DNA from: Allomuricauda ruestringensis DSM 13258
Lineage (GTDB): Bacteria; Bacteroidota; Bacteroidia; Flavobacteriales; Flavobacteriaceae
DNA length: 64,000 nucleotides
Assembly: GCF_000224085.1 (NCBI RefSeq)
Contig: NC_015945.1
Location: 1,871,501 to 1,935,500, forward strand
Direction: 5' to 3'
Part shown: positions 1 through 64,000 of the stretch, piece after piece
How the letters are laid out: each line of letters opens with the position of its first letter
Numbering within the stretch: the first letter of the stretch is position 1
The notes under the pieces: model-generated
Databases searched by the model: none
What the model saw: the letters and a program-made list of their open reading frames with translations, nothing else
What the model was told of the DNA's origin: nothing
Translations under genes and position numbers: made by a program

Positions 1-1838
1 ATCCGCTCCCTGACTTCCTCCGTAAGTTCTCCGTACCGCTTTTCGGCTCCTTTGTAAGTGATATGCCTCAAGTAGGCATTCTCGCCGCGATTGCCTCCAT
101 CAACTTCATCTTCAGGGTCCTTAAACTCTTCTGGAATACTGAATTTTGGCAGCAAAATATCACTAGCGAGGTCAAAGGGCTCAATTTTGTCCACAATTTC
201 CTTGATGTTCAGAATGGCTTCAGGCAAATCCTTGAAGAGTTCTTTCATTTCGTCCGAAGACTTAAAGTAATACTCTTGGTTGGGAAGGCCGTAGCGGTAA
301 CCTCTACCTCGCCCGATTGGGGTGGATTGTTTTTCCCCATCCTTTACGCACAGCAAAATATCGTGTGCCTCGGCATCCGTTTTATCGCAATAATAAGTGT
401 TGTTGGTAGCGACCAGTTTTACATTGTGGTCTTTAGCCATTCGTACCAAAACCTGATTGACCCGGTCCTCATCTTCTTGCCCGTGGCGCATGATCTCAAT
501 GTAAAAATCGTCCCCGAATTGGTCTTTCCACCATAACAGAGCCTCTTCAGCCTGTTTTTCCCCAACATTCAAGATTTTGTTGGGTACCTCACCGTACAAG
601 TTTCCCGTAAGGGCAATGATATCTTCCTTGTATTGCTCAACAACTTTTTTGTCGATTCTGGGCACGTAGTAAAAACCATCGGTGTAGGCAATCGAAGACA
701 TTTTGGCCAGATTGTGATACCCCTTTTTGTTTTTGGCCAAGAGCACAATTTGATGCCCGTAGTCCTTTACATTTTTATTGGTGTGGTCTTCGCAAACAAA
801 AAACTCGCAACCAACAATGGGGGTGATTTCTTTTTCCGTAGGTTGCTCACCTTTGGCGATAAGCTCTTCATTTTTTGCCTTTACCGCTTTATTGTGCCCC
901 ATCACCTCTTTCACAAAGTGAAAGGCGCCCATCATATTGGCGTGGTCGGTAAGAGCTACGGCTGGCATACCGTGATTGGCAGTGGCCTTTACCAAATCTT
1001 TTATGTTGATGGTGGATTGAAGCACGGAGAATTGGGAGTGGTTGTGCAAGTGGACAAAAGGTTCTTCCTCCAAGGTCTCCACATTTTCTTGGATTTCCTC
1101 CTCAGAAACACCTCCCGTATCTTGTGTCCAAAGAGTATCGGCAATTTCTTTTGATGCCGCCTTTAGATTGATGTGTTTTAAACCGATTAACTCTATCTCC
1201 TTTGGATTGGCTTCGGAAAAACGTTCAAAATAGTCAGGTTGAACGTCTAGTTCTTGGTAGGAGTATTGTTTTTTACGAATCAATTCCAAAAAACAGCGGG
1301 TGGTCGCCTCAACATCTGCCGTAGCGTTATGCGCTTCAGCAAAGGGTTCCCCGAACAAAAATTCGTGGAGTTCGGTCAGGGTAGGCAATTTGAATTTACC
1401 CCCACGCCCCCCTGGAATTTTACAAAGTTCCGCGGTATGTTCGGTACAGGTGTCCAGTACGGGGAGTTCGATCATTGGGCTTTCCACACCTTCACGGTGG
1501 AACTCACACCCCATAATATTGATGTCGAAGCCCACATTTTGACCCACTACAAATTTAGTCTGCTTTAAAGCCTTATTGAAAGCCTCCAAAACTTCATTCA
1601 ATGGTACGCCTTTTTCTTCGGCCAATGCCGTGGATATGCCGTGTATCTGTTCCGCTTCGTAGGGTACGTTAAACCCTTCGGGTTTTACCAAAAAATCTTG
1701 TTGCGCTATCAGGTTTCCGAGTTCATCGTGCAACTGCCATGCTATCTGAACGCATCTTGGCCAGTTATCGGTGTCGGTGATTGGGGCATCCCAACGTTTG
1801 GGTAAACCTGTGGTTTCCGTATCAAAAATCAAATACAT
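1..1838 (-). CDS. dnaE: DNA polymerase III subunit alpha with N-terminal exonuclease (3' part outside window)
   Basis: Replicative polymerase, N-terminal ~612 residues only; the gene runs off the left edge. It starts MYLIFDTETTGLPKRW, and residues 1-185 form a DnaQ-like DEDDh exonuclease (Exo I DTETTG, Exo III HNATADVEAT). From about residue 262 comes the PHP domain with HLHNHSQFS, then the start of the polymerase core (VGCEFFV, YYVPRIDKKVV). Fusion of the proofreading domain to DnaE is, from memory, usual for Bacteroidetes. The start ATG (1836-1838) gives the exonuclease its normal first strand. The identity is clear. Confidence 0.95.
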   Translation of the reverse strand, partial: MYLIFDTETTGLPKRWDAPITDTDNWPRCVQIAWQLHDELGNLIAQQDFLVKPEGFNVPYEAEQIHGISTALAEEKGVPLNEVLEAFNKALKQTKFVVGQNVGFDINIMGCEFHREGVESPMIELPVLDTCTEHTAELCKIPGGRGGKFKLPTLTELHEFLFGEPFAEAHNATADVEATTRCFLELIRKKQYSYQELDVQPDYFERFSEANPKEIELIGLKHINLKAASKEIADTLWTQDTGGVSEEEIQENVETLEEEPFVHLHNHSQFSVLQSTINIKDLVKATANHGMPAVALTDHANMMGAFHFVKEVMGHNKAVKAKNEELIAKGEQPTEKEITPIVGCEFFVCEDHTNKNVKDYGHQIVLLAKNKKGYHNLAKMSSIAYTDGFYYVPRIDKKVVEQYKEDIIALTGNLYGEVPNKILNVGEKQAEEALLWWKDQFGDDFYIEIMRHGQEDEDRVNQVLVRMAKDHNVKLVATNNTYYCDKTDAEAHDILLCVKDGEKQSTPIGRGRGYRYGLPNQEYYFKSSDEMKELFKDLPEAILNIKEIVDKIEPFDLASDILLPKFSIPEEFKDPEDEVDGGNRGENAYLRHITYKGAEKRYGELTEEVRER

Positions 1839-1929
1839 AGGCTATCTGTCTCGGTCAAAAAAAAGAATAGATAAAAGTACGGAAGAAGATAGGTTTGATA
1901 AAAAAGAGTTGTGATGAGTTATCAACTAA

Positions 1930-1956
1930 AAAAGCCGGGAGAATATCCCAGCTTTT
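1930..1956 (-). terminator. Rho-independent terminator after the ferritin-like gene
   Basis: On the minus strand an 11-bp hairpin (AAAAGCTGGGA / TCCCGGCTTTT, one G-T pair, 5-base loop) is followed by a T run. It lies 28 bases past the stop of the gene at 1984-2439. Confidence 0.8.
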
Positions 1957-1983
1957 CTTGTTGTTATCTATTGACTTTTGGAA

Positions 1984-2439
1984 TTACGATACTGCTGTTT
2001 CAAATATGTTTGCGGTCTCCAAGGTTTCCCTGATGGCGTTTCTATGCTTCATCAATAGGCTCTCTGTGGATGGTGGCAACACAAAATCCTTGTCATGCAA
2101 TATATCGTTGTAAGTGGCGATAGCTTCTTTTTCGCCTCGATGCACTTCTTCAAGCATAGCTTCTTCATTGTTTGATGTAAACAGCGATTTAAAATCTATC
2201 CACGATCTGTGCAGTGTTCCTTTAGCGCTTCCTCCTTCATTTGGGGCTTGTCCAAAGGACATAATCTCTGCTTTTAGTTCCTGACCAAAATTGTACCGCT
2301 GTTTTGCGCTATTTAGGAAAAAATCTTTAATCGTTTTATTATCAACTTTTTCCGCTGCTTGCTTAAAACCCTTTTCCGCATCATAGGTTCTTTCCAAAAG
2401 TTCGTTTAATTTGTCCGACATTTCTACGGTGTACTTCAT
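1984..2439 (-). CDS. PA2169/DUF2383 family four-helix-bundle protein
   Basis: A 151-residue protein, helical throughout, without signal peptide. The N-terminal part (SDKLNELLERTYDAEKGFKQAAE) and the later HRGEKEAIATYNDIL place Glu/His residues as in ferritin-like bundles of the DUF2383/PA2169 family. Members are small cytosolic proteins linked by expression to stress, and their reaction is unknown. It is a single-gene unit with its own terminator, between dnaE and rpsP. I am confident of the family but not of a function. Confidence 0.8.
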   Translation of the reverse strand: MKYTVEMSDKLNELLERTYDAEKGFKQAAEKVDNKTIKDFFLNSAKQRYNFGQELKAEIMSFGQAPNEGGSAKGTLHRSWIDFKSLFTSNNEEAMLEEVHRGEKEAIATYNDILHDKDFVLPPSTESLLMKHRNAIRETLETANIFETAVS

Positions 2440-2624
2440 AATATCATCTTCATTTTGGGTTATTGGCCGTCGGCTCTCGACGACATCTGTATATTAAGCT
2501 ATGGATATTTGGCACAATACCAAATTGTTGAGGTGGTTTATCATAGGTTTAACGTGATGAGCTTCAGTTGTTAAGGTCCATTAACTTTTTTTGTTTTAAT
2601 AGCTGTGCAATAAACAAATAAATG

Positions 2625-2632
2625 TATATTTG
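2625..2632 (+). promoter_or_regulatory. Bacteroidetes -7 element before rpsP
   Basis: TATATTTG fits TAnnTTTG. No good -33 TTTG lies at the usual 18-21 bp distance, so the match is partial. Transcription would start near 2639, giving a leader of about 65 bases to rpsP. Confidence 0.5.
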
Positions 2633-2703
2633 CACCCGCTTAACAGATAAGCGATTTAAAAGAATTAATAATCAGGGTCGGGCACCCTACAAATTAATGT
2701 GAT

Positions 2704-3285
2704 ATGCCAGTTAAAATTAGACTTCAGAGACACGGTAAAAAAGGTAAACCATTCTATTGGGTAGTCGCTGCAGATGTAAGAGCGAAAAGAGATGGTAAAT
2801 ATTTGGAGAAATTGGGAACCTATAACCCAAATACCAATCCAGCTACAATCAATCTTGATATAGACGGTTCTGTAAAATGGTTGCAGAACGGTGCGCAGCC
2901 AACGGATACAGCTAGAGCTATTCTTTCTTATTCAGGCGTAATGATGAAGCACCACTTGGCAGGAGGTGTTCGTAAAGGAGCAATGACCGAAGAGCAAGCT
3001 GAAGAAAAGTTCAAAGCTTGGTTGGAAGAGAAAGAACAAAAAATCCAAGACAAGAAAGATGGTTTGAGCAAAGCTGAATCTGAAGCTAGAGCCAAAGCAT
3101 TGGAAGCTGAAAAAGAAGTTAGCGCCAAGAGAGCTGCTGCTGCATTGCCAGAAGAGGAAGTAGCCGAAGAGGCGGCTGAGGAAACTGCTGAAGTTGCAAC
3201 CGAGGAAGCTACTGCTGAAACTGAAGCACCAGCAGAAGAAGAGGCTCCTGCCGCCGAAGAAGAAGCTGACAAAAAAGAAGAATAG
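2704..3285 (+). CDS. rpsP: 30S ribosomal protein S16
   Basis: The N-terminal ~80 residues are the S16 fold (MPVKIRLQRHGKKGKPFYWVV; later LEKLGTYNPNTNPATINLD). S16 is normally 80-90 residues; this one is 193 because of a C-terminal extension that starts with a charged helix (EEQAEEKFKAWLEEKEQKIQ) and ends in a low-complexity Glu/Ala tract. Such tails are common in Bacteroidetes S16. It is the first gene of an rpsP-rimM pair, 12 bases apart, the usual ribosome-maturation pairing. Confidence 0.97.
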   Translation: MPVKIRLQRHGKKGKPFYWVVAADVRAKRDGKYLEKLGTYNPNTNPATINLDIDGSVKWLQNGAQPTDTARAILSYSGVMMKHHLAGGVRKGAMTEEQAEEKFKAWLEEKEQKIQDKKDGLSKAESEARAKALEAEKEVSAKRAAAALPEEEVAEEAAEETAEVATEEATAETEAPAEEEAPAAEEEADKKEE

Positions 3286-3297
3286 AAACGTAAGACG

Positions 3298-3825
3298 ATG
3301 CGCAAGGAAGACTGCTTCTACCTGGGCAAAGTCGTTTCAAAATATAGTTTTAAGGGCGAGGTGTTGATTAAACTGGACACCGATGAGCCCGATATCTATG
3401 AAAACATGGAATCAGTACTTGTTTCATTGGGAAACAATCTGGTTCCATTTTTTATTGATAAATGCCGATTGCACAAATCCAACCTGCTACGCATCGATTT
3501 TGAAGAAGTAAAGGACGAACCTACTGCGGATAAGCTTATTGGTTCCGAATTATACCTTCCTCTGACCATGCTCCCTCCACTAACAGGCAACAAGTTTTAT
3601 TTTCACGAGGTAATCGGTTTTACCCTAATGGATGAGGTTCACGGAGATATTGGTGTTGTGGAATCCATTAACGATAGTACTTCACAAGATTTATTTGAAG
3701 TTAAAAAAGGAGACAGGGAATTGTTGATTCCGGTTAGCGATGAAATAATCAAAAAGGTTGACCGTAAGGACAAGACAATTTTTGTGAAGACCCCCGAAGG
3801 TTTGGTGGATTTATATCTAGGTTAA
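3298..3825 (+). CDS. rimM: 16S rRNA processing protein RimM
   Basis: A 175-residue protein needed for 30S head maturation; it binds S19. The N-terminal RimM domain (FYLGKVVSKYSFKGEVLIKLDTD) is followed by a PRC-barrel (FHEVIGFTLMDEVHGDIGVVESI, then ELLIPVSDEIIKKVD). Length and domain order are normal. It lies directly after rpsP and is probably cotranscribed with it. Confidence 0.95.
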   Translation: MRKEDCFYLGKVVSKYSFKGEVLIKLDTDEPDIYENMESVLVSLGNNLVPFFIDKCRLHKSNLLRIDFEEVKDEPTADKLIGSELYLPLTMLPPLTGNKFYFHEVIGFTLMDEVHGDIGVVESINDSTSQDLFEVKKGDRELLIPVSDEIIKKVDRKDKTIFVKTPEGLVDLYLG

Positions 3826-3834
3826 AAATAAAAA

Positions 3835-3854
3835 GGAGGCAAATTAATGCCTCC
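3835..3854 (-). terminator. Terminator of the convergent outer-membrane protein gene
   Basis: A perfect 7-bp stem (GGAGGCA/TGCCTCC, loop of 6). On the minus strand the stem is followed by TTTTTATTTTT, so it ends transcripts coming from 4474. On the plus strand there is no T run after the stem. Confidence 0.75.
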
Positions 3855-3883
3855 CTATTGGCTCAATAAAACTAGACGAAACA

Positions 3884-3952
3884 CTATTTTTTCCACTTGC
3901 CACCACCAAGGTAGAAACCTAGTGATATGCCTAAGTAGGAGTTTTTATTTTT
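3884..3952 (-). pseudogene. Possible leftover C-terminal strand of a second beta-barrel gene
   Basis: Just after the stop codons of the neighbouring barrel gene, and in the same frame, 22 codons read KNKNSYLGISLGFYLGGGKWKK and then stop. Alternating Gly/aromatic residues resemble the last strand of an outer-membrane barrel. It may be what remains of a tandem copy. No start codon is available, and the tract is short enough to be chance. Confidence 0.3.
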
Positions 3953-3970
3953 CTAACTTGATGAATGTCA

Positions 3971-4474
3971 TTAAAAATGAAAAGCAAATCCAATCAATCC
4001 TTGAAAAGCACTATCGGCCTTATCTTCATCTAAAGTCATATTGTATCGTATTGTTGGCTCAATACTTACATTGTTTGCGACAAACCAAGCATAACCCCCT
4101 TGAACACCAACCCAACTGGCACCATTTCCATTAGAACTTGCCCCAGTATAATCTAGTCCTAAAGGTATCTGGTTTATAATATAGTATTTAACTCCAACCT
4201 TATAATTAAATGTACCATCCATATCATCCCCGCCAGAATAACCTAAACCTACTTTTAAAGCTAAATTGTCGGCTACAAAGTAACCTCCCTCAGCTCCAAC
4301 AGAATACAGGGTGAATCCATTAGTGGAGACTAGAGAAAATGCTGTGCTACCAGTAGTCCAAGAACCTGTATTGGCCTCGATAATCCAGCTACCTTGACTC
4401 AAGGAGTTTGAGTCATTTTGTGCATAAGTTGTTATTCCAACTAAAAGGAACATCGCAAAAACGATTTTTTTCAT
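3971..4474 (-). CDS. Small outer-membrane beta-barrel protein
   Basis: A 167-residue protein with a clear signal peptide (MKKIVFAMFLLVGITTYAQ, cut after AQ). The rest is made of short amphipathic strands rich in Gly, Tyr and Trp (LYSVGAEGGYFVADNLALKVGLGY, GGYAWFVANNVSIEPTIRYNM). It ends in FAFHF, and a C-terminal Phe is the usual barrel-assembly signal. It probably belongs to the 8-stranded OMP_b-brl group; the substrate is unknown. It is monocistronic and convergent with rimM. Confidence 0.8.
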   Translation of the reverse strand: MKKIVFAMFLLVGITTYAQNDSNSLSQGSWIIEANTGSWTTGSTAFSLVSTNGFTLYSVGAEGGYFVADNLALKVGLGYSGGDDMDGTFNYKVGVKYYIINQIPLGLDYTGASSNGNGASWVGVQGGYAWFVANNVSIEPTIRYNMTLDEDKADSAFQGLIGFAFHF

Positions 4475-4651
4475 AATGAATAAAGTTTAGATAATTTGGT
4501 AATGATTTTATCAGGGACTTTCCCCGAAAATTGCTAGCGAAATAACCATATTCAGCTGAGTTATCACCCTGCGAATTAACGAATGGCCTGTATGAACTGA
4601 CGGATACCTTATTTCAATTGATGGTTGTAAATTGTTTACAATGCTTTGCAT

Positions 4652-4659
4652 TACCTTTG
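4652..4659 (+). promoter_or_regulatory. -7 element directly before trmN6
   Basis: TACCTTTG fits TAnnTTTG, with ATTG 17 bp upstream (4631-4634) as a -33. The predicted transcription start is about 4664-4666, on top of the ATG at 4665. This supports that start and suggests a leaderless message. Confidence 0.55.
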
Positions 4660-4664
4660 ATTCA

Positions 4665-5375
4665 ATGAAGCCGTTCAAATTCAAGGAATTTACCGTTTAT
4701 CAAAATCAATGTGCCATGAAGGTGGGGACCGATGGGGTGCTGTTGGGTGCTTGGGCATCATTGGACAAGCTACCAGAATCAATTTTGGATATAGGCGCGG
4801 GAACTGGACTGATTGCCTTGCAAATGGCCCAACGCTCATCAGCAGAGGTTATTGATGCCATTGAGTTGGATGATGGTGCCTACGAACAATGTGTCACCAA
4901 TTTTGAAGCATCACCATGGGGAGATAGATTGTTCTGTTACCATGCAGGTTTTGATGAGTTTGTTGATGAAATGGATGATAAGTACGACTTAATCGTTTCC
5001 AATCCACCATTCTATTCCGAAGATGTAGCTAGTGGGAACGAACCACGGGACAAGGCAAGGCAAAATATTTCATTGCCTTTTGGGGAATTAGTTGAGGGAG
5101 CAGCAAAACTTTTGACGGAGGATGGAATTTTTGCCGTCATTATTCCCTTTAAAGAAGAATCCAATTTTATAGCGCTTGCAAAGAACTCTGGGTTGTTCCC
5201 TGTGCGAATTACAAGGGTAAAGGGAAATCCCGAGACTGATTTTAAAAGATGCCTGATGGAATTTTGTTTTAATGAGGTCAAACCAAACATCAATAATTTG
5301 GTAATAGAGGTGGGCCGGCACCAATACACCAAAGAATACATTGAATTGACCCAAGCATTTTATTTAAAAATATAA
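4665..5375 (+). CDS. trmN6: tRNA1(Val) (adenine(37)-N6)-methyltransferase
   Basis: A 236-residue SAM-dependent methyltransferase of the TrmN6/YfiC family, which methylates A37 of tRNA(Val). It begins MKPFKFKEFTVYQNQCAMKVGTDGVLLGAW, the family's substrate-side signature. Motif I is DIGAGTGLIALQMAQ and the N6-adenine motif IV is SNPPF. A longer reading from TTG at 4632 is possible but adds nothing family-like and would begin upstream of the promoter. The size matches E. coli YfiC (245). Confidence 0.9.
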   Translation: MKPFKFKEFTVYQNQCAMKVGTDGVLLGAWASLDKLPESILDIGAGTGLIALQMAQRSSAEVIDAIELDDGAYEQCVTNFEASPWGDRLFCYHAGFDEFVDEMDDKYDLIVSNPPFYSEDVASGNEPRDKARQNISLPFGELVEGAAKLLTEDGIFAVIIPFKEESNFIALAKNSGLFPVRITRVKGNPETDFKRCLMEFCFNEVKPNINNLVIEVGRHQYTKEYIELTQAFYLKI

Positions 5376-5442
5376 CAATGAACCAATGAAATGTTATATT
5401 TCGTCATTATATTTGATGGCACACCTTTAAGGGTGAACTGTT

Positions 5443-5506
5443 ATTCCGCACGGCTGCTGAGCGCCCGCCTGCCGGACGGGCAGGAAGTCGAAGCAAGGTG
5501 CGGAAT
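5443..5506. repeat. Intergenic inverted repeat (REP-like)
   Basis: Outer arms ATTCCGCAC (5443-5451) and GTGCGGAAT (5498-5506) enclose an inner GC-rich hairpin CCTGCC-GGACG-GGCAGG (5468-5484). It is an isolated hairpin-forming unit between trmN6 and gcdH, with no terminator T run. It resembles short dispersed palindromes of Flavobacteria. Confidence 0.7.
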
Positions 5507-5530
5507 CAATTACAAATAAAATTATTCTGA

Positions 5531-6709
5531 ATGAAACCCGATTTATTTGAAGCCCCAGATTACTATAATCTCGATGATTTGCTTTCCGAGGAACATAAAC
5601 TCGTTCGTGATGCAGCCCGTCAATGGGTGAAGCGAGATATTTCACCCATTATTGAGGAATATGCCCAAAAGGCAGAATTCCCCAAACAGATTATCGGTGG
5701 ATTGGCCGAAATCGGTGCTTTTGGACCCTACATTCCCGAAGAATATGGCGGGGCTGGCTTAGATCAGATCAGCTATGGATTGATCATGCAAGAAATTGAG
5801 CGGGGAGATAGCGGTGTACGTTCTACGGCTTCTGTGCAATCATCATTGGTGATGTATCCCATATTTGCTTACGGCTCCGAAGAACAGCGAAAAAAGTATC
5901 TGCCCAAGTTGGCGACCGGTGAGTGGATGGGTTGTTTTGGGCTTACCGAACCCAATCACGGATCCAATCCCGGTGGAATGGAAACCAAATTCAAAGATGC
6001 AGGCGATCATTATGTGTTGAACGGTGCCAAACTTTGGATTTCCAATTCGCCATTTGCCGACGTGGCCATAGTTTGGGCCAAAAATGAGGAAGGCAGGATT
6101 CACGGGCTTATCGTGGAACGTGGAATGGAAGGTTTTTCCACACCTGAGACCCATAACAAATGGTCGTTGCGTGCGTCTGCTACGGGCGAACTTATTTTTG
6201 ATAATGTAAAAGTGCCCAAAGAAAACCTGTTGCCGGGTAAAAACGGACTTGGGGCACCACTCGGTTGTTTGGACTCCGCCCGTTACGGAATTGCTTGGGG
6301 TGCCATTGGTGCTGCCATGGATTGTTACGATACGGCACTCCGATATGCCAAGGAACGCGTTCAATTCGGGAAACCCATTGCCGCATACCAGCTTCAGCAA
6401 AAAAAATTGGCCGAAATGATCACCGAAATCACAAAGGCCCAGTTACTGGCTTTCCGTTTGGGACAGTTAAAAAATGAAGGGAAGGCCACTACGGCACAAA
6501 TTTCCATGGCCAAACGGAACAATGTGGACATGGCCATAAAAATTGCCCGCGAAGCAAGACAGATATTGGGTGGGATGGGGATTACCGGCGAATACAGCAT
6601 TATGCGCCACATGATGAACCTTGAAAGTGTGATCACTTACGAAGGTACCCACGATATCCACTTGTTGATTACCGGAGCAGATATTACCGGAATCCAGGCA
6701 TTTAAATAA
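5531..6709 (+). CDS. gcdH: Acyl-CoA dehydrogenase, glutaryl-CoA dehydrogenase type
   Basis: A 392-residue FAD enzyme that oxidises and decarboxylates glutaryl-CoA to crotonyl-CoA in lysine/tryptophan breakdown. Typical GCDH features are ERGDSGVRSTASVQSSLVM with the substrate-binding Arg, FGLTEPNHGSNPGGM, WISNSPFADVAIVWAK, and the catalytic Glu in VITYEGTHDIH near the end, followed by TGITGIQAF-like ADITGIQAFK. Length is normal. No other pathway gene is adjacent, so the subtype rests on motifs. Confidence 0.87.
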   Translation: MKPDLFEAPDYYNLDDLLSEEHKLVRDAARQWVKRDISPIIEEYAQKAEFPKQIIGGLAEIGAFGPYIPEEYGGAGLDQISYGLIMQEIERGDSGVRSTASVQSSLVMYPIFAYGSEEQRKKYLPKLATGEWMGCFGLTEPNHGSNPGGMETKFKDAGDHYVLNGAKLWISNSPFADVAIVWAKNEEGRIHGLIVERGMEGFSTPETHNKWSLRASATGELIFDNVKVPKENLLPGKNGLGAPLGCLDSARYGIAWGAIGAAMDCYDTALRYAKERVQFGKPIAAYQLQQKKLAEMITEITKAQLLAFRLGQLKNEGKATTAQISMAKRNNVDMAIKIAREARQILGGMGITGEYSIMRHMMNLESVITYEGTHDIHLLITGADITGIQAFK

Positions 6710-6722
6710 TCAAGGTCAAGGG

Positions 6723-9023
6723 TCAAGAAACTTTCTCCACAGTTACCTTAATGGATTTACTAATGGGTGTCTGGCTTTTATCAGCAAAATGATTATGGGG
6801 AACCAACATATTGGTTTCTGGAAAATAAGCGGCCATGTTCCCTTTCGGGATTTCATAGGGCACAACTATAAATTTTTCCGCGGTGCGTTGAATTCCGTCA
6901 TAATTACTATGCAGATGAACCACATCCAGTTTGGTCAGGTGTTTCTCCACCATATCTTCTTCATTCATAAAAACTACGCGGCGCTCGTTGTGGATGCCAC
7001 GGTAACGATCGTTCAATCCATAAATGGTAGTGTTGAACTGGTCATGGGACCGTATGGTCATCAAAAGGAATTCATCAGGATTGAGGTTATGGTCGGGCAA
7101 AGAGGTAATGGATAACTGTGCCCTACCATTCGGCAACATTCTAAAATCACGTTCACGAACATTGTTCGGTAGGTAATATCCAAATCCTTTGGACTGTTCG
7201 TTTGTATTTTTAAACCCTTTTACAGTCTTATCGATAAGATTTCGGATAAGGCTGTAATCTTGTCCCAATGAAAACCAATCCATGGAATGATTGCCCCTAA
7301 AATAGGTGTGGGCCAAGAGCGCAATAATCTCCGGTTCGCTTTTGATATGTTCCGAAGCAGGTTTCAACAATCCTTTGCTTTGGCGTACCTTGCCCGTACT
7401 GCTTTCCATGGTCAAAAATTGAAGCGCTCCATTTTTCTCATCCTTTTCGGAACGCCCAAAAGTGGGGAGTAAAAGTGCGGTTTTGCCTGTGACCAAATGA
7501 CTCCGGTTCAGTTTAGTGCTTATCTGAACCGTTAAATCACAATTTTGTAGGGCTTCTGCAGTAAATCTGGTATCCGATGCCGCCATCACAAAATTGCCGC
7601 CCAAACAAATAAAGACCTTTGCCTTTTTTTCGTGCATGGCCTTAATGGCTTCCACAGTATCATAACCCTGTTCGGTAGGTGGGTCAAAATTGAGGTGCTC
7701 CTGGATTTTCTGGTTCAATCCTTTGCTCACGTAGTGCATAATACCAACAGAACGATCCCCTTGTACATTGCTATGGCCCCGAACGGGACAAGTACCGGCA
7801 AAGGGTTTGCCCACGGCACCTTTGAGCAACAAAATGTTCACATATTCCTTGATACTCTCCACCGCATTTTTATGCTGGGTGATCCCCATGGCCCAGCAGA
7901 CCACAATTTTGGAGTTTTCCGCCAACAATTCGACCACCTTGTCTATTTTTCGCATGTAGACCCCAGCTCGTTTCTGAAGGCTTTCCATATCGTAACGGTC
8001 TAAATCTTTTAATAGATCATCATAGCCGTCAACATACTCCACAATAAATTCATGGTCAAGAACATTGGAGTTCTTGGCATCGAGGGCAACCAATTTTTTT
8101 AAGATGAGTTTGGCCAATGGAATGTCCTCATTGATTTTTACAGCTAAGTGTACGTCGGCAATAGGCTGTCCGTTCCCCAGCATACCAGAAATGCTTTGGG
8201 GGTTTTTAAAATTGACCAGCCCCGTCTCAGCCAATGGGTTTATGCTGATAATCTTGCCACCATTCTTTTTGCACTTTTCCAGTGCCGATAACATTCTCGG
8301 ATGATTGGTCCCTGGATTTTGGCCCACGACCAGAATAACTTCCGCCCCATATAAATCATCTAGTTTAACGGAACCTTTCCCAATACCCAATGTTTCGGAA
8401 AGCGCTACCCCCGATGATTCGTGGCACATATTGGAGCAATCCGGCAGATTGTTTGTGCCAAAAGCACGGGCAAACATACCGTAGAGATAAGCAGCTTCGT
8501 TGCTGGACCTGCCCGAAGTATAAAAAATGGCCTCATTGGGTTTTTTTAGCTTATGCAATTCCTCCGAGATTAGCTCAAAAGCATCTTGCCAAGTAATGGG
8601 TTCGTAGTGAACACTGTTTGGTTTAAGAACCATTGGTTCAATGATCCTACCTAATTTGTTCAGTTCAAAATCGCTTAGTCGGGATAGTTCTTCTACGGAA
8701 TGTTTTGCAAAAAAATCACCTCCAATATGTTCCCTTGTGGCTTCATCTGCCAAGGCCTTTGCCCCGTTTTCGCAGTACTCCGCAATTTTAGATGGATGTT
8801 CGGGAACGGGCCATGCACAACTGGGGCAACGGAAACCGTCCTCTTGGTTCATTTCCAACAAGCTCCGCATGGAACGTAAAATGCCCATTTCCTTAAAAGT
8901 GTGCCGTAACGTTTCCCGTACCCCTAAAAGACCTGCTGAGGTTTGCATGGGCCCTTTTAGGCGCAGTCCCGTGAATTTGATATCCCCGGTGAGGGAAACA
9001 TTGCGCTTTATCTCTTTTTCCAT
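6723..9023 (-). CDS. FdhF/YdeP family molybdopterin oxidoreductase
   Basis: A 766-residue molybdopterin (bis-MGD) enzyme related to formate dehydrogenase H. The N-terminal CPSCAWPVPEHPSKIAEYCENGAKA is the YdeP-type replacement for the classical 4Fe-4S site. VVGQNPGTNHPRM, the cofactor-domain VCWAMGITQHKNAVESI and the CPVRGHSNVQGDRSVGI stretch are typical. The C-terminal domain ends around PETNMLVPHNHFAD. In E. coli YdeP is tied to acid resistance, but its substrate is not firmly known. It is convergent with gcdH (stops 13 bases apart) and divergent from umuC. Confidence 0.88.
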   Translation of the reverse strand: MEKEIKRNVSLTGDIKFTGLRLKGPMQTSAGLLGVRETLRHTFKEMGILRSMRSLLEMNQEDGFRCPSCAWPVPEHPSKIAEYCENGAKALADEATREHIGGDFFAKHSVEELSRLSDFELNKLGRIIEPMVLKPNSVHYEPITWQDAFELISEELHKLKKPNEAIFYTSGRSSNEAAYLYGMFARAFGTNNLPDCSNMCHESSGVALSETLGIGKGSVKLDDLYGAEVILVVGQNPGTNHPRMLSALEKCKKNGGKIISINPLAETGLVNFKNPQSISGMLGNGQPIADVHLAVKINEDIPLAKLILKKLVALDAKNSNVLDHEFIVEYVDGYDDLLKDLDRYDMESLQKRAGVYMRKIDKVVELLAENSKIVVCWAMGITQHKNAVESIKEYVNILLLKGAVGKPFAGTCPVRGHSNVQGDRSVGIMHYVSKGLNQKIQEHLNFDPPTEQGYDTVEAIKAMHEKKAKVFICLGGNFVMAASDTRFTAEALQNCDLTVQISTKLNRSHLVTGKTALLLPTFGRSEKDEKNGALQFLTMESSTGKVRQSKGLLKPASEHIKSEPEIIALLAHTYFRGNHSMDWFSLGQDYSLIRNLIDKTVKGFKNTNEQSKGFGYYLPNNVRERDFRMLPNGRAQLSITSLPDHNLNPDEFLLMTIRSHDQFNTTIYGLNDRYRGIHNERRVVFMNEEDMVEKHLTKLDVVHLHSNYDGIQRTAEKFIVVPYEIPKGNMAAYFPETNMLVPHNHFADKSQTPISKSIKVTVEKVS

Positions 9024-9111
9024 GCCCTAATATAGGAGTTTTGGGGTTGGATAATTATTTATCATCACTTTGACTGATCCTAATATCGAAAGGAATTACC
9101 TTTAATTTGAA

Positions 9112-9144
9112 TTTGTATTACAACGTATTTCCTATGTAATTTAG
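9112..9144 (+). promoter_or_regulatory. umuC promoter with a palindrome in the spacer
   Basis: TTTG (9112-9115), a spacer of 21, and TAATTTAG (9137-9144) make a near-consensus promoter. The perfect palindrome TTGTA-T-TACAA (9113-9123) overlaps the -33 side and could be a repressor site. That this is an SOS-type operator is only inference from the damage-response genes it precedes. Confidence 0.5.
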
Positions 9145-9166
9145 CAAAAATCGAGTACTTTAAAGC

Positions 9167-10426
9167 ATGTTTGCCCTTGTAGATTGCAATAACTTCTATG
9201 CCTCGTGTGAACGGGTTTTTCAGCCACAGTTCAACAATGTTCCTGTGGCCATTCTGTCCAATAATGATGGTTGTTTCATCTCGCGCAGCGATGAAGCAAA
9301 GACACTTGGGCTGCCCATGGGAGCCCCAGAATTTAAGTATAGGAAGTTTTGCGAGGACAACAAGATAAAGGTGTTTTCATCCAATTACCCCCTGTACGGA
9401 GATATGAGCACTAGGGTGATGAATATTCTTGGAACGTTCACCCCCGATATTGAAGTATATAGTATTGACGAGGCCTTTTTAAAGTTTGATGGTTTCCAGC
9501 ACTACAATTTTGAATCTTACGGAAGGGAAATTCAAAGAAACGTCCAAAAATGTACAGGAATCCCCATCAGTATAGGAATTGCGCCGACAAAGGGTCTGGC
9601 CAAAGTAGCCAATAAAATTGCCAAAAAGCTGAAAACAAAAACAGGGGGTGTATATGTAATTCAATCCGAAGAAAGACGGGTAAAAGCATTAAAATGGACC
9701 AAGATTGAAAGTGTTTGGGGGGTAGGACGTGGAAACCTGAAACGACTTCAGGCCAGAAACATAAAAACGGCTTATGACTTCACCCAATTATCAGATGAAT
9801 GGGTACGGAAACAAATGGCTATAATCGGTCTTAGACTGAAGAAGGACCTTCAAGGCATTCCAACATTGGACTTGGATGATGACACCCGCGATAAAAAGGC
9901 CATAGCCACCACAAGAAGTTTTGAAGGCACGTATTCCGATATGGAAAATATTAAAGAAAGAATATCCACTTTCGCAACCAGTTGTGCCGAAAAATTGCGG
10001 AGCCAAGGAAGTAGTTGCAACTATCTCGTTGTTCTTTTAAGAAGCGATAGGCATAAAAAGGATGAGCCCCAGGATAGAAGCAGTCTTATTATTACCATGC
10101 CCTATGCTACGGATTCTAGCCTAACCATAAGCAACTACGCAGTTAAGGCGGCGGTTGCCCTATTCAAACCTGGAATCAAATACAAAAGGGCAGGAGTGAT
10201 CGTATCGGGGCTAGTGCCCACCAATGAAAGGCAATTGGATCTGTTCCTGTCCGAAAATCCCAAGCATCATAAGCTTATGCAGGTGATGGACAACATCAAC
10301 AATAAATATAATGGGCACAAAATGAAGATTGCCAATCAAGACCTGAAAAGGACCTGGAAAATGCGACAAGAACACCTTTCCCCTAAATATACAACGAACA
10401 TCAATGAAATCATTGTAGTAAAATGA
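9167..10426 (+). CDS. umuC: Y-family DNA polymerase V catalytic subunit
   Basis: A 419-residue translesion polymerase. Catalytic motifs are visible: MFALVDCNNFYASCERVF (metal-binding Asp), SNNDGCFISRSDEAK, EVYSIDEAFL (the second acidic site), PISIGIAPTKGLAKVANKIAKK, and the HhH-type WGVGRGNLKRLQ. The C-terminal part carries the little-finger domain and a UmuC-specific tail. It overlaps umuD by four bases (ATGA). The order umuC-umuD is the reverse of E. coli umuDC. Confidence 0.95.
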   Translation: MFALVDCNNFYASCERVFQPQFNNVPVAILSNNDGCFISRSDEAKTLGLPMGAPEFKYRKFCEDNKIKVFSSNYPLYGDMSTRVMNILGTFTPDIEVYSIDEAFLKFDGFQHYNFESYGREIQRNVQKCTGIPISIGIAPTKGLAKVANKIAKKLKTKTGGVYVIQSEERRVKALKWTKIESVWGVGRGNLKRLQARNIKTAYDFTQLSDEWVRKQMAIIGLRLKKDLQGIPTLDLDDDTRDKKAIATTRSFEGTYSDMENIKERISTFATSCAEKLRSQGSSCNYLVVLLRSDRHKKDEPQDRSSLIITMPYATDSSLTISNYAVKAAVALFKPGIKYKRAGVIVSGLVPTNERQLDLFLSENPKHHKLMQVMDNINNKYNGHKMKIANQDLKRTWKMRQEHLSPKYTTNINEIIVVK

Positions 10427-10872
10427 TCCCCAAGAAATCCCAGAATACCGATGCACTCACTTTTTTTGTTCCAGATAAAGAACAAAATGTGACCATTCCA
10501 ATATCAAACAATACTGTTTCCGCAGGATTTCCTTCACCGGCCGATGACTTCAAACAAAAGCGCATTAGCCTGGATAATACATTGATCAAAAACAAAGAAG
10601 CCACATTCTATGCAAGGGTAAGTGGACAATCCATGATCGGAGCGGGACTGGATGATGGAGATCTATTGGTCATAGATAGAAGTTTGGAAGCGGAGCATGG
10701 CAAAATAGCCGTTTGTTTTTTGGATGGGGAATTCACCGTAAAACGGTTGAGCATCGAAAAGGACACTATTACATTGATGCCCGAGAATAAAAATTACAAA
10801 CCCATTAAGGTTTCCAAGGACAGTGACCTATTGATTTGGGGAGTGGTCACCTATGTCATCAAGGCGGTGTAA
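10423..10872 (+). CDS. umuD: UmuD, self-cleaving S24 accessory subunit of Pol V
   Basis: A 149-residue LexA-like S24 protein. The Ser-Lys dyad is present: Ser70 in GQSMIGAG and Lys107 in GEFTVKRL. The likely cleavage bond is Ala34-Gly35 in SAGFPSPADD. RecA filaments normally stimulate cleavage, turning UmuD into the active Pol V partner. It is translationally coupled to umuC through an ATGA overlap, and no helix-turn-helix precedes the peptidase part, so it is UmuD rather than LexA. Confidence 0.93.
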   Translation: MIPKKSQNTDALTFFVPDKEQNVTIPISNNTVSAGFPSPADDFKQKRISLDNTLIKNKEATFYARVSGQSMIGAGLDDGDLLVIDRSLEAEHGKIAVCFLDGEFTVKRLSIEKDTITLMPENKNYKPIKVSKDSDLLIWGVVTYVIKAV

Positions 10873-10875
10873 GAG

Positions 10876-11219
10876 ATAGATTTCTCAATCGTCACTATGT
10901 TCCTCATTTCGAAATGACAGGTTGCCCTTTTTTATTGATGATGTCATTTCGAACCGACCAGAGGGAGTGTGAGAAATCTTGAGTCTATCTGTCCTAAACT
11001 TGGGTCTCGACTGCGCTCGACCTGACACCAACTAGTTTTCAATTATTAGTGAAAATTCGTGTGATTCGTGTCAAACCATTAACCTTTCACCCTTTATTCT
11101 TTTCCATACAGATTCTTTACTCCGTTTAGAATGACAAATAGATTTCTCAATCGTCACTACGTTCCTCATTTCGAAATGACAGGTTGCCCTTTTTTATTGA
11201 TGATGTCATTTCGAACCGA
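10876..11219. repeat. Pair of 82-bp direct repeats, each an inverted-repeat unit
   Basis: 10876-10957 and 11138-11219 match over 82 bases with one difference (T/C). Each contains two facing copies of a short unit beginning TGTCATTTCGAA and ending in TGAGAAATCT, so each could fold into a large cruciform. The sequence between and after them carries further repeated pieces (GTCTCGACTGCGCTCGAC at about 11007, and a relative at about 11500). No gene is supported in 10873-11330. Confidence 0.75.
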
Positions 11220-11331
11220 ACCTCGATGGTTGTCGGGAGAGCGTGAGAAATCTTATAACGATAAATAAGCCTATTTTGATGGAACTTAACCTGATTTTTC
11301 TTGAAAAGACGGCAAGTTCAAAAAGCTTTGC

Positions 11332-11438
11332 TATCTTTGCAACGTTGTGTTGGATTCCAGTCGCGATGATTGGAATCAGGTTGAAGCATCAAACCGATGC
11401 TCGCCAATGAAAGGCTTTCCATTTGGAAGGCTTTTTTT
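11332..11438 (+). ncRNA. Candidate small structured RNA
   Basis: A -7 element TATCTTTG (11332-11339) is followed by three successive hairpins: GATTCCA/TGGAATC (11353-11377), AGCATC/GATGCT (11385-11401), and a 10-bp stem AAGGCTTTCC/GGAAGGCTTT (11411-11434) ending in a T run to 11438, a good intrinsic terminator. The product would be about 95 nt from a start near 11345. There is no convincing -33. The small reading frames across it look random. It may instead be a stranded terminator next to repeats. Confidence 0.4.
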
Positions 11439-11494
11439 GTTTGTGAGACCGATAGGTCGAACAAATTCCGCTGCAGAGCGGAATCTTCTTTTCT

Positions 11495-11660
11495 AAGAGT
11501 CTCGACTGCACTCGACTTGACATCCAGCCAGTGTTTTAATGATAAGGTGTTAGTGAAAATTAGTGCAATTTGTGTCAAACCTTTTATCCAGTTGACTCTA
11601 CAATAGATTCTTCGCAAAGTTTGTCTTGAGCGTAGTCGAAAGGCTCAGGATGACAAATGC
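11495..11660. repeat. Further dispersed repeat pieces before hutG end
   Basis: GTCTCGACTGCACTCGAC (about 11500) repeats a piece seen at about 11007. GTGTCAAACC also recurs near 11073 and 11573. TCTTGAGCGTAGTCGAAAGG followed by CTCAGGATGACA (about 11625-11655) is another unit with the same ATGACA end as the other repeats. No gene is supported between 11440 and 11668. Confidence 0.5.
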
Positions 11661-11668
11661 AAGTACCA

Positions 11669-12640
11669 TCAACTTCCCGAAACAGCATGTGCCACATAGT
11701 GCACTAATGAAGCGGCCAATTTGGCCGTTTGCCCATCAATATCATATTTGGGGTTCATCTCGGCAATATCCAAGCTGATCAGTTTTCCCGAGCCAATAAT
11801 GGTCTTCAAACATTCAAGGACAATGTGCGGGGTAAAACCCATGGGTGATGCTGCACTCACTCCTGGGGCATAGGCCGATGAAAACCCGTCCAAATCAATG
11901 GTGACATACACATAATCCACATTTTTAGCGAAGGCATTGATCCAAGTGGTAATTTCTTCCAACAGAGGAATTTGAAAAGTATCGTTCATTACATAGATGA
12001 CATCCAAATCTCTGGCTCTTTGGAAAAGGTTTCTGTCATTGGCATCATTTCGAATGCCGAGGCAGAGGTAATTAAAATCAATGTCCTCTTTTTCACAGCC
12101 TTTGGCAATCTGATAAAACGGAGTGCCGGAATTACTTTGTTCTGTGTTTTTTCGAAGGTCAAAATGCGCATCAAAATTGATGATACCGATGGTTTGCCCT
12201 TCTTTTTTGGTATCCAAATAGGTTTTGATACCATTGTAGTGTCCGTAAGCCATATCGTGACCGCCACCCAATACTATGGGGAATTGTTTTTTCTCCAAAA
12301 GGACCTTGACCACTTCGGCAAGTGTTTTTTGCGAGGTTTCCATATCACCATCTGGGCAAGTAATTGAGCCTACATCGTGCAAAAGCACATTGCTTCCCAA
12401 GTGATTGGGCATTTTTCCAAAACTACTTTTTATTACATCAGGTCCAGTAACAGCTCCGACCCGTCCTTGATTTCGTCGAACACCTTCATCACAGGCGTAG
12501 CCCAACAGGGCAATGGATTTTTTTTGGGCCTTGGGAATTTCGTTCAAAGGGGTAAAGTGCACCTTTTCATGAAGGTACAACCATTTATTGGACACTCTTC
12601 CGGTCCAAAGGTTTTGATTTGGGATTTGGTAATGTTTCAT
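11669..12640 (-). CDS. hutG: Formimidoylglutamase
   Basis: A 323-residue ureohydrolase (arginase fold) that hydrolyses N-formimidoyl-L-glutamate to glutamate and formamide, the last step of this histidine route. Manganese-binding motifs are GGGHDMAYGHY, NFDAHFDLR and TIDLDGFSSAYAPGVSA. It is the last gene of the hutH-I-U-G operon, 4 bases after hutU. Operon position and the pathway favour HutG over arginase or agmatinase. Confidence 0.93.
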   Translation of the reverse strand: MKHYQIPNQNLWTGRVSNKWLYLHEKVHFTPLNEIPKAQKKSIALLGYACDEGVRRNQGRVGAVTGPDVIKSSFGKMPNHLGSNVLLHDVGSITCPDGDMETSQKTLAEVVKVLLEKKQFPIVLGGGHDMAYGHYNGIKTYLDTKKEGQTIGIINFDAHFDLRKNTEQSNSGTPFYQIAKGCEKEDIDFNYLCLGIRNDANDRNLFQRARDLDVIYVMNDTFQIPLLEEITTWINAFAKNVDYVYVTIDLDGFSSAYAPGVSAASPMGFTPHIVLECLKTIIGSGKLISLDIAEMNPKYDIDGQTAKLAASLVHYVAHAVSGS

Positions 12641-12644
12641 AGTA

Positions 12645-14648
12645 TTAAAATAGGTCGTCCAGAATATCCGGTTCCACCAGATGAGGTAAAGTTACTTTTA
12701 AATTTGGAGAGCGTTTCATTTCCCGTTCAATGGCGAACCTTGCTTCTTTGTTCCGAGCCCAACTTCTGCGGGAAATTCCATTGTTCACATCAAAAAACAA
12801 CATTTTTTTCAATCGGTTGGATGCTTCTTCGGATCCATCCAATACCATACCAAAACCGCCATTGATGACTTCTCCCCAGCCAACGCCACCACCATTGTGA
12901 ATGGAAACCCAAGTGGCGCCTCTAAAACTGTCGCCAATCACATTTTGGATGGCCATATCGGCGGTGAATTTGCTGCCGTCGTAAATATTGCTGGTCTCTC
13001 TAAAGGGAGAGTCCGTGCCGCTTACATCGTGATGGTCACGTCCCAACACCACGGGAGCGCTAATTTCTCCCTTGGCAATGGCGGTGTTGAAGGCATCGGC
13101 AATTTTGCTTCGCCCCTCAGCATCGGCGTACAAAATCCGGGCTTGTGAGCCTACCACCAATTTGTTCTGTTCCGCTTCCGAAATCCATTTAATGTTGTCC
13201 TGCATCTGTTGTTGGATTTCTTCAGGTGCTTCGGATTTTATCTTTTTCATCACCTCAAGGGCAATGGCGTCGGTTTTTTGAAGGTCTTTGGGGTCACCTG
13301 AGGTGCAGACCCATCGGAATGGACCAAAACCGTAGTCAAAACACATGGGACCCAAAATATCCTGCACGTAGGATGGATACCTGAAATCGATGTTGTTTTC
13401 GGCCATCACATCGCCGCCCGCGCGGGAAACTTCCAGCAAAAAGGCATTGCCGTAATCAAAAAAGTAGGTGCCTTTTGCCGTATGTTTATTAATAGCAGTG
13501 ATTTGTCTTCGCAGCGATTCCTGCACTTTTTCCTTGAATGCTTCGGGATTTTCCACCATCATGGCATTGGATGCTTCAAAAGAAAGCCCCACGGGATAAT
13601 ACCCCCCTGCCCAAGGGTTGTGCAAAGAGGTTTGATCTGATCCCAAATGAATAAAAACATCTTCTTCAAAAAATCGTTCCCAAACATCAACCACATTGCC
13701 GATGTATGCCAAGGAAACCACTTCTTTGTTTTCCACTGCCTCTTTGGTGCGCACGACCAATAGATCTAAATCCACCAAAAGTTCATCCACCCAACCTTGA
13801 TTGTGACGTTTTTTGGCAGCTTCGGGGTTGACTTCTGCACAAATGGTAATGCCCCCCGCAATGTTTCCTGCCTTTGGCTGTGCGCCACTCATGCCTCCCA
13901 ATCCAGCGGTCAAGAAAATCTTGCCTTCGGGCGATTCATTTTTCTGTAATACTTTGCGAAAGGCATTCATGACCGTAATGGCCGTTCCGTGGACAATACC
14001 CTGGGGGCCAATGTACATATAGGAGCCAGCCGTCATCTGTCCGTATTGGGTGACGCCAAGTGCGTTATTTTTTTCCCAATCATCGGGTTTGGAGTAGTTG
14101 GGAATCATCATCCCATTGGTAACCACCACTCTTGGCGCTTCTTTGGATGATGGAAAAAGCCCCATTGGATGCCCAGAATACATATTGAGTGTCTGCTCCT
14201 CGGTCATTTCCGTCAAATATTTCATGGTGAGCAGGTATTGTGCCCAGTTTTGAAAAACCGCTCCGTTGCCTCCGTAGGTAATCAGTTCTTCGGGATGCTG
14301 TGCCACGGCTGGATCCAAATTGTTCTGGATCATGAGCATAATGGCCGCAGCCTGATGCGTTTTGGCAGGATATTCCGAAATAGGCCGCGCATACATTTCA
14401 TAATCGGGCTTAAACCGATGCATGTAGATGCGACCATAGGTTTTGAGTTCTTCAGCAAATTCTTGTGCTAACGCTTTATGCCAAGCCTTCGGAAAATAAC
14501 GTAGCGCATTTTGTACGGCCAGTTTTTTTTCTTCCTTGGAGAGAACGTCCTTCCGTTTTGGAGCTGGGTTACCATTTTTTGGGCAACTTTTTTTGGGAGG
14601 AAGTTGCTCGGGTATGCCTTGTAATATCTGTTGCTGAAATTCGGTCAT
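12645..14648 (-). CDS. hutU: Urocanate hydratase
   Basis: A 667-residue NAD-dependent enzyme converting urocanate to imidazolonepropionate. Recognisable stretches are YGGNGAVFQNWAQYLLTMKYL, YSGHPMGLFPS, GLGGMSGAQPKAGNIAG (NAD site) and NGGGVGWGEVINGGFGMVLDG near the end. It is longer than the ~555-residue urocanases of Proteobacteria, matching the long form. It lies between hutI and hutG in the same operon. Confidence 0.95.
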   Translation of the reverse strand: MTEFQQQILQGIPEQLPPKKSCPKNGNPAPKRKDVLSKEEKKLAVQNALRYFPKAWHKALAQEFAEELKTYGRIYMHRFKPDYEMYARPISEYPAKTHQAAAIMLMIQNNLDPAVAQHPEELITYGGNGAVFQNWAQYLLTMKYLTEMTEEQTLNMYSGHPMGLFPSSKEAPRVVVTNGMMIPNYSKPDDWEKNNALGVTQYGQMTAGSYMYIGPQGIVHGTAITVMNAFRKVLQKNESPEGKIFLTAGLGGMSGAQPKAGNIAGGITICAEVNPEAAKKRHNQGWVDELLVDLDLLVVRTKEAVENKEVVSLAYIGNVVDVWERFFEEDVFIHLGSDQTSLHNPWAGGYYPVGLSFEASNAMMVENPEAFKEKVQESLRRQITAINKHTAKGTYFFDYGNAFLLEVSRAGGDVMAENNIDFRYPSYVQDILGPMCFDYGFGPFRWVCTSGDPKDLQKTDAIALEVMKKIKSEAPEEIQQQMQDNIKWISEAEQNKLVVGSQARILYADAEGRSKIADAFNTAIAKGEISAPVVLGRDHHDVSGTDSPFRETSNIYDGSKFTADMAIQNVIGDSFRGATWVSIHNGGGVGWGEVINGGFGMVLDGSEEASNRLKKMLFFDVNNGISRRSWARNKEARFAIEREMKRSPNLKVTLPHLVEPDILDDLF

Positions 14649-14659
14649 GATTCAAACTT

Positions 14660-15886
14660 TTAGTGGATAGGAACTCCTTTTTTCCATACTTCATTGGGCT
14701 TCATTTGCCCTTGGTGATAGGTTATTTCTTGATAGTTGTCCGTAGGGAAAATAACAAAATCGGCCTGTACCCCTGCTTCCAATTTCCCACGGTCGGTTAA
14801 ACGTAAGGCAGCTGCGGCTCTAGAGGTAATACCTGCCAAAACTTCGGTGTTGGACAGTTTTTCAAAGGTTCCCAAAATACTCGCTTGGGTCAACAGATCG
14901 CCCATGGGGGCAGACCCTGGGTTGTGGTCGCTGGCAATGGACAAAGCGCCACCAGCATCTAAAATTTTCCGTGCTGGGGTGTAGGCGCATCCCAAACCAA
15001 TGGATGCACCGGGCAAAGCGGTCGCAATAGTGTTACTTTTTGCCAATAATTCTATTTCTTTTTCGGTGCTGGCTTCCAAATGGTCGGCACTTACCGCATC
15101 AAAATCCACGGCAACTTGACTGCCGCCTGTGGTAAATTGGTCGGCATGTACCGTGATATCAAATCCCATTGCTTTGGCTTTTTGGAAATAGGGTTTGATT
15201 TCTTCAGGAGAAAAAGCACTTTCCTCCACAAAGGCATCCACACGATGGGCCAAGTTTTCCTCTTTTATGATGGGAAACAATTCCTTGATAATCACATCGA
15301 GATATTCCTTGTCCTGATTCCAATCTTTGGGCTTCATGTGGGCTGCCAAACAAGTTGGAATCAATGACGCATTCGAAGTTTCATTGGCCTGTTTGATGGC
15401 GCGTAGCATTTTCAATTCTTCATCTACAGAAAGACCATAACCACTTTTCACCTCAATAGTGGTGACACCGTTTTTGAGATGTTTTTTACTTCTGGAAATA
15501 ATGCCTTCAACCAATTGTTCTTGTGATGCTTTTCGGGTTTGGGTCACCGTGTCCCAGATACCACCGCCAGCTTTGGCGATTTCCAAATAGGTTTTTCCTG
15601 CATTTCTGTAAGCGTAGTCCCTGGCACGGGTGCCTCCAAAACAGATGTGGGTATGCGAGTCCACAAAACCGGGAAGGCAAATATTTTGCCCCTCGATATG
15701 ATGGATGTCGACATCATCGGATTTTAAATCCTTAAAAACACCGACTTTGAGAATTTTTCCTTCGGAAACCAAAATACCCCCATTTTCAATGATGGGCAGT
15801 TGCTCATCTTTTAAGGCTCCTTTTAATGGAAGCCCCGTCATGGGAAGTAATTGGGTAAATGGTCCTATTAATAGTGGTTTGTTCAT
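14660..15886 (-). CDS. hutI: Imidazolonepropionase
   Basis: A 408-residue metal-dependent amidohydrolase that opens 4-imidazolone-5-propionate to formimidoylglutamate. LPGFVDSHTHICFGG holds the HxH metal site, and VHADQFT and SASDHNPGSAPM supply further ligands. The start is taken at MNKPLLIGPFTQ, one base after the hutH stop; an upstream in-frame ATG (15910) would overlap hutH by 23 bases. It is translationally close to hutH, so the two are probably coupled. Confidence 0.94.
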   Translation of the reverse strand: MNKPLLIGPFTQLLPMTGLPLKGALKDEQLPIIENGGILVSEGKILKVGVFKDLKSDDVDIHHIEGQNICLPGFVDSHTHICFGGTRARDYAYRNAGKTYLEIAKAGGGIWDTVTQTRKASQEQLVEGIISRSKKHLKNGVTTIEVKSGYGLSVDEELKMLRAIKQANETSNASLIPTCLAAHMKPKDWNQDKEYLDVIIKELFPIIKEENLAHRVDAFVEESAFSPEEIKPYFQKAKAMGFDITVHADQFTTGGSQVAVDFDAVSADHLEASTEKEIELLAKSNTIATALPGASIGLGCAYTPARKILDAGGALSIASDHNPGSAPMGDLLTQASILGTFEKLSNTEVLAGITSRAAAALRLTDRGKLEAGVQADFVIFPTDNYQEITYHQGQMKPNEVWKKGVPIH

Positions 15887-15887
15887 T

Positions 15888-17465
15888 TTAATATGTTTCA
15901 AATGCTTCAAGATGTGGGGTGTTCCATTTCAGTTGTTTCTCATCCATTACACGATCTACCAAATCGATGATGTCTCCGTTTTGGATGATGTCGATTCCTT
16001 TCTCGATATCGTCTGCAAAAACACGGTCGTTTTCTGCAAAAGCGACTTTGGTTCTGAGGAAAGTATGGATTTCATCCAACACAATGCCCGATTTTAATGG
16101 TTTTCTGTATTCGAATGCCTGCGCTGAGGTCAACAGTTCAATAGCGAGGATTTTCTCCACATTGTTAATAATGTTTAGTGCTTTTCTACCGCTGATGGAG
16201 CCCATGCTCACATGATCTTCCTGTCCCAAAGAGGTTGGGATGCTATCGGCACTAGCTGGAAAACACAGACTTTTGTTCTCACTTGCCAATGCTGCTGAGG
16301 TATATTGCAAGATCATATAGCCCGAATTGATGCCCGTATTGTTCATCAATAATTTGGGAACACCAGGACTGTTGCCTTCTAGGGCCAGATAGATGCGACG
16401 GTCGGAAATGTTGCCCAGTTCGGAGGCAGCAAGAGCGGCATAATCCAAGGCCATGGCCAAGGGTTGTCCATGGAAGTTGCCTCCGCTGATGGTGAGTTCA
16501 TCATTTATGATGATGGGATTGTCCGTGACCGAGTTGAGTTCTATTTCCAAGAGTTCTTTCAGGTGGAGCCAAGCATTTCGGGATGCCCCGTGCACTTGCG
16601 GCATACAGCGAAGGGAGTAGGGATCCTGTACCCGTTCACAATCTATATGGTCTTCCAAAATCTCGGAACCTTGAAGTAATGTTCTAATTCTTCCCGCTAC
16701 GTGTTGGTTGCCTTTGAATGGGCGCAATTCATGCAATTCTTCAAAAAAGGGTTTCATGGAACCTTGTAGGCCTTCGAGCATCATCGCCCCGATAATATCC
16801 GCATGTCGCAGGCAATGCTGTAATTTGTGAACGACCATTACCCCATGTGCGGCGATAAATTGGGTGCCGTTGATCAAGGCAAGCCCTTCTTTGGGGCCCA
16901 GTTCCAAAGGAGCTAACCCATTCTGATGAAAAAGTTCTTGTGTTGAAATGGTTTTTCCTTGGTATTCCACTTTGCCCAAACCTATTAAAGGCAGGAACAA
17001 ATGCGAGAGTGGCGCTAAATCACCGGATGCGCCTACCGAACCTTGACTTGGGACAATGGGAATGGCATCGTTCTCCAAATGCCAGAGCATACGTTGCAAG
17101 GTAGCTTCAGCAATGCCAGAGTACCCTTTGGCCAAGGCGTGTATTTTAAGAATCAGCATAATTTTTGCCAATTCGTTGGAGATGGGTTCGCCCACACCCA
17201 CGCTATGGCTCTGCAATATATTGGATTGAAGAATTTTGGTGTCTTCTTTGGATATCTTGGTGTTGCACAAGGGGCCAAAGCCCGTGTTGATGCCATAAAC
17301 CGTATCGCCTTTTTCCACGATGCGTTGCACACGTTGGTAACTGACATTTACATTTTTTAGGCATTCATCGGAAAAAATACCCTTTATGGTGCCATGGGCC
17401 ATACCCAAAGCTATGCTTGCGGTTAAATGGTCTTCGCCAAATTGAAATGTTCGGTCTAACGCCAT
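15888..17465 (-). CDS. hutH: Histidine ammonia-lyase
   Basis: A 525-residue lyase deaminating histidine to urocanate. The Ala-Ser-Gly that forms the MIO cofactor lies in GSVGASGDLAPLSH near residue 145. GINTGFGPLCN, GNFHGQPLAMALD and SLGQEDHVSMGSISGRKAL are family signatures. It is the first gene of the hut operon and diverges from a LysR gene 74 bases away. Confidence 0.96.
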   Translation of the reverse strand: MALDRTFQFGEDHLTASIALGMAHGTIKGIFSDECLKNVNVSYQRVQRIVEKGDTVYGINTGFGPLCNTKISKEDTKILQSNILQSHSVGVGEPISNELAKIMLILKIHALAKGYSGIAEATLQRMLWHLENDAIPIVPSQGSVGASGDLAPLSHLFLPLIGLGKVEYQGKTISTQELFHQNGLAPLELGPKEGLALINGTQFIAAHGVMVVHKLQHCLRHADIIGAMMLEGLQGSMKPFFEELHELRPFKGNQHVAGRIRTLLQGSEILEDHIDCERVQDPYSLRCMPQVHGASRNAWLHLKELLEIELNSVTDNPIIINDELTISGGNFHGQPLAMALDYAALAASELGNISDRRIYLALEGNSPGVPKLLMNNTGINSGYMILQYTSAALASENKSLCFPASADSIPTSLGQEDHVSMGSISGRKALNIINNVEKILAIELLTSAQAFEYRKPLKSGIVLDEIHTFLRTKVAFAENDRVFADDIEKGIDIIQNGDIIDLVDRVMDEKQLKWNTPHLEAFETY

Positions 17466-17480
17466 GTTTTTTCTTTTGAA

Positions 17481-17488
17481 TAAAATTA
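17481..17488 (-). promoter_or_regulatory. Probable hut operon -7 element
   Basis: On the minus strand TAATTTTA (one base off TAnnTTTG), with TATTG 21 bp upstream, would start hutH transcription about 10 bases before its ATG. The palindrome at 17512-17541 lies just upstream, a classical activator position for LysR proteins. Confidence 0.45.
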
Positions 17489-17511
17489 CGAGTTAGGTTT
17501 AATAATTACCA

Positions 17512-17541
17512 ATACTTATTTTTGTAACAATCAATAAGTAT
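17512..17541. promoter_or_regulatory. Palindromic operator between hutH and lysR
   Basis: Perfect 9-bp arms ATACTTATT (17512-17520) and AATAAGTAT (17533-17541) are separated by 12 bases. The right arm runs into the lysR start codon. Symmetry and position fit a LysR binding site that both activates hut and represses lysR itself. Confidence 0.6.
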
Positions 17542-18427
17542 GAATTATCAAATAGAGCTTCGACATTTCATCTATTTTTTGGCCGTGGCCGAAGAACTCC
17601 ATTATAGAAAAGCGGCAGAAAAACTATTTATTTCCCAACCTGGACTGAGTACACAGATCAAACAGATGGAAGAGATACTGGGCACCCAACTTTTTGTGAG
17701 AGACAAGAAAAAGGTGAGTTTGACCCCTGCAGGGGAATTTTTGAAAAAGGAGGTGGAATTTATTTTGAACCATTTGGAACAGACCAAAAAGCAGGTCAAA
17801 CTTATCGGGGATGGACAATTAGGGGAGGTGCGTATCGGTTTTTTGGGCTCGGCCATGCAAAATGTGGTTCCTAATTTATTGTTGGGATTAAAAGAAAAAT
17901 ATCCAACCGTCCACACCACTTTGGAAGAACTCTCCAACCGTGCGCAGATCAATGCGATATTGGCCGACCGTTTGGATCTGGGCTTTGTACGATTGTCACG
18001 CGTGCCAAAAGGGCTGGATGTAAAGCCCGTTTTTGAGGATACCTTTTCCTTGGTATTGCCAGCAGCGCATCCTTTGGATGAAAAGAACTTTAAGAACATC
18101 AATCAAGTGGCGAACGAGGATTTTATTCTTTTTTCCCAAGATTATAGTCCCATGTATTACGATACGGTGCTCAGCATTTGCGAGGATAGTGGGTTTGTGC
18201 CCAATGTTTCACATAAATCGGTGCATGCCCAGACCATATTTAAGTTGGTGGAGAACAAATTGGGCATTGCCATTGTACCGACCACGCTTCAACATGGGTT
18301 TCAAATGAAGGTGAAGTTCATCGAAATGAAAAACATAAAACAACGTGCCGTATTGAGTATGGTCTGGAAAACAGACAATCGAAACCCTGCACTTCAAAAA
18401 TGTATGGATTTGCTCATGAAATTATGA
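17540..18427 (+). CDS. LysR family transcriptional regulator, likely of the hut operon
   Basis: A 295-residue regulator. The N-terminal winged helix-turn-helix covers residues 1-62 (LRHFIYFLAVAEELHYRKAAEKLFISQPGLSTQIKQME), followed by a substrate-binding-like effector domain (GEVRIGFLGSAMQNVVPNLL). Divergence from hutH and a shared palindrome suggest that it controls histidine degradation. Bacteria more often use HutC (GntR type) for this, so the pairing is notable but unproven. The inducer is not visible from sequence. Confidence 0.85.
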   Translation: MNYQIELRHFIYFLAVAEELHYRKAAEKLFISQPGLSTQIKQMEEILGTQLFVRDKKKVSLTPAGEFLKKEVEFILNHLEQTKKQVKLIGDGQLGEVRIGFLGSAMQNVVPNLLLGLKEKYPTVHTTLEELSNRAQINAILADRLDLGFVRLSRVPKGLDVKPVFEDTFSLVLPAAHPLDEKNFKNINQVANEDFILFSQDYSPMYYDTVLSICEDSGFVPNVSHKSVHAQTIFKLVENKLGIAIVPTTLQHGFQMKVKFIEMKNIKQRAVLSMVWKTDNRNPALQKCMDLLMKL

Positions 18428-18616
18428 CGGCAACTTTTTGGGGAGTACCTTTGGGATTGTCAATTCGATTTTTGGAGTGAAACGACGAAAATTTTATCGA
18501 GAATTTAAATAAAAGAAACTTTGTTCTCGAAACTTTTTCCAAAGGAAAAAACTCGAACTGACGTTTCTTTTGTTATCCGAATAAAAATAGAAGAAAATTC
18601 AACTTAATAGACGATT

Positions 18617-19171
18617 ATGATTTTTGATTTGATCAAGGAAAGAAGAAGCATTTTCCCCCCGCAATATATAGATAAACCGATTCCCAAAGAAACCATTGAA
18701 AAGATTTTGGAAGCGGCAAATTGGGCCCCTACCCATAAGAAAACAGAACCTTGGCGCTTTAAGGTGTTGACGGGAGACAAGAAACAGGAGCTGGGCATTT
18801 TTCTTTCCAATAAATATGAAGAGGTTGACCCCAGGCCCAAGCAGATGAAAATCAAAAAACTGCAATTTAACCCATCAAATTCGGGTGCTGTAATCGCCAT
18901 TTGCATGCAAAGGGACCCGAAAGAAAGTTTGCCAGAGTGGGAGGAAATTGCTTCTGTGGCCATGGCGGTTCAGAATATGTGGCTATGTTGCACCGAACTC
19001 GGTATCGGAAGTTATTGGTCTTCCCCTGGACTCATAAATTACATGGATGAATTCTTTGATTTGAAAGCGGGTGAGAAATGTCTGGGCTTTTTCTATCTGG
19101 GTTATTTTGATGGGGAGGTAATCCCATCCGCCAGAACCCCTATTTCCGAAAAAGTGGAATGGCTGGATTAA
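18617..19171 (+). CDS. Nitroreductase family protein
   Basis: A 184-residue flavin (FMN) oxidoreductase. ERRSIFPPQYIDKPI supplies the RRS phosphate-binding motif, EAANWAPTHKKTEPWRF is the conserved APT/TxPWRF stretch, and MWLCCTELGIGSYWSSP the second flavin loop. It resembles the YdjA/TdsD-like small nitroreductases. The physiological substrate cannot be read. Its stop codon overlaps that of the convergent DUF456 gene. Confidence 0.88.
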   Translation: MIFDLIKERRSIFPPQYIDKPIPKETIEKILEAANWAPTHKKTEPWRFKVLTGDKKQELGIFLSNKYEEVDPRPKQMKIKKLQFNPSNSGAVIAICMQRDPKESLPEWEEIASVAMAVQNMWLCCTELGIGSYWSSPGLINYMDEFFDLKAGEKCLGFFYLGYFDGEVIPSARTPISEKVEWLD

Positions 19172-19680
19172 CTAAAGGTAAACAGGTCACCCGCATATTT
19201 GATGGAAATGTACACGTAGAAGATGGCATATACAACGGTGACCAACAATTTCATAAAGGTACCGGTCAAAAAACCCAAAAACGAACCAAAAGCCGCCTTC
19301 ATGGCGGTTTCTTTGTTGGCCTTGTTCAGCAATTCGCCGACCAAGGCCCCAATAAAGGGCCAAATAATAATTCCGAATGGGCCAAAAATAGGAACAAAGA
19401 TAGCCACAAGTAATCCTATAATGGTGCCCCACATTCCTGCTTTGCTGCCACCAAACCGTTTGGTGCCCATGGCGGGAATCACATAATCCAAAACGGTTAT
19501 GGTTATGGCTATCACAAAGGTAACCCCCAAGACCCACCAATTGTCGGGTACGGCTTTGGTCAAGTATAGTAACAGCAGTCCAACCCAACTTATAGGCGGA
19601 CCGGGCAATACGGGCAAAAAACTCCCAAGTATCCCGACGAGCATCAGGAGAAACCCTAAAATAAGCAATGCAATGTCCAT
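19168..19680 (-). CDS. DUF456 membrane protein
   Basis: A 170-residue inner-membrane protein with about five hydrophobic segments. The N-terminal GSFLPVLPGPPISWVGLLLL and central GTKRFGGSKAGMWGTIIGLLVAIF are the DUF456 signatures (Gly-zipper type helices). The function of the family is unknown. It is monocistronic. Confidence 0.85.
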   Translation of the reverse strand: MDIALLILGFLLMLVGILGSFLPVLPGPPISWVGLLLLYLTKAVPDNWWVLGVTFVIAITITVLDYVIPAMGTKRFGGSKAGMWGTIIGLLVAIFVPIFGPFGIIIWPFIGALVGELLNKANKETAMKAAFGSFLGFLTGTFMKLLVTVVYAIFYVYISIKYAGDLFTFS

Positions 19681-19766
19681 GGTTGTGTTTTACTGTTAGA
19701 CAAATGTAGGAGACAATTGTTACAAACAAAATCAAAATAAAACCCTACCCCTAAAAATTTCGTAGG

Positions 19767-19774
19767 TAAATTTG
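19767..19774 (+). promoter_or_regulatory. -7 element before the His-rich protein
   Basis: TAAATTTG fits TAnnTTTG and predicts a start near 19781, about 14 bases before the GTG at 19795. No clear -33 is visible. Confidence 0.5.
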
Positions 19775-19794
19775 AAACCAATTACGAAACTGTC

Positions 19795-20235
19795 GTGAAA
19801 ACGAATAAAAAATATACAAAACCAAGGTTCATTCAAACAGGGTGCGCCCTTACGGTAATGTTTTATTTGCTCGGACTTTTTAATGGTTTGGTGTTGGAAA
19901 CCCTTCATGAAGTATCGCATGTGATGGCCCCAAAAACACACCAACATAACTTTGCCTCGGACCACGAAGCTATCGATTATTCTTCTTTGGAGGCAATGGC
20001 AGGTCACTCGCACGAAGCGTTGGAAGCCTTAAAGGATTTATTGGAGGCCAATCAACCAGACGAGCAAGAATCCAAGGGTGATTTCAGCCTTAAATTGGAT
20101 AAGCACTTCATTGAAGAAACCCATATTACACCCGAAATCAGTACTTCAATATTTAGTAAAAGTGATTGGTCATACCAAAACATAACTTCTTTTTGGTGCC
20201 AAGATGTAATCACTCCCCCTCCCCAGCATAGCTGA
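19795..20235 (+). CDS. Small His/acid-rich protein with one membrane segment
   Basis: A 146-residue protein of unknown function with a GTG start. One N-terminal hydrophobic stretch (CALTVMFYLLGLFNGLVLETL) is followed by a His-rich region (HEVSHVMAPKTHQHNFASDHEA, GHSHEALEAL) and an acidic tail ending DVITPPPQHS. The His clusters suggest metal contact in the periplasm. It is followed at 175 bases by a TonB receptor whose own N-domain has a QHSHSDGTGHF loop, so the two may belong to one metal-uptake unit (inference). Confidence 0.6.
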   Translation: MKTNKKYTKPRFIQTGCALTVMFYLLGLFNGLVLETLHEVSHVMAPKTHQHNFASDHEAIDYSSLEAMAGHSHEALEALKDLLEANQPDEQESKGDFSLKLDKHFIEETHITPEISTSIFSKSDWSYQNITSFWCQDVITPPPQHS

Positions 20236-20274
20236 ATTTAATTTATCGGAAAAGTTCTGAATTCGTCACCCTGA

Positions 20275-20344
20275 ACTTGTTTCAGGGTCAGACCATTGAA
20301 CAGAACATTGGTTGTGAGATGCTGAAACGAGTTCAGCATGACAT
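20275..20344. repeat. Dispersed repeat with two hairpins
   Basis: Two hairpins, CCCTGAA/TTCAGGG and GATGCTGAA/TTCAGCAT, are set in a GTCA...ATGAC frame like the other intergenic units. It separates the His-rich gene from the TonB receptor and may alter readthrough. There is no T run. Confidence 0.6.
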
Positions 20345-20409
20345 TTCATGTGCTTTTTTGATGTACAAGAGGGATAAGTTTTTACATAAATCAAATTAAA
20401 GACAACGAC

Positions 20410-22635
20410 ATGAAATATTTTATGGCGGCATTGTCCATACTCTTTATGGGTACAATTGCTGCACAAAACGTAAAGGGAAAACTGGTGGACGAAGCTGGTT
20501 CCCCGATAGAGGATGCTGGAATTTTTAACAAGACCAGCGGCCAACACAGCCATTCCGATGGTACAGGGCATTTTGTTCTGGATAGGACCTCGGTCAACGA
20601 TACCATTTATTTTTCCAGATTGGGATATGCCACACAGACCCGAGTGGTAAATCAGGCTGATTTACAGAATCCCATTACCATTATTCTTGTGGAAAGCTCC
20701 ATTTCTTTAGATCAAGTGGTTTTGGTGTCCGAAGTGGATGCATTGAGCAGGGTGGTGGATGTGGATGTAAAAACCAATCCCGTAAAATCATCGCAAGAAA
20801 TTTTAAGAAAGGTACCGGGATTGATTATCGGACAGCACGCGGGCGGAGGAAAGGCCGAGCAGCTATTTTTGCGCGGCTTTGATGTGGACCACGGAACCGA
20901 TGTGGCCATTAATGTGGATGGCATGCCGGTAAATATGGTATCCCACGCCCACGGGCAGGGATATGCAGACCTTCATTTTGTGATACCGGAAACCATTGAG
21001 AATGTAAATTTTGGAAAAGGACCTTATTATGCCGATCAAGGAAATTTCAATACAGCGGGTTATGTAAACTTGAAGTTGAGAAAAAGCTTGGACAAAAGCA
21101 TGTTGTCCACTGAAGTAGGACAATTTGGAACTCGAAGATTCATGGGGATGCTTAATGTTTTGGATAACGAAAACAGCAATGCTTATTTAGCTTCCGAACT
21201 GTATTTAACTGATGGACCGTTCGAGTCACCACAGAATTTTAATCGCATCAACATTTTGGGAAGATACCGATATGCATTGCCAGGTGATCAGGAGTTACTA
21301 TTGACGGCTTCACACTTTTCAAGCAAGTGGGATGCATCGGGCCAAATACCACAACGGGCCGTGGACCAGGGTTTAATCAGTCGTTTTGGCGCCATTGACG
21401 ATACCGAGGGCGGACAGACGAGCAGAACCAACTTCGTTTTGAACCATAATAAAAATTTGGGTACAGGAAAATCGCTCAATACCATGGCATTTGTATCTCA
21501 TTATGATTTTGAACTGTACTCCAACTTTACCTTTTTCTTGGAAGATCCCGTGAACGGAGATCAGATCAGACAATTTGAAGACCGATTGTTGGCAGGGGCC
21601 AAGACCGTTTTTCGGAACAATTCCGCCTCTTTGGGAGATATGGAGTTCAAATACAATGCAGGGATTGGTTTTCGGTACGATAATGTGGACGATAACCAAT
21701 TATCGCGTACGTTGAATCGTCAAGAATTGTTGGAGCGTTTGGCTTATGGCGATGTGGATGAAGTGAACAGCTACGCTTTTGCGGGAGCGGCTTTCAAATC
21801 GGGTAAATTTACTTTTGAGCCGGCCGTTCGTTTGGATTATTTTAGGTTCGATTACATCAACAAGATGAGTGAACTGTACGATAGCCGTAGTGAAGAAAAA
21901 GTGGCTTTTAGTCCTAAATTCAATACTATTTACAGTCCAACCGAAAACACCCAGTTTTTCTTGAAAACGGGCATTGGTTTTCACTCCAACGACACTAGGG
22001 TAGTGGTGGCGAACGGTGGTGAGGAGATTTTACCTGCCGCCTACGGTGTTGATTTGGGAACCATCATAAAACCAGCGGATAAACTGGTCTTGAACGCCAC
22101 ATTATGGACCTTGTTCCTGGATCAAGAATTTGTTTACGTGGGAGATGCTGCCATTGTGGAACCCAGTGGAAAAACACGACGGATGGGAATTGAAGTAGGG
22201 GCAAGGTACCAACCATTGGATTGGCTTTACCTGTATACTGATGCCAATTACACGCAAGCTCGAAGTACCGAAGCCGCCGATGGAGAAGACTACATCCCTT
22301 TGGCACCCGACTTTACCATGGCAGGAGGAATAACCTTGGGAGGCAATCAAGGCTTTTCGGGTGGGATTAACTATCGGTATATTGACGATAGGCCCGCCAA
22401 TGAAGATAATTCCATCGTAGCCGAAGGGTATTTTGTAACCGATGCCAATCTGAATTATAGTGTCAGCAATTGGACCTTTGGACTGATTGTGGAGAACTTG
22501 TTCGACACCGAATGGAACGAAACACAGTTCGCAACCGAGAGTCGTTTGTTGAACGAACCCAATTCTTTTGAAGAGATTCATTTTACCCCGGGGACACCTT
22601 TTTATCTAAGAGGTAAGGTAACCGTAACTTTCTAA
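20410..22635 (+). CDS. TonB-dependent outer-membrane receptor
   Basis: A 741-residue receptor. Signal peptide MKYFMAALSILFMGTIAAQ; residues ~20-105 form a carboxypeptidase-regulatory-like domain (VKGKLVDEAGSPIEDAGIF); a plug domain follows (SSQEILRKVPGLIIGQHAGG, LFLRGFDVDHGTDVAINVDGMPVN); the rest is a 22-strand barrel. It ends GTPFYLRGKVTVTF with a terminal Phe. Ligand unknown; a His-rich loop and the His-rich gene upstream hint at a metal or metal chelate. A strong terminator follows. Confidence 0.9.
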   Translation: MKYFMAALSILFMGTIAAQNVKGKLVDEAGSPIEDAGIFNKTSGQHSHSDGTGHFVLDRTSVNDTIYFSRLGYATQTRVVNQADLQNPITIILVESSISLDQVVLVSEVDALSRVVDVDVKTNPVKSSQEILRKVPGLIIGQHAGGGKAEQLFLRGFDVDHGTDVAINVDGMPVNMVSHAHGQGYADLHFVIPETIENVNFGKGPYYADQGNFNTAGYVNLKLRKSLDKSMLSTEVGQFGTRRFMGMLNVLDNENSNAYLASELYLTDGPFESPQNFNRINILGRYRYALPGDQELLLTASHFSSKWDASGQIPQRAVDQGLISRFGAIDDTEGGQTSRTNFVLNHNKNLGTGKSLNTMAFVSHYDFELYSNFTFFLEDPVNGDQIRQFEDRLLAGAKTVFRNNSASLGDMEFKYNAGIGFRYDNVDDNQLSRTLNRQELLERLAYGDVDEVNSYAFAGAAFKSGKFTFEPAVRLDYFRFDYINKMSELYDSRSEEKVAFSPKFNTIYSPTENTQFFLKTGIGFHSNDTRVVVANGGEEILPAAYGVDLGTIIKPADKLVLNATLWTLFLDQEFVYVGDAAIVEPSGKTRRMGIEVGARYQPLDWLYLYTDANYTQARSTEAADGEDYIPLAPDFTMAGGITLGGNQGFSGGINYRYIDDRPANEDNSIVAEGYFVTDANLNYSVSNWTFGLIVENLFDTEWNETQFATESRLLNEPNSFEEIHFTPGTPFYLRGKVTVTF

Positions 22636-22641
22636 ACAACT

Positions 22642-22675
22642 ATCCGCCAGAAAACCACACTGGCGGATTTTTTTT
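22642..22675 (+). terminator. Terminator of the TonB receptor gene
   Basis: A perfect 9-bp stem ATCCGCCAG/CTGGCGGAT with a 9-base loop, followed by eight T residues. Confidence 0.92.
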
Positions 22676-22685
22676 ATTCATTTTT

Positions 22686-22727
22686 AAACTAAAAAATTAG
22701 TTTAAACTAAATATTTAGTTATATTAG
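22686..22727 (+). promoter_or_regulatory. blaI-1 promoter with two palindromic operators
   Basis: Two tandem palindromes, AAACTAA-AAAA-TTAGTTT (22686-22703) and AACTAAATATTTAGTT (22705-22720), cover the -33 (TTAG, 22697-22700) and abut the -7 (TATATTAG, 22720-22727; spacing 19). This fits autorepression by the BlaI-type repressor downstream. The transcript would have a leader of about 210 bases filled with dispersed repeats. Confidence 0.65.
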
Positions 22728-22730
22728 CAG

Positions 22731-22930
22731 TGTCATTTCGAACTGAGCGTAGCGGCTGTGAGAAATCTCACAACATTTTTTGGTTTATGAGTTGCAATTC
22801 CACAACTCATTTTCAAATTGTCAGACTGAGCACAGTCGAAGTCAAGATGAGAAATCTGAACTAATTTTCAAGGATTCCAGCTCAGATTTTAAAGAATATT
22901 AATTGGATTCCCGATTTCTCGGGAATGACA
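22731..22930. repeat. Dispersed repeats in the blaI-1 leader
   Basis: TGTCATTTCGAACTGAGCG...TGAGAAATCTC (22731-22771) is the same unit type as at 10.9-11.2 kb. It is followed by a CAGACTGAGCACAGTCGAAG piece with GATGAGAAATCT, and by an ATTCCCGA/TCGGGAAT hairpin ending in ATGACA (to 22930). The last unit reaches into the in-frame ATG at 22925, which is therefore not taken as the gene start. Confidence 0.65.
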
Positions 22931-22945
22931 ACTAAAACGTATCAA

Positions 22946-23308
22946 ATGAAACAACTCACCAAGGCAGAGGAGGAGGTAATGCAGCTCCTTTGGAAAATTA
23001 AAAAAGGCAACGTAGCCTCAATTTTGGAGGAATTGCCTGAACCCAAACCGGCATACAATACGGTTTCCACGATTGTGAGGATTTTGGAAGATAAAGGTTT
23101 CGTATCCCACGAAAAAGTGGGCAAGGGACACGTGTACTTTCCTTTGATGAAAAAAGAAGAGTATAGCAATCAAAGCCTTAACAAGTTGATGGATGGATAT
23201 TTCCAAGGATCGTTTACAAGTATGGTATCCTTTTTTATGAAGAAGAACGACATCAGCTTGAAGGAGCTCGAAGAGATTATGAAGAACATTAAAGACAAGG
23301 AACAATGA
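22946..23308 (+). CDS. BlaI/MecI family repressor (first pair)
   Basis: A 120-residue winged-helix repressor. MKQLTKAEEEVMQLLWKIKKGNVASILEEL is the BlaI N-terminus, PAYNTVSTIVRILEDKGFVSHEKVGKGHVYFPL the recognition helix and wing, and the C-terminal half is the dimer domain. An ATG at 22925 lies inside a dispersed repeat and is less likely. It overlaps the M56 gene by four bases (ATGA), the usual repressor-protease coupling. In characterised systems the membrane protease triggers cleavage of the repressor. Confidence 0.9.
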   Translation: MKQLTKAEEEVMQLLWKIKKGNVASILEELPEPKPAYNTVSTIVRILEDKGFVSHEKVGKGHVYFPLMKKEEYSNQSLNKLMDGYFQGSFTSMVSFFMKKNDISLKELEEIMKNIKDKEQ

Positions 23309-25233
23309 TTACCTATATTCTAGAAAGCTTAGTGTTTCAACTGGTCTTTTTGTTGACCTATGACCTCTTTCTGAAAAAAGAAACTTTTTTTCAATGGAAC
23401 CGAGTGTATCTCTTGGGTACGTTTGCACTTTCTATCCTATTGCCTTGGGTAAAGATTGAGGCGCTACAAGCCTCCATGCCGCAAGAATTGGGGGGTGTCA
23501 CAATTTTCCTGACACAATTGGATGGCGTGGTACTTGGGCCAGGAACAGAGGAAACCAGTTTCTTGGCAAATATCCCTTGGCCGTATTGGGTTCTGGGAGT
23601 CGGGAGTGTTTTGGCGGCCATTTGGTTTGCCTACAAGTTGATTCAAATAAGACAACTTCGTAATAAAGGTTCAGTGCGCCATTACCGAGACTTTACAAAA
23701 GTTACGGTTCCTAAAAGTGCGACCGCCTTTTCGTTCTTTAGGAACATTTTTTTGGGAGAGGACATCAAAAAGGACAAGGAGCCCAATATTTTGGCCCACG
23801 AATTGGTGCATGTAAAGCAATGGCACACCTTGGACCTGCTCTTTTTTGAGTTGGCCCGAATCGTCTTTTGGTTCAATCCATTGGTGTATATCTACCAGAA
23901 CAGAGTTGCCGAGCTTCATGAATTTATTGCCGATGAAAAGGCGGTAAAACAGAATAAGGCAGCACATTTTGAAATGCTGCTGTCCGAAGCGTTCCATACG
24001 CAGAATATCAGTTTTGTCAATCAATTTTTTACTAAATCATTAATCAAAAAACGAATAGTCATGTTACAAAAAAAGAAATCCAAAGCCGTATGGCAATTAA
24101 AGTATGTATTGTTGTTGCCCCTTGTTTTGGGGATGTTGGTCTACACCTCTTGCGAGACGAACAAAGAAGATAATGAGTTGGAACTGGGTGGGGGAGTATC
24201 CTTGGTCGCAGCAAATGAAATCCCATTCGGTGCCATTGATGAAGTGCCGATTTTTCCAGGATGTGAAGATGCGGTAGACAAAAAAGCTTGTTTTCAGGAG
24301 AAAATGCAAGCACATATTCGTAAAAATTTTCATTATCCCGAAGCAGCGCAGGAACAAGGAATACAAGGAAGGGTAAGTGCTATTTTTATAATGGATAAAG
24401 AAGGGAATGTGGTCGATATCAATATGAGGGGCCCACATGAGCTTTTGGAAAAGGAAACTGAAAGGATTTTATTAAAGTTACCACAAATGCAACCAGGAAA
24501 GCATGAAGGTGAAGTGGTAAATGTTCCTTTTTCCATTCCCATAACTTTCAGACTTCAAGGGAATGATGAAGAGAAAGTCAGTAAACAAAGAGGGGAGGGA
24601 CTTGGGGTTCCGTTCGCGAGCGTTGATGAGGTTCCAATCTTTCCGGGATGCGAAGATGCTGATGATAAAAGAGCTTGCTTCAATGAACAGGTTGTGAAGC
24701 ACATTAAAAAACATTTTAATTACCCTAAAAAAGCTCAAGAACTGGGTGTTCAAGGTAGGGTGAGTGTGATTTTTGTGATTGGGAAAGATGGAATAATTAC
24801 AGACATAGGGAAACGTGGCCCACACGAGTTGTTGGAAAATGAAGCTGTCAGAATCATAGAACGTTTGCCCAAGATGCAGCCAGGAAAGCATGAAGGGAAA
24901 GAGGTAAAAGTTCCTTTCGCTATACCAATAACCTTTAGGTTAAAAAGTCAGACTAAGCAAGAATCTCAACCTGATTATTCTCAGAATGGGGGGATGAAAG
25001 TAGGGGGTATTTTGGCCGATAGAAACAATGTGTCCTACTTCATCGGCAAAGTAACGGACGAAGCATCTATGGCATTGCCAGGGGTAAATATTTCCATTGA
25101 AGGTAAAGAGGAAGGTGTTGTTTCAAACTTTGATGGGAACTTTAAAATTGCTGTTAATGAGGGTGAGATGTTGAAATTCCAATATATAGGTCTTCCCAAC
25201 AAGTTGGTCAGAGTAGAAAAAAGACTTTTCTAA
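23305..25233 (+). CDS. M56 (BlaR1-type) membrane protease with two TonB_C-like domains and a CarboxypepD-like end
   Basis: A 642-residue protein. Residues 1-285 are an M56 peptidase with N-terminal membrane helices, zinc motif HELVH (His165, Glu166, His169) and a last membrane helix near YVLLLPLVLGMLVYTSC. Then come two tandem copies of a TonB C-terminal-like domain (each begins DEVPIFPGCED and ends PFxIPITFRL) and a final carboxypeptidase-regulatory-like domain (GKVTDEASMALPGVNISIEG). No penicillin-binding sensor is present. The periplasmic part would sense or contact envelope partners. Confidence 0.88.
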   Translation: MITYILESLVFQLVFLLTYDLFLKKETFFQWNRVYLLGTFALSILLPWVKIEALQASMPQELGGVTIFLTQLDGVVLGPGTEETSFLANIPWPYWVLGVGSVLAAIWFAYKLIQIRQLRNKGSVRHYRDFTKVTVPKSATAFSFFRNIFLGEDIKKDKEPNILAHELVHVKQWHTLDLLFFELARIVFWFNPLVYIYQNRVAELHEFIADEKAVKQNKAAHFEMLLSEAFHTQNISFVNQFFTKSLIKKRIVMLQKKKSKAVWQLKYVLLLPLVLGMLVYTSCETNKEDNELELGGGVSLVAANEIPFGAIDEVPIFPGCEDAVDKKACFQEKMQAHIRKNFHYPEAAQEQGIQGRVSAIFIMDKEGNVVDINMRGPHELLEKETERILLKLPQMQPGKHEGEVVNVPFSIPITFRLQGNDEEKVSKQRGEGLGVPFASVDEVPIFPGCEDADDKRACFNEQVVKHIKKHFNYPKKAQELGVQGRVSVIFVIGKDGIITDIGKRGPHELLENEAVRIIERLPKMQPGKHEGKEVKVPFAIPITFRLKSQTKQESQPDYSQNGGMKVGGILADRNNVSYFIGKVTDEASMALPGVNISIEGKEEGVVSNFDGNFKIAVNEGEMLKFQYIGLPNKLVRVEKRLF

Positions 25234-25254
25234 TGGATATAATGATAACAGTAA

Positions 25255-26400
25255 ATGCTGAAACTAAGGGCTAGCTATATACTAATAATTATGTTCTCTT
25301 TAAAAGCCGGTGCACAATCATCGGCTTTGGCCATTGCCGATAGTTTATATGCTCTGGGCAATTACACCTCGGCCATCAACGCCTATGCAAAGGTTGGGGA
25401 CAAAAAATCAAATCTTCAGATAGCAAGGGCCTATAATGCCATCGGAAATTACGACAAGTCGATTGCACAATACACTGCTCTTCTGGATAAGAACCCTGGG
25501 TTTGAGTTGGCGAGATTCGAACTGGGCAAGCTGTTGTTGAAAACCAAAAATTTCGGACCCGCATTGGAGGCGTTCAATGCCTTGGTGTCTTCAAAACAAG
25601 AAAACCCCGAGTATTTCTACTACTTGGGCAGAACCTATGAATCTTTCAAAGAAACGGACAAAGCGAACAAAGCATTCAAAACCGCTGTGGAAATGGATAG
25701 CACCCATTTACGTAGTTTATATTCTTTGGGCAAATATTACGTAGGCCAAGAAATAAAGGATTCCGCACTGGTTTATATTGATCAGGGCCTTCGGTTTTAT
25801 GAGAACGATGTGGCGATGATCAATTTAAAGGCTATGGCTTTCTTTAACAACGGACAGTTTCAATTGGCCATTCCCCATTTTGAGCGATTGTTGGAGTTGG
25901 GCGAGGAAGAACCCTTTGTTTACGAGAAATTGGCCTTTTGTTACTTCCGAAACTGGGAGCCGGAAAAGGCACTGGAAGCCTATCACAAATTGAGCAAGTT
26001 TCCCGATAAACTGGCAGCTGCCTATTCAGGATTGGGCGAAGTGCATTTTGAAGAAAAGCAATTGGATAGTGCGCAATACTATATCGAAAAATCCATTGAG
26101 GAGCGAATGGCTACCTTCCCGCAGGAATATGCAAGCCTTGGTCGTATTGCCCGCCTGAAGGGGCAGACCAAAAAATCCATGGATTACTACGTAAAGGCTT
26201 GGGAGGAAAACAAAGACAACTTCTACAATTACTATCAAGTCTGTGTTTTGGCAGATGAGTATTACAAAGACCCGGAAACACGCCTGGGCTATTACGAAAA
26301 GTTGTTGGAGATGTACCCAGAAATGGTTTCCTTTCTTAAGGAACGGGCCAAAAACCGCATTACCGAGATAAAAGAGGAAATCCACTTTGCCAGCAACTGA
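25255..26400 (+). CDS. Secreted TPR-repeat protein
   Basis: A 381-residue protein with signal peptide (MLKLRASYILIIMFSLKAGAQ). About nine TPR-like helix pairs follow, for example ARAYNAIGNYDKSIAQYTALLDKNPG, YLGRTYESFKETDKANKAFK and AYSGLGEVHFEEKQLDSAQYYI. It is probably a periplasmic scaffold. It follows the M56 gene at 21 bases and probably shares its transcript, so it may work in the same signalling unit. Confidence 0.8.
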   Translation: MLKLRASYILIIMFSLKAGAQSSALAIADSLYALGNYTSAINAYAKVGDKKSNLQIARAYNAIGNYDKSIAQYTALLDKNPGFELARFELGKLLLKTKNFGPALEAFNALVSSKQENPEYFYYLGRTYESFKETDKANKAFKTAVEMDSTHLRSLYSLGKYYVGQEIKDSALVYIDQGLRFYENDVAMINLKAMAFFNNGQFQLAIPHFERLLELGEEEPFVYEKLAFCYFRNWEPEKALEAYHKLSKFPDKLAAAYSGLGEVHFEEKQLDSAQYYIEKSIEERMATFPQEYASLGRIARLKGQTKKSMDYYVKAWEENKDNFYNYYQVCVLADEYYKDPETRLGYYEKLLEMYPEMVSFLKERAKNRITEIKEEIHFASN

Positions 26401-26444
26401 TTTCTTTAAAATATCGTAATTTCAGCCAAATTATCAGGGCTGTC

Positions 26445-26924
26445 ATGCAGAAGTATGTTTTATGGATCATTTTTATGGGTTTGCTCGTATCCTGCGAGCT
26501 GTTCGAGTCCAAAGAGGACAAGACCCAAAAACTGGTCAATGAGGAGCTTATGGCCATCGACTGGAACGATGTGGATCAATACCCCCTTTTTGAGGATTGT
26601 GATGAAACCGCCCCAAAAGATGCCCAGCAAGAGTGCTTCCAAAATGTGATAACCGAGTATTTTTCCGAAGCCTTGGCAGGACTCAAATTTCAGGTTCGCA
26701 ACGATATGAACGACACGGTTTATATCGATTTTTTGATTGATGAACACGGTTTTATCTCCGTGTTGGGCGTCGAAGAAAAGACCTCCGTGCTCAACGAGAT
26801 ATCCGATTTCAACACCAAAATATCGGAACGATTGAACGATTTGACCACCGTGGCGCCCGCATTAAAAAGAGGAAACCCTGTAAGCCTGCGCTTTAGGCTC
26901 CCACTGGTACTAAACACCTACTAA
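26445..26924 (+). CDS. Lipoprotein with a TonB_C-like domain
   Basis: A 159-residue protein with lipobox LLVSC (Cys17) after a short signal peptide. The body repeats the pattern of the two domains in the M56 protein nearby: DQYPLFEDCDETAPKDAQQECFQNVITEYF, then a DTVYIDFLIDEHGFISVLGV strand pair, ending VSLRFRLPL. It is thus a stand-alone, lipid-anchored relative of those domains, one base upstream of ruvC. Confidence 0.75.
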   Translation: MQKYVLWIIFMGLLVSCELFESKEDKTQKLVNEELMAIDWNDVDQYPLFEDCDETAPKDAQQECFQNVITEYFSEALAGLKFQVRNDMNDTVYIDFLIDEHGFISVLGVEEKTSVLNEISDFNTKISERLNDLTTVAPALKRGNPVSLRFRLPLVLNTY

Positions 26925-26925
26925 T

Positions 26926-27477
26926 TTGGCAACAGAAAAAATCATATTGGGAATAGACCCTGGAACCACGATCATGGGTTTCGGAATCATAAAGGTCATC
27001 AACAAACAAATGCACTTTGTGCAAATGAACGAGTTGATGCTGCGAAAATATGATGACCCCTATGTTAAACTCAAACTTATTTTTGAGCGTACCCTGGAGC
27101 TCATCGATACCTATCATCCCGATGAAATAGCCATTGAAGCCCCTTTTTATGGTAAAAATGTACAGTCGATGTTAAAATTGGGCCGTGCCCAAGGGGTGGC
27201 CATGGCCGCTGGACTTTCCAGAGAAGTTCCGATAACGGAATATATGCCCAAAAAGATAAAAATGGCCATTACTGGCAACGGAAACGCCAGCAAAGAACAA
27301 GTAGCTAGAATGCTTCAAAGCGTCCTGAAATTGAAATCTTTACCTAAAAATCTGGATAGCACGGATGGTTTGGCCGCTGCCGTTTGTCATTTCTACAACG
27401 AGGGCAGGGTAGAAATCGGAAAAAGCTATACCGGTTGGGAGGCTTTCATCAAACAGAACCCAGATAAGATCAAATAA
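26926..27477 (+). CDS. ruvC: Holliday junction resolvase RuvC
   Basis: A 183-residue endonuclease resolving Holliday junctions with RuvAB. The catalytic acids lie in GIDPGTT (Asp11), IEAPFYGKNVQSMLKLGRAQG and the C-terminal LDSTDGLAAAVCHFY. The only suitable start is a TTG one base after the upstream stop; the next ATG would remove the first catalytic Asp. It is the last gene of the M56-TPR-lipoprotein stretch, probably by chance adjacency. Confidence 0.93.
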   Translation: MATEKIILGIDPGTTIMGFGIIKVINKQMHFVQMNELMLRKYDDPYVKLKLIFERTLELIDTYHPDEIAIEAPFYGKNVQSMLKLGRAQGVAMAAGLSREVPITEYMPKKIKMAITGNGNASKEQVARMLQSVLKLKSLPKNLDSTDGLAAAVCHFYNEGRVEIGKSYTGWEAFIKQNPDKIK

Positions 27478-27574
27478 CAATGTTCAATAAACAATTTGTA
27501 CATCCGTAATTGTACCAGTGGCCTTGAAGGTTTGTGCCGATGCTTTGTTTTTGTCCTCGCTAAATGATCATTGA

Positions 27575-28723
27575 ATGAGCGGAATTTACATTCACATTCC
27601 ATTTTGCAAGCAAGCTTGCCATTATTGCGATTTCCATTTTTCCACACAATTGGGAAAAAAGGAGGTCATGGTCAATGCCATTGCCAAAGAGCTTGTTTTA
27701 CGAAAATCGGAGGTGGATGATGCCGTCGAGACCATCTATTTTGGAGGAGGAACACCATCGGTTCTTACTGCCGAGGAAATCGAGCAACTTATTAAAGCCG
27801 TTTACGACAATTACAAAGTAATTGACCATCCAGAAATCACCTTGGAAGCTAATCCAGATGACTTGGTGTCATCTCGGGTAGAGTCGAGTGACCTCTTTTC
27901 AGAATACAAAAATGCAGGAATCAACCGCCTCAGCATCGGCATTCAATCTTTTTTTGATGAAGATTTAAAGCTGATGAACCGTGCCCATGATGCTGGAGAA
28001 GCTGAACAATGTATCAAAGAAGCAACGGAGCATTTCGACAACATCACCATTGATTTGATTTACGGAATCCCAGGGATGGACAACGAGCGCTGGAAAGCCA
28101 ACATCCAAAAAGCATTGGATTTTGGCCTGCCCCATATCTCCAGCTATGCGTTGACCGTGGAGCCCCGAACGGCTCTTAAAAAATTCATTGAAAAAGGAGT
28201 TGTGCCCGATGTGGATGATGAGCAGGCACAAGAGCAGTTCCATATTTTGATGGATATGTTGGAAGCTCATGGTTTTGTGAATTATGAGATTTCCAATTTT
28301 GGGAAACCTGGTTTTTTCTCCAAGAACAATACAGCGTACTGGTTGGGGAAGAAATATCTGGGGGTAGGTCCATCGGCCCATTCGTTTGATGGACAACACA
28401 GAAGCTGGAACATTAGGAACAACACGACCTACATAAAAAAAATAAACCAAGGTGAATTGCCCTCGGAAATTGAAACACTTTCCACAACGGACAGGTATAA
28501 CGAATTTGTAATGACAGGCCTGCGCACCATTTGGGGCGTGGATTTGGATAGGATTGCATCGGAATTTGGGTCAAACTATTTAAAATATCTCAATCAACAG
28601 GCAGCTAAATTTTTGGAGCAGGGTTTACTTGTTTTGGAAGATGGGAAATTGCTCACGACCAAAAAAGGCAAGTTTTTGGCCGATGGAATTGCCGCAGACC
28701 TTTTTATGCTTAACTTAAAATAG
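27575..28723 (+). CDS. hemW: Radical SAM family heme chaperone HemW
   Basis: A 382-residue protein of the HemN/HemW group. The radical-SAM cluster CxxxCxxC is Cys11-Cys15-Cys18 in YIHIPFCKQACHYCDF. ETIYFGGGTPSVL, RLSIGIQSFFDEDL and YEISNFGKPGFFSKNN are family stretches. The short form and the Cys motif without a fourth nearby Cys favour the heme chaperone HemW over coproporphyrinogen oxidase HemN. Confidence 0.92.
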   Translation: MSGIYIHIPFCKQACHYCDFHFSTQLGKKEVMVNAIAKELVLRKSEVDDAVETIYFGGGTPSVLTAEEIEQLIKAVYDNYKVIDHPEITLEANPDDLVSSRVESSDLFSEYKNAGINRLSIGIQSFFDEDLKLMNRAHDAGEAEQCIKEATEHFDNITIDLIYGIPGMDNERWKANIQKALDFGLPHISSYALTVEPRTALKKFIEKGVVPDVDDEQAQEQFHILMDMLEAHGFVNYEISNFGKPGFFSKNNTAYWLGKKYLGVGPSAHSFDGQHRSWNIRNNTTYIKKINQGELPSEIETLSTTDRYNEFVMTGLRTIWGVDLDRIASEFGSNYLKYLNQQAAKFLEQGLLVLEDGKLLTTKKGKFLADGIAADLFMLNLK

Positions 28724-28729
28724 TAAATT

Positions 28730-28793
28730 GTCATTCCTGCGAAAGCAGGAATCCATGAAGTAGAATTGATTCCCAATCAAGTTGGGAATGACA
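28730..28793. repeat. Dispersed repeat with two hairpins
   Basis: A GTCATTCC...GGAATGAC frame holds hairpins ATTCCTGC-gaaa-GCAGGAAT and ATTCCCAA-tcaag-TTGGGAAT. It fills the gap between hemW and the cyclase gene and belongs to the same intergenic repeat class as at 22.9 kb. Confidence 0.65.
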
Positions 28794-28806
28794 AAACGAT
28801 TACAAT

Positions 28807-29559
28807 TTGATTGCAACCATAAAACACAACTCCCGAAACTACAAAATAGACCTGACCAAACCGCTTGATATTTCCATACCGCTCAAAGGTGGCGACAACA
28901 ATGTGAATGCGTGGTATTTGGACCCACCAAAAATTACCCCCCACGAACAAGATGGCTTTGTGGGCAAGGTGAGCGAGGGAGCTTCCACCAATTTCAACGA
29001 TATTTGGTTCAATCCACATTCGCATGTAACCCATACCGAATGTTTGGGGCATATTTCCGAGGAGTTCAACTCCATCAACAAAAAGCTGAAGAAGTTTTTC
29101 TTTTTGGCCGAGTTGATCACCGTGGCACCCGAACAAATGGGCGATGATTTTGTTATCTCCGAAAAGCAAATAAAATATGCTTTGGGCAACAAAAAAAGAC
29201 AGGCCGTGGTCATCAGGACCATACCTAATTTGGGGTACAAACGATCTAAAAAGTACTCCGATACCAATCCCACCTATTTAACCGAGGAAGCCGCCAAGTG
29301 TTTGGTGAAAAAAGGAGTGGAACATTTGTTAATTGACCTGCCTTCGGTGGACAAGGAAAGGGACGGCGGAGACCTTTTGGCACACAAGGCCTTTTGGAAC
29401 ATGAACGGTAAGCCCCGCACAAAAGCGACGATTACTGAGTTTGTTTATGTGCCCAACCCCGTGGAGGACGGCACCTATTTTTTAAACCTTCAAGTGGCAC
29501 CTTTTGAGAACGATGCCAGCCCTAGCAGGCCCGTACTTTATAAAATTGAAAACAAATAG
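28807..29559 (+). CDS. Cyclase family (kynurenine formamidase-like) metal hydrolase
   Basis: A 250-residue protein. FNPHSHVTHTECLGHI is the metal-binding HxHxTHxD-type motif, with Glu in the last place. PSVDKERDGGDLLAHKAFW matches the second conserved region. The fold is shared by kynurenine formamidase, isatin hydrolase and others, so the substrate is open. It starts with TTG; no ATG gives the N-terminal strand. It is contiguous with the DUF4260 gene. Confidence 0.78.
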   Translation: MIATIKHNSRNYKIDLTKPLDISIPLKGGDNNVNAWYLDPPKITPHEQDGFVGKVSEGASTNFNDIWFNPHSHVTHTECLGHISEEFNSINKKLKKFFFLAELITVAPEQMGDDFVISEKQIKYALGNKKRQAVVIRTIPNLGYKRSKKYSDTNPTYLTEEAAKCLVKKGVEHLLIDLPSVDKERDGGDLLAHKAFWNMNGKPRTKATITEFVYVPNPVEDGTYFLNLQVAPFENDASPSRPVLYKIENK

Positions 29560-29919
29560 ATGAAAACAATGCTTAAATTGGAAGAGTTGATGATGTTCGT
29601 GCTGGGCATCTATCTTTTCGGTTTATTGGATTATGCCTGGTGGTGGTTTTTGGCACTTATTTTAACGCCAGATATTGGAATGATCGGGTATCTTTTCGGA
29701 AACAAAGCAGGAGCCTTTTCCTATAATTTGTTTCATCATAAAGGAGTGGCCATACTAATTTATCTTGCTGGTGTCTACTTTTCAATACCTTTATGCCAGC
29801 TGATTGGTGTAATTTTGTTCGCGCATTCTGCTTTGGACAGAATGTTGGGTTACGGATTAAAATATAACAAAGGGTTCAAGTTTACCCATTTGGGTGAAAT
29901 AGGTAATAATAATGGGTGA
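29560..29919 (+). CDS. DUF4260 membrane protein
   Basis: A 119-residue protein with three or four hydrophobic segments. LTPDIGMIGYLFGNKAGAFSYNLFHHKG and the C-terminal FAHSALDRMLGYGLKYNKGFKFTHLG are typical DUF4260. The ATG follows the previous stop with no gap, and its end overlaps the DUF4230 gene by 8 bases, so the three are one operon. Function unknown. Confidence 0.85.
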   Translation: MKTMLKLEELMMFVLGIYLFGLLDYAWWWFLALILTPDIGMIGYLFGNKAGAFSYNLFHHKGVAILIYLAGVYFSIPLCQLIGVILFAHSALDRMLGYGLKYNKGFKFTHLGEIGNNNG

Positions 29920-30535
29920 AGCAATAGACATAATTCTGGGGTTGATTTTAGGCGCAATATTGATGTATTGGGTCTTTTCCCTGTTCCGAAAAAAGAAGAA
30001 CAAGGAGATTACGGAGCATCAATCCACGGTAATCTTGAACAAGATACGCAGCGTGTGCAAACTGGTTTCCGTTGAAGGTGATTTTGCCGAAATCTATCAC
30101 TATGAGAATACCAAGGACAGTTTTATGAGCTTGTTCCGAAGCAAGAAAAAGGCACTGATCATTATCAAGGCCAAGGCCCACATCGGATATGACCTGAACA
30201 AACTTGATATGCGGGCAGATAATGATAAGAAGAAAATCATATTGAGTCACTTTCCAGAACCAGAAGTGCTGTCCATAGAGCCCGACTTGCAGTTTTACGA
30301 TATTAAAAATGGTATTTTTAACAGCTTTTCGCCCACGGATCTAACGAATTTAAACCAAGAGGCCAAGGAGCACATCAAACAGAAAATTCCAGAAAGTGGA
30401 CTCATGGAAACCGCAAAAAATGAAGCCTTACAGGCCGTTTTGGTCGTAGAGAAAATAGTAGAGACCATCGGGTGGACATTGGACTATTCCGCCTTGGAAA
30501 TATCAAACCAAGAAAAACAATTTATAAAAGAGTGA
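29912..30535 (+). CDS. DUF4230 protein with N-terminal membrane anchor
   Basis: A 207-residue protein. One membrane helix (IILGLILGAILMYWVFSLF) is followed by the DUF4230 body (STVILNKIRSVCKLVSVEGDFAEIYHYEN, ALIIIKAKAHIGYDLNKLDM). Such proteins face the periplasm; function unknown. Confidence 0.82.
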   Translation: MGEAIDIILGLILGAILMYWVFSLFRKKKNKEITEHQSTVILNKIRSVCKLVSVEGDFAEIYHYENTKDSFMSLFRSKKKALIIIKAKAHIGYDLNKLDMRADNDKKKIILSHFPEPEVLSIEPDLQFYDIKNGIFNSFSPTDLTNLNQEAKEHIKQKIPESGLMETAKNEALQAVLVVEKIVETIGWTLDYSALEISNQEKQFIKE

Positions 30536-30537
30536 AT

Positions 30538-30939
30538 ATGAAAACCAAAATTTTGACCCTACTTCTTGTAGGAACAATATCAGTTATGAGCAACGCACAA
30601 GAATCCGACAAAACTACTTTTGACCACACGTTTGCACATGTGGTTTATTTCTGGTTTAAAAACCCAGATAACCAAGCCGACAGAGCCACTTTTGAAGCAT
30701 CCTTGACCAAGTTTTTGAACAAATCCAAGTATGCCAAAACCAAATTTATAGGTAAACCACCAAAGGCGATTCGCGATGTGGTAGATGATTCTTTCACCTA
30801 TTCTTTGATTCTATCCTTTGAATCGGCAGAAGATCAGGCTGCTTACCAGGAAGAGCCACCACATATGGTGTTTATTGAAGAGTGCGAGGACCTCTGGGAA
30901 AAGGTAATTGTTTACGACTCGCAGGGAATCGAGCAATGA
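30538..30939 (+). CDS. Dabb family (stress-responsive A/B barrel) secreted protein
   Basis: A 133-residue protein from MKTKILTLLLVGTISVMSNAQ, a signal peptide. The dimeric alpha/beta-barrel (FAHVVYFWFKNPDNQADRATFEASLTKFL, FTYSLILSFESAEDQAAYQEEPPHMVFIEEC) follows. A longer frame from 30472 would put the signal peptide in the middle, so the start is at 30538. It overlaps the next gene by four bases. Confidence 0.85.
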   Translation: MKTKILTLLLVGTISVMSNAQESDKTTFDHTFAHVVYFWFKNPDNQADRATFEASLTKFLNKSKYAKTKFIGKPPKAIRDVVDDSFTYSLILSFESAEDQAAYQEEPPHMVFIEECEDLWEKVIVYDSQGIEQ

Positions 30940-31295
30940 ATGTAGAGGAACTTAGGGAGCTTTGCGTATCCAAGAAAGGGGTAACTGAAGAATTTCCGTT
31001 TGATGAAAGCACTTTGGTGTTCAAGGTAATGGGCAAAATGTTTGCCTTGGTTCCCTTGGAACGTCTTCCTGCGCAGTGCAACCTAAAGTGCGACCCGGAA
31101 AGAGCAGAGGAACTCCGTGAAGAATATGACGGAAACATTACACCGGGCTATCACATGAGCAAAACCCATTGGAACACCTTGTTTTTGGAACAACTCCCTC
31201 CCCAATTGATCAAAGACCTTATAGATCATTCGTATAATTTGGTTGTGGAAAGTCTTACAAAGAAACTACGGCAGGAGCTTAAATCGTTGGATTGA
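30936..31295 (+). CDS. MmcQ/YjbR family protein
   Basis: A 119-residue protein of the CyaY-like MmcQ/YjbR fold: ELCVSKKGVTEEFPFDESTLVFKVMGKMFALV, then CNLKCDPERAEELREEYDGNITPGYHMSKTHWNTL. A DNA-binding role has been proposed for the family. The ATGA overlap with the preceding gene fixes the start; the upstream in-frame extension lies inside that gene. Confidence 0.88.
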   Translation: MNVEELRELCVSKKGVTEEFPFDESTLVFKVMGKMFALVPLERLPAQCNLKCDPERAEELREEYDGNITPGYHMSKTHWNTLFLEQLPPQLIKDLIDHSYNLVVESLTKKLRQELKSLD

Positions 31296-31302
31296 TTTTT
31301 AG

Positions 31303-33072
31303 ATGACGAAATTAAAGGAGTTTTATACCAATCAAAAGAGTGCCTATCAAACTGAGCAACAGCGTGAGAAGAAAAAACTATCTCTTTTAGCAACGCTTCG
31401 ACTCACGATTTTTGTGACGATTTGGTTTACGATCTACTTATTTTGGGACACTACCGTATTAGTTGTGGTATTGCCCCTTTTGATTGTATCATTCCTTTAT
31501 TTGGTAGTGAGATTCAGTAATGTAAAACGTCATAAAAAGTATTTGGAAAGACTTATTGATATCAACAATAAGGAATTGCAAATTTTGAATCGTCGTTTCC
31601 ACGATTTTCCCGATGGGAGCGAGTTTTTGGAACTTGGCCATCCATACGCACAGGATCTTGATCTTTTTGGAAGAGGTTCGTTCTATCAGTATGCAAACCG
31701 AACCACATTACAGCAGGGGCGAGAAGTGTTTTCGAATCTTTTGTTGGATGGATATCCAAAGGATATAGCTAAAAAACAAGAGGCCATTCAAGAGTTGGTC
31801 AAGTTGCCCGAGTGGCGACAACATTTTTCGGCACTGGCCGGGGAAACCCAACCCAAAATATCGCCTGAGGTAGTATCCGATTGGATGAAAAACCACAAAT
31901 CCTTTATGCCCAAATGGGCGGGAGTTGTCCCTCCGATTTTTGCTTTGTTGTCCATTTTGGCAATCACTTTGGCTGCTATGGGCATAGTGCCAGAAAGTTT
32001 GGTCTTGTTTTGGTACTTTTTGGGTGTGGGTGTCGTTGGTCGATATGCCAAGAATATTGTTGGATTTACCACCAAGGTATCAGAGGCACAGGAAACTATT
32101 CAGCAGCACCAACGATTGATTTCCGAACTGGAGGAACACACTTTAAACTCGGAATTGCTACAGGAACTTCAAAAAAAATTAGTGGTCAAGGGCGAGAAGA
32201 CATCAAAAATATTGAAACGCTTCTCCCAAAGTATGACCATGTTGGAACAACAATTCAACTTGATCGTGTCATTTTTTGGTCAAGGTCTGGGGTTGTACAG
32301 TCTATTTTATGCCTATCAAGTTGAATCTTGGATAGCAAAATACGGTACGGAGGTGGAAAGTTGGTTTTCCGCCATTGCTCAATTTGATGCGTACATCACA
32401 TTGGGAACTTATGCTTTTAACCATCCTGATCATACCTATCCAAATTTAGTGCAAGGTGAAACGGTGTTGAAAGCAAAAGAAGTGGGGCACCCCTTGGTAG
32501 ACCCCGAAAAGAACGTTTTGAACGATTTTGAAATCGGAAAAGGGCGTTTTTGTATCGTCACAGGGGCCAATATGGCGGGGAAAAGTACTTTTTTGCGAGC
32601 CATTGCTTTGCAAATAGTGATGGCTAACATGGGTTTGCCGGTTTTAGGAAAAGATGTAAAATATGCTCCAGTTCGTTTATTGACCAGTATGCGTTCTTCG
32701 GATTCTTTGGCGGATGAGACCTCCTATTTTTATGCAGAGCTCAAACGTCTAAAATATATTGTTGAAGAATTGGAAAAAGATGATTGTTTTGTGGTCTTGG
32801 ATGAGATTTTGAAGGGTACCAACAGCGTGGACAAAGCCGAAGGCTCCAAAAAATTTGTGGAGCGTTTAGTACGGAATGGGTCCACGGGAATGGTGGCCAC
32901 GCACGATTTAAGCTTGTGTACCCTCGCAGACCAACTTCCAGAGGTGGAAAACCGCTATTTTGACGCCCAAATTGTAAACGGAGAACTGTTCTTCGATTAC
33001 AGGTTCAAAGAAGGCGTTTGCCAAAACATGAATGCATCTTTCCTATTAAAAAATATGGGTATTGTAGATTAA
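31303..33072 (+). CDS. Membrane-anchored MutS-family ATPase
   Basis: A 589-residue protein. Two N-terminal membrane helices (LRLTIFVTIWFTIYLFW, VLVVVLPLLIVSFLYLVV) and a middle pair (~205-250) flank a MutS core-like helical domain. The C-terminal third is the MutS ATPase: Walker A TGANMAGKSTFLRA, Walker B FVVLDEILKGTNS, and the ATHDLSL switch. Mismatch-binding domains I and II are missing, so it is not the repair MutS. A membrane role is likely; substrate unknown. Confidence 0.85.
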   Translation: MTKLKEFYTNQKSAYQTEQQREKKKLSLLATLRLTIFVTIWFTIYLFWDTTVLVVVLPLLIVSFLYLVVRFSNVKRHKKYLERLIDINNKELQILNRRFHDFPDGSEFLELGHPYAQDLDLFGRGSFYQYANRTTLQQGREVFSNLLLDGYPKDIAKKQEAIQELVKLPEWRQHFSALAGETQPKISPEVVSDWMKNHKSFMPKWAGVVPPIFALLSILAITLAAMGIVPESLVLFWYFLGVGVVGRYAKNIVGFTTKVSEAQETIQQHQRLISELEEHTLNSELLQELQKKLVVKGEKTSKILKRFSQSMTMLEQQFNLIVSFFGQGLGLYSLFYAYQVESWIAKYGTEVESWFSAIAQFDAYITLGTYAFNHPDHTYPNLVQGETVLKAKEVGHPLVDPEKNVLNDFEIGKGRFCIVTGANMAGKSTFLRAIALQIVMANMGLPVLGKDVKYAPVRLLTSMRSSDSLADETSYFYAELKRLKYIVEELEKDDCFVVLDEILKGTNSVDKAEGSKKFVERLVRNGSTGMVATHDLSLCTLADQLPEVENRYFDAQIVNGELFFDYRFKEGVCQNMNASFLLKNMGIVD

Positions 33073-34169
33073 AGTCCTTTTACCTGTACATTATGAAAAC
33101 TATCGGCTTGCAAGCGAAGCAATTCCTCTGCTTTTTGCTTTTTGTAGCGGTATAGCTCTTCCTCGTTTTTGATATCGGTATAGATTTGCTGGTTGATTTC
33201 CCCATCGGTGGACAACAATAATTTACGCTGTTCCACTTTTTGGGTCACCCAGGTAGCGACGACACTTTCCTGTTCTTCAAACTTGTAATCGTACTCACCT
33301 TTAGGAGCCAATAACTTGGCAATAATAGGAGCCGTTTCAATGGCCAAAAACAACAAAAAGATAAAAAAGGATGGAAACCAGGGTAATTTACCCAATGCAT
33401 TGATGCGGGCCATCAATCCATCAAACCCATCAATAATGGGTTGGGAATCGGCAACGGCAATGTTGTAATCGGATTGCAAAGCTGCTATTTGTGCTTCGAT
33501 GTTTTCAATTTTGTCTCCATTCGTTTCTTTTAAGGCATTGAGCTCAGCGAGTGCTGCGTCGTGCTTTTCACGTTTTTCCTCATAAACTGGGCCTTTTCCC
33601 AACAAACCTGTACCAGCGGTGCCTTCAGCCTCGGAGATGTAAGTGTCGTAAAGGGCGTTGGTTTCTGTCTCTTTGGTCGCTACTTCACCTTTCAGGTTGG
33701 CAATGTCTTGATTAAGGCTTTCAATCTTTGGGGTGTATTGGAGCGCCAATTGTTCCTTGTTGTCCAAGGTCATGGCATTTTTCTCTTCCAAGAGCACTTG
33801 GTTGATTTCCTTTTCAAAAATCTTCATCTCCAAAGGTTTGGAAATCACTACGGCAATGATCAATGCCAAAACAATCCGTGGTGCGGCTTGGAGCAATTCG
33901 CCTTTAAAATTGTCCCTCTTTTTAATGGTGGAAACGATGTATCTGTCCAAATTGAATATGAGCAAGCCCCAAATCAAACCAAAGAAAATGGCGGTGTAGA
34001 TATTGTCGAAAACGGTGTAAAGGGCATATCCGGAAGCGATAAAAGCCATTACAGCGGTAAAGAATACGGTGGCACCAATGCCTGCATATTTGTTGCGTTC
34101 CCCATTGGAACAAGTGTCTAAAATTTCGGTATCCGCTCCTGAGCAGAAGATAAAAAAGCGTTGTAACAT
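33069..34169 (-). CDS. DUF4407 membrane protein
   Basis: A 366-residue protein. Three N-terminal membrane helices (TVFFTAVMAFIASGYALYTVF, AIFFGLIWGLLIFNLD, APRIVLALIIAVVISKPLEM) are followed by a long coiled coil (~110-240) and a further membrane helix (FPSFFIFLLFLAIETAPIIAKLL). This layout is that of DUF4407. Function unknown. Its stop overlaps the stop of the MutS-like gene. Confidence 0.87.
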   Translation of the reverse strand: MLQRFFIFCSGADTEILDTCSNGERNKYAGIGATVFFTAVMAFIASGYALYTVFDNIYTAIFFGLIWGLLIFNLDRYIVSTIKKRDNFKGELLQAAPRIVLALIIAVVISKPLEMKIFEKEINQVLLEEKNAMTLDNKEQLALQYTPKIESLNQDIANLKGEVATKETETNALYDTYISEAEGTAGTGLLGKGPVYEEKREKHDAALAELNALKETNGDKIENIEAQIAALQSDYNIAVADSQPIIDGFDGLMARINALGKLPWFPSFFIFLLFLAIETAPIIAKLLAPKGEYDYKFEEQESVVATWVTQKVEQRKLLLSTDGEINQQIYTDIKNEEELYRYKKQKAEELLRLQADSFHNVQVKGL

Positions 34170-34228
34170 AGTGTGTTCTCTTTGATTGATAGATTATTAG
34201 AACGCAGTTTAGGTGGATTTGTTACATA

Positions 34229-34252
34229 AAAAGCCCCAATTAAGGGGCTTTT
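34229..34252 (-). terminator. Terminator after the second M56 gene
   Basis: A perfect 9-bp stem AAAAGCCCC/GGGGCTTTT with a 6-base loop; on the minus strand TTTT follows. It separates the blaI-M56 unit from the DUF4407 gene. Confidence 0.8.
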
Positions 34253-34272
34253 AACATTGTATGGAGTAGGGG

Positions 34273-36315
34273 CTAGTTTTCTATTTCAATTGGATTTACC
34301 GATAGTTTTACTATTGGCTTTTTATCCTTGGAACCCCTGGTGTCTATGTTTATTTTGTCATTGTTTCTAATGACTTGGATTGCTTTTTTAGCGGTTATTT
34401 CCTTGCCGTTGAACATAAAAGTAGCTCCCTTGTCCGCCATTTCCTTGATGTGCTCCAAAGGTGATTTTGGTGCAGGGGGCATAGGGGGCGCCAAAGGTTT
34501 TGTTTCTTTTATGTTTGTAATGGCTGAAGGAGGCATTGGAGGTTTTGCAGTTCCCGGAGCCGGTGGGGCTGGAGGTGGCTTTGGAAAATCAGGAAAGGGT
34601 TCTGCATCTGCCCGTTGCTTTTTGGACATTTTGCCATAAATGTTTTTTAATCGCATAACCTCTTTCTTTTTGATCACCATATGGTTTCGGTCCATATCAT
34701 TGTACTTTTTGGCCAGGGTATTGTACTCTTTCATTTCTTCTCGGGTAGCACTACTCTGATAAATCATTTTTGGACCAACAATATTAATGGTGGCAGAGCC
34801 ATACTCGGCGAGAATTTGATCTACCCGATCAATAATGTTTTTTGGTGTGTTTTTGTCAACCTCTATTACCGAGCGCAGTGTTTTTTTACGCTCATCAAAA
34901 GAGAGATGGTCGTTTGTTTTTAAAAGGGTTTCTTTTAAATCATTTAAGGGCACCAAATCTTTCTGAAACAATATCTGACCATTCTTATTGATTTTTATAT
35001 TGATTGGGTTGATGGTTTTTTGGGCAGCATTTTGAGGCAAGGACGTTGGAGAAGACGCAGCAAATTCTTCTTGACCCTTGTCCGTTCCAACCACTGTCAT
35101 TTGCTTTGCATTCAAAAGTGTTGTGCTTGGTGTGATCGGAACATTTTCTTTGAACTGGCTCTCTTCCATAATAACCTCATGGGCAAACACTTCAACTAAA
35201 TTAATGCCTGTCGTTCTTATTTCCTTGGATAAATTGGTTATGGTGTTGTAATGTACTGGTTGAATAGCGTTGATTGCAACCTTGATTTTTTTGGCATCAT
35301 GTATTTTCAGGTAGTCTTGCTTTAGAATTTTCGGGATTTCATTAAAATGAAAACTCTCATTTTCCAATCGTACATTGCCGTTATCAAGAAGGTTCATTCT
35401 AATGATTTGATCAAAAGAACTTTCCCTTTCAATTTGACGCGTTTCTGTAAATCCAAATAGCAATAGGGCCGTTAGGGGTAGAAGCAATAGGCTTCTCAAT
35501 ACAAATGATTTTTTTGATGTGTTTGTTTTCATGACTGTAAAACGTTTTTTGATTGATGAATAATTAATGGCATTTGCAATGCCGGTCGACTGATGTGTAT
35601 TAAAACTATTGTGTGATAAGTATAATAGAATAGTGTTTTGATAATGCGAACGATCGTTGTTCTTGTCGATAACGGCCCTATCCGCCAAAAATTCATGGTT
35701 CAGCTTAATGGATGATTTAAATAGGTAGATAATGGGGTTGAACCAAAATAACACTTGGGCCAGTTCAACAATTAGAATATCCAGACTATGCCGTTGCTTG
35801 GCATGGGTTTCCTCATGTAAAAGTACTTCCTGTGGAATGTTTTTTTTCTCAAATTGTTGTTGGTTCAAAAAAATATAGTTGAAAAAAGTATGGGGTGGAA
35901 GTGATTGTCGTAAAAGGACCTTAGTGACGAAATTCTCCTTGAACTTGGGGTGTTTTTTGATGCGTAAACCTATTCGCAAAAGATTAGCAATAAAGCGGAG
36001 TCCGAACCCAACAACACCCAATACATAGATAACCCACAACAAAAGTTGCCAATCAAAAATTGATGCTTGCGGAATAGGTTCCACGATAACGTAATCGGAA
36101 ATATGATCTGTGATCGGAGAAATTGAGTTGGTGGTTGGCTCAATCGCATCAACATAATCCGTGAAGACCATATTTGGAATTATAAAAGAGGTGATAAGGG
36201 TCCCCAAAAGAAAAAACCGTTTAAAATGGTGAATGCTTTCCCTTTCCAGCAAAAGTTTGTAGAATACCAGAAAAATGGCGAGGCATGCAGTGGATTTTAA
36301 TAGAAAGACCAACAT
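34273..36315 (-). CDS. M56 (BlaR1-type) membrane protease (second pair)
   Basis: A 680-residue protein. N-terminal membrane helices, zinc motif HEETH in LLHEETHAKQRHSLDILIVELAQVLFWFNP, and a membrane helix near SFVLRSLLLLPLTALLLFG close the protease. The ~380-residue periplasmic part is unlike that of the first pair: it has no TonB_C domains, a Pro-rich stretch (FPDFPKPPPAPPAPG) and a short C-terminal domain. It starts 2 bases after the blaI-2 stop. Confidence 0.87.
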   Translation of the reverse strand: MLVFLLKSTACLAIFLVFYKLLLERESIHHFKRFFLLGTLITSFIIPNMVFTDYVDAIEPTTNSISPITDHISDYVIVEPIPQASIFDWQLLLWVIYVLGVVGFGLRFIANLLRIGLRIKKHPKFKENFVTKVLLRQSLPPHTFFNYIFLNQQQFEKKNIPQEVLLHEETHAKQRHSLDILIVELAQVLFWFNPIIYLFKSSIKLNHEFLADRAVIDKNNDRSHYQNTILLYLSHNSFNTHQSTGIANAINYSSIKKRFTVMKTNTSKKSFVLRSLLLLPLTALLLFGFTETRQIERESSFDQIIRMNLLDNGNVRLENESFHFNEIPKILKQDYLKIHDAKKIKVAINAIQPVHYNTITNLSKEIRTTGINLVEVFAHEVIMEESQFKENVPITPSTTLLNAKQMTVVGTDKGQEEFAASSPTSLPQNAAQKTINPINIKINKNGQILFQKDLVPLNDLKETLLKTNDHLSFDERKKTLRSVIEVDKNTPKNIIDRVDQILAEYGSATINIVGPKMIYQSSATREEMKEYNTLAKKYNDMDRNHMVIKKKEVMRLKNIYGKMSKKQRADAEPFPDFPKPPPAPPAPGTAKPPMPPSAITNIKETKPLAPPMPPAPKSPLEHIKEMADKGATFMFNGKEITAKKAIQVIRNNDKINIDTRGSKDKKPIVKLSVNPIEIEN

Positions 36316-36317
36316 AA

Positions 36318-36689
36318 TTACTTCTTTTTTATTTCGTTGTCTATCAATTTTTTCAATTCTTCCAACTCGGTTTTGCTCAAGTTGGTCTCTTTGGCAAAGA
36401 AGGAAGCAAACTGACTTGCACTGTCGTTAAAGAAGTTTTTTATGAGCCCGTTCACATGCTTGGAAAAATAATCCTTCTTCTTTACCAAAGGATAGTACTC
36501 CCTGCTTCTTCCAATACTGTTGTATGCCAGAAAACCTTTGTCCGTCATACGTTTTAAAAGCGTTGCTACGGTGGTAGTGGCGGGTTTGGGTTCTGGGTAG
36601 GCACCCAATAGGTCTTTCATAAAGGCCTTTTTCAATTTCCAAACAATGTTCATTAACTCCTCTTCGGATTTTGACAACTGCATTTTCAA
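36318..36689 (-). CDS. BlaI/MecI family repressor (second pair)
   Basis: A 123-residue winged-helix repressor: MKMQLSKSEEELMNIVWKLKKAFMKDLLGA, then TTTVATLLKRMTDKGFLAYNSIGRSREYYPLV. It forms an operon with the following M56 gene. Its upstream palindromes carry the TACA/TGTA half-sites typical of BlaI operators. Confidence 0.9.
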   Translation of the reverse strand: MKMQLSKSEEELMNIVWKLKKAFMKDLLGAYPEPKPATTTVATLLKRMTDKGFLAYNSIGRSREYYPLVKKKDYFSKHVNGLIKNFFNDSASQFASFFAKETNLSKTELEELKKLIDNEIKKK

Positions 36690-36705
36690 TATTTTACAAT
36701 TATTG

Positions 36706-36749
36706 CTCTACAAACATAGAACAAAAAATGTAATTCTACAAGTGTAGAA
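36706..36749 (-). promoter_or_regulatory. Two BlaI-type operators before blaI-2
   Basis: TTCTACA-AG-TGTAGAA (36734-36749) is a perfect palindrome, and CTCTACA-AA-CATAGAA (36706-36721) a weaker copy. The TACA-nn-TGTA core is the known recognition core of BlaI/MecI operators. The sequence differs from the operators before blaI-1. Confidence 0.7.
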
Positions 36750-36793
36750 CATTTTTTGTGCTGATAAGAAGTTAATATGATATCCTAAAATGT

Positions 36794-36801
36794 TAAGTTT
36801 G
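36794..36801 (+). promoter_or_regulatory. -7 element before the PhnA-like gene
   Basis: TAAGTTTG fits TAnnTTTG. Transcription would begin near 36807, downstream of the ATG at 36790, which supports the later start at 36820. Confidence 0.55.
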
Positions 36802-36819
36802 CCGTCAAATTTGAATATC

Positions 36820-37398
36820 ATGGGATTATTAGAGGACTTACAAAACAGAAGCGGAAATACCTGCGAACTATGCGGGTCAACAGAAAACTTACAGGTGTAT
36901 GAAGTTCCTCCGGTTTCCACAGGTGGTATGGACGGTAGTCTTTTAGGGTGTTCCATCTGCATTGGTCAGCTAGAAGACCCTGATACCATTGATTCCAATC
37001 ATTGGCGTTGTTTGAACGATAGCATGTGGAGCGAGCACGATGCGGTTAAAGTTGTGGCTTGGCGCATGCTGAATCGGTTAAAATCCGAAGGATGGCCCCA
37101 AGATCTTTTGGACATGATGTATTTGGAAAATGAAACATTGGAGTGGGCCAAAGCTACGGGTGAAGGAGAAGAAGAAAGCGAAAAAATCATCCATAGGGAT
37201 GTGAACGGTAATATTTTGGAGAATGGTGATAGCGTTGTGCTGGTAAAAGACCTAAAAGTGAAGGGTTCCAGCATGGTCGCAAAACAGGGAACCGCCGTGC
37301 GACGGATTTCCCTGGATCACGAAAATGCCGAATATATTGAAGGCAAGGTAGATGGTCAACAAATTGTGATCATCACCAAATATGTGAAAAAGATTTAA
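36820..37398 (+). CDS. PhnA-like zinc-ribbon protein
   Basis: A 192-residue protein. The N-terminal zinc ribbon is CELCGSTENL...CSICIGQL; the C-terminal PhnA domain reads DVNGNILENGDSVVLVKDLKVKGSSMVAKQGTAVRRI. In spite of the name the family is not shown to act on phosphonates. The start MGLLEDLQNRSGN is the family's usual N-terminus and sits behind the promoter. Its stop overlaps that of the convergent dipeptidase. Confidence 0.87.
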   Translation: MGLLEDLQNRSGNTCELCGSTENLQVYEVPPVSTGGMDGSLLGCSICIGQLEDPDTIDSNHWRCLNDSMWSEHDAVKVVAWRMLNRLKSEGWPQDLLDMMYLENETLEWAKATGEGEEESEKIIHRDVNGNILENGDSVVLVKDLKVKGSSMVAKQGTAVRRISLDHENAEYIEGKVDGQQIVIITKYVKKI

Positions 37399-38783
37399 GC
37401 CTTCATCTCCGTATAATATTTATAAAAGTAAGGGATGGTCTCAATGCCCTTTAAAAAGTTCCAAACCCCAAAATGTTCGTTAGGGGAGTGAATGGCATCG
37501 CTGTCCAAGCCGAAGCCTAACAGAATGGTTTTGCTATCAAAAACGTTCTCAAAAAGGGCCACGATCGGAATACTTCCCCCGGTTCGTTGTGGCACAGGAG
37601 TTTTTCCAAAGGTTGTTTCCATGGCCTTGGAAGCAGCTTGGTAGCCAATACTATCAATTGGGGTAACATAAGCCTGACCTCCATGATGTGGTGTAACCTT
37701 TACTTTTACGCTCTTAGGCGCTAGGGATTTGAAATGCTTGGTGAACAGATTGGTGATCTCGTGCCAATCTTGATTGGGCACCAATCGCATGGAAATTTTG
37801 GCGTAGGCTTTACTGGCAATTACGGTTTTTGCACCTTCGCCTGTGTAACCGCCCCAAATACCGTTCACATCCAAGGTTGGTCGTATTCCAAAACGTTCGC
37901 CTGTGGAATATCCCTTTTCACCATGTACATCACCAATATCCAAGGATTTTTTATAAGCTTCCAAATCAAATGGGGCTTTGGCCATTTCTGCCCGCTCTTC
38001 ATCGGATATGATCTCAACCTTGTCATAAAAACCGGGTATGGTGATGTGGTTGTTTTCATCGTGCAAAGCGGCAATCATTTTTGCCAAAGCATTGATGGGG
38101 TTCGGAGCGGCACCACCGTAAATTCCCGAATGCAAGTCCCTGTTCGCTCCGGTCACTTCCACTTCCACATAACTAAGTCCGCGTAGGCCTGTTGTTATGG
38201 ATGGAGTATCGTTGGAAATCATTCCTGTATCGGAGATCAGGATGATATCGTTTTTGAATTTTTCACCGTTTTCCTTTAGGAAATCTTCCAAATTATCACT
38301 GCCTACTTCTTCCTCACCTTCAATCATGAACTTTACGTTGCAGGGCAAAGTATTGTTTTTGATCATAAACTCCACCGCCTTTACGTGCATAAAAAACTGG
38401 CCTTTGTCATCACAGGCCCCGCGGGCAAATATGGCACCATCGGGATGTAATTCTGTTTTCTTGATCACAGGTTCAAAAGGTGGAGAGTCCCACAAGTTCA
38501 TGGGATCTGGGGGTTGCACATCGTAATGGCCGTAAACCAATACCGTTGGCAGGTTTGGGTCTATGATTTTGTCACCATACACCACGGGATAGCCATTGGT
38601 TTCGCAAATTTCGGTGTTTTCGCAACCTGCTTCGTCCAATGACTTTTTCACGGCTTTTGCCGCTTCCAAAACATCTTGGGAATATGCTTTATCGGCACTA
38701 ATGGAGGGGATTTTTAAGAGGTCGATCAACTCGTTGATAAATCTGTCCTTGTTGGTACTGATGTAATTATGTATGTCTTTCAT
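37395..38783 (-). CDS. M20 family dipeptidase
   Basis: A 462-residue zinc peptidase of the CNDP-like M20 group. VLVYGHYDVQPPDP gives the first His/Asp metal ligands, ARGACDDKGQF the bridging Asp, and MIEGEEEVGSDNL the catalytic Glu pair. GANRDLHSGIYGG marks the dimer-domain His, and DAIHSPNEHFG the last ligand. It is a cytosolic enzyme and a single-gene unit. Confidence 0.92.
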   Translation of the reverse strand: MKDIHNYISTNKDRFINELIDLLKIPSISADKAYSQDVLEAAKAVKKSLDEAGCENTEICETNGYPVVYGDKIIDPNLPTVLVYGHYDVQPPDPMNLWDSPPFEPVIKKTELHPDGAIFARGACDDKGQFFMHVKAVEFMIKNNTLPCNVKFMIEGEEEVGSDNLEDFLKENGEKFKNDIILISDTGMISNDTPSITTGLRGLSYVEVEVTGANRDLHSGIYGGAAPNPINALAKMIAALHDENNHITIPGFYDKVEIISDEERAEMAKAPFDLEAYKKSLDIGDVHGEKGYSTGERFGIRPTLDVNGIWGGYTGEGAKTVIASKAYAKISMRLVPNQDWHEITNLFTKHFKSLAPKSVKVKVTPHHGGQAYVTPIDSIGYQAASKAMETTFGKTPVPQRTGGSIPIVALFENVFDSKTILLGFGLDSDAIHSPNEHFGVWNFLKGIETIPYFYKYYTEMKA

Positions 38784-38839
38784 ATAAGAATTAAAAAGGA
38801 CCCTAAAAGTACAAAAAACAAGTTTTTAAAGGGAGTGCA

Positions 38840-38869
38840 TTTGCAAATCGGAAAATTGATTTATATTTG
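38840..38869 (+). promoter_or_regulatory. Promoter of the tRNA-Leu locus
   Basis: TTTG (38840-38843), spacer 18, TATATTTG (38862-38869): a full consensus Bacteroidetes promoter, 11 bases before the tRNA 5' half. It now reads through the broken half into the intact tRNA-Leu. Confidence 0.8.
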
Positions 38870-38880
38870 CACTCCATTTC

Positions 38881-38925
38881 GCGGGTGTGGTGGAATTGGT
38901 AGACACGCTAGACTTAGGATCTAGT
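38881..38925 (+). pseudogene. 5' half of a tRNA-Leu(UAG) split by the island
   Basis: It reads as acceptor GCGGGTG, D-arm and the anticodon arm CTAGA-CTTAGGA-TCTAG, and then leaves the tRNA sequence at 38926. Its missing remainder is at 63634-63670: acceptor CACCCGC there pairs exactly with GCGGGTG here. The last 13 bases (38913-38925) are also present at 63621-63633 and form the recombination core. Confidence 0.88.
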
Positions 38926-38955
38926 CAAGTCCAAGCTCTTAAAATATTGTTAAAT

Positions 38956-39037
38956 GCGGGTATGGTGGAATTGGTAGACACGCCAGACTTAGGATCTGGT
39001 GCCGCAAGGCGTGGGGGTTCGACTCCCTTTACCCGCA
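38956..39037 (+). tRNA. Complete tRNA-Leu (anticodon UAG)
   Basis: 82 nt, class II. Acceptor GCGGGTA pairs with TACCCGC; D-arm GGTGGAATTGGTAGACACGC; anticodon stem CCAGA/TCTGG with loop CTTAGGA (UAG); variable arm GCCGCAAGGCG; T-loop TTCGACT with two G-T pairs in its stem; CCA not encoded. It lies inside the element, between the crossover core and the left arm-type repeat, so it came with the element. Confidence 0.93.
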
Positions 39038-39063
39038 CTTTTAAGTTTTCTGAAACTTACGTT

Positions 39064-39095
39064 AAAAGCTCCTCAATTTTGAGGGGCTTTTTTTG
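39064..39095 (+). terminator. Terminator after tRNA-Leu
   Basis: A 12-bp stem AAAAGCTCCTCA/TGAGGGGCTTTT (one G-T pair) with a 4-base loop, followed by TTTT. Confidence 0.85.
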
Positions 39096-39097
39096 TA

Positions 39098-39120
39098 TTG
39101 GTACAACATAGGTAAAACAT
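39098..39120 (+). repeat. Left arm-type repeat (integrase arm site candidate)
   Basis: The 23-mer starting TTGGTACAACATAGG matches 63494-63516 with three differences and the same orientation. The stretch from here to 39279 holds no gene. Confidence 0.65.
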
Positions 39121-39279
39121 CGGCCCTTTTTTACTGCCGACACTAGATCTTTTTTCATACTAATTCAAAGGGCGTCAAATTTAATTTTAGCTCTTTTCTT
39201 TATCTTCTTTTAGTTGATTTTGATGATCTACTTTGACCAAGGCAATTTATTTTTCTAGAAACTTTTCTTTATAGTTGGT

Positions 39280-40434
39280 TCAGGGATAAAACAGACTTGA
39301 CCTTTTTGTTTCGGTTTCCACAAAGGAATTTCGTTCGATATCTTCCAACAAAGGAACTTCCCTTTCGATCATAGGATCGAACCATTCGATCTTTTCATTG
39401 GCCCATTCCAACCAAAGCAATAAATCCTCTGTCAGCTCACCCTTGGATTCCTTGTGGCTTTTGAATTCTTGGACATAACTTCTCAGCCTTACGGTCATCT
39501 CATGTCTTTTCATGTCCTTGAAAAGCGATTTTAGGGATTGTAGTTCTTTGTCCTTCCGGTCTTGAAGTTCTTGCTTGATTTTTTGTTCTTCCTGAAATTT
39601 TTTGTGCCATTCCTCCCTTTCGATTCGTTCTTTTTTCAATTGCTTGGCCGTCAACTCCAGTTTGGTCAGTATTTTGGCGAGTTGTTCCTCCAAAAGTTCA
39701 TTTTTACTGTCTGCCCAATCTTTTCTCAAGATGTAATCTGCTTCCATCTTTAATGTTAAAATATCGCTTGCGTGGTATTCATAATTTGTCCACCTATCAC
39801 TTTTGACCATGACTCGTTTTGATTTTTCGCGACAGCGTATGTTGATTTTTTCGTCAAACACAACGGCATAGGTACTATACCCATCTATTTCAATGTCATG
39901 ACCTCTTTTCCTAAGCAATTTGATCAGGGCATTCATAAACCTTAGTGCCCTAGGAACCATCTTTTTTGAAACTTCAATGTTTAAATTTCCTTTGGTTGTA
40001 TGGATTATATCTTGATATTGATGGTTGGGTTGATAGTTTGAAGTAGCTAGGTCGGATTTTGCCTTTTGCACGAGAATGTCGGGTTTGTACACTTTTGTTG
40101 GAACGGAAAGGGGTAGGGAGGGATCGTTAACAATTTCGTTTTTCAAGGCACTATACTTGCTATTGAAATGTGCTTTTTTATCATTTTTCCCTATCCTCTC
40201 GTAAAGTTTGATGTCATTTAGTTTTTTCTCTGTTTTCATCAAGGGAGCTTTGGTAACTTTTTTGCCAAATTTCACCTTTGACCAGTGTCCGGCCTTGGGA
40301 AGCGGTATTTCATGTTTGATGCAAATTTTTCTCAGGCCGTTGTCCGAAATGTTATATTGTTTGGCCAACTGTGTCAATGGGGTCGTCCATACCAGTTCAT
40401 AAAGTTCTTTTCTCGTTATTGTTTTGATTTCCAT
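39280..40434 (-). CDS. Island protein with N-terminal helix-turn-helix and coiled coil
   Basis: A 384-residue protein of unknown function. Residues 1-60 (RKELYELVWTTPLTQLAKQY, then NISDNGLRKICIKHEIPLP, then AGHW) form a conserved DNA-binding-like module that I recall from proteins on mobile elements. A middle region may be an alpha/beta domain (IEIDGYSTYAVVFDEKINIRC). Residues ~225-310 are a highly charged coiled coil. It diverges from the WYL gene. Composition is closer to the backbone than to the AT-rich defence genes. Confidence 0.6.
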   Translation of the reverse strand: MEIKTITRKELYELVWTTPLTQLAKQYNISDNGLRKICIKHEIPLPKAGHWSKVKFGKKVTKAPLMKTEKKLNDIKLYERIGKNDKKAHFNSKYSALKNEIVNDPSLPLSVPTKVYKPDILVQKAKSDLATSNYQPNHQYQDIIHTTKGNLNIEVSKKMVPRALRFMNALIKLLRKRGHDIEIDGYSTYAVVFDEKINIRCREKSKRVMVKSDRWTNYEYHASDILTLKMEADYILRKDWADSKNELLEEQLAKILTKLELTAKQLKKERIEREEWHKKFQEEQKIKQELQDRKDKELQSLKSLFKDMKRHEMTVRLRSYVQEFKSHKESKGELTEDLLLWLEWANEKIEWFDPMIEREVPLLEDIERNSFVETETKRSSLFYP

Positions 40435-40503
40435 GGTTGATATTTTAATCTTGATACATCTGAATAAGGTAAATCAATACAATTTTCATTTCTAAAATTA
40501 ACT

Positions 40504-40520
40504 GTGCAAATACATTGCAT
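40504..40520. promoter_or_regulatory. Operator copy 1, before the WYL gene
   Basis: GTGCA-AATACAT-TGCAT, 41 bases before the WYL start. First of five like palindromes; probable autoregulatory site. Confidence 0.65.
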
Positions 40521-40560
40521 TATTTATCATATATTACCAAAAACTTAAAACTCTGCTGTT

Positions 40561-41562
40561 ATGTCCAATAGCAAACATGCCCATTTACGATACAATATAT
40601 TAGATGAATGCTTCCGTAAAAGGTCATATAGTTTTGATGAACTTCTGGATGTAGTGAATAATAAATTAGAAACTCTTTTGAATGAAAATATTTCTATTCG
40701 AACCTTAAGAGAAGATTTAAAGATTTTCAGAGACAAAAAAAATGGTTTTGGTGCACCCTTGCCAGAAAAGGCTCGAATACTTAAATATTCCGATCCTAAT
40801 TTCTCTATTTCAAATAAACCTCTATTAGAGTACGAACAATATTTAATAGATGCAGCTCAACAGTTGTTAGAGCGATTTGAGAATCATCCCAAGTATGATA
40901 AATTAGCTGAGGCCTTAATAAAGTTTCAAGATGAGGAATACCAGCAAGAAAGTCAGTCAGCGCAAATATTATTTTATGACCATAATGATGAATATAAAGG
41001 AATAAACTTTTTAAAGCCAATGTATTTTGCTATTAAAAAGAAACAAGTGCTTGGAATCAAATTTCATGGGTTCATGGCGGATTCTTTTGAAAATTTTGAA
41101 TTTCATCCACATATTTTAAAACAGTATAATAGGAGATGGTTTGTTTATGGATTAAATAAAACAAAGAATGTTTCAAATTGGAGTATCCCATTGGATGACA
41201 GACTAGTTGATTTTGAAATCTTGGATGATAAAAAGTATATTGAATCCAATACTGATTGGGACGCTTATTTTAGAACCATGGTCGGTATTAGAAGGCAACA
41301 AGATCAAGTACCTCAAAAAGTTGTTCTGCGTTTCTATAATGGAAGAGAAGATTATTTTAAGACAAAACCATTTATACCGGATTATGATGAATTTTTTGAA
41401 GAAGAGAAAGAGGATCAGGTTTGGTTTGAATCAATAATAAACCTAGAACTGGTCCAACAATTATTATCGTTTGGGCAAGATGTTGAAGTTTTGGAACCAA
41501 AGGAATTAAAAGAACAAATAAGATTGCATTCTAAAACAATGAACAAATATTATTCGCATTAA
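40561..41562 (+). CDS. WYL-domain transcriptional regulator
   Basis: A 333-residue regulator. The N-terminal winged helix covers ~1-70 (YNILDECFRKRSYSFDELLDVV, then SIRTLREDLKIF). A WYL-type domain lies at ~140-230 (YKGINFLKPMYFAIKKKQVLGIKF, FHPHILKQYNRRWFVYGL) and a C-terminal extension after it. WYL repressors such as BrxR and CapW control BREX and CBASS defence loci by binding inverted repeats. Here five matching palindromes lie before the units of the cluster, so this is their likely controller. Confidence 0.85.
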   Translation: MSNSKHAHLRYNILDECFRKRSYSFDELLDVVNNKLETLLNENISIRTLREDLKIFRDKKNGFGAPLPEKARILKYSDPNFSISNKPLLEYEQYLIDAAQQLLERFENHPKYDKLAEALIKFQDEEYQQESQSAQILFYDHNDEYKGINFLKPMYFAIKKKQVLGIKFHGFMADSFENFEFHPHILKQYNRRWFVYGLNKTKNVSNWSIPLDDRLVDFEILDDKKYIESNTDWDAYFRTMVGIRRQQDQVPQKVVLRFYNGREDYFKTKPFIPDYDEFFEEEKEDQVWFESIINLELVQQLLSFGQDVEVLEPKELKEQIRLHSKTMNKYYSH

Positions 41563-41564
41563 TT

Positions 41565-41581
41565 GTGCGATTATATTGCAT
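41565..41581. promoter_or_regulatory. Operator copy 2, before the methyltransferase-kinase gene
   Basis: GTGCG-ATTATAT-TGCAT, 2 bases after the WYL stop and just upstream of a -7 element (41592-41599). Confidence 0.65.
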
Positions 41582-41591
41582 AAAATCAATC

Positions 41592-41599
41592 TACTTTTG
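41592..41599 (+). promoter_or_regulatory. -7 element of the methyltransferase-kinase gene
   Basis: TACTTTTG fits TAnnTTTG. A start near 41606 would give a leader of 13 bases to the ATG at 41619. The operator covers the -33 region. Confidence 0.55.
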
Positions 41600-41618
41600 T
41601 AAATCTCATATTGAAACA

Positions 41619-44120
41619 ATGCAAATGAATAAGAGTGATTATTCAAGAAAAGAATTAATAGGTCGGATTGGAAACCACATTTGGCAGTGTGCAAGTGTGA
41701 TAAGAAATACACGTTCTAACACGAACCTATATTTGTTACTTTATATTTTATCTGCTTATAAGGATGGTGTGCTTAATTTTTCGCCTAGAAATTATTCCGA
41801 TTGGAGCTTCAACCTTAAAAATGAAGATGAAAATTTATTTTATAGAGATATACAGAAAATATTTCACCCATTATTTGAAAGTCTTCATGAAAGGCAGATA
41901 GAAGAAATACTTCACATAATAAATGGTATTGACCTCGAACAACTAATTGACAATTTCAAAGAAGTCTTTGAATTTGTTTTAAATAAAATAATTGATTTTG
42001 ATAGAAAATATTCCAATGTATCCATTAATCCAGAGGAAATAAGTAAACTCATTATTGGGTTGGCTGATTTACCTAAGTTTTCAAATGTATACAACCCCTT
42101 TGCTGGTTTTGCTTCATTTGGAGTTTATCTTGAAGAGGGTCATATGTATTACGGTCAAGAAATTAATCCAAATACTTGGGCGATTGGACAGCTTAGGTTA
42201 AAAGCCCACTTGAATTGCTTCACACATAGGTATTCTCTTGCAGACTCTATAGAAAATTGGAATGACTTTCAAGATTTTGATTTAATAGTTGCCAGTCCGC
42301 CAATGAGGTTACAGCTAAAGAAGCACCAGTCTCATAATTCCATTTATACTAACCATAGAACTATTGAAGGTTTCCTTGTAGAAAAAGGAATGGAGACATT
42401 AAGGTATAGCAATAATGGTCAATTGATTGTTGTTTTCCCATTATCATTTCTTTTTAGTGGAGGTGCAGAGGGTAAACTTAAAAAACGTCTTGTTGATAAA
42501 AATTTAATTGATACAATTATAACTTTACCCTCCGGGCTCTTGTCTAATACAGTTATTCCTATTTGTGTCATCGTATTCAAAAACCATATTAAAAGACCTG
42601 GTTTTGTTAAAATGATAGATGGTTCAAGCTTTTATTATAAGGATAATCCAAAAACCAAAACTTTAAAGTACAAAGACCTTTTAATGCTCATTAAAGACGA
42701 TGTAGAAACCGAATTTCTTAGATATGTTAGCATTAAAGAAATTTATGAAAATGATTTTGATCTTTCTGTTAGTAGGTATTTCTTAGAAGATCTTGTAGGT
42801 TCTAAATTAACATCTTTTGCGCAAATAATAAGAGGAACAAGGGCTCCTATGAATGAGTCATTTAAACAAGTTCAGATACGTGATTTAAAAGATGATGTAT
42901 TTGACAGTGTATTGAGAAGTATTGAATTGGATTCAAAAATCGTTAAACGCGGTACATTTAGAATCATAAGCGAATCATGTCTGCTGATTGCAAACAAATG
43001 GAATACTCTTAAACCAACCTATTTCAAGTTTACCGGAGAGTCAATTGCGATTTCCCAGAATATCACAGCTTTAAAATTAAATGAAGATATTGTTCATCCT
43101 ATTTATTTAATAAATGAGTTTTCATCTGAATACGTAGAAAATCAAGTCGACAGCTATAGAGTTGGTTCGGTACAACCAATGCTACGAACAAAAGATTTAA
43201 AAAATATTGTGTTCAGAATACCTGATATGAAAGAACAAGTTGCTAAAGTTAGCGGCATAATCGAGCTTTCAGAGAGATTGAAAAAAATTGAGTCAGAGAA
43301 AGAATCTTTGTTGACTGGAATCAAAAAAGTGGAAACAGAAAGCTCAACTTCTTTGAGTCATATTTTAGGTAAACCATTACTTAGTATCGGGTCATCTTTG
43401 GAAATTATTAAGAATGCACTTACTAAGATTGACCCTAAATGGGAGAAACACTACTTATCTCAAAGTAGGGAATTTACATTGTCCGATGCTTTTGAATCCA
43501 TTTCCAAAAACGTAAAGTATATCCAAGAACTTGCAGATAGAAATACTTCAATGGTAAGTGTTTCAAATTTTGAACTCGAACCAATACATTTTCTGAAATT
43601 CCTATCTTCCTTTGTTAAGGACGAAAAGAAAAGTTTAAAAACCAATATTAGTCTTGAACTAGACATTCATGAAGACATTAAGAATCAAATGTCGAATCAA
43701 GTAATAATAAATGGGAATATACAGAAACTAAGAATATTGCTATTGAATTTACTCGATAATGCTAAAAACCATGCATTCAATGAAAATGATATTGCACATA
43801 AAATCAATATTGAGATTTTACCATTTACAGGTAATGCAAAAGAAGCTTCAATTCTAAATTATGATATTGATGATAAAAAGTCTTATGTGGAAGTTCGTGT
43901 TTCAAACACAGGGAAGTCTTTTCCTAAGGACTTTAAACTTGAAGATTATGTCCGAAAAAACTTTGCTGCTGGAAGCACGGGTAATAATGGATTAGGCGGA
44001 TATGAAGTTAATGAGATACTTAAAACCTTAAATTCAGGTAAAAACGCCTTAAATATAATTTCAAATATTCCGGATTCTGAATATTGTACGGTTGTATCTT
44101 TCATCCTTCCAATAATTTAA
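41619..44120 (+). CDS. HsdM-like methyltransferase / HsdS-like domain / histidine kinase fusion
   Basis: 833 residues from ATG 41619 (ATG 41625 also possible; the GTG at 41565 lies in the operator). Residues ~1-370 are HsdM-like: SAM-motif NPFAGFASFG (~159) and motif IV DLIVASPPM with Ser226 where HsdM has Asn. Residues ~385-550 resemble one half of HsdS (SVQPMLRTKDLKNIVFRIPDMKEQ). From ~575 comes a kinase core: H-box SHILGKPL (His581), N-box LLNLLDNAKNHAF (Asn714), VSNTG, and GNNGLGGYEVNEIL. It is followed after two bases by a receiver gene. I know no described system with this fusion. Confidence 0.8.
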   Translation: MQMNKSDYSRKELIGRIGNHIWQCASVIRNTRSNTNLYLLLYILSAYKDGVLNFSPRNYSDWSFNLKNEDENLFYRDIQKIFHPLFESLHERQIEEILHIINGIDLEQLIDNFKEVFEFVLNKIIDFDRKYSNVSINPEEISKLIIGLADLPKFSNVYNPFAGFASFGVYLEEGHMYYGQEINPNTWAIGQLRLKAHLNCFTHRYSLADSIENWNDFQDFDLIVASPPMRLQLKKHQSHNSIYTNHRTIEGFLVEKGMETLRYSNNGQLIVVFPLSFLFSGGAEGKLKKRLVDKNLIDTIITLPSGLLSNTVIPICVIVFKNHIKRPGFVKMIDGSSFYYKDNPKTKTLKYKDLLMLIKDDVETEFLRYVSIKEIYENDFDLSVSRYFLEDLVGSKLTSFAQIIRGTRAPMNESFKQVQIRDLKDDVFDSVLRSIELDSKIVKRGTFRIISESCLLIANKWNTLKPTYFKFTGESIAISQNITALKLNEDIVHPIYLINEFSSEYVENQVDSYRVGSVQPMLRTKDLKNIVFRIPDMKEQVAKVSGIIELSERLKKIESEKESLLTGIKKVETESSTSLSHILGKPLLSIGSSLEIIKNALTKIDPKWEKHYLSQSREFTLSDAFESISKNVKYIQELADRNTSMVSVSNFELEPIHFLKFLSSFVKDEKKSLKTNISLELDIHEDIKNQMSNQVIINGNIQKLRILLLNLLDNAKNHAFNENDIAHKINIEILPFTGNAKEASILNYDIDDKKSYVEVRVSNTGKSFPKDFKLEDYVRKNFAAGSTGNNGLGGYEVNEILKTLNSGKNALNIISNIPDSEYCTVVSFILPII

Positions 44121-44122
44121 TT

Positions 44123-45301
44123 ATGAATAAAGTATACAATGTGTTGTGGCTGGATGATGAGCATGATCATCCTGATATGGAGCCTTTTTTAATCCTTGCT
44201 GAGGATTCTGGTATTATATTAAAAGGATTTCGAAATCCTATTGAAGGATTTCGTGAACTTGAAGCAAATGTTAACCATTATGATGCAATCCTATTGGACG
44301 CTTTGTTTTTTGAACATGAAAATTCAGAAACCGTTAGTAAGAAAGGTTTGGGGACTTCTATAGCAAGGATTAATCAATTAAAAAATAGAAAGTTGTTCCC
44401 CTTTTTTGTTTTATCAGGCCAACCAACTTTTGTTGAAGCACAAAATGATATTTTAGAAGCTAATAACCTTAGATGTTATAACAAAAAAAAGCTTGAAGAT
44501 GTTAAGGAGCTTTTACAGAATATAAAAGCTGAGGCTGATAGGCAAATAGATTTACAAATCAAACATGACAATCAAAATCTCTTCAATTTGTTGGAAAGTT
44601 ATCCTGATTCATCTAGGGATACTTTTATTTCGGTTTTCAAAGGCTTGAAAGGTTTGAAAAGTGATTTTGAGGATCAACTGTATTTTACTCAATTAAGAAT
44701 AATATTGGAACAAATGTTTCGAAAAGCCAATGAAATTGGCTTGCTACACGATAGATGCGTGAAGGTTAAAGGAAGACAAGTGAATCTTACGGAGTCATGT
44801 CTTTTTTTATCAGGCTTGGACACAAAACATTTAGGCATCAGGTGTTCTGAAACTCACTTTCCAAAAGTAATTGCAAACCACGTAAAAAACATTATTCATA
44901 CAACAGGAGCTGCATCTCATGATGTCAATGTTGATATAAAAAAAAATATCGATGTTCAGAATTTAAGGAGAACTGTCAATACACCTAACTTGTTGTACTC
45001 ATTGACTTTTCAATTAATAGATGTTTTATTATGGTTTCATGGTTATGCAAAAGCAAACGATGATCAAGTGAGAAACAAATCTTTCTGGCAAGAATTTGAT
45101 TTCGATGAATATGGAAATAAATATCAATTTGAGGAGATAGCTTCCATTGCTCCAAATGGTTGGGGTCAAATAGAACTCAAAAACGGTTTTAGTGTTGGTG
45201 TTCCTAAAGATGAGATGGCCAAACTTAATTTAAAAGTTGGTGACAAAATCAAATTCTGGATTAGAAATTCATCAATTGCAAATGGTATCTCCAAGGTTTA
45301 G
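44123..45301 (+). CDS. Receiver-domain response regulator with unknown output domain
   Basis: A 392-residue protein. Residues 1-125 are a receiver: acidic pair Asp11-Asp12 in VLWLDDE, phospho-acceptor Asp59 in AILLDALF, Ser98 in FVLSGQ and Lys121 in CYNKK. The remaining ~265 residues are largely helical ([31 protein letters not shown]) and end in a small beta-rich part ([33 protein letters not shown]) resembling an OB- or SH3-like barrel. There is no DNA-binding helix-turn-helix. It is the partner of the upstream kinase. Confidence 0.78.
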
Positions 45302-45304
45302 TTT

Positions 45305-45321
45305 GTGCAATTATCCCGCAC
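45305..45321. promoter_or_regulatory. Operator copy 3, before the DUF2130-hsdM-hsdS unit
   Basis: GTGCA-ATTATCC-CGCAC, 3 bases after the receiver gene stop, upstream of a perfect -7 (45332-45339). Confidence 0.65.
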
Positions 45322-45331
45322 TACCATCCCT

Positions 45332-45339
45332 TAAATTTG
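45332..45339 (+). promoter_or_regulatory. -7 element of the DUF2130-hsdMS unit
   Basis: TAAATTTG, perfect TAnnTTTG, 27 bases before the ATG at 45366. The operator covers its -33 region. Confidence 0.6.
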
Positions 45340-45365
45340 CTTCAAATCATAAAAAACAAGTTGTC

Positions 45366-46646
45366 ATGAGCAAAAACGCAGAAGTTAAGTGCCCAAATTG
45401 TAAAGAAGTGTTTAAGGTTGATGATTCTGTATATACGGATATTGTTAAGCAAGTACGAGACCAACAATTTCAGGATGAAATAGTGAAGCGGTTAGAAATA
45501 GCAGAAAAGGAAAAGCAGTCTGCTATTGAATTAACAGAGTCTAAAATTAAAGGTGAATACCAAGAATTGTTGGCTCAGAAAAATCAAGAAATTAGTGACC
45601 TAAAGCTAAAAAGCAAGGAAGAACTAGTTTTAGAAGTAACTAAAAAGGAGGATAAGATCAGAGATTTACAATCTCAATTGGAGAATGCCGAAACCCAGAA
45701 AAAATTGGAGGTCTCTGAAGCGCTGAAATCTATTGAAAAAGAACGGGATCAACTCAAAAATGATTTAAAACTTAAAGATTCCGAAAAGGAAAATCTGGAA
45801 AAATCACTTCAAGCAGATTTTAAAAGAGAGCTTGAGTCAAAAGAACAGATTATTAAATATCGTGACGAAGAAATAGAGCGTTTAAAAGATTATAAGCAAA
45901 AACTTTCCACAAAGATGTTGGGTGAAACACTGGAACAGCATTGCGAAATTGAGTTTAACAAACTTAGAGCTACAGCTTTTCAAAGCGCATACTTCGAAAA
46001 AGATAATGATGCTTCTGCTGGGTCAAAAGGGGATTACATTTTTAAAGAAACTGACCATGATGGCAATGAAATTGTGTCCATTATGTTTGAAATGAAAAAT
46101 GAAAATGATCAGACATCCACTAAAAAAAAGAACGAAGATTTTTTTGCGAAACTGGATAAGGACAGAAATGATAAAGGATGTGAATATGCTGTACTAGTTT
46201 CTTTATTGGAGGCAGACAATGAGTTTTATAATACAGGTATCGTTGATGTCTCCTATAAATATGAAAAAATGTACGTTATTCGTCCTCAGTTTTTCATTCC
46301 AATGATTACCCTATTACGAAATGCCGGAATGAAGTCCCTAGCGTATAAAGCGGAATTGAATACCGTTAGAAACCAAAATATTGACATTACCAATTTTGAA
46401 GAAAAAATTGAAACTTTCAAAACAGGTTTTGCAAGAAATTACGATTTAGCCAAAAGACAATTTGGAGAAGCTATAAAAGAGATTGATAAAAGTATATCGC
46501 ATCTAAATAAAATTAAAGATGCACTCACTTCATCTGAGAGAAACTTACGTTTGGCTAATGATAAAGCGGAGGAATTGACCATTAAAAAACTCACCTATAA
46601 CAACCCAACGATGAAACAAAAATTCGACAACTTAAACAACCAGTAG
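45366..46646 (+). CDS. DUF2130 protein (zinc ribbon, coiled coil, nuclease-like)
   Basis: A 426-residue protein. Zinc-ribbon half CPNCKEVF at residue ~9, a long coiled coil (~30-190), then the DUF2130 domain, whose [10 protein letters not shown]...[11 protein letters not shown] has the Asp...Glu-x-Lys pattern of PD-(D/E)XK nucleases. A frame opening at 45237 runs through the operator and promoter, so ATG 45366 is taken. It lies 3 bases before hsdM, as a restriction-associated accessory protein; its activity is not known. Confidence 0.78.
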
Positions 46647-46649
46647 TAT

Positions 46650-48287
46650 ATGATAACCGGAGAAATAAAATCCCAAATAGACCAAATATGGAACACCTTC
46701 TGGTCAGGTGGCGTTACTAATACAATTACAATAGTAGAGCAGTTAACCTATTTGATTTTCATTAAGGATTTAGACGAAACTGAAACGCGAAATGAGCGTA
46801 TGGCAAAACGTTTAAGCAAAACGTACACACCCATTTTTGGTCCTAACCAACAGGATTTCCGTTGGAAAAATCTAAAAGAAATGGATGTGACTCAACGCCA
46901 TGCAATTTTCAATAATTCGGTGGATGGTATTTTTCCGTTCATTAGAAGTTTGGGTGGCGAAAAAAGCTTGTTCAGTACATATATGAAAGATGCTTCTTTC
47001 GGTATTAATAAAGCCAGTACGTTAGACCAGGTTATGGAAAAGTTAGAACGTTTGGATATGTCGAATCAGGACATAAAAGGAGATATTTATGAGTACTTAT
47101 TGTCTAAGTTGGAAGGTGGTGGAACAGCCGGACAATTTCGTACACCTCGCCACATTATCAAACTTATGGTAGAAATGATGCAACCATCTCTTGATGACGT
47201 TATATGTGATCCATCTACCGGTACTGCTGGCTTTCTGGTGGCTGCTAAAGAATACATAGATAAGCATTACAGAATAACTGATTTAGACAAACATAGTGAG
47301 CATATAAATAAGCGTATGTTTAATGGTACCGAGTTTGATGCTACTATGCTGCGTATTGCTAGTATGAATCTTTTTTTACATGGCGTTGAAGAGCCTAATA
47401 TTGTTGATGTAGATGCTGTAAGTAAAGATAATACGGTTAGTGATGCCTATACCCTTATTTTGGCCAATCCACCCTTTAAAGGGACAATAGATAAAGAAAG
47501 TATCGCGCCAAGTTTGAGTAATGTGACTAAAACAACGAAAACAGAGTTACTCTTTTTAGCTTTGATGTTACGCCAACTTAAAAAAGGTGGTCGTGCTGCG
47601 GTTATTGTACCAGATGGCGTGCTTTTTGGTAGCGGTAAAGCCTTTAAAAGTATCCGTAGTGAAATTGTAAAGAATCATAAATTAGATGGTGTGATTTCCT
47701 TGCCCAGTGGTGTGTTTCAACCTTATTCTGGGGTAAGTACTGCAATCTTACTATTTACCAAAACTGACAATGGAGGTACCGATATGGTGTGGTTTTACGA
47801 TATGAAAGCTGATGGAAAAAGCCTAGATCAAAAACGTAACCTTATTGTAGACGAAAGCATTTTTAACGAGTTTGCATTTGCCAAAGACTTAACACCCGAA
47901 AAATTAGCACAACTAGCACAAGCTCACGATAACTTTAATCTACCACAGGTTCTCGACCATTACCGCTATTTAAAAAGCGATTACTTTGGTAAAATGCACG
48001 ATAGTAACGGCGGTCTTTTAAATGTGAAAGACATTCCGGGAAACCTTGGCTCCGACAATTTTTTGGATGGTACATGCTCGCATAATTTTTCTGATCGCTC
48101 AAGTCAAAGTTTCTTGGTCCAGGTTAAAGAAATAGATGATAATGATTGGGATTTATCAATAAATCGATACAAAAAAATTGTTTATGAAGAAGTAGATTAT
48201 GATTTGCCTGAAGTGATTTTAGAAAGAATTAAAAAACTAAACAGCGAGAGAAGTGAAATATTAAAACAACTTTCTAAAATTAATTAA
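46650..48287 (+). CDS. hsdM: Type I restriction-modification methyltransferase subunit HsdM
   Basis: A 545-residue adenine-N6 methyltransferase subunit. The N-terminal HsdM helical domain (QIDQIWNTFWSGGVTNTITIVEQLTYLIF) is followed by GQFRTPRHIIKLMVEMM. The SAM site is DPSTGTAGFLVAAKEY and the catalytic motif IV is LANPPFKG, intact. It works with HsdS to methylate and with HsdR to restrict. hsdS begins one base after its stop. Confidence 0.95.
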   Translation: MITGEIKSQIDQIWNTFWSGGVTNTITIVEQLTYLIFIKDLDETETRNERMAKRLSKTYTPIFGPNQQDFRWKNLKEMDVTQRHAIFNNSVDGIFPFIRSLGGEKSLFSTYMKDASFGINKASTLDQVMEKLERLDMSNQDIKGDIYEYLLSKLEGGGTAGQFRTPRHIIKLMVEMMQPSLDDVICDPSTGTAGFLVAAKEYIDKHYRITDLDKHSEHINKRMFNGTEFDATMLRIASMNLFLHGVEEPNIVDVDAVSKDNTVSDAYTLILANPPFKGTIDKESIAPSLSNVTKTTKTELLFLALMLRQLKKGGRAAVIVPDGVLFGSGKAFKSIRSEIVKNHKLDGVISLPSGVFQPYSGVSTAILLFTKTDNGGTDMVWFYDMKADGKSLDQKRNLIVDESIFNEFAFAKDLTPEKLAQLAQAHDNFNLPQVLDHYRYLKSDYFGKMHDSNGGLLNVKDIPGNLGSDNFLDGTCSHNFSDRSSQSFLVQVKEIDDNDWDLSINRYKKIVYEEVDYDLPEVILERIKKLNSERSEILKQLSKIN

Positions 48288-48288
48288 G

Positions 48289-49449
48289 ATGAAATTAGAA
48301 AATTGTGTTGATATACTTTCTGGATATGCTTTTAAATCCAAACTATTCAATACTGAGGGTATAGGTATCCCTATAATTCGAATTAGAGACATTACTTCTA
48401 ATAGCGTTTCAACTTATTATGATGGAGATTACAAAGATGAGTATTTAATCTCTAATGGAGACTTGTTAATTGGAATGGATGGAGCATTCAATTTAATAGA
48501 GTGGCAAGGAGGAAAAGCTATTCTTAATCAACGAGTTTGCAAAATTACTCCTAGAGAAGATAAAGTGGATAAAGACTTTGTAAAATATTTAGTTCCAAAA
48601 TCTTTAAAACACATTGAGGACAAAACACCTTTTGTTACGGTTAAGCATCTTTCTGTTAAGAAAATTAGAGAAATAGAATTACCTAAATTGACTCTAAAAA
48701 TGCAAAAGCGTATTGCTCAAATATTAGATGATGCCGCAACTTTACATGATAAAACCCGACAACTATTATCAGAGTATGATCAACTTGCACAATCTATTTT
48801 TCTGGATATGTTTGGAGATCCAGTGATTAATCCTATAGGTTGGGAAACAAAAACCATAGAAGAGCTTGTCTTGCCAGTTAAAGGGTCAATTAAGCGCGGC
48901 CCATTCGGTGGAGCATTGAAAAAAGAAATTTTTGTTGAAGAAGGTTATCTGGTATATGAGCAATATCATGCTCTAAACAATGACTTTAATTTTGAGAGAT
49001 ATTATATAACCGAAAAGGATTTTAAAAGATTGGAGTCTTTTGAAGTTAAGCCGGGAGATATAATTATAAGTTGTTCAGGTGTGTATTTAGGTAAACTGGC
49101 AATTGTTCCAAATAATGCTAAAAAAGGTATTATTAACCAGGCGTTGTTAAAATTGACATTGGACGAAAATAAGATGTCAAAGGAATTTTTTGTTTTTCAT
49201 TTTACCCAGGAAAATTTTCGAAATAAGTATTTTGGGGCAGATAGAGGTGCAGGAATACCAAATTTTCCGCCGATGAAAAGCTTTAAACAGTTTCCTTTTA
49301 TTTATCCACCTATTAATTTACAAAATCAGTTTATGGACAAGTTAATTTTAATAGAGCAACAAAAGGCACTTGCAAAACAAGAGCTAAAGGAAACTGAAGA
49401 TTTATTTAATTGTCTATTACAAAAAGCATTTAAAGGACAGTTGGTTTGA
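48289..49449 (+). CDS. hsdS: Type I restriction-modification specificity subunit HsdS
   Basis: A 386-residue DNA-recognition subunit. Two target-recognition domains (~1-145 and ~185-345) each end in the typical helix (KLTLKMQKRIAQILDDAATLHDKTRQLL; PPINLQNQFMDKLILIEQQKALAKQEL). The first domain is short for the family. Together they define a bipartite site that cannot be predicted here. It is translationally close to hsdM. Confidence 0.92.
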   Translation: MKLENCVDILSGYAFKSKLFNTEGIGIPIIRIRDITSNSVSTYYDGDYKDEYLISNGDLLIGMDGAFNLIEWQGGKAILNQRVCKITPREDKVDKDFVKYLVPKSLKHIEDKTPFVTVKHLSVKKIREIELPKLTLKMQKRIAQILDDAATLHDKTRQLLSEYDQLAQSIFLDMFGDPVINPIGWETKTIEELVLPVKGSIKRGPFGGALKKEIFVEEGYLVYEQYHALNNDFNFERYYITEKDFKRLESFEVKPGDIIISCSGVYLGKLAIVPNNAKKGIINQALLKLTLDENKMSKEFFVFHFTQENFRNKYFGADRGAGIPNFPPMKSFKQFPFIYPPINLQNQFMDKLILIEQQKALAKQELKETEDLFNCLLQKAFKGQLV

Positions 49450-49525
49450 AGTTCAATTATTTTGGATAATAATAAAATTTCCATAATTTTTAATCCTTAT
49501 AACTCCCCCCTAGCTAACAATAATT

Positions 49526-49542
49526 CTGCAAATTCACTGCAC
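49526..49542. promoter_or_regulatory. Operator copy 4, before the cold-shock/DUF3825 unit
   Basis: CTGCA-AATTCAC-TGCAC, 11 bases upstream of a perfect -7 (49553-49560). Confidence 0.6.
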
Positions 49543-49552
49543 ACTTAAACTT

Positions 49553-49560
49553 TAGGTTTG
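49553..49560 (+). promoter_or_regulatory. -7 element of the cold-shock/DUF3825-DUF1643-hsdR unit
   Basis: TAGGTTTG fits TAnnTTTG, predicted start near 49566, 21 bases before the ATG at 49587. Confidence 0.6.
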
Positions 49561-49586
49561 CAGTTCACAGTTTAAAAACCTTAAAT

Positions 49587-50819
49587 ATGACGGGCAAAAT
49601 TAAATTTTATAATAACCAAAAGGGTTATGGCTGGCTTTACACCGAAAAGCCAGAAGAAGAGTGTTTTTTTCACATATCTAATGTAGAAGGCGAATTGCAA
49701 GATTTAATATCATGCAATAAATACGAAGATGAACCTTTAACTTTTGTAACTAAACCTTCGACTACACATACAGATAGAATGGTTGCTGAAAATATAAGGT
49801 TAGATCTTAGTAAAAGAAATGTAGGTTTTGTCGATGAATACGATAAAGGTTATGGTAGAATTATATGTGCTAACACAGATAAAAATTTCTTCTTTCACCA
49901 CTCTAAATTAGTAGGGTCTGAAAATCGTTATATAAGAGTGAGTAAAGGTGACCCGGTCATTTTTACGGGTAGTGAAAATGATAAAGGGCTTGAAGCTCTA
50001 GAAGTAGTGGTAGTGGATAACAGGTCAAGTCTAGAAAAGTTTGCTGAATTTGATAATTTTTATGAATCTCTATCTCAATTAAAGGTAGTGGCTCAAGAAG
50101 AAGATTGGGATTACATTAAGAATAGAACAGGGTATGATCCTGTGCTTTATAGTTATATTAATCATACATTTAATAGAATAGAATCACAGGACAAGTTGGT
50201 CCTTGGTAAATCTTCTGTAGGAAAAGAATATGCAATATTTAACACAGGTTTGGCGACCAAGTTTCAAGATGATGTTTATGCATATTTTCAGAAGTTAGAT
50301 GTTATAGATTCTGATAGAAAATGGAAAATAAAAGAACCGCAATATCGTTTTCTAGAATTCAATACAGATCAGTCCCATTTTCGTAAGTATCTACCTAAAT
50401 CACCAGAAATCGCAACTTATTTTTCGGAAGCGGAAATAACAGAACTTATTTATGATTATTCGCTAAATGGTGGTGAAATAATTATTGATAGGGAACATAT
50501 AATTTCTAGGAGAAGTAGATTTCCTTCGGAGATTAGAGAGCTTAACGATGAAAAGTTTTTAGATACTATTAAAAAAGGTATTGAATTAGCTCTAAGAAGA
50601 ATAAAAAGAAATTATAAAACTGCAATCCCTCATTATTATGATGGTAAGATTCAGTTTTTGATGCCGTTATGCTTAGTTTCAAAGTCTGAGGCTGATTTAG
50701 CTCTAGTTGTAAATAAAGAAGAGTATGTATACAAGGCTCATACAGTGTTAACGCTGGATCAAGCTTATAATAATGCTCGTTTACTCGCTAAACCTGACAG
50801 AGAATGGTTAAATCCATAA
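49587..50819 (+). CDS. Double cold-shock domain protein with DUF3825
   Basis: A 410-residue protein. Two cold-shock-like OB folds: KIKFYNNQKGYGWLYTEK with CFFHIS (~1-70), and VGFVDEYDKGYGRIICA with FFFHHS (~75-150), both holding the aromatic RNA/ssDNA-binding patches. Residues ~210-400 fit DUF3825 (YAIFNTGLATKFQDDVYAYF). A nucleic-acid binding role is likely; the catalytic role, if any, is unknown. It sits between hsdS and hsdR with its own operator. Confidence 0.75.
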   Translation: MTGKIKFYNNQKGYGWLYTEKPEEECFFHISNVEGELQDLISCNKYEDEPLTFVTKPSTTHTDRMVAENIRLDLSKRNVGFVDEYDKGYGRIICANTDKNFFFHHSKLVGSENRYIRVSKGDPVIFTGSENDKGLEALEVVVVDNRSSLEKFAEFDNFYESLSQLKVVAQEEDWDYIKNRTGYDPVLYSYINHTFNRIESQDKLVLGKSSVGKEYAIFNTGLATKFQDDVYAYFQKLDVIDSDRKWKIKEPQYRFLEFNTDQSHFRKYLPKSPEIATYFSEAEITELIYDYSLNGGEIIIDREHIISRRSRFPSEIRELNDEKFLDTIKKGIELALRRIKRNYKTAIPHYYDGKIQFLMPLCLVSKSEADLALVVNKEEYVYKAHTVLTLDQAYNNARLLAKPDREWLNP

Positions 50820-50834
50820 TGTAATAGTCTTTCT

Positions 50835-51392
50835 ATGAAGGCAAAATTTATAAGCTTACCAGAAAACAATCCAAACTTTAGATACTATTTGGGCAAAAAG
50901 GGTAAGAATAACTTATTGGTTGTGGCATTGAACCCCAGCACGGCCAATGTTCACAAACATGATGGAACTTCCGATAATATCGAAAAAATTACAGCTGTAA
51001 ATGGGTTTGATGGATGGTTGCTTTTTAATCTTTCACCTCAACGGACACAATACCCTTATTTATTAGGATTAGAGCCAAAAATAAAAATGCTGGAACAAAA
51101 CCGGCATTTCCTAAACCAATTTCTTAAAGATAATGATTGGAGTATAGGTTCAGTATGGCTGGCATGGGGTAATAATATAAATCTCAGACACTATCTAAAA
51201 GAAGAAGCACTTCATGTATTAAGTAAAATTCGTGACTTAAATTTAAACATTTACTGTATTAAATTAACAGGAACCGGGCACCCTTATCATCCTTCTAAAC
51301 AAAGTGTCAATCGGTACGTTGGCCCAATTGATAAAATAGAATTTCATCCATTCGAAATTGACTCCTACATAAAGAAGTTAAAACAAAACTAA
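50835..51392 (+). CDS. DUF1643 protein
   Basis: A 185-residue protein. LLVVALNPSTANVHKHDGTSDNIEKI is the DUF1643 signature, and GWLLFNLSPQRTQYP and VWLAWGNNINLR follow as in the family. Function unknown; the family is found on phages and mobile elements. It is 15 bases after the DUF3825 gene and 13 before hsdR. Confidence 0.8.
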   Translation: MKAKFISLPENNPNFRYYLGKKGKNNLLVVALNPSTANVHKHDGTSDNIEKITAVNGFDGWLLFNLSPQRTQYPYLLGLEPKIKMLEQNRHFLNQFLKDNDWSIGSVWLAWGNNINLRHYLKEEALHVLSKIRDLNLNIYCIKLTGTGHPYHPSKQSVNRYVGPIDKIEFHPFEIDSYIKKLKQN

Positions 51393-51405
51393 GTATCTTT
51401 TAACC

Positions 51406-54400
51406 ATGGCTTCAAATTTCCAGTTTCTAAGAGATGAATTCAAAATATTGTTTGAGAGAGCCTCTAGGGCTGAGAGTTTTACAATAACCGACCCTCGTAC
51501 TTCCTTAATATATGCTCGTATGGCATTGGAAGAAGCTGTTCAATGGATGTATGCCAACGATGAGGAACTTGAGCCTCAATACGATACTACGCTTCATAAC
51601 CTTCTTGTTCAAAATGCATTTAAGGAGCAATTTAACCACAAACTGTATGGAGAGTTATTTATAATTAAAAAAGCTGGGAATTTGGCTACTCACGGAAAAG
51701 CTGTGAGTGATATTGATTCACACAAAGCAATTGAGGCTCTATTTTATTTTACTAAGTGGTTTGTTAAGTCATATAGTCAAAATGGGGTTCCGCATATTGG
51801 TATTTTTGATTTTCATTTGTTACCAAAGGAAGGCAGTGATGTTCTGTCTAAAAAGCAGACAAGAGAATTAGAGCAGGAACTTGAAGAGAAATTAACGGTC
51901 AATAAGGAGGAACTAAGTCGTAAAGAAAAAGAAAGACAAGAACTCATACAGAGCAATGCGCTTTACAAAAGGCAAATTGAGGCATTACAGTCGCAAATTG
52001 AGGCCAATAAGGTAATAGCTAACCAGCAAGATGAGGTTCAACACCCAAGAAATGAAATAGAGACTCGAAGATACCTTATTGACGTCTCGCTTAGAGAAGC
52101 CGGTTGGAATTTAGATGGCGTAAATGATAAGGAGTATTTGGTTCAGTATATGCCAGAAAGTACGAATAAAACGAAAACTGGTAAAGTGGACTACGTACTC
52201 TGGGATGATGATGGTCTCCCACTCGCTCTTGTGGAAGCAAAGAGCACCCTAGTAAGTGCTACAAAAGGAGAGAATCAAGCCCAACTCTATGCAGATTCCT
52301 TAGAAAAGATGTTTGGACGTAGACCGGTTATGTATTACACCAATGGGTATGAAACATATTTGTGGGATGATGGGTTTTATAAACAATCGAGAAGGGTATT
52401 TGGTTTTTATACAAAAGCTGAACTACAAACAGTCATGTTCAGAAGAACCCACCGAAAAGATATTCGTACTGCACCAATCGATACTAACATTGTGGAACGG
52501 TTTTATCAGATACGGTCTATAAAAAGCATAGCGGAACATTTTGCCGGCAATGATAAAAGAGGAGGTGGGCTTATTGGAACAAATCGCGGTGCCTTATTAG
52601 TGTTGGCAACAGGGACAGGAAAGACGCGTACTTCAATTGCTTTTTCAAAATTGCTACTGGAGTGCAACTGGGCAAAGCGTATATTATTTTTAGCGGATAG
52701 AATAAGTTTGGTTGAACAGGCCAAGAGAAATTTTGTAAAATTCTTGCCACAACACGCCAGTGTAAATCTTTTGGAGGAAAAAGATAACCCTGATGCTAGA
52801 ATAGCGTTTTGTACCTATAACACTATGATGGGGCTAATTGATAATTCAAAGGAAAAAGAGACTCGATTCTATGGAGTAGGTCATTTTGATTTGGTTATTA
52901 TTGACGAGGCACATAGATCTATTTATAAGAAATATCAGGCCATTTTTGAGTATTTTGATGCACTCTTTCTTGGGTTGACGGCCACGCCTTTTGATCGAAT
53001 TGATAAAAATACATATTCCGTATTTGGTTTGCCGGATAAAATGCCAACTGATGCCTATACTTTCGAAGAAGCTGTATCCAATAAACATTTGGTGCCGTAC
53101 AAATCAATAGAGTTGCCTACTAAGTTTTTACGTGAAGGTATTCGTTATGACGAGTTGTCAGATCAGGAAAAGGAAGAATTTGAACGGGAAATACTTGATG
53201 GAGAAGAAGCAACAGGCAACGAATGGGTTTCTTCAACTGAACTGAACCAATGGCTTTTTAACAAACCAACGACGATTAAAACGTTGCGTTATATTTTGGA
53301 AAATGGAATTAAAAAACGTGGCGGGGAAGAATTGGGAAAGACAATATTTTTTGCAAAAAACAGAAAACACGCCCAATTTTTAAAAGACACTTTTTTAGAA
53401 TTAGACAAAGAGTTATTCGGGAATGAATATGTAAAAGTTATTACGCACAGTGAGCCAAAAGCAAAGGAGTTTATTAATCGATTTTGTGATGAGGAAATGG
53501 ACCGGTTGCCACAGATAGCTATATCTGTAGATATGATGGATACCGGAATTGATGCTCCCAGTTGTGTAAACTTGGTGTTTTATAAACCCGTTAAATCATA
53601 TGCCAAATTTTGGCAGATGATTGGCAGGGGGTCCAGATTAAGACCAAATCTATTTGGAGTTGGAAAGGATAAGACTCACTTTTTAATATTCGATTTATGC
53701 CAAAATTTTGAATTTTTCAAGCAAAATCCTGAAGGAGTCGATGCGAGTCCCCAAAAGAGTTTGTCTGAAATTGTTTTTGGTTTACGGTTACAATTAGCAG
53801 AATATTTAAAGAGTCCTCAATTTAAGGATGAGGTAGAGTTGACAGCATATAGGATGGAAATATTAGATGGGTTGTATAAGGATATTTCAAATTTAAATCC
53901 TGATCGATTCGATGTGAAAATGAAACTGGAAGTTGTAAATGAGTTTGGCAATAACAACCGTGAAATATGGAGCCACCTTAACAAACAAGAAGTCAGTAAA
54001 ATTGAAAGTGAATTGGCTCCATTGGTGAAGCCCAGAAAAGGAGATTCAGACTTATCAAGATTTTATGATAAATTGCTTTATTCACTTATCATTAAGAGAC
54101 TTGAAACTCCAAATGTTGAAGAATTTACCAATGGCTTTATAGTCCCCATTTCAAAAGTTACTACCACTTCTAGAAAGTTGTTGAAGAAAACAACCATTCC
54201 TGCGGTTAAAGAAAAAGAGTCACTGATTAAATTACCATTGGAAGAAGGGTTCTGGAAAACTGAAGGTATAGTTCATTTAGAAAAACTTAGGAAAGGAATT
54301 AGGGAATTAGTAAAATATATTGATCCTGAAGACCAACGCTATGTGACCACAGATTTTGAAGATGTCATCTTGGAGGACAAAATTGTCGTTAGTGATATGG

Positions 54401-54891
54401 TCAGTGAGCCAGCTATTACTATGACATCGCCTTTTCAAAATAATGTCTATAGATTGGAACAACTCATTAGGGAAAATGAAAACCATATAACAATCCAAAG
54501 AATTAGAAAGGGAAAAGTCATAACTATTAAAGAACTTTCAGCTCTGGAAGATTTGCTTTTCAGTAATGGAATTAAAAAGGATTCTTTGGAGAAAGAATTG
54601 GGTGGCAAACTAAACCTGGTTTCATTTATAGTTGGTTTAATTGGCTTAAGTAAAGAGAAAGTAGATTCTGCTTTCGCCCAATTTGTTAATGATTACAAAC
54701 TTAATTCTGTTCAAATAGAGTTTTTGGAAACTATAAAGAAATTCTTAACATCCAATGGTAAATTAGAACCAAGTAAGCTTTACGACTCTCCATTTAAAAA
54801 TTATCATAGTTTAGGTATTGAGGGTGTGTTTAATGAGCAACAGGCAGATACTATATTTAAAATTGTAAAAGACTTCAATCAAGCAAATTAA
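51406..54891 (+). CDS. hsdR: Type I restriction enzyme HsdR with N-terminal DUF4145
   Basis: An 1161-residue translocase-nuclease subunit. Residues ~1-130 are DUF4145-like (DPRTSLIYARMALEEAVQWMY); ~150-215 coiled coil; nuclease domain with KVDYVLWDDDGLPLALVEAKST (Asp...Glu-x-Lys); SF2 motor with Walker A LATGTGKTRTSI, DEAH box IIDEAHRS, LTATP and motif VI QMIGRGSRL; C-terminal EcoEI_R-type region. It completes the RM system with the hsdM and hsdS upstream. Confidence 0.93.
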   Translation: MASNFQFLRDEFKILFERASRAESFTITDPRTSLIYARMALEEAVQWMYANDEELEPQYDTTLHNLLVQNAFKEQFNHKLYGELFIIKKAGNLATHGKAVSDIDSHKAIEALFYFTKWFVKSYSQNGVPHIGIFDFHLLPKEGSDVLSKKQTRELEQELEEKLTVNKEELSRKEKERQELIQSNALYKRQIEALQSQIEANKVIANQQDEVQHPRNEIETRRYLIDVSLREAGWNLDGVNDKEYLVQYMPESTNKTKTGKVDYVLWDDDGLPLALVEAKSTLVSATKGENQAQLYADSLEKMFGRRPVMYYTNGYETYLWDDGFYKQSRRVFGFYTKAELQTVMFRRTHRKDIRTAPIDTNIVERFYQIRSIKSIAEHFAGNDKRGGGLIGTNRGALLVLATGTGKTRTSIAFSKLLLECNWAKRILFLADRISLVEQAKRNFVKFLPQHASVNLLEEKDNPDARIAFCTYNTMMGLIDNSKEKETRFYGVGHFDLVIIDEAHRSIYKKYQAIFEYFDALFLGLTATPFDRIDKNTYSVFGLPDKMPTDAYTFEEAVSNKHLVPYKSIELPTKFLREGIRYDELSDQEKEEFEREILDGEEATGNEWVSSTELNQWLFNKPTTIKTLRYILENGIKKRGGEELGKTIFFAKNRKHAQFLKDTFLELDKELFGNEYVKVITHSEPKAKEFINRFCDEEMDRLPQIAISVDMMDTGIDAPSCVNLVFYKPVKSYAKFWQMIGRGSRLRPNLFGVGKDKTHFLIFDLCQNFEFFKQNPEGVDASPQKSLSEIVFGLRLQLAEYLKSPQFKDEVELTAYRMEILDGLYKDISNLNPDRFDVKMKLEVVNEFGNNNREIWSHLNKQEVSKIESELAPLVKPRKGDSDLSRFYDKLLYSLIIKRLETPNVEEFTNGFIVPISKVTTTSRKLLKKTTIPAVKEKESLIKLPLEEGFWKTEGIVHLEKLRKGIRELVKYIDPEDQRYVTTDFEDVILEDKIVVSDMVSEPAITMTSPFQNNVYRLEQLIRENENHITIQRIRKGKVITIKELSALEDLLFSNGIKKDSLEKELGGKLNLVSFIVGLIGLSKEKVDSAFAQFVNDYKLNSVQIEFLETIKKFLTSNGKLEPSKLYDSPFKNYHSLGIEGVFNEQQADTIFKIVKDFNQAN

Positions 54892-54905
54892 GGCTTTTTG
54901 ATTCA

Positions 54906-54922
54906 GTGCAGTTACTCTGCAT
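54906..54922. promoter_or_regulatory. Operator copy 5, before the SF2-like gene
   Basis: GTGCA-GTTACTC-TGCAT. A near-consensus -7 (TTTATTTG, 54933-54940) follows. A second palindrome, GCAGTG...CACTGC (54940-54963), lies just before the ATG. Confidence 0.6.
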
Positions 54923-54965
54923 AATTTTGCCCTTTATTTGCAGTGTAATTCTTAATTCACTGCTT

Positions 54966-56723
54966 ATGACTGCATATCAAAAACATTGGAACGCTGAAAT
55001 CGAAAATTTGATAACTCAATTGGATGCTCCAAATTCTCTCGAAGAGAATATTGTGGACACGCTTAACAATTGTAAAAGAACTGGAATTTTTCCAAATCAA
55101 ATCATCAATGCTTTAAGATTGGGACTTTCCATTAAGGAAGGGAATCAAAATATGGCATTTGTGGCATCCATGCAGAGTGGAAAATCTGGTACGATATACT
55201 TTCTGTGTAATTATGTACTTCCCGCAATTGGCATGGTAAATGAATATGAGTCCATTCTATTTGTTACAAGCATGAGGGATACAGATTTGTATGATCAAAA
55301 CTGTAGGGTTCTACAGAAGGAGTACTATGATGCTGTAAATGGTGAAATGAAACCATCGAACATTAAAGTGATGAAAATGAGCGATTTTTTTAATCATCCA
55401 AACCCTCATAAGGTCGTAAATGAATTTGATGTTCAGTTGATAGTTCGTGATGAGGATCAATACGGGTGTGGAGAGGCTTCAAGTTTTCAATCTGCATTCT
55501 TTGCAGAATTAAGAAGACGCATGCCAGATATTAAATTGTTAGCAGTTAGTGCCACGCCATATGATATTTTAGATGCACAATATACAGGTGCGGCAGATGT
55601 TGATGTTATAGTCGGTGTTAGACCTCCAGAATATTATGGTATCACAGAAATGTTAGAAGATGGATTAATAGAAGACTTGCCCGAAAACTTTAGACCGCTT
55701 CTATCTCAAGGTAGCGATGATGATTTGGTTTATACCATTCATCCACTGGTTAATGTTTATATGAACCACCTTTGTGATTTTAAAGATGGTCTTGGGATAA
55801 TTAGGGAATCTAACACATCAAGGGCATTAGAACTTCGAAGTCTTTTGAAAACAGATTTCAAAAATAGATGTAAAATTATTGCAATTGGGTCAGATGTGGC
55901 ATGTGATTATGGTATCAATGAAGGAATAAAGGAAGTGTCTAGTCTAATCATGAAAAGGGGTAAGCGGGTTGTTTTGATAATTGTTCAAGCACTTACTGCC
56001 GGTAAGGATTTGGGCATTCTCAAGGAAAAAGTGCGATTCGGAATGGAGCCAAGGGACAAACAATTAGCCAATGGTGCCCAAGGAATTACTGGAAGATTCT
56101 GCGGATACCATACTAATCGTGATTTTAAGTTATTGGCTAGTGTTGATTTGTTAAGACATTATGCGGAATTTGAACAGGATTGGGAAATTTTTGCAGATGA
56201 GACATGGAGGAATGGACTATACAACAGCAATGTATTTGGGTTAAGTACTCATACTAGATTTCAAAAGACACAATCTGAAGGTTTCTTTACACCAATTATT
56301 GAAATAATAGAATTGACTTTTGATGAAATCATAACCGAGGAAGGCAGGGAAAGATTAAACTTTATCGATGATGAAGCCTATCATAGACTGCTGGACTTTT
56401 TTGAGCCAACATTTTATAACGTTGCAACCAAGGGAACAAGGTTTAAACAAAAGGGTGTCACTGTTCGTATTGCTTCTAGTTACAATTCTCATAGTGATAG
56501 AGTTGCTAAAAATTGGAACTGCAATTTGGATAGTGATTTTGGAAATATTTTCTTTAAAAAGAACCCATATGAATATGGAATCTTAATAAGTAATTTCCCT
56601 ACTCATGATGGAAGAAATAATATAGGATTTACTGGTATAAAAATTATACGTTCAGGCAGCAAAGAATGGCGCAACCAAGAAACTGATCTCCTGAATAAAT
56701 CAATGTATAATCCAGAAGATTAA
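54966..56723 (+). CDS. SF2-like helicase/ATPase of the defence cluster
   Basis: A 585-residue protein. Walker A is ASMQSGKSGTIYFL; the Walker B position reads LIVRDEDQYG (DEDQ in place of DEAD/DEAH); LLAVSATPYDIL is motif III; AQGITGRFCGYH is motif VI with the arginine finger. The Z1 ATPase signature is not seen. The C-terminal ~180 residues are unassigned. Starting at 54906 would put the start in the operator. Role unknown; its own operator ties it to the cluster. Confidence 0.7.
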   Translation: MTAYQKHWNAEIENLITQLDAPNSLEENIVDTLNNCKRTGIFPNQIINALRLGLSIKEGNQNMAFVASMQSGKSGTIYFLCNYVLPAIGMVNEYESILFVTSMRDTDLYDQNCRVLQKEYYDAVNGEMKPSNIKVMKMSDFFNHPNPHKVVNEFDVQLIVRDEDQYGCGEASSFQSAFFAELRRRMPDIKLLAVSATPYDILDAQYTGAADVDVIVGVRPPEYYGITEMLEDGLIEDLPENFRPLLSQGSDDDLVYTIHPLVNVYMNHLCDFKDGLGIIRESNTSRALELRSLLKTDFKNRCKIIAIGSDVACDYGINEGIKEVSSLIMKRGKRVVLIIVQALTAGKDLGILKEKVRFGMEPRDKQLANGAQGITGRFCGYHTNRDFKLLASVDLLRHYAEFEQDWEIFADETWRNGLYNSNVFGLSTHTRFQKTQSEGFFTPIIEIIELTFDEIITEEGRERLNFIDDEAYHRLLDFFEPTFYNVATKGTRFKQKGVTVRIASSYNSHSDRVAKNWNCNLDSDFGNIFFKKNPYEYGILISNFPTHDGRNNIGFTGIKIIRSGSKEWRNQETDLLNKSMYNPED

Positions 56724-56926
56724 TTTTTTGTAATTAACAAATGGACAATATGGTTTTGGATTAAACATCCCTAAAGGATTAGCTATCATTTGTGGTTCCG
56801 CTTTCGGGACTAGAAATGTATAGCAAGAGGATAGCACGCTGGCGCGATGCTATTGATTCATTTTCCTTCGGAAAAGCCCATTTTTAGAGCGTTTTTTGAA
56901 AATATTGAATGATGACGTTTAAAGTG

Positions 56927-57250
56927 TTTTTCACGGAAAAGCACTCTCAGCCCAGTAAAATCAATAGATTTTTCACGAAAAAATGGTTTTTTAAGGTTTG
57001 TTCAAGGATATCTATAGCAGTATCTCTATGCGCAATTTATTTTAGCGGTCATTCTCCAATTTTTGGTGAAAAAATCCTCTCAGCCCAGTAAAATCAATGC
57101 ATTTTTGGTGAAAAAATGATTGTTCGGTGTTTGAATTAGGGTTTGATTTGTCTTTAATCTTTTGACCGTCTGAAAATTCAGGATTGATGCTGTTTTTAGC
57201 GTAAAAATGCGTTCAGCCCAATAAAATCAAGGAATTTTTAGCGTAAAAAT
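56927..57250. repeat. Three-unit array with exact 133-bp period and twin variable arms
   Basis: Units begin at 56927, 57060 and 57193. Each has a core CAGCCCARTAAAATCAA flanked on both sides by the same T5-NNNN-A5 arm: CACG in unit 1, GGTG in unit 2, AGCG in unit 3. Arms differ between units but agree within a unit. The spacers have diverged. Region 56724-57298 has no supported gene; a 60-codon frame at 56909 only covers unit 1. A degenerate relative may lie near 56861-56890. Confidence 0.8.
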
Positions 57251-57298
57251 CAAAAATCAGTTGCTTATTTGGCCTGAAAATGCTTTGGGCACCTCTAA

Positions 57299-57646
57299 TC
57301 ATTCCTCTTCTTTGGCTTTCTTTTCTTCCCTGTAAAATAAGTTCAAATGGTCCATCAATGCTTCTTCACCGACTGGCATTAAACGATTGGCGATGGTCAT
57401 CGCTTGATGGATGAATTCATCTTCGTTTCTGTCCATTACATCGTCCGAACCCAACTCGGGATTTATAGCCCTCATGGAAAGGTATATCAATGCGCGAACC
57501 GTCAACAAGAGATCGGCATGACCGTCAAGGTAAAAGAAGGTGGGTTGGAACTTTTCCTTAAACCATGGGTGGGGAACCAAGGTGGGGTAATGGTCATTTG
57601 AGTGGTGTCTCAAATCTTTTAAGAGCTTTTCTTCGTTTGGGTTCAT
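57299..57646 (-). CDS. Stand-alone paralogue of the HEPN protein's C-terminal domain (copy 2)
   Basis: A 115-residue protein without known family. HADLLLTVRALIYLSMRAINPE and HQAMTIANRLMPVGEEALMDHLNLFYR repeat, in order and spacing, the pattern at the end of the 401-residue HEPN protein of the same operon (SFMISDLIKVCITALENE; EVLGYILDLIPYDEMEFLDKVRKLL). It is the last gene of a three-gene operon, read from 59240. Confidence 0.65.
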   Translation of the reverse strand: MNPNEEKLLKDLRHHSNDHYPTLVPHPWFKEKFQPTFFYLDGHADLLLTVRALIYLSMRAINPELGSDDVMDRNEDEFIHQAMTIANRLMPVGEEALMDHLNLFYREEKKAKEEE

Positions 57647-57676
57647 GGCGTGATATATTTAAATTGATTTACGGGA

Positions 57677-58024
57677 TTACCTATTTTCAAGTTTCGTTAG
57701 CATTTCATCCAGTTTGTCCATATAGTACATTTGACTATCTGGAAGGATGCAAAGAACCAGTTCCAAAACTTGGGTGATACTATCCTCTTTTGATGCATTT
57801 TTGTTTTTAGGGGCCAACATCATCCCATCACCATCAAGGGCGAATACACAGAGCTGCAATAGGCTTCTGATCTGCATCAAAAGATGGTGGTTGTCCCTGA
57901 CCTCGAAGTACACATGGTTTCCTTTGAGATCCATGGATTTTTTGTTTCCCAATAGTCCCGAAAGGTTGTTCCTAAGTTGTTGGATTTCCTCCAAAGTCTT
58001 TAGCCTTTGTTTATTTGATTTCAT
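57677..58024 (-). CDS. Stand-alone paralogue of the HEPN protein's C-terminal domain (copy 1)
   Basis: A 115-residue protein. DNHHLLMQIRSLLQLCVFALDGD, then QVLELVLCILPDSQMYYMDKLDEML, follows the same two-helix-block pattern as the C-terminal domain of the HEPN gene 10 bases upstream. An N-terminal helix (RLKTLEEIQQLRNNLSGLLG) precedes it. It probably pairs with the HEPN protein or competes with its domain. Confidence 0.65.
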   Translation of the reverse strand: MKSNKQRLKTLEEIQQLRNNLSGLLGNKKSMDLKGNHVYFEVRDNHHLLMQIRSLLQLCVFALDGDGMMLAPKNKNASKEDSITQVLELVLCILPDSQMYYMDKLDEMLTKLENR

Positions 58025-58034
58025 GTCAATGGAT

Positions 58035-59240
58035 TTATTTGGTTGCGGCTGTCTTTTGTTCTGACAGGAGCTTTCTCACCTTGTCCAAGAATTCCATTTC
58101 ATCATAGGGTATCAGATCAAGTATATATCCGAGAACCTCGCTTATATTGAAATGGGGCTGGGGAACGGAACGTGTCGAGAAATTTTCGTTTTCCAAAGCT
58201 GTGATACAGACCTTGATCAAGTCAGAGATCATAAAAGAGGTTTCTTGGTATCCTTTGGTAATGAGTTCTACGCTATAGAGTCCCTTTTCGGGGATATAGG
58301 GTTTCAAGGCATGGAAATGCATTTTCTCCAGTTCTTTCAATTGTCCAAATAGGGATGATTCATCATTGTTTTCAACACTCTTGGTTTCTTGTAGGAATGC
58401 TTTATTCTTTTCAATTCCCTCGATTTGGTTTTTGCACTGATCAAGATGCTTTTGAAAAATGGACTCCACTTCTTGGATGAAATCGTTCATCTTGGATTGG
58501 ATGATCTTGGTCTGTATTTTTGTGATTTCAAACTCATTGCCATACCGGGCGACACTATAAGCATGTTCCAATAGGAGCAACAGTTCATTGCTCTTCAACT
58601 CCGAAGTTTCCAAAAAAGGTTGCAGGGTGGGAAAGAACTGTTTGCAATAGTTGATATGGCTGATGATACTGTGTGTCACCATACTTCTTCCTATGCACAT
58701 CTGTTCGATGAACCTGAATGAAAGCTCAAAGACCTGGTGCATGTTGAAGGTGGCAATGGCATAGTCCCCTTCCTTGATCAAGATGTCCGCAGTATTGGCA
58801 AAGGCATTTACTTTTGCCAATTCAGATTTGTGATAGCGAGAAGCCCTTTTCATGAGAGTGTTGTAGGCCATAGTGGAATAATCCATGATATTCTCCCCTT
58901 CTGGATGAGCGAATACAGTTTTCCCAAGACAACAATGTTCCAAGAAATAGAGCGAACCCCTTTCAAGGCCTGTTTCGGATTGGTTCTCTGTATAGACCCT
59001 AATCCTGAAATCGGGATGCTTCTTTCCCTTTTTTGTTATTAGGGAACGGATCTCATTGGGCAAGGGGTCATTGTTGACATCCACAAAAAGGGTAAGGAAA
59101 TAATATTCGGTTTTGCCTTCATTTTGTTTACGGGATAGAAAGGCCCTGTCAATAGTAATAATGTTCAGGATGCTGTCGAGCAATTCGGACAGCTCTTCCA
59201 CTTTTTCAAAGTGTTTTGGTATGTTTGTGCCATGTGTCAT
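58035..59240 (-). CDS. HEPN-domain protein (possible MNT-HEPN fusion)
   Basis: A 401-residue protein. Residues ~1-120 may be a degenerate nucleotidyltransferase-like part (YYFLTLFVDVNNDPLPNEIRSLI). Residues ~125-240 form a HEPN domain (YAIATFNMHQVFELSFRFIEQMCIGRSMVTHS); the R-x4-H in GRSMVTHS matches the HEPN RNase motif. A coiled coil follows and the last ~85 residues are a domain repeated as two separate genes downstream. It is the first gene of the operon. Confidence 0.68.
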   Translation of the reverse strand: MTHGTNIPKHFEKVEELSELLDSILNIITIDRAFLSRKQNEGKTEYYFLTLFVDVNNDPLPNEIRSLITKKGKKHPDFRIRVYTENQSETGLERGSLYFLEHCCLGKTVFAHPEGENIMDYSTMAYNTLMKRASRYHKSELAKVNAFANTADILIKEGDYAIATFNMHQVFELSFRFIEQMCIGRSMVTHSIISHINYCKQFFPTLQPFLETSELKSNELLLLLEHAYSVARYGNEFEITKIQTKIIQSKMNDFIQEVESIFQKHLDQCKNQIEGIEKNKAFLQETKSVENNDESSLFGQLKELEKMHFHALKPYIPEKGLYSVELITKGYQETSFMISDLIKVCITALENENFSTRSVPQPHFNISEVLGYILDLIPYDEMEFLDKVRKLLSEQKTAATK

Positions 59241-59372
59241 AGAAATGTGTATTAAAGGGTTCGAGAATTATCCACCATATTAAGGCCACATTTCCATGTA
59301 TCCCACCATGGGCACTTGTACTTTATTGATGCTGTTTTGTATTTTACAATCGGATTATTGTGGGAAACACCC

Positions 59373-59380
59373 TATATTTG
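59373..59380 (+). promoter_or_regulatory. -7 element of the XRE regulator gene
   Basis: TATATTTG, perfect TAnnTTTG. The predicted start (about 59386) coincides with the ATG at 59385, so the message may be leaderless or use the ATG at 59394. Confidence 0.55.
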
Positions 59381-59384
59381 GGAT

Positions 59385-59786
59385 ATGGAGACAATGACCA
59401 AGAACAATCATATAGGCAGAAAGATCAGTAGGATCAGGGAACTTCGTGGAATGAAGCAGGAGACCCTGGCCGAAGAATTGGGCATTAGCCAACAGGCCGT
59501 TTCCAATATTGAGAACAGTGAGAAGGTAGATGATGTCAAGTTGGAGCAGGTTGCAAAGGCACTGGGTGTTACCAAGGAAGGAATTGAGAATTTTTCTGAA
59601 GAAGCGGTTTTCAATATCATCAACAACACCTACAATAATACAAGTAGTGATAATTCCACCATTATTGCCAGTTCCCTTAATTATCAGCCAACATTCAACA
59701 CAATTGAAAAAGTAGTTGAGCTTTACGAGCGTTTGTTGCAAGCTGAAAAGGACAAAGTTGCTTATTTGGAAAAGCTGATTAAATAA
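59385..59786 (+). CDS. XRE family helix-turn-helix regulator
   Basis: A 133-residue protein. HTH_3 domain at ~10-70 (ISRIRELRGMKQETLAEELGISQQAVSNIENSE), then an Asn/Ser/Thr-rich linker (INNTYNNTSSDNST), and a C-terminal coiled coil (VVELYERLLQAEKDKVAYLEKLI) for oligomerisation. A longer frame from 59316 would begin upstream of the promoter. It diverges from the HEPN operon, which it may control. Confidence 0.85.
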   Translation: METMTKNNHIGRKISRIRELRGMKQETLAEELGISQQAVSNIENSEKVDDVKLEQVAKALGVTKEGIENFSEEAVFNIINNTYNNTSSDNSTIIASSLNYQPTFNTIEKVVELYERLLQAEKDKVAYLEKLIK

Positions 59787-59894
59787 CTTGATTTAATTAC
59801 CAACGATTCCCTTACTTCATTTGATATGGTATTTTAAACACGGCTCTGGTCAATTTGTAATATCTTTATATGCTAAACGGTAATAGATAGGCAC

Positions 59895-60077
59895 ATGCAA
59901 GTTCAATTTCGTACCAAGGAAGAGGCCAATTTGGAACAGGAAAGGGATTTCCTGAAACTTTCCCCTATTGAGCGTTTTTATCGTTTCTTGGATTTGATGC
60001 AGCGCATCAACCGATTTCCCACAAAGGCCAAGTATGATGAGAATAAATTCATCATACAGATTACTACAGGGAAATGA
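59895..60077 (+). CDS. 60-residue partner of the nucleotidyltransferase
   Basis: A small charged protein (LEQERDFLKLSPIERFYRFL, then DLMQRI). Its stop overlaps the start of the next gene (ATGA), so the two are translationally coupled. Size and pairing resemble a toxin-antitoxin-type module. I do not recognise the family by name. Confidence 0.6.
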   Translation: MQVQFRTKEEANLEQERDFLKLSPIERFYRFLDLMQRINRFPTKAKYDENKFIIQITTGK

Positions 60078-60550
60078 GGCAGTGGAAGGAAGATATTGAC
60101 CTTTTCTTGAAAATGACCAACAAACATGGGGTTCGTATGCTGATGGTAGGTGGGGGTGCCGTCAATTTTCACGGGCATCAAAGACACTCTGCCGATGTTG
60201 ATTTCTGGATAGACCCCGAAGAGGACAATTTTAAAAGGTTGGTAAAAGTGTTCAATGAAATGGGATATGAGATCGAGGATTTCCCAAAAGAAGTGAAGGA
60301 CGGACAGCAAAACATTTCCATTAAATTCTCCCCTGCCGATCTCAACCTAGAGTTGATAACCAATTTTTCAGTGAACAAAAGTTTCGACCAAGCCTATGAA
60401 GAGGCGGAAGAAGCTTCATTGGATGACCAACCCCAACTTAAATGGAAAGTGTTGAATCTTGATGACTTGATTACAAGTAAGATCAAAGCGGGAAGGCCCA
60501 AGGATTTGGCAGATGTCCAACAATTGAAGAGGATCAACAATAAAGACTAG
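60074..60550 (+). CDS. MNT-like nucleotidyltransferase
   Basis: A 158-residue protein. MLMVGGGAVNFHGHQRHSADVDFWIDP carries the GG...DxD signature of minimal nucleotidyltransferases; LNLELITN gives the third acid and LNLDDLITSKIKAGRPKDLADVQQL the C-terminal helix of the DUF6036/AbiEii-like group. Such enzymes act as toxins or antitoxins that modify tRNA or a partner protein. Target unknown. Confidence 0.78.
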   Translation: MRQWKEDIDLFLKMTNKHGVRMLMVGGGAVNFHGHQRHSADVDFWIDPEEDNFKRLVKVFNEMGYEIEDFPKEVKDGQQNISIKFSPADLNLELITNFSVNKSFDQAYEEAEEASLDDQPQLKWKVLNLDDLITSKIKAGRPKDLADVQQLKRINNKD

Positions 60551-60960
60551 TTGGAAACCATGTCATCCTGTAGGCCAACAGTGGGTACTACCAAAAAAAT
60601 AAGAAATTCTTCTAAAATTAGCTGCCATTGCCTCGCTCAGTAAATTAGTTAGGCAAGATTTGGGGCTTGCAGCGCTGCACTTCGTTTTGCTCGCTATTTA
60701 ACTTATTGATTTTATGTGTTAATTGCATTTCATTTGAGCTGATTATAGGTTGTTTTGAGATGATTAATTATAAAAATTGGGTTGCACACAGGCTTTATTT
60801 GATTCAAACAGCCAATTGACTTCAATTTGAATTGACTCTTTTTAAAGTCTTTTGTCTTTTTCGAATATTAGATGCTAATCACAACTTTATTAAGGATATT
60901 TGGAAACAAGGTAATTTTGGGAAGAGTCAAATGGTCTAAAACTTTTTAGGCTTACTCCAC
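60551..60960. other. AT-rich stretch without a gene
   Basis: No supported reading frame. It contains a GC-richer patch (GGGGCTTGCAGCGCTGCAC, about 60662) and, at 60912-60919, a -7 element TAATTTTG that may serve the next gene. Confidence 0.5.
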
Positions 60961-61020
60961 TTGAAATTGGCATCTGTCAGAACCTTAACGAAAAATATAA
61001 CCGCTGAGATTAATAATTTA

Positions 61021-61974
61021 ATGATGTTGGATAAATTAAAAGAAATAATTCCGGTTGAGGGCATCCAAGAGAGAGATATCGACCTATTACTTTTGGAAGA
61101 ACTCAAATCCAACCCTGATTTTATCAAGTGGTTTTTAAATAAAACCATTGCCTATGAAAATCAGTTTCAAACTATTGGCGCATGGCATTCGTTATCACAA
61201 GCAGGACTCGGTGAGACAGATGTTGCATTATTAGTACAGTTGAATAATAAAAAAGTACTTTTTCTAATTGAAAATAAAATCACCGCCAATTTTCAACCAG
61301 AACAGGAATCAAGATATCGGAAAAGAGGGCGATTAAGGATGGAAAAAGGTGAATGTGATGAGTATCATACAGTTTTAACTGCACCAAAACAATATATCGA
61401 CCATGACCATGATTTTGACTTTCATTTAGATTATGAGTCAATTAGAGATTGGTTTGAACAACAACTTTTGCTTGGCGAAAGGGCCAAATTCAAATCAGAA
61501 TTATTGAATATCGCCATAGAAAGATTACGCAGAGGTTACAGGGGTGTAGCTGACGATAACGCTACTGATTTCTGGTGGAAATATTATGAATATTCCAAAA
61601 AACATTTTTCTCACTTAGAAATGCGAAAACCAAAGAATGGGGTTCCGAAACTTTCAAATTTTATACCATTCGAAGCTACTGTTCCAAATCTAAAAAAAGG
61701 CGATGAAATTCTACATAAAGCTTTTTATGGTAATGTGGATATCCAATTGAGAGGTAAAGCGGATGAAATAGAAGCCATCAAAGAAATATATCAAAACAAC
61801 TTACCGGATGATGCAAAAATCATCAAAGCTGGAAAATCGGTGTGCATTCGCTGTAAAGTCCCAAAATTGGATTTTGATCAAGATTTTGAAAACCAGATTT
61901 CAATTGTAAGGCAAGCACTAGAACAAGTTGATAGGTTATATAATTGGGCGAATGAAAGTCTCAAGAACTATTAA
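61021..61974 (+). CDS. PD-(D/E)XK nuclease superfamily protein
   Basis: A 317-residue protein. GLGETDVALLVQLNNKKVLFLIENKI holds the Asp...Glu-x-Lys pattern with a following strand and helix, as in this nuclease superfamily. The C-terminal half is an unassigned alpha/beta region (VDIQLRGKADEIEAIKEIY). The ATG at 61021 is preferred; a TTG at 60961 would add 20 residues and also lies behind the predicted promoter. Strongly AT-rich like the defence genes; probably a defence or DNA-processing nuclease. Confidence 0.72.
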   Translation: MMLDKLKEIIPVEGIQERDIDLLLLEELKSNPDFIKWFLNKTIAYENQFQTIGAWHSLSQAGLGETDVALLVQLNNKKVLFLIENKITANFQPEQESRYRKRGRLRMEKGECDEYHTVLTAPKQYIDHDHDFDFHLDYESIRDWFEQQLLLGERAKFKSELLNIAIERLRRGYRGVADDNATDFWWKYYEYSKKHFSHLEMRKPKNGVPKLSNFIPFEATVPNLKKGDEILHKAFYGNVDIQLRGKADEIEAIKEIYQNNLPDDAKIIKAGKSVCIRCKVPKLDFDQDFENQISIVRQALEQVDRLYNWANESLKNY

Positions 61975-62204
61975 GGAATTTGGCCCTCCTCGCATATTTA
62001 GGTAACTGTCATAACTGGAGAATTTGGGCCATTCAGGTGGGTAAAGAAAAAAACACAAGTAAAACTATCACTATGAAGCATATAGCCTGGATTCTTCGTT
62101 CTTAAATGGGTCAATAATTGTAAAGTTTGAGACAAAAACAAACGAAATAAACGAAACGTTTAACAGATATCTATGTATTCGATAATCAGCAACATGTTTT
62201 TTTG
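61975..62204. other. Gap between two convergent genes
   Basis: No gene or clear terminator hairpin recognised. Confidence 0.4.
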
Positions 62205-63419
62205 TTAGAAATTGATAACCTTGTCAAGGGCATCATCAGCCTCCTTGTGGATGAAACTCGATTGATAGTTGATGGTCGTCTTTAAGTCACTATGACGATA
62301 CAGTTTTTGGAGCATGAGCGGATGTATGTTGTCTCCTGCTATATTACCAAAGCTATGCCTGGCTATGTGCATAGTTAGTTTTTTATCGATTTTAGCCTTT
62401 TCAGCAATTGATTTTAGCCTGATATTGAGTTTTGAATTACCGTTTCTGAGTCTATTGTATACTTTTTTGGAGTCTGTTAGATCAACACCTTTCATTTCTG
62501 GAAAAATGAAATCATTGGCGTCTCGTTTCTCTTTTTTGTAATAATCCAGAATGGGATATACCTTCTCTGGGATTTTTAGACTGAGCAGTTTCGAGTTTTT
62601 ACTCATTCTATAGTAAAGTCTCCCATCTCTAATATCACTCCAACGAGTCCTAAAAGCGTCTGATACCCTGATTCCCGCGAAATAAAAACAGTAGAGCCAA
62701 ACATTTCTGGCATGGATTTCCAGTTCAGTTAGATCTGTTAATCTTTCTATTGTTAAGATCTCTTCAGTGGTAAGACCGATTTTTTCGCTTTCAGGGAATT
62801 TGATTTTGACCTTGCCGGCCCCAAAGGGGTAATGTTTTCTTTTGACAATTCCTTCCCGAATGGCCTTGTTGTAAAGAAGTCTAATGTAAACTAGGACGTT
62901 CATGACACTGACCTCTTTTAATGAATGTTTTTTTCTGAGATAAATTTTAAACCTCTTTAGAAACCGTTCATCAATATCATTAAAAGTCAATCCTTTGGTT
63001 TTGCAGAACTTCAAGATGTAGCTTGTATAGGCTGATTCAGCGATGAACCTTCCATGTTTTCCCGCTAATTCAGCTTCATCCAAATGTTCTTGGGCAAACT
63101 CGAAGAAACTAAGCTTTCTTTTAGCTCGATAAATTTCTTTCTTCATATAATGGACTGAGGCATCCTTGTCCTTTGTTTGGAGGGCCACCATCCCTTTTTT
63201 GGCCTCCCTAATCCTGGCCTTTATAAGCTTGTTCAATTTTTTGGAATCTGGATGAGTCTTTTTTACCCTCTTCTTTTTATCGTCCCAAAATTCTTTTCTT
63301 ATACGTAGTCCAATATATTTGTATGTGGAACGGCGATTTTTTGTTATTCTAATCGCAAGAGGGCACTCACCCGTTTTATTGGGCTTTTTTCTCAAAATTA
63401 TTTGTAAACTTGCAGCCAT
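62205..63419 (-). CDS. Tyrosine integrase of the island
   Basis: A 404-residue site-specific recombinase. Arm-DNA-binding domain ~1-90 (ECPLAIRITKNRRSTYKYIGL), SAM-like core-binding domain ~105-200, catalytic domain after ~215. Catalytic residues: Arg in FAGIRVSD, HxxR in MHIARHSFG, His in LYRHSDL, and the nucleophile Tyr in TTINYQ. It lies 201 bases from the right crossover core and reads away from it into the island. Typical for Bacteroidetes elements. Confidence 0.93.
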   Translation of the reverse strand: MAASLQIILRKKPNKTGECPLAIRITKNRRSTYKYIGLRIRKEFWDDKKKRVKKTHPDSKKLNKLIKARIREAKKGMVALQTKDKDASVHYMKKEIYRAKRKLSFFEFAQEHLDEAELAGKHGRFIAESAYTSYILKFCKTKGLTFNDIDERFLKRFKIYLRKKHSLKEVSVMNVLVYIRLLYNKAIREGIVKRKHYPFGAGKVKIKFPESEKIGLTTEEILTIERLTDLTELEIHARNVWLYCFYFAGIRVSDAFRTRWSDIRDGRLYYRMSKNSKLLSLKIPEKVYPILDYYKKEKRDANDFIFPEMKGVDLTDSKKVYNRLRNGNSKLNIRLKSIAEKAKIDKKLTMHIARHSFGNIAGDNIHPLMLQKLYRHSDLKTTINYQSSFIHKEADDALDKVINF

Positions 63420-63493
63420 GTTTGTCCTGTTGGAAAGTCAAATCAGGAACAACATACTCTACTGGAAAGTACTGTTATAAATGTACTGAAAAA

Positions 63494-63541
63494 TTGGTAC
63501 AATATAAGTAAAACATTTATTGGTTTTCGATGGTTTTACTT
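63494..63541 (+). repeat. Right arm-type repeat with an inverted partial copy
   Basis: 63494-63516 is the match of the left-end 23-mer (39098-39120), same orientation. 63532-63541 (GGTTTTACTT) repeats part of it inverted. It lies between the integrase start and the crossover core, where arm sites are expected. Confidence 0.65.
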
Positions 63542-63620
63542 GAATTCAAAGGAATCCATTAAAAATGTAACCAATTATAAATCAGTTGATTTGACCTATT
63601 TTGGTGCAAGATAGGGATGG

Positions 63621-63670
63621 CTTAGGATCTAGTGCCGCAAGGCGTGGGGGTTCGACTCCCTTCACCCGCA
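63621..63670 (+). pseudogene. 3' half of the split tRNA-Leu(UAG)
   Basis: It begins with the 13-bp core and continues through variable arm, T-arm and acceptor CACCCGC plus discriminator A. TCTAG and CACCCGC pair with CTAGA and GCGGGTG of the 5' half at 38881, not with the intact tRNA-Leu. It has no promoter of its own in view. Confidence 0.88.
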
Positions 63671-63672
63671 CA

Positions 63673-63704
63673 AAAAGCTCTTCAGAAACTGAGGGGCTTT
63701 TTTT
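63673..63704 (+). terminator. Original terminator of the split tRNA gene
   Basis: Stem AAAAGCTCTTCA/TGAGGGGCTTTT (G-T pairs) with a T run, close in sequence to the terminator after the intact tRNA-Leu. Confidence 0.7.
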
Positions 63705-63798
63705 ATTATCTAGTTAAAGGTTAAAATCCTGCAAACTTGTCTGACGGTAGTCAGGTTTAATGGCAGTTAGTTTAGTTTCTATAAGTTTTAAAGGAAAG

Positions 63799-63865
63799 TC
63801 CCCACTCGGACCTCCCCAAAGGGGAGAAGTTTCCCTCCTTGGAGGAATCAAGGGAGGACTTGATG
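63799..63865. repeat. Intergenic palindromic repeat right of the island
   Basis: CTCCCC-AAA-GGGGAG is followed by a TCCCTCCTTGGAGGA hairpin and a GGGAGGA piece. It marks the return to repeat-bearing backbone. No gene is supported from 63671 to the window end. Confidence 0.5.
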
Positions 63866-64000
63866 CCAGATGTGACAAAGAATTCCGTTCTTTTTGAAAA
63901 CTGTGGATTTTCAAATCCATAGCGGTTTATTTTAATCGGAAAATTACATTGTTTTCGGTTTCGTATGCCGTAAAATTTTTTGTATCAAAAAATCCCATTC

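Follow-up and report, generated by a model that had tools for sequence, protein, structure and literature searches.

Two adjacent genes in the window, the 64,000-nt stretch of DNA analysed here, encode a methyltransferase-like sensor fused to a histidine kinase and a receiver protein that belongs with it; we named the two proteins FUS and RR. The fusion is a genuine family and not a single case, with its phospho-acceptor His in all 120 of the best relatives and at 74 of 75 loci. RR is encoded directly downstream of FUS in 72 of the 75, and the kinase and receiver domains covary strongly (Mantel rho 0.84 over 72 loci, a value reached by 0 of 1000 permutations). The partnership of kinase and receiver proposed in the earlier, sequence-only reading is therefore borne out as one evolutionary unit. 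Our preferred reading, offered tentatively, is that FUS and RR form a cytoplasmic two-component defence relay which acts as a guard or decoy for the neighbouring restriction system. All coordinates below are window positions, and all features lie on the + strand.

Architecture of FUS and RR

FUS (41619..44120, with its ATG at 41619 or 41625) combines in one 833-residue chain the HsdM-like, HsdS-like and kinase parts that had been read from its sequence. The HsdM-like domain (41619..42785) contains motif I as NPFAGFASF, a QEIN motif and SPPM as motif IV. It is followed by a single HsdS-like target recognition domain, or TRD (42786..43223, boundaries from the structure model), and by a spacer helix leading from the TRD to the kinase (43227..43340, from the secondary structure of the model), the end of which (residues 566-575) was modelled with a pLDDT below 50. 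The predicted structure has the fold of type I M subunits, HsdM included; the catalytic (N/D)PP(Y/F/W) signature of HsdM, on the other hand, is SPPM in the FUS of the window. Across the family motif IV is canonical (NPPF/Y) in 37 of 75 FUS proteins and non-canonical in 38. When the same loci are compared, it is canonical in 25/45 FUS versus 45/45 neighbouring HsdM proteins of ordinary length (Fisher p 1.2e-7). The SAM-motif residues Asn157 and Glu179 are invariant in 83 FUS rows, an invariance that is partly built in, since a motif I pattern had been used to retrieve some of the loci. The FUS of this genome is probably a clamp fold that is no longer an enzyme. Some of its relatives could methylate DNA, because about half of the family keeps the canonical NPPF/Y; S/TPPF may also remain active. 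In NCBI several relatives are named N-6 DNA methylase and one histidine kinase domain-containing protein. In two variant relatives (L131 and L181) the match to the FUS profile starts only at position 271 or 391 and motif I is unrecognised, while the TRD, the kinase and RR are retained. Parts of the M/TRD region are also matched by 29 viral loci at 21-30% identity, none of them past query residue 584.

The kinase core is complete, as had been claimed, and its key residues proved to be conserved across relatives. The DHp helices (43350..43556) carry the phospho-acceptor His581 at 43359-43361, and the HATPase (CA) domain (43572..44117) carries the G-boxes and the N-box Asn714 at 43758-43760. The N-box Asn is present in 120/120 best relatives and 72/75 loci, and two of the three exceptions are gaps in the alignment; the second G-box was itself one of the two patterns by which FUS loci were found. 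In HisKA-type kinases an acidic residue directly follows the phospho-His. Just 2 of 75 FUS proteins have Asp or Glu there.

RR (44123..45301, 392 aa) starts two bases after FUS. Its receiver domain (44123..44488) is as full as had been expected, with the Asp pair, the phospho-acceptor Asp59 (44297-44299; Asp in 72/72 loci), the Thr/Ser, Lys121 and the (beta-alpha)5 fold. Next comes a helical output domain (44540..45082) with Arg192 and His266 (His codon 44918-44920), each invariant in 72 of 72. An S1/cold-shock-like OB domain (45119..45298) ends the protein; it was recognised through PF22707, which 17 of 88 RR relatives match, and through CspA (0.0038 by profile), and it probably binds nucleic acid. 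Profile searches with the window RR and its 88 relatives recognised no DNA-binding helix-turn-helix, and those with the RRs found no PNP or other effector domain. The helical domain matched no known effector family; a search with it returned 43 proteins of 189-323 aa, none carrying a Pfam label, and the matches listed by Foldseek and VIA for RR are to the receiver domain. As for the HEPN motif Rx4-6H, the window RR reads TTGAASH around the invariant His266, with Arg absent at that distance. Weak HEPN hints came from 14 short RRs, one of which matches DUF4145 (E 0.057) and two AbiJ_NTD4 (best 0.0031).

The defence island and its probable regulator

Judged from sequence, FUS and RR sit on a mobile defence island bounded by 51-bp tRNA-Leu repeats. 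One att-like repeat lies within the 3' end of tRNA-Leu (38988..39038) and the second, with 2 mismatches, beyond a tyrosine recombinase (63621..63671). The restriction-modification (R-M) genes come after FUS and RR, with no third signalling gene in the window: a DUF2130 protein (45366..46646, profile match 4e-90) and, all by profile match, the HsdM (46650..48287), HsdS (48289..49449) and HsdR (51406..54891) of a type I system. Sister islands carry, at the corresponding position, pairs of an AAA protein and a protein of ~330 aa. AriA is among the matches of the AAA proteins tested (from L123 and L124); we have not used these pairs as evidence of PARIS, because their ~330-aa members match neither AriB nor DUF4435.

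Profile searches and neighbourhood mining of the kind suggested earlier recovered the expected domains and placed HsdM near the pair in 54 of 66 evaluable loci, mostly among the first genes after RR. In 11 of the 66 no HsdM, HsdS or HsdR was recognised nearby, so that control of a type I system cannot be the sole function of the pair. Neither FUS nor RR shows significant covariation with the HsdM or HsdR next to it (rho between -0.06 and 0.12), and the FUS TRD does not covary with the recognition domains of the adjacent HsdS (rho -0.08 and -0.03, 49 loci). The FUS TRD is conserved to much the same degree as the other parts of FUS and is not hypervariable, whereas the HsdS domains are not conserved in this way (median pairwise identity 0.33 versus 0.18, 23 loci). 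FUS is therefore not tuned to the methylation site of its neighbour, and the earlier suggestion that it senses the neighbour's own mark is not supported.

Upstream of FUS lies a gene for a BrxR-like regulator (40561..41562) with both WYL and WCX domains. Its WCX match (38.5 bits) is over the cut-off, its WYL match (15.2 bits) is under the Pfam cut-off of 21.8, and PADLOC WYL matches at 2.5e-17. From the arrangement of predicted sites, transcription of the island is probably switched by this regulator through a putative operator common to four transcription units. In Bacteroidota the predicted operator reads TRTGCA-N7-TGCAYA and lies 11 bp upstream of the -7 box, with TTTG at 15 bp; it recurs at loci of FUS-RR, type I R-M, BREX and Druantia III. 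In the window it stands upstream of FUS (TGCGATTATATTGCA, 41566..41580, with the -7 box TACTTTTG at 41592-41599), before the DUF2130-HsdM-HsdS genes (45306..45320, with TAAATTTG at 45332-45339), before the CSD-DUF3825, DUF1643 and HsdR genes (49527..49541), and before a 605-aa ORF after HsdR whose GTG start overlaps the site (54907..54921). An operator-like palindrome upstream of the WYL gene (40505..40519) has no TTTG at the usual distance. The link between regulator and operator has its exceptions. Among 30 loci, 23 WYL matches without FUS have the site in 9 cases and lack it in 14, and at five loci (L022, L038, L050, L058 and L180) the site precedes FUS with no WYL match in the stretch examined. 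In the promoter and terminator scan, promoter-like sites were no commoner than in shuffles.

The operator also bears on the proposal that the receiver switches R-M transcription. RR has no recognised helix-turn-helix, the palindromic sites stand at promoters both with and without FUS, and the operator goes with WYL; the proposal is not sustained. FUS itself was once attractive as the operator binder, because an interrupted palindrome is what two paired TRDs would recognise; this is disfavoured by the operator standing beside WYL in genomes without a full-length FUS match.

What the pair may sense

In the guard or decoy relay that we tentatively prefer, FUS would be one half of a type I methyltransferase complex, with one M and one TRD and the fold of a DNA clamp. 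Pairing through the DHp helices would bring together two M and two TRD in an M2S shape. A clamp that is occupied or distorted would signal through the spacer helix to the DHp helix, His581 would be phosphorylated, and the phosphate would pass to Asp59. The receiver would then free a non-transcriptional output, the helical domain with Arg192/His266 and the S1/CSD-like domain, perhaps acting on RNA or single-stranded DNA and stopping growth or phage. The likeliest trigger would be a phage anti-restriction protein that mimics DNA, and the next likeliest foreign DNA itself. Anti-restriction proteins of this kind inhibit type I enzymes irrespective of the sequence these recognise, and would therefore suit a sensor that accompanies type I R-M without sharing its specificity. 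In a fuller version, which we regard as doubtful, the pseudo-methyltransferase kinase is an integrated decoy to which phage mimics bind instead of the genuine type I enzyme or in addition to it, the relay aborts the infection, and the units of the mobile island are under one WYL operator. There are precedents for sensing anti-restriction proteins in PrrC, PARIS and Ronin, to judge from the accessible parts of the reports (PMC12409349, PMC9122126). Against a guard stand the 11 of 66 loci with nothing nearby to guard, the canonical motif IV in 37/75 FUS and the scarcity of the usual acidic residue after the His (2/75), as do the low pLDDT at the end of the spacer helix and the failure of the helical domain to match a known effector family.

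A somewhat unlikely alternative is that FUS senses foreign or unmodified DNA, its TRD dimer sitting on a conserved bipartite site while the SAM/adenine pocket reads methylation and RR triggers defence. A TRD as conserved as the remaining FUS would fit, as would the NPPF/Y kept in 37/75 and the invariant Asn157 and Glu179, an invariance partly due to how the loci were chosen; but motif IV is SPPM in the window and non-canonical in 38/75, and a mark needs a writer, yet the neighbouring HsdM and HsdS change freely. More unlikely still is that the pair regulates the type I enzyme next to it through protein contact, a form of restriction alleviation on entry into a new host or upon DNA damage. The frequent closeness of HsdM (54/66) and the position of the window's type I system on an island that has att-like repeats at a tRNA are what such contact would lead one to expect, while the missing covariation of FUS/RR with HsdM/HsdR and the 11 loci without HsdM/S/R are not; nor does the helical domain match the DUF4145 region at the N-terminus of HsdR (hhalign probability 2.5%).

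The retained SAM pocket raises the thought that FUS might sense the SAM pool, for example a phage SAM lyase or SAH build-up. Motif I and Glu179 are indeed conserved while motif IV drifts, but the two variants without a recognised motif I keep TRD, kinase and RR, and the TRD would be left unexplained; we consider this reading improbable. The least probable of all, and to our minds very improbable, is that FUS is simply an active methyltransferase that carries a GHKL ATPase tail, RR being an unrelated accessory: the NCBI name of several relatives and the 37/75 with NPPF/Y speak for it, and the near-invariant phospho-His and receiver Asp, the kinase-receiver rho of 0.84 and the eroded motif IV against it.

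Known systems and significance

In the literature searched, we found no description of a methyltransferase-derived sensor on a histidine kinase with a receiver partner. FUS shares the M subunit and TRD fold of a type I methyltransferase (HsdM2-HsdS) and differs from it in that a single M and a single TRD are joined to a kinase, and in its eroded motif IV. Detocs is a three-gene system whose best characterised example uses a PNP effector. The present pair combines, in two genes, an M/TRD sensor with a helical plus S1/CSD output in place of a known effector such as PNP; what Detocs does provide, in the part of its report available, is a case of two-component signalling in phage defence (PMC11249213). 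The HEF_HK and Response_reg_2 families (PF19191, PF19192; PMC8011034) likewise pair a gene for a soluble kinase-like protein with one for a receiver-like protein next to R-M genes, also in Bacteroidetes. In the available part of that report, most of the kinases have an N-terminal HATPase_c_3, the R-M genes are mostly type II, and no methyltransferase or TRD is described (PMC8011034). FUS and RR have no PF19191/PF19192 match at E <= 0.1, and neither is among the 25 families listed, out of 32, for 88 RRs. CapW is a WYL regulator comparable to BrxR. The regulator of the window resembles BrxR, as partially consulted, in being a WYL protein of a defence island with operators repeated at more than one promoter (PMC9122601); it differs from both in its putative TRTGCA-N7-TGCAYA operator, found in Bacteroidota and common to several types of defence locus. 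PrrC-EcoprrI, PARIS and Ronin are second-line systems sensing phage anti-restriction proteins, PrrC through a type I system and Ronin, as proposed, through modification subunits; in the sections of the reports at hand no histidine kinase with a receiver is described for any of them, whereas the FUS sensor is a single fused protein (PMC12409349, PMC9122126).

The putative WYL operator supplies a sequence criterion by which defence-island regulons in Bacteroidota could be predicted, and the conserved family offers clear mutants (His581, Asp59, Arg192 and His266) together with candidate triggers for screening FUS, namely DNA, SAM, Ocr and ArdA. Histidine kinases are grouped according to the signal that they detect. 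A kinase that senses through the clamp of a restriction methyltransferase would, if true, tie a very common bacterial defence to phospho-signalling; it would explain how cells could notice that their restriction has been disarmed, and the relay may report virus attack on restriction enzymes.

The fusion protein and its receiver partner

Protein searches (E <= 0.001) returned 515 matches to FUS (41619-44120, plus strand, 833 aa), in which an HsdM-like part and one HsdS-like TRD are joined to a histidine kinase (HK), the lower-scoring of which may include ordinary M subunits, and 206 matches to RR (44123-45301, plus strand), the response regulator with a receiver domain (REC). The sequence-only reading had pointed to His581 and Asn714 of the kinase and Asp59 of the receiver, and these residues are conserved. 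Among the best 120 of the 515 FUS relatives the phospho-His and the N-box Asn are each kept in 120/120; among the best 120 of the 206 RR relatives Asp59 is found in 119, the remaining one being a gap, and Lys121 in all 120. A further sample of 74 loci, with flanks of up to 10 kb, came from scanning a one-genome-per-species collection (84,980 species) for two peptide patterns, motif I and the second G-box, so that those two are conserved partly through the selection, which does not apply to the His, the N-box, motif IV or RR. In these loci and the window the phospho-His is retained in 74 of 75 FUS proteins (the exception is L073), and Asp59, Lys121, Arg192 and His266 are each present in 72/72 RRs.

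RR lies directly 3' of FUS in 71 of the 74 loci and in the window; L015 and L035 run into the contig edge, and L073 is without a recognised RR. The FUS frame of L021 (L021:9956-13493) is interrupted, with 658 aa followed by a 110-aa ORF and then an intact RR. The record titles are mostly Bacteroidota, with one Fibrobacter, one Balneolaceae and one Leptospiraceae metagenome bin. Full-length FUS matches occur in at least 5 of 199 genomes of the window's family (G000, G098, G034, G179, G013), a sixth (G174) matches in two pieces of one frame, and a seventh (G040) carries a variant matching over the C-terminal half only; these are lower bounds, few candidates per genome having been scored. RR has a match in 13 of 395 genomes of the class, and there is one RR in the organism's own genome. 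Searches of an open-access library brought up no description of the pair. As far as the available text of each paper goes, the R-M-associated kinase/receiver pair of PMC8011034 differs from FUS-RR, and the Schlafen-kinase fusions near BREX in PMC12839542 are likewise not this pair.

Type I restriction as company

The commonest gene order is WYL, FUS, RR, (DUF2130), HsdM, HsdS, variable genes and HsdR, where WYL is a BrxR-like regulator (40561-41562 in the window). Three Myroides plasmid records carry FUS at 27.6% identity, one of them in the order WYL-FUS-RR-HsdM-HsdS-two genes-HsdR. Neighbours were assigned by our own clusters, which may miss diverged R-M genes, and were counted in those 66 of the 75 loci whose downstream flank reaches 7 kb or more; nine loci were excluded from the count. 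Of the 66, 54 have HsdM, 52 HsdM and HsdS, and 39 all three. None of the three was recognised in 11 of the 66 (L012, L023, L027, L031, L039, L052, L053, L059, L067, L073, L074). The pair thus favours type I R-M company without requiring it. In L059 cytosine-methylase-like genes stand in its place, and in L039 FUS-RR is followed by two genes (clusters c11 and c12) resembling those that PADLOC calls DruH and DruE in L128. WYL-FUS-RR of L012 adjoins a HerA-domain (DUF87) gene, with no R-M gene recognised in the 10 kb downstream. In nine loci, one of them the window, RR is followed by the DUF2130 protein (45366-46646), and in eight of the nine HsdM comes next; in L130 the protein stands directly after WYL.

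Pairwise identities over the loci were compared by Mantel tests with 1000 permutations. Correlations reached by no permutation join HK with REC (rho 0.84), FUS_MT, the methyltransferase-like part, with REC (0.55) and HK with the RR helical domain (0.39), all over 72 loci, and FUS_MT with the FUS TRD (0.77, 75 loci). No significant correlation (p within 0.06-0.86) was obtained with the neighbouring genes: HsdM gave 0.05 with HK and 0.09 with FUS_MT (45 loci) and 0.11 with WYL (41 loci); HsdR gave 0.11 with FUS_MT, -0.06 with the RR helical domain and 0.12 with REC (28 loci); and the two HsdS TRDs gave -0.08 and -0.03 with the FUS TRD (49 loci). The R-M genes cohere among themselves (HsdM-HsdR 0.90, 25 loci; HsdM-first HsdS TRD 0.29, 41 loci), and WYL is loosely linked to FUS over 59 loci (0.37 with FUS_MT; 0.18 with HK, p 0.014). 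Judged by these identities, FUS-RR is one evolutionary unit and the R-M system a separate, freely exchanged one.

A mobile island and its operator

The pair sits on an integrated island: 24.6 kb, with a tyrosine recombinase (minus strand, 62205-63419) at their end, are bracketed by att-like direct repeats of 51 bp with 2 mismatches, one formed by the 3' end of tRNA-Leu (38988-39038), the other at 63621-63671. Taken from the tRNA end, a stretch of 25 bases that reaches 4 bases beyond the repeat has a single copy in the genome. A CSD + DUF3825 protein (49587-50819), under the island operator, lies upstream of DUF1643 and HsdR. The 605-aa protein at 54906-56723 has no Pfam match over cut-off, and since its GTG start overlaps an operator, its true start is probably further downstream. 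The remainder (57299-61974) has, on the minus strand, a HEPN protein (58035-59240) and two 115-aa ORFs, and further an HTH_3 gene (59316-59786), an AbiEii-like nucleotidyltransferase (60074-60550) and a weak PDDEXK_4 match (60961-61974).

The pattern TGCRANTANNNYGCA has three copies in the window, all of them at junctions between genes of the FUS cluster; the 0.04 expected is descriptive only, the pattern being derived from the very sites counted. TTTG is the end of the Bacteroidetes -7 element TAnnTTTG, and in 58 of the 75 loci (59 sites) FUS is preceded by TGC-N9-GCA with TTTG following it at exactly 15 bp. The best upstream site is mismatched in ten more (L005, L014, L024, L029, L030, L031, L033, L040, L067, L070; model scores 16.8-31.8), and upstream of FUS there is no convincing one in L023, L027 (masked), L053, L054 (contig edge), L069, L073 and L074. 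The 74 loci and the window contain 353 TGC-N9-GCA sites; 35 have a TAnnTTTG at a distance of exactly 11 bp, and of those 35, 23 lie either at FUS or immediately past RR. A loose pattern has 13 matches in the organism's genome against 4 for a reversed control; six of the 13, sorted by eye, have the stricter TGCR...YGCA form, four of them within the FUS cluster. Of these four, three precede FUS (41566), DUF2130-HsdM-HsdS (45306) and the CSD-DUF3825 gene leading to HsdR (49527), and the fourth is at the ORF that follows HsdR (54907). The one at 45306 is weak (below 15 against the model trained on FUS sites); the equivalent position has a site in eight DUF2130 loci, window included.

The WYL family search gave 30 loci, seven beside FUS or a variant and 23 without it. 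Within 4-kb stretches nine of the 23 have a site and 14 none, and the 14 include all of the 12 most divergent WYLs (scores of up to 363 bits). In longer stretches, examined for 13 of the 23, the site is no more than about 20 bp from the end of WYL in eight (L122, L123, L124, L125, L126, L128, L129, L130), lies elsewhere in the island in two (L127, L133) and is absent from three (L132, L134, L135). From such loci without FUS, the site appears to go with WYL; as a counter-case, L022, L038, L050, L058 and L180 have it before FUS and no WYL in the stretch examined. WYL is probably the transcriptional switch of the window's cluster.

PADLOC recognises Druantia III proteins in L128, and in L129 it recognises BrxA, BrxB and BrxC; L122 and L126 are called Druantia III, and L130 BREX, by likeness only, and L123, L124, L125 and L133 have an AAA protein with a gene of ~330 aa. 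The WYL operator of the window thus also stands ahead of Druantia III, BREX and AAA-pair genes in other genomes of the family (L122-L130), as an operator that defence islands share. Three more similar sites, ~260 bp apart, lie on the opposite strand of a FUS island, at L185:8578-9098 (orientation reversed), with no ORF above 120 aa listed between them.

What the fusion may sense

Motif I of FUS reads NPFAG(L)ASF, and an alignment of 83 rows shows no variation at Asn157, Pro158 or Glu179. A canonical motif IV is kept by 37 of 75 FUS proteins, and the window has SPPM instead; where a neighbouring HsdM measures 450-620 aa (45 loci), the motif is canonical in 25 FUS proteins against all 45 HsdMs (Fisher p 1.2e-7). 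Since the SPPF and TPPF forms may remain catalytic, this amounts to erosion of the motif and is no proof of lost catalysis. Relatives with an N-terminal HARE-HTH (L131:2608-5091 by Pfam; L181:2372-4966, L182:3205-5982 and L183:3195-6008 by similar N-terminus only), of 827-937 aa with RRs of ~300 aa, retain TRD, kinase and RR; the methyltransferase part is hardest to recognise in L131 and L181, whose matches to the FUS profile start only at positions 271 and 391, respectively.

From fold and helices, a DHp-mediated dimer of FUS would rebuild the clamp of two M and two TRDs, and helix 535-572 (831-aa numbering) could relay the signal towards DHp; model residues 566-575 have pLDDT under 50. No helix-turn-helix was recognised in RR. 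Its helical domain, with Arg192 and His266 invariant, matches DUF4145 and AbiJ_NTD4 weakly, and the S1/CSD-like end, which short RRs (280-323 aa) do not have, suggests nucleic-acid binding.

Median pairwise identity, over the 23 loci also having HsdR out of 41 with FUS, RR, HsdM and HsdS, is 0.33 for the FUS TRD, 0.37 for its MT part, 0.24 for its kinase and 0.18 for each HsdS TRD. A DNA sensor with a fixed motif would also fit the conservation of the FUS TRD. The fold matches of FUS include Ocr- and ArdA-bound type I complexes (7eew, 7bst, 7bto) as well as DNA-bound ones, and the presence of the former merely reflects which structures were solved. A protein that tracks type I R-M, ignores its specificity and has lost catalytic constraint presents the pattern expected of a decoy for anti-restriction proteins. 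PrrC, PARIS and Ronin set a precedent for the detection of such proteins (PMC12409349, PMC9122126).
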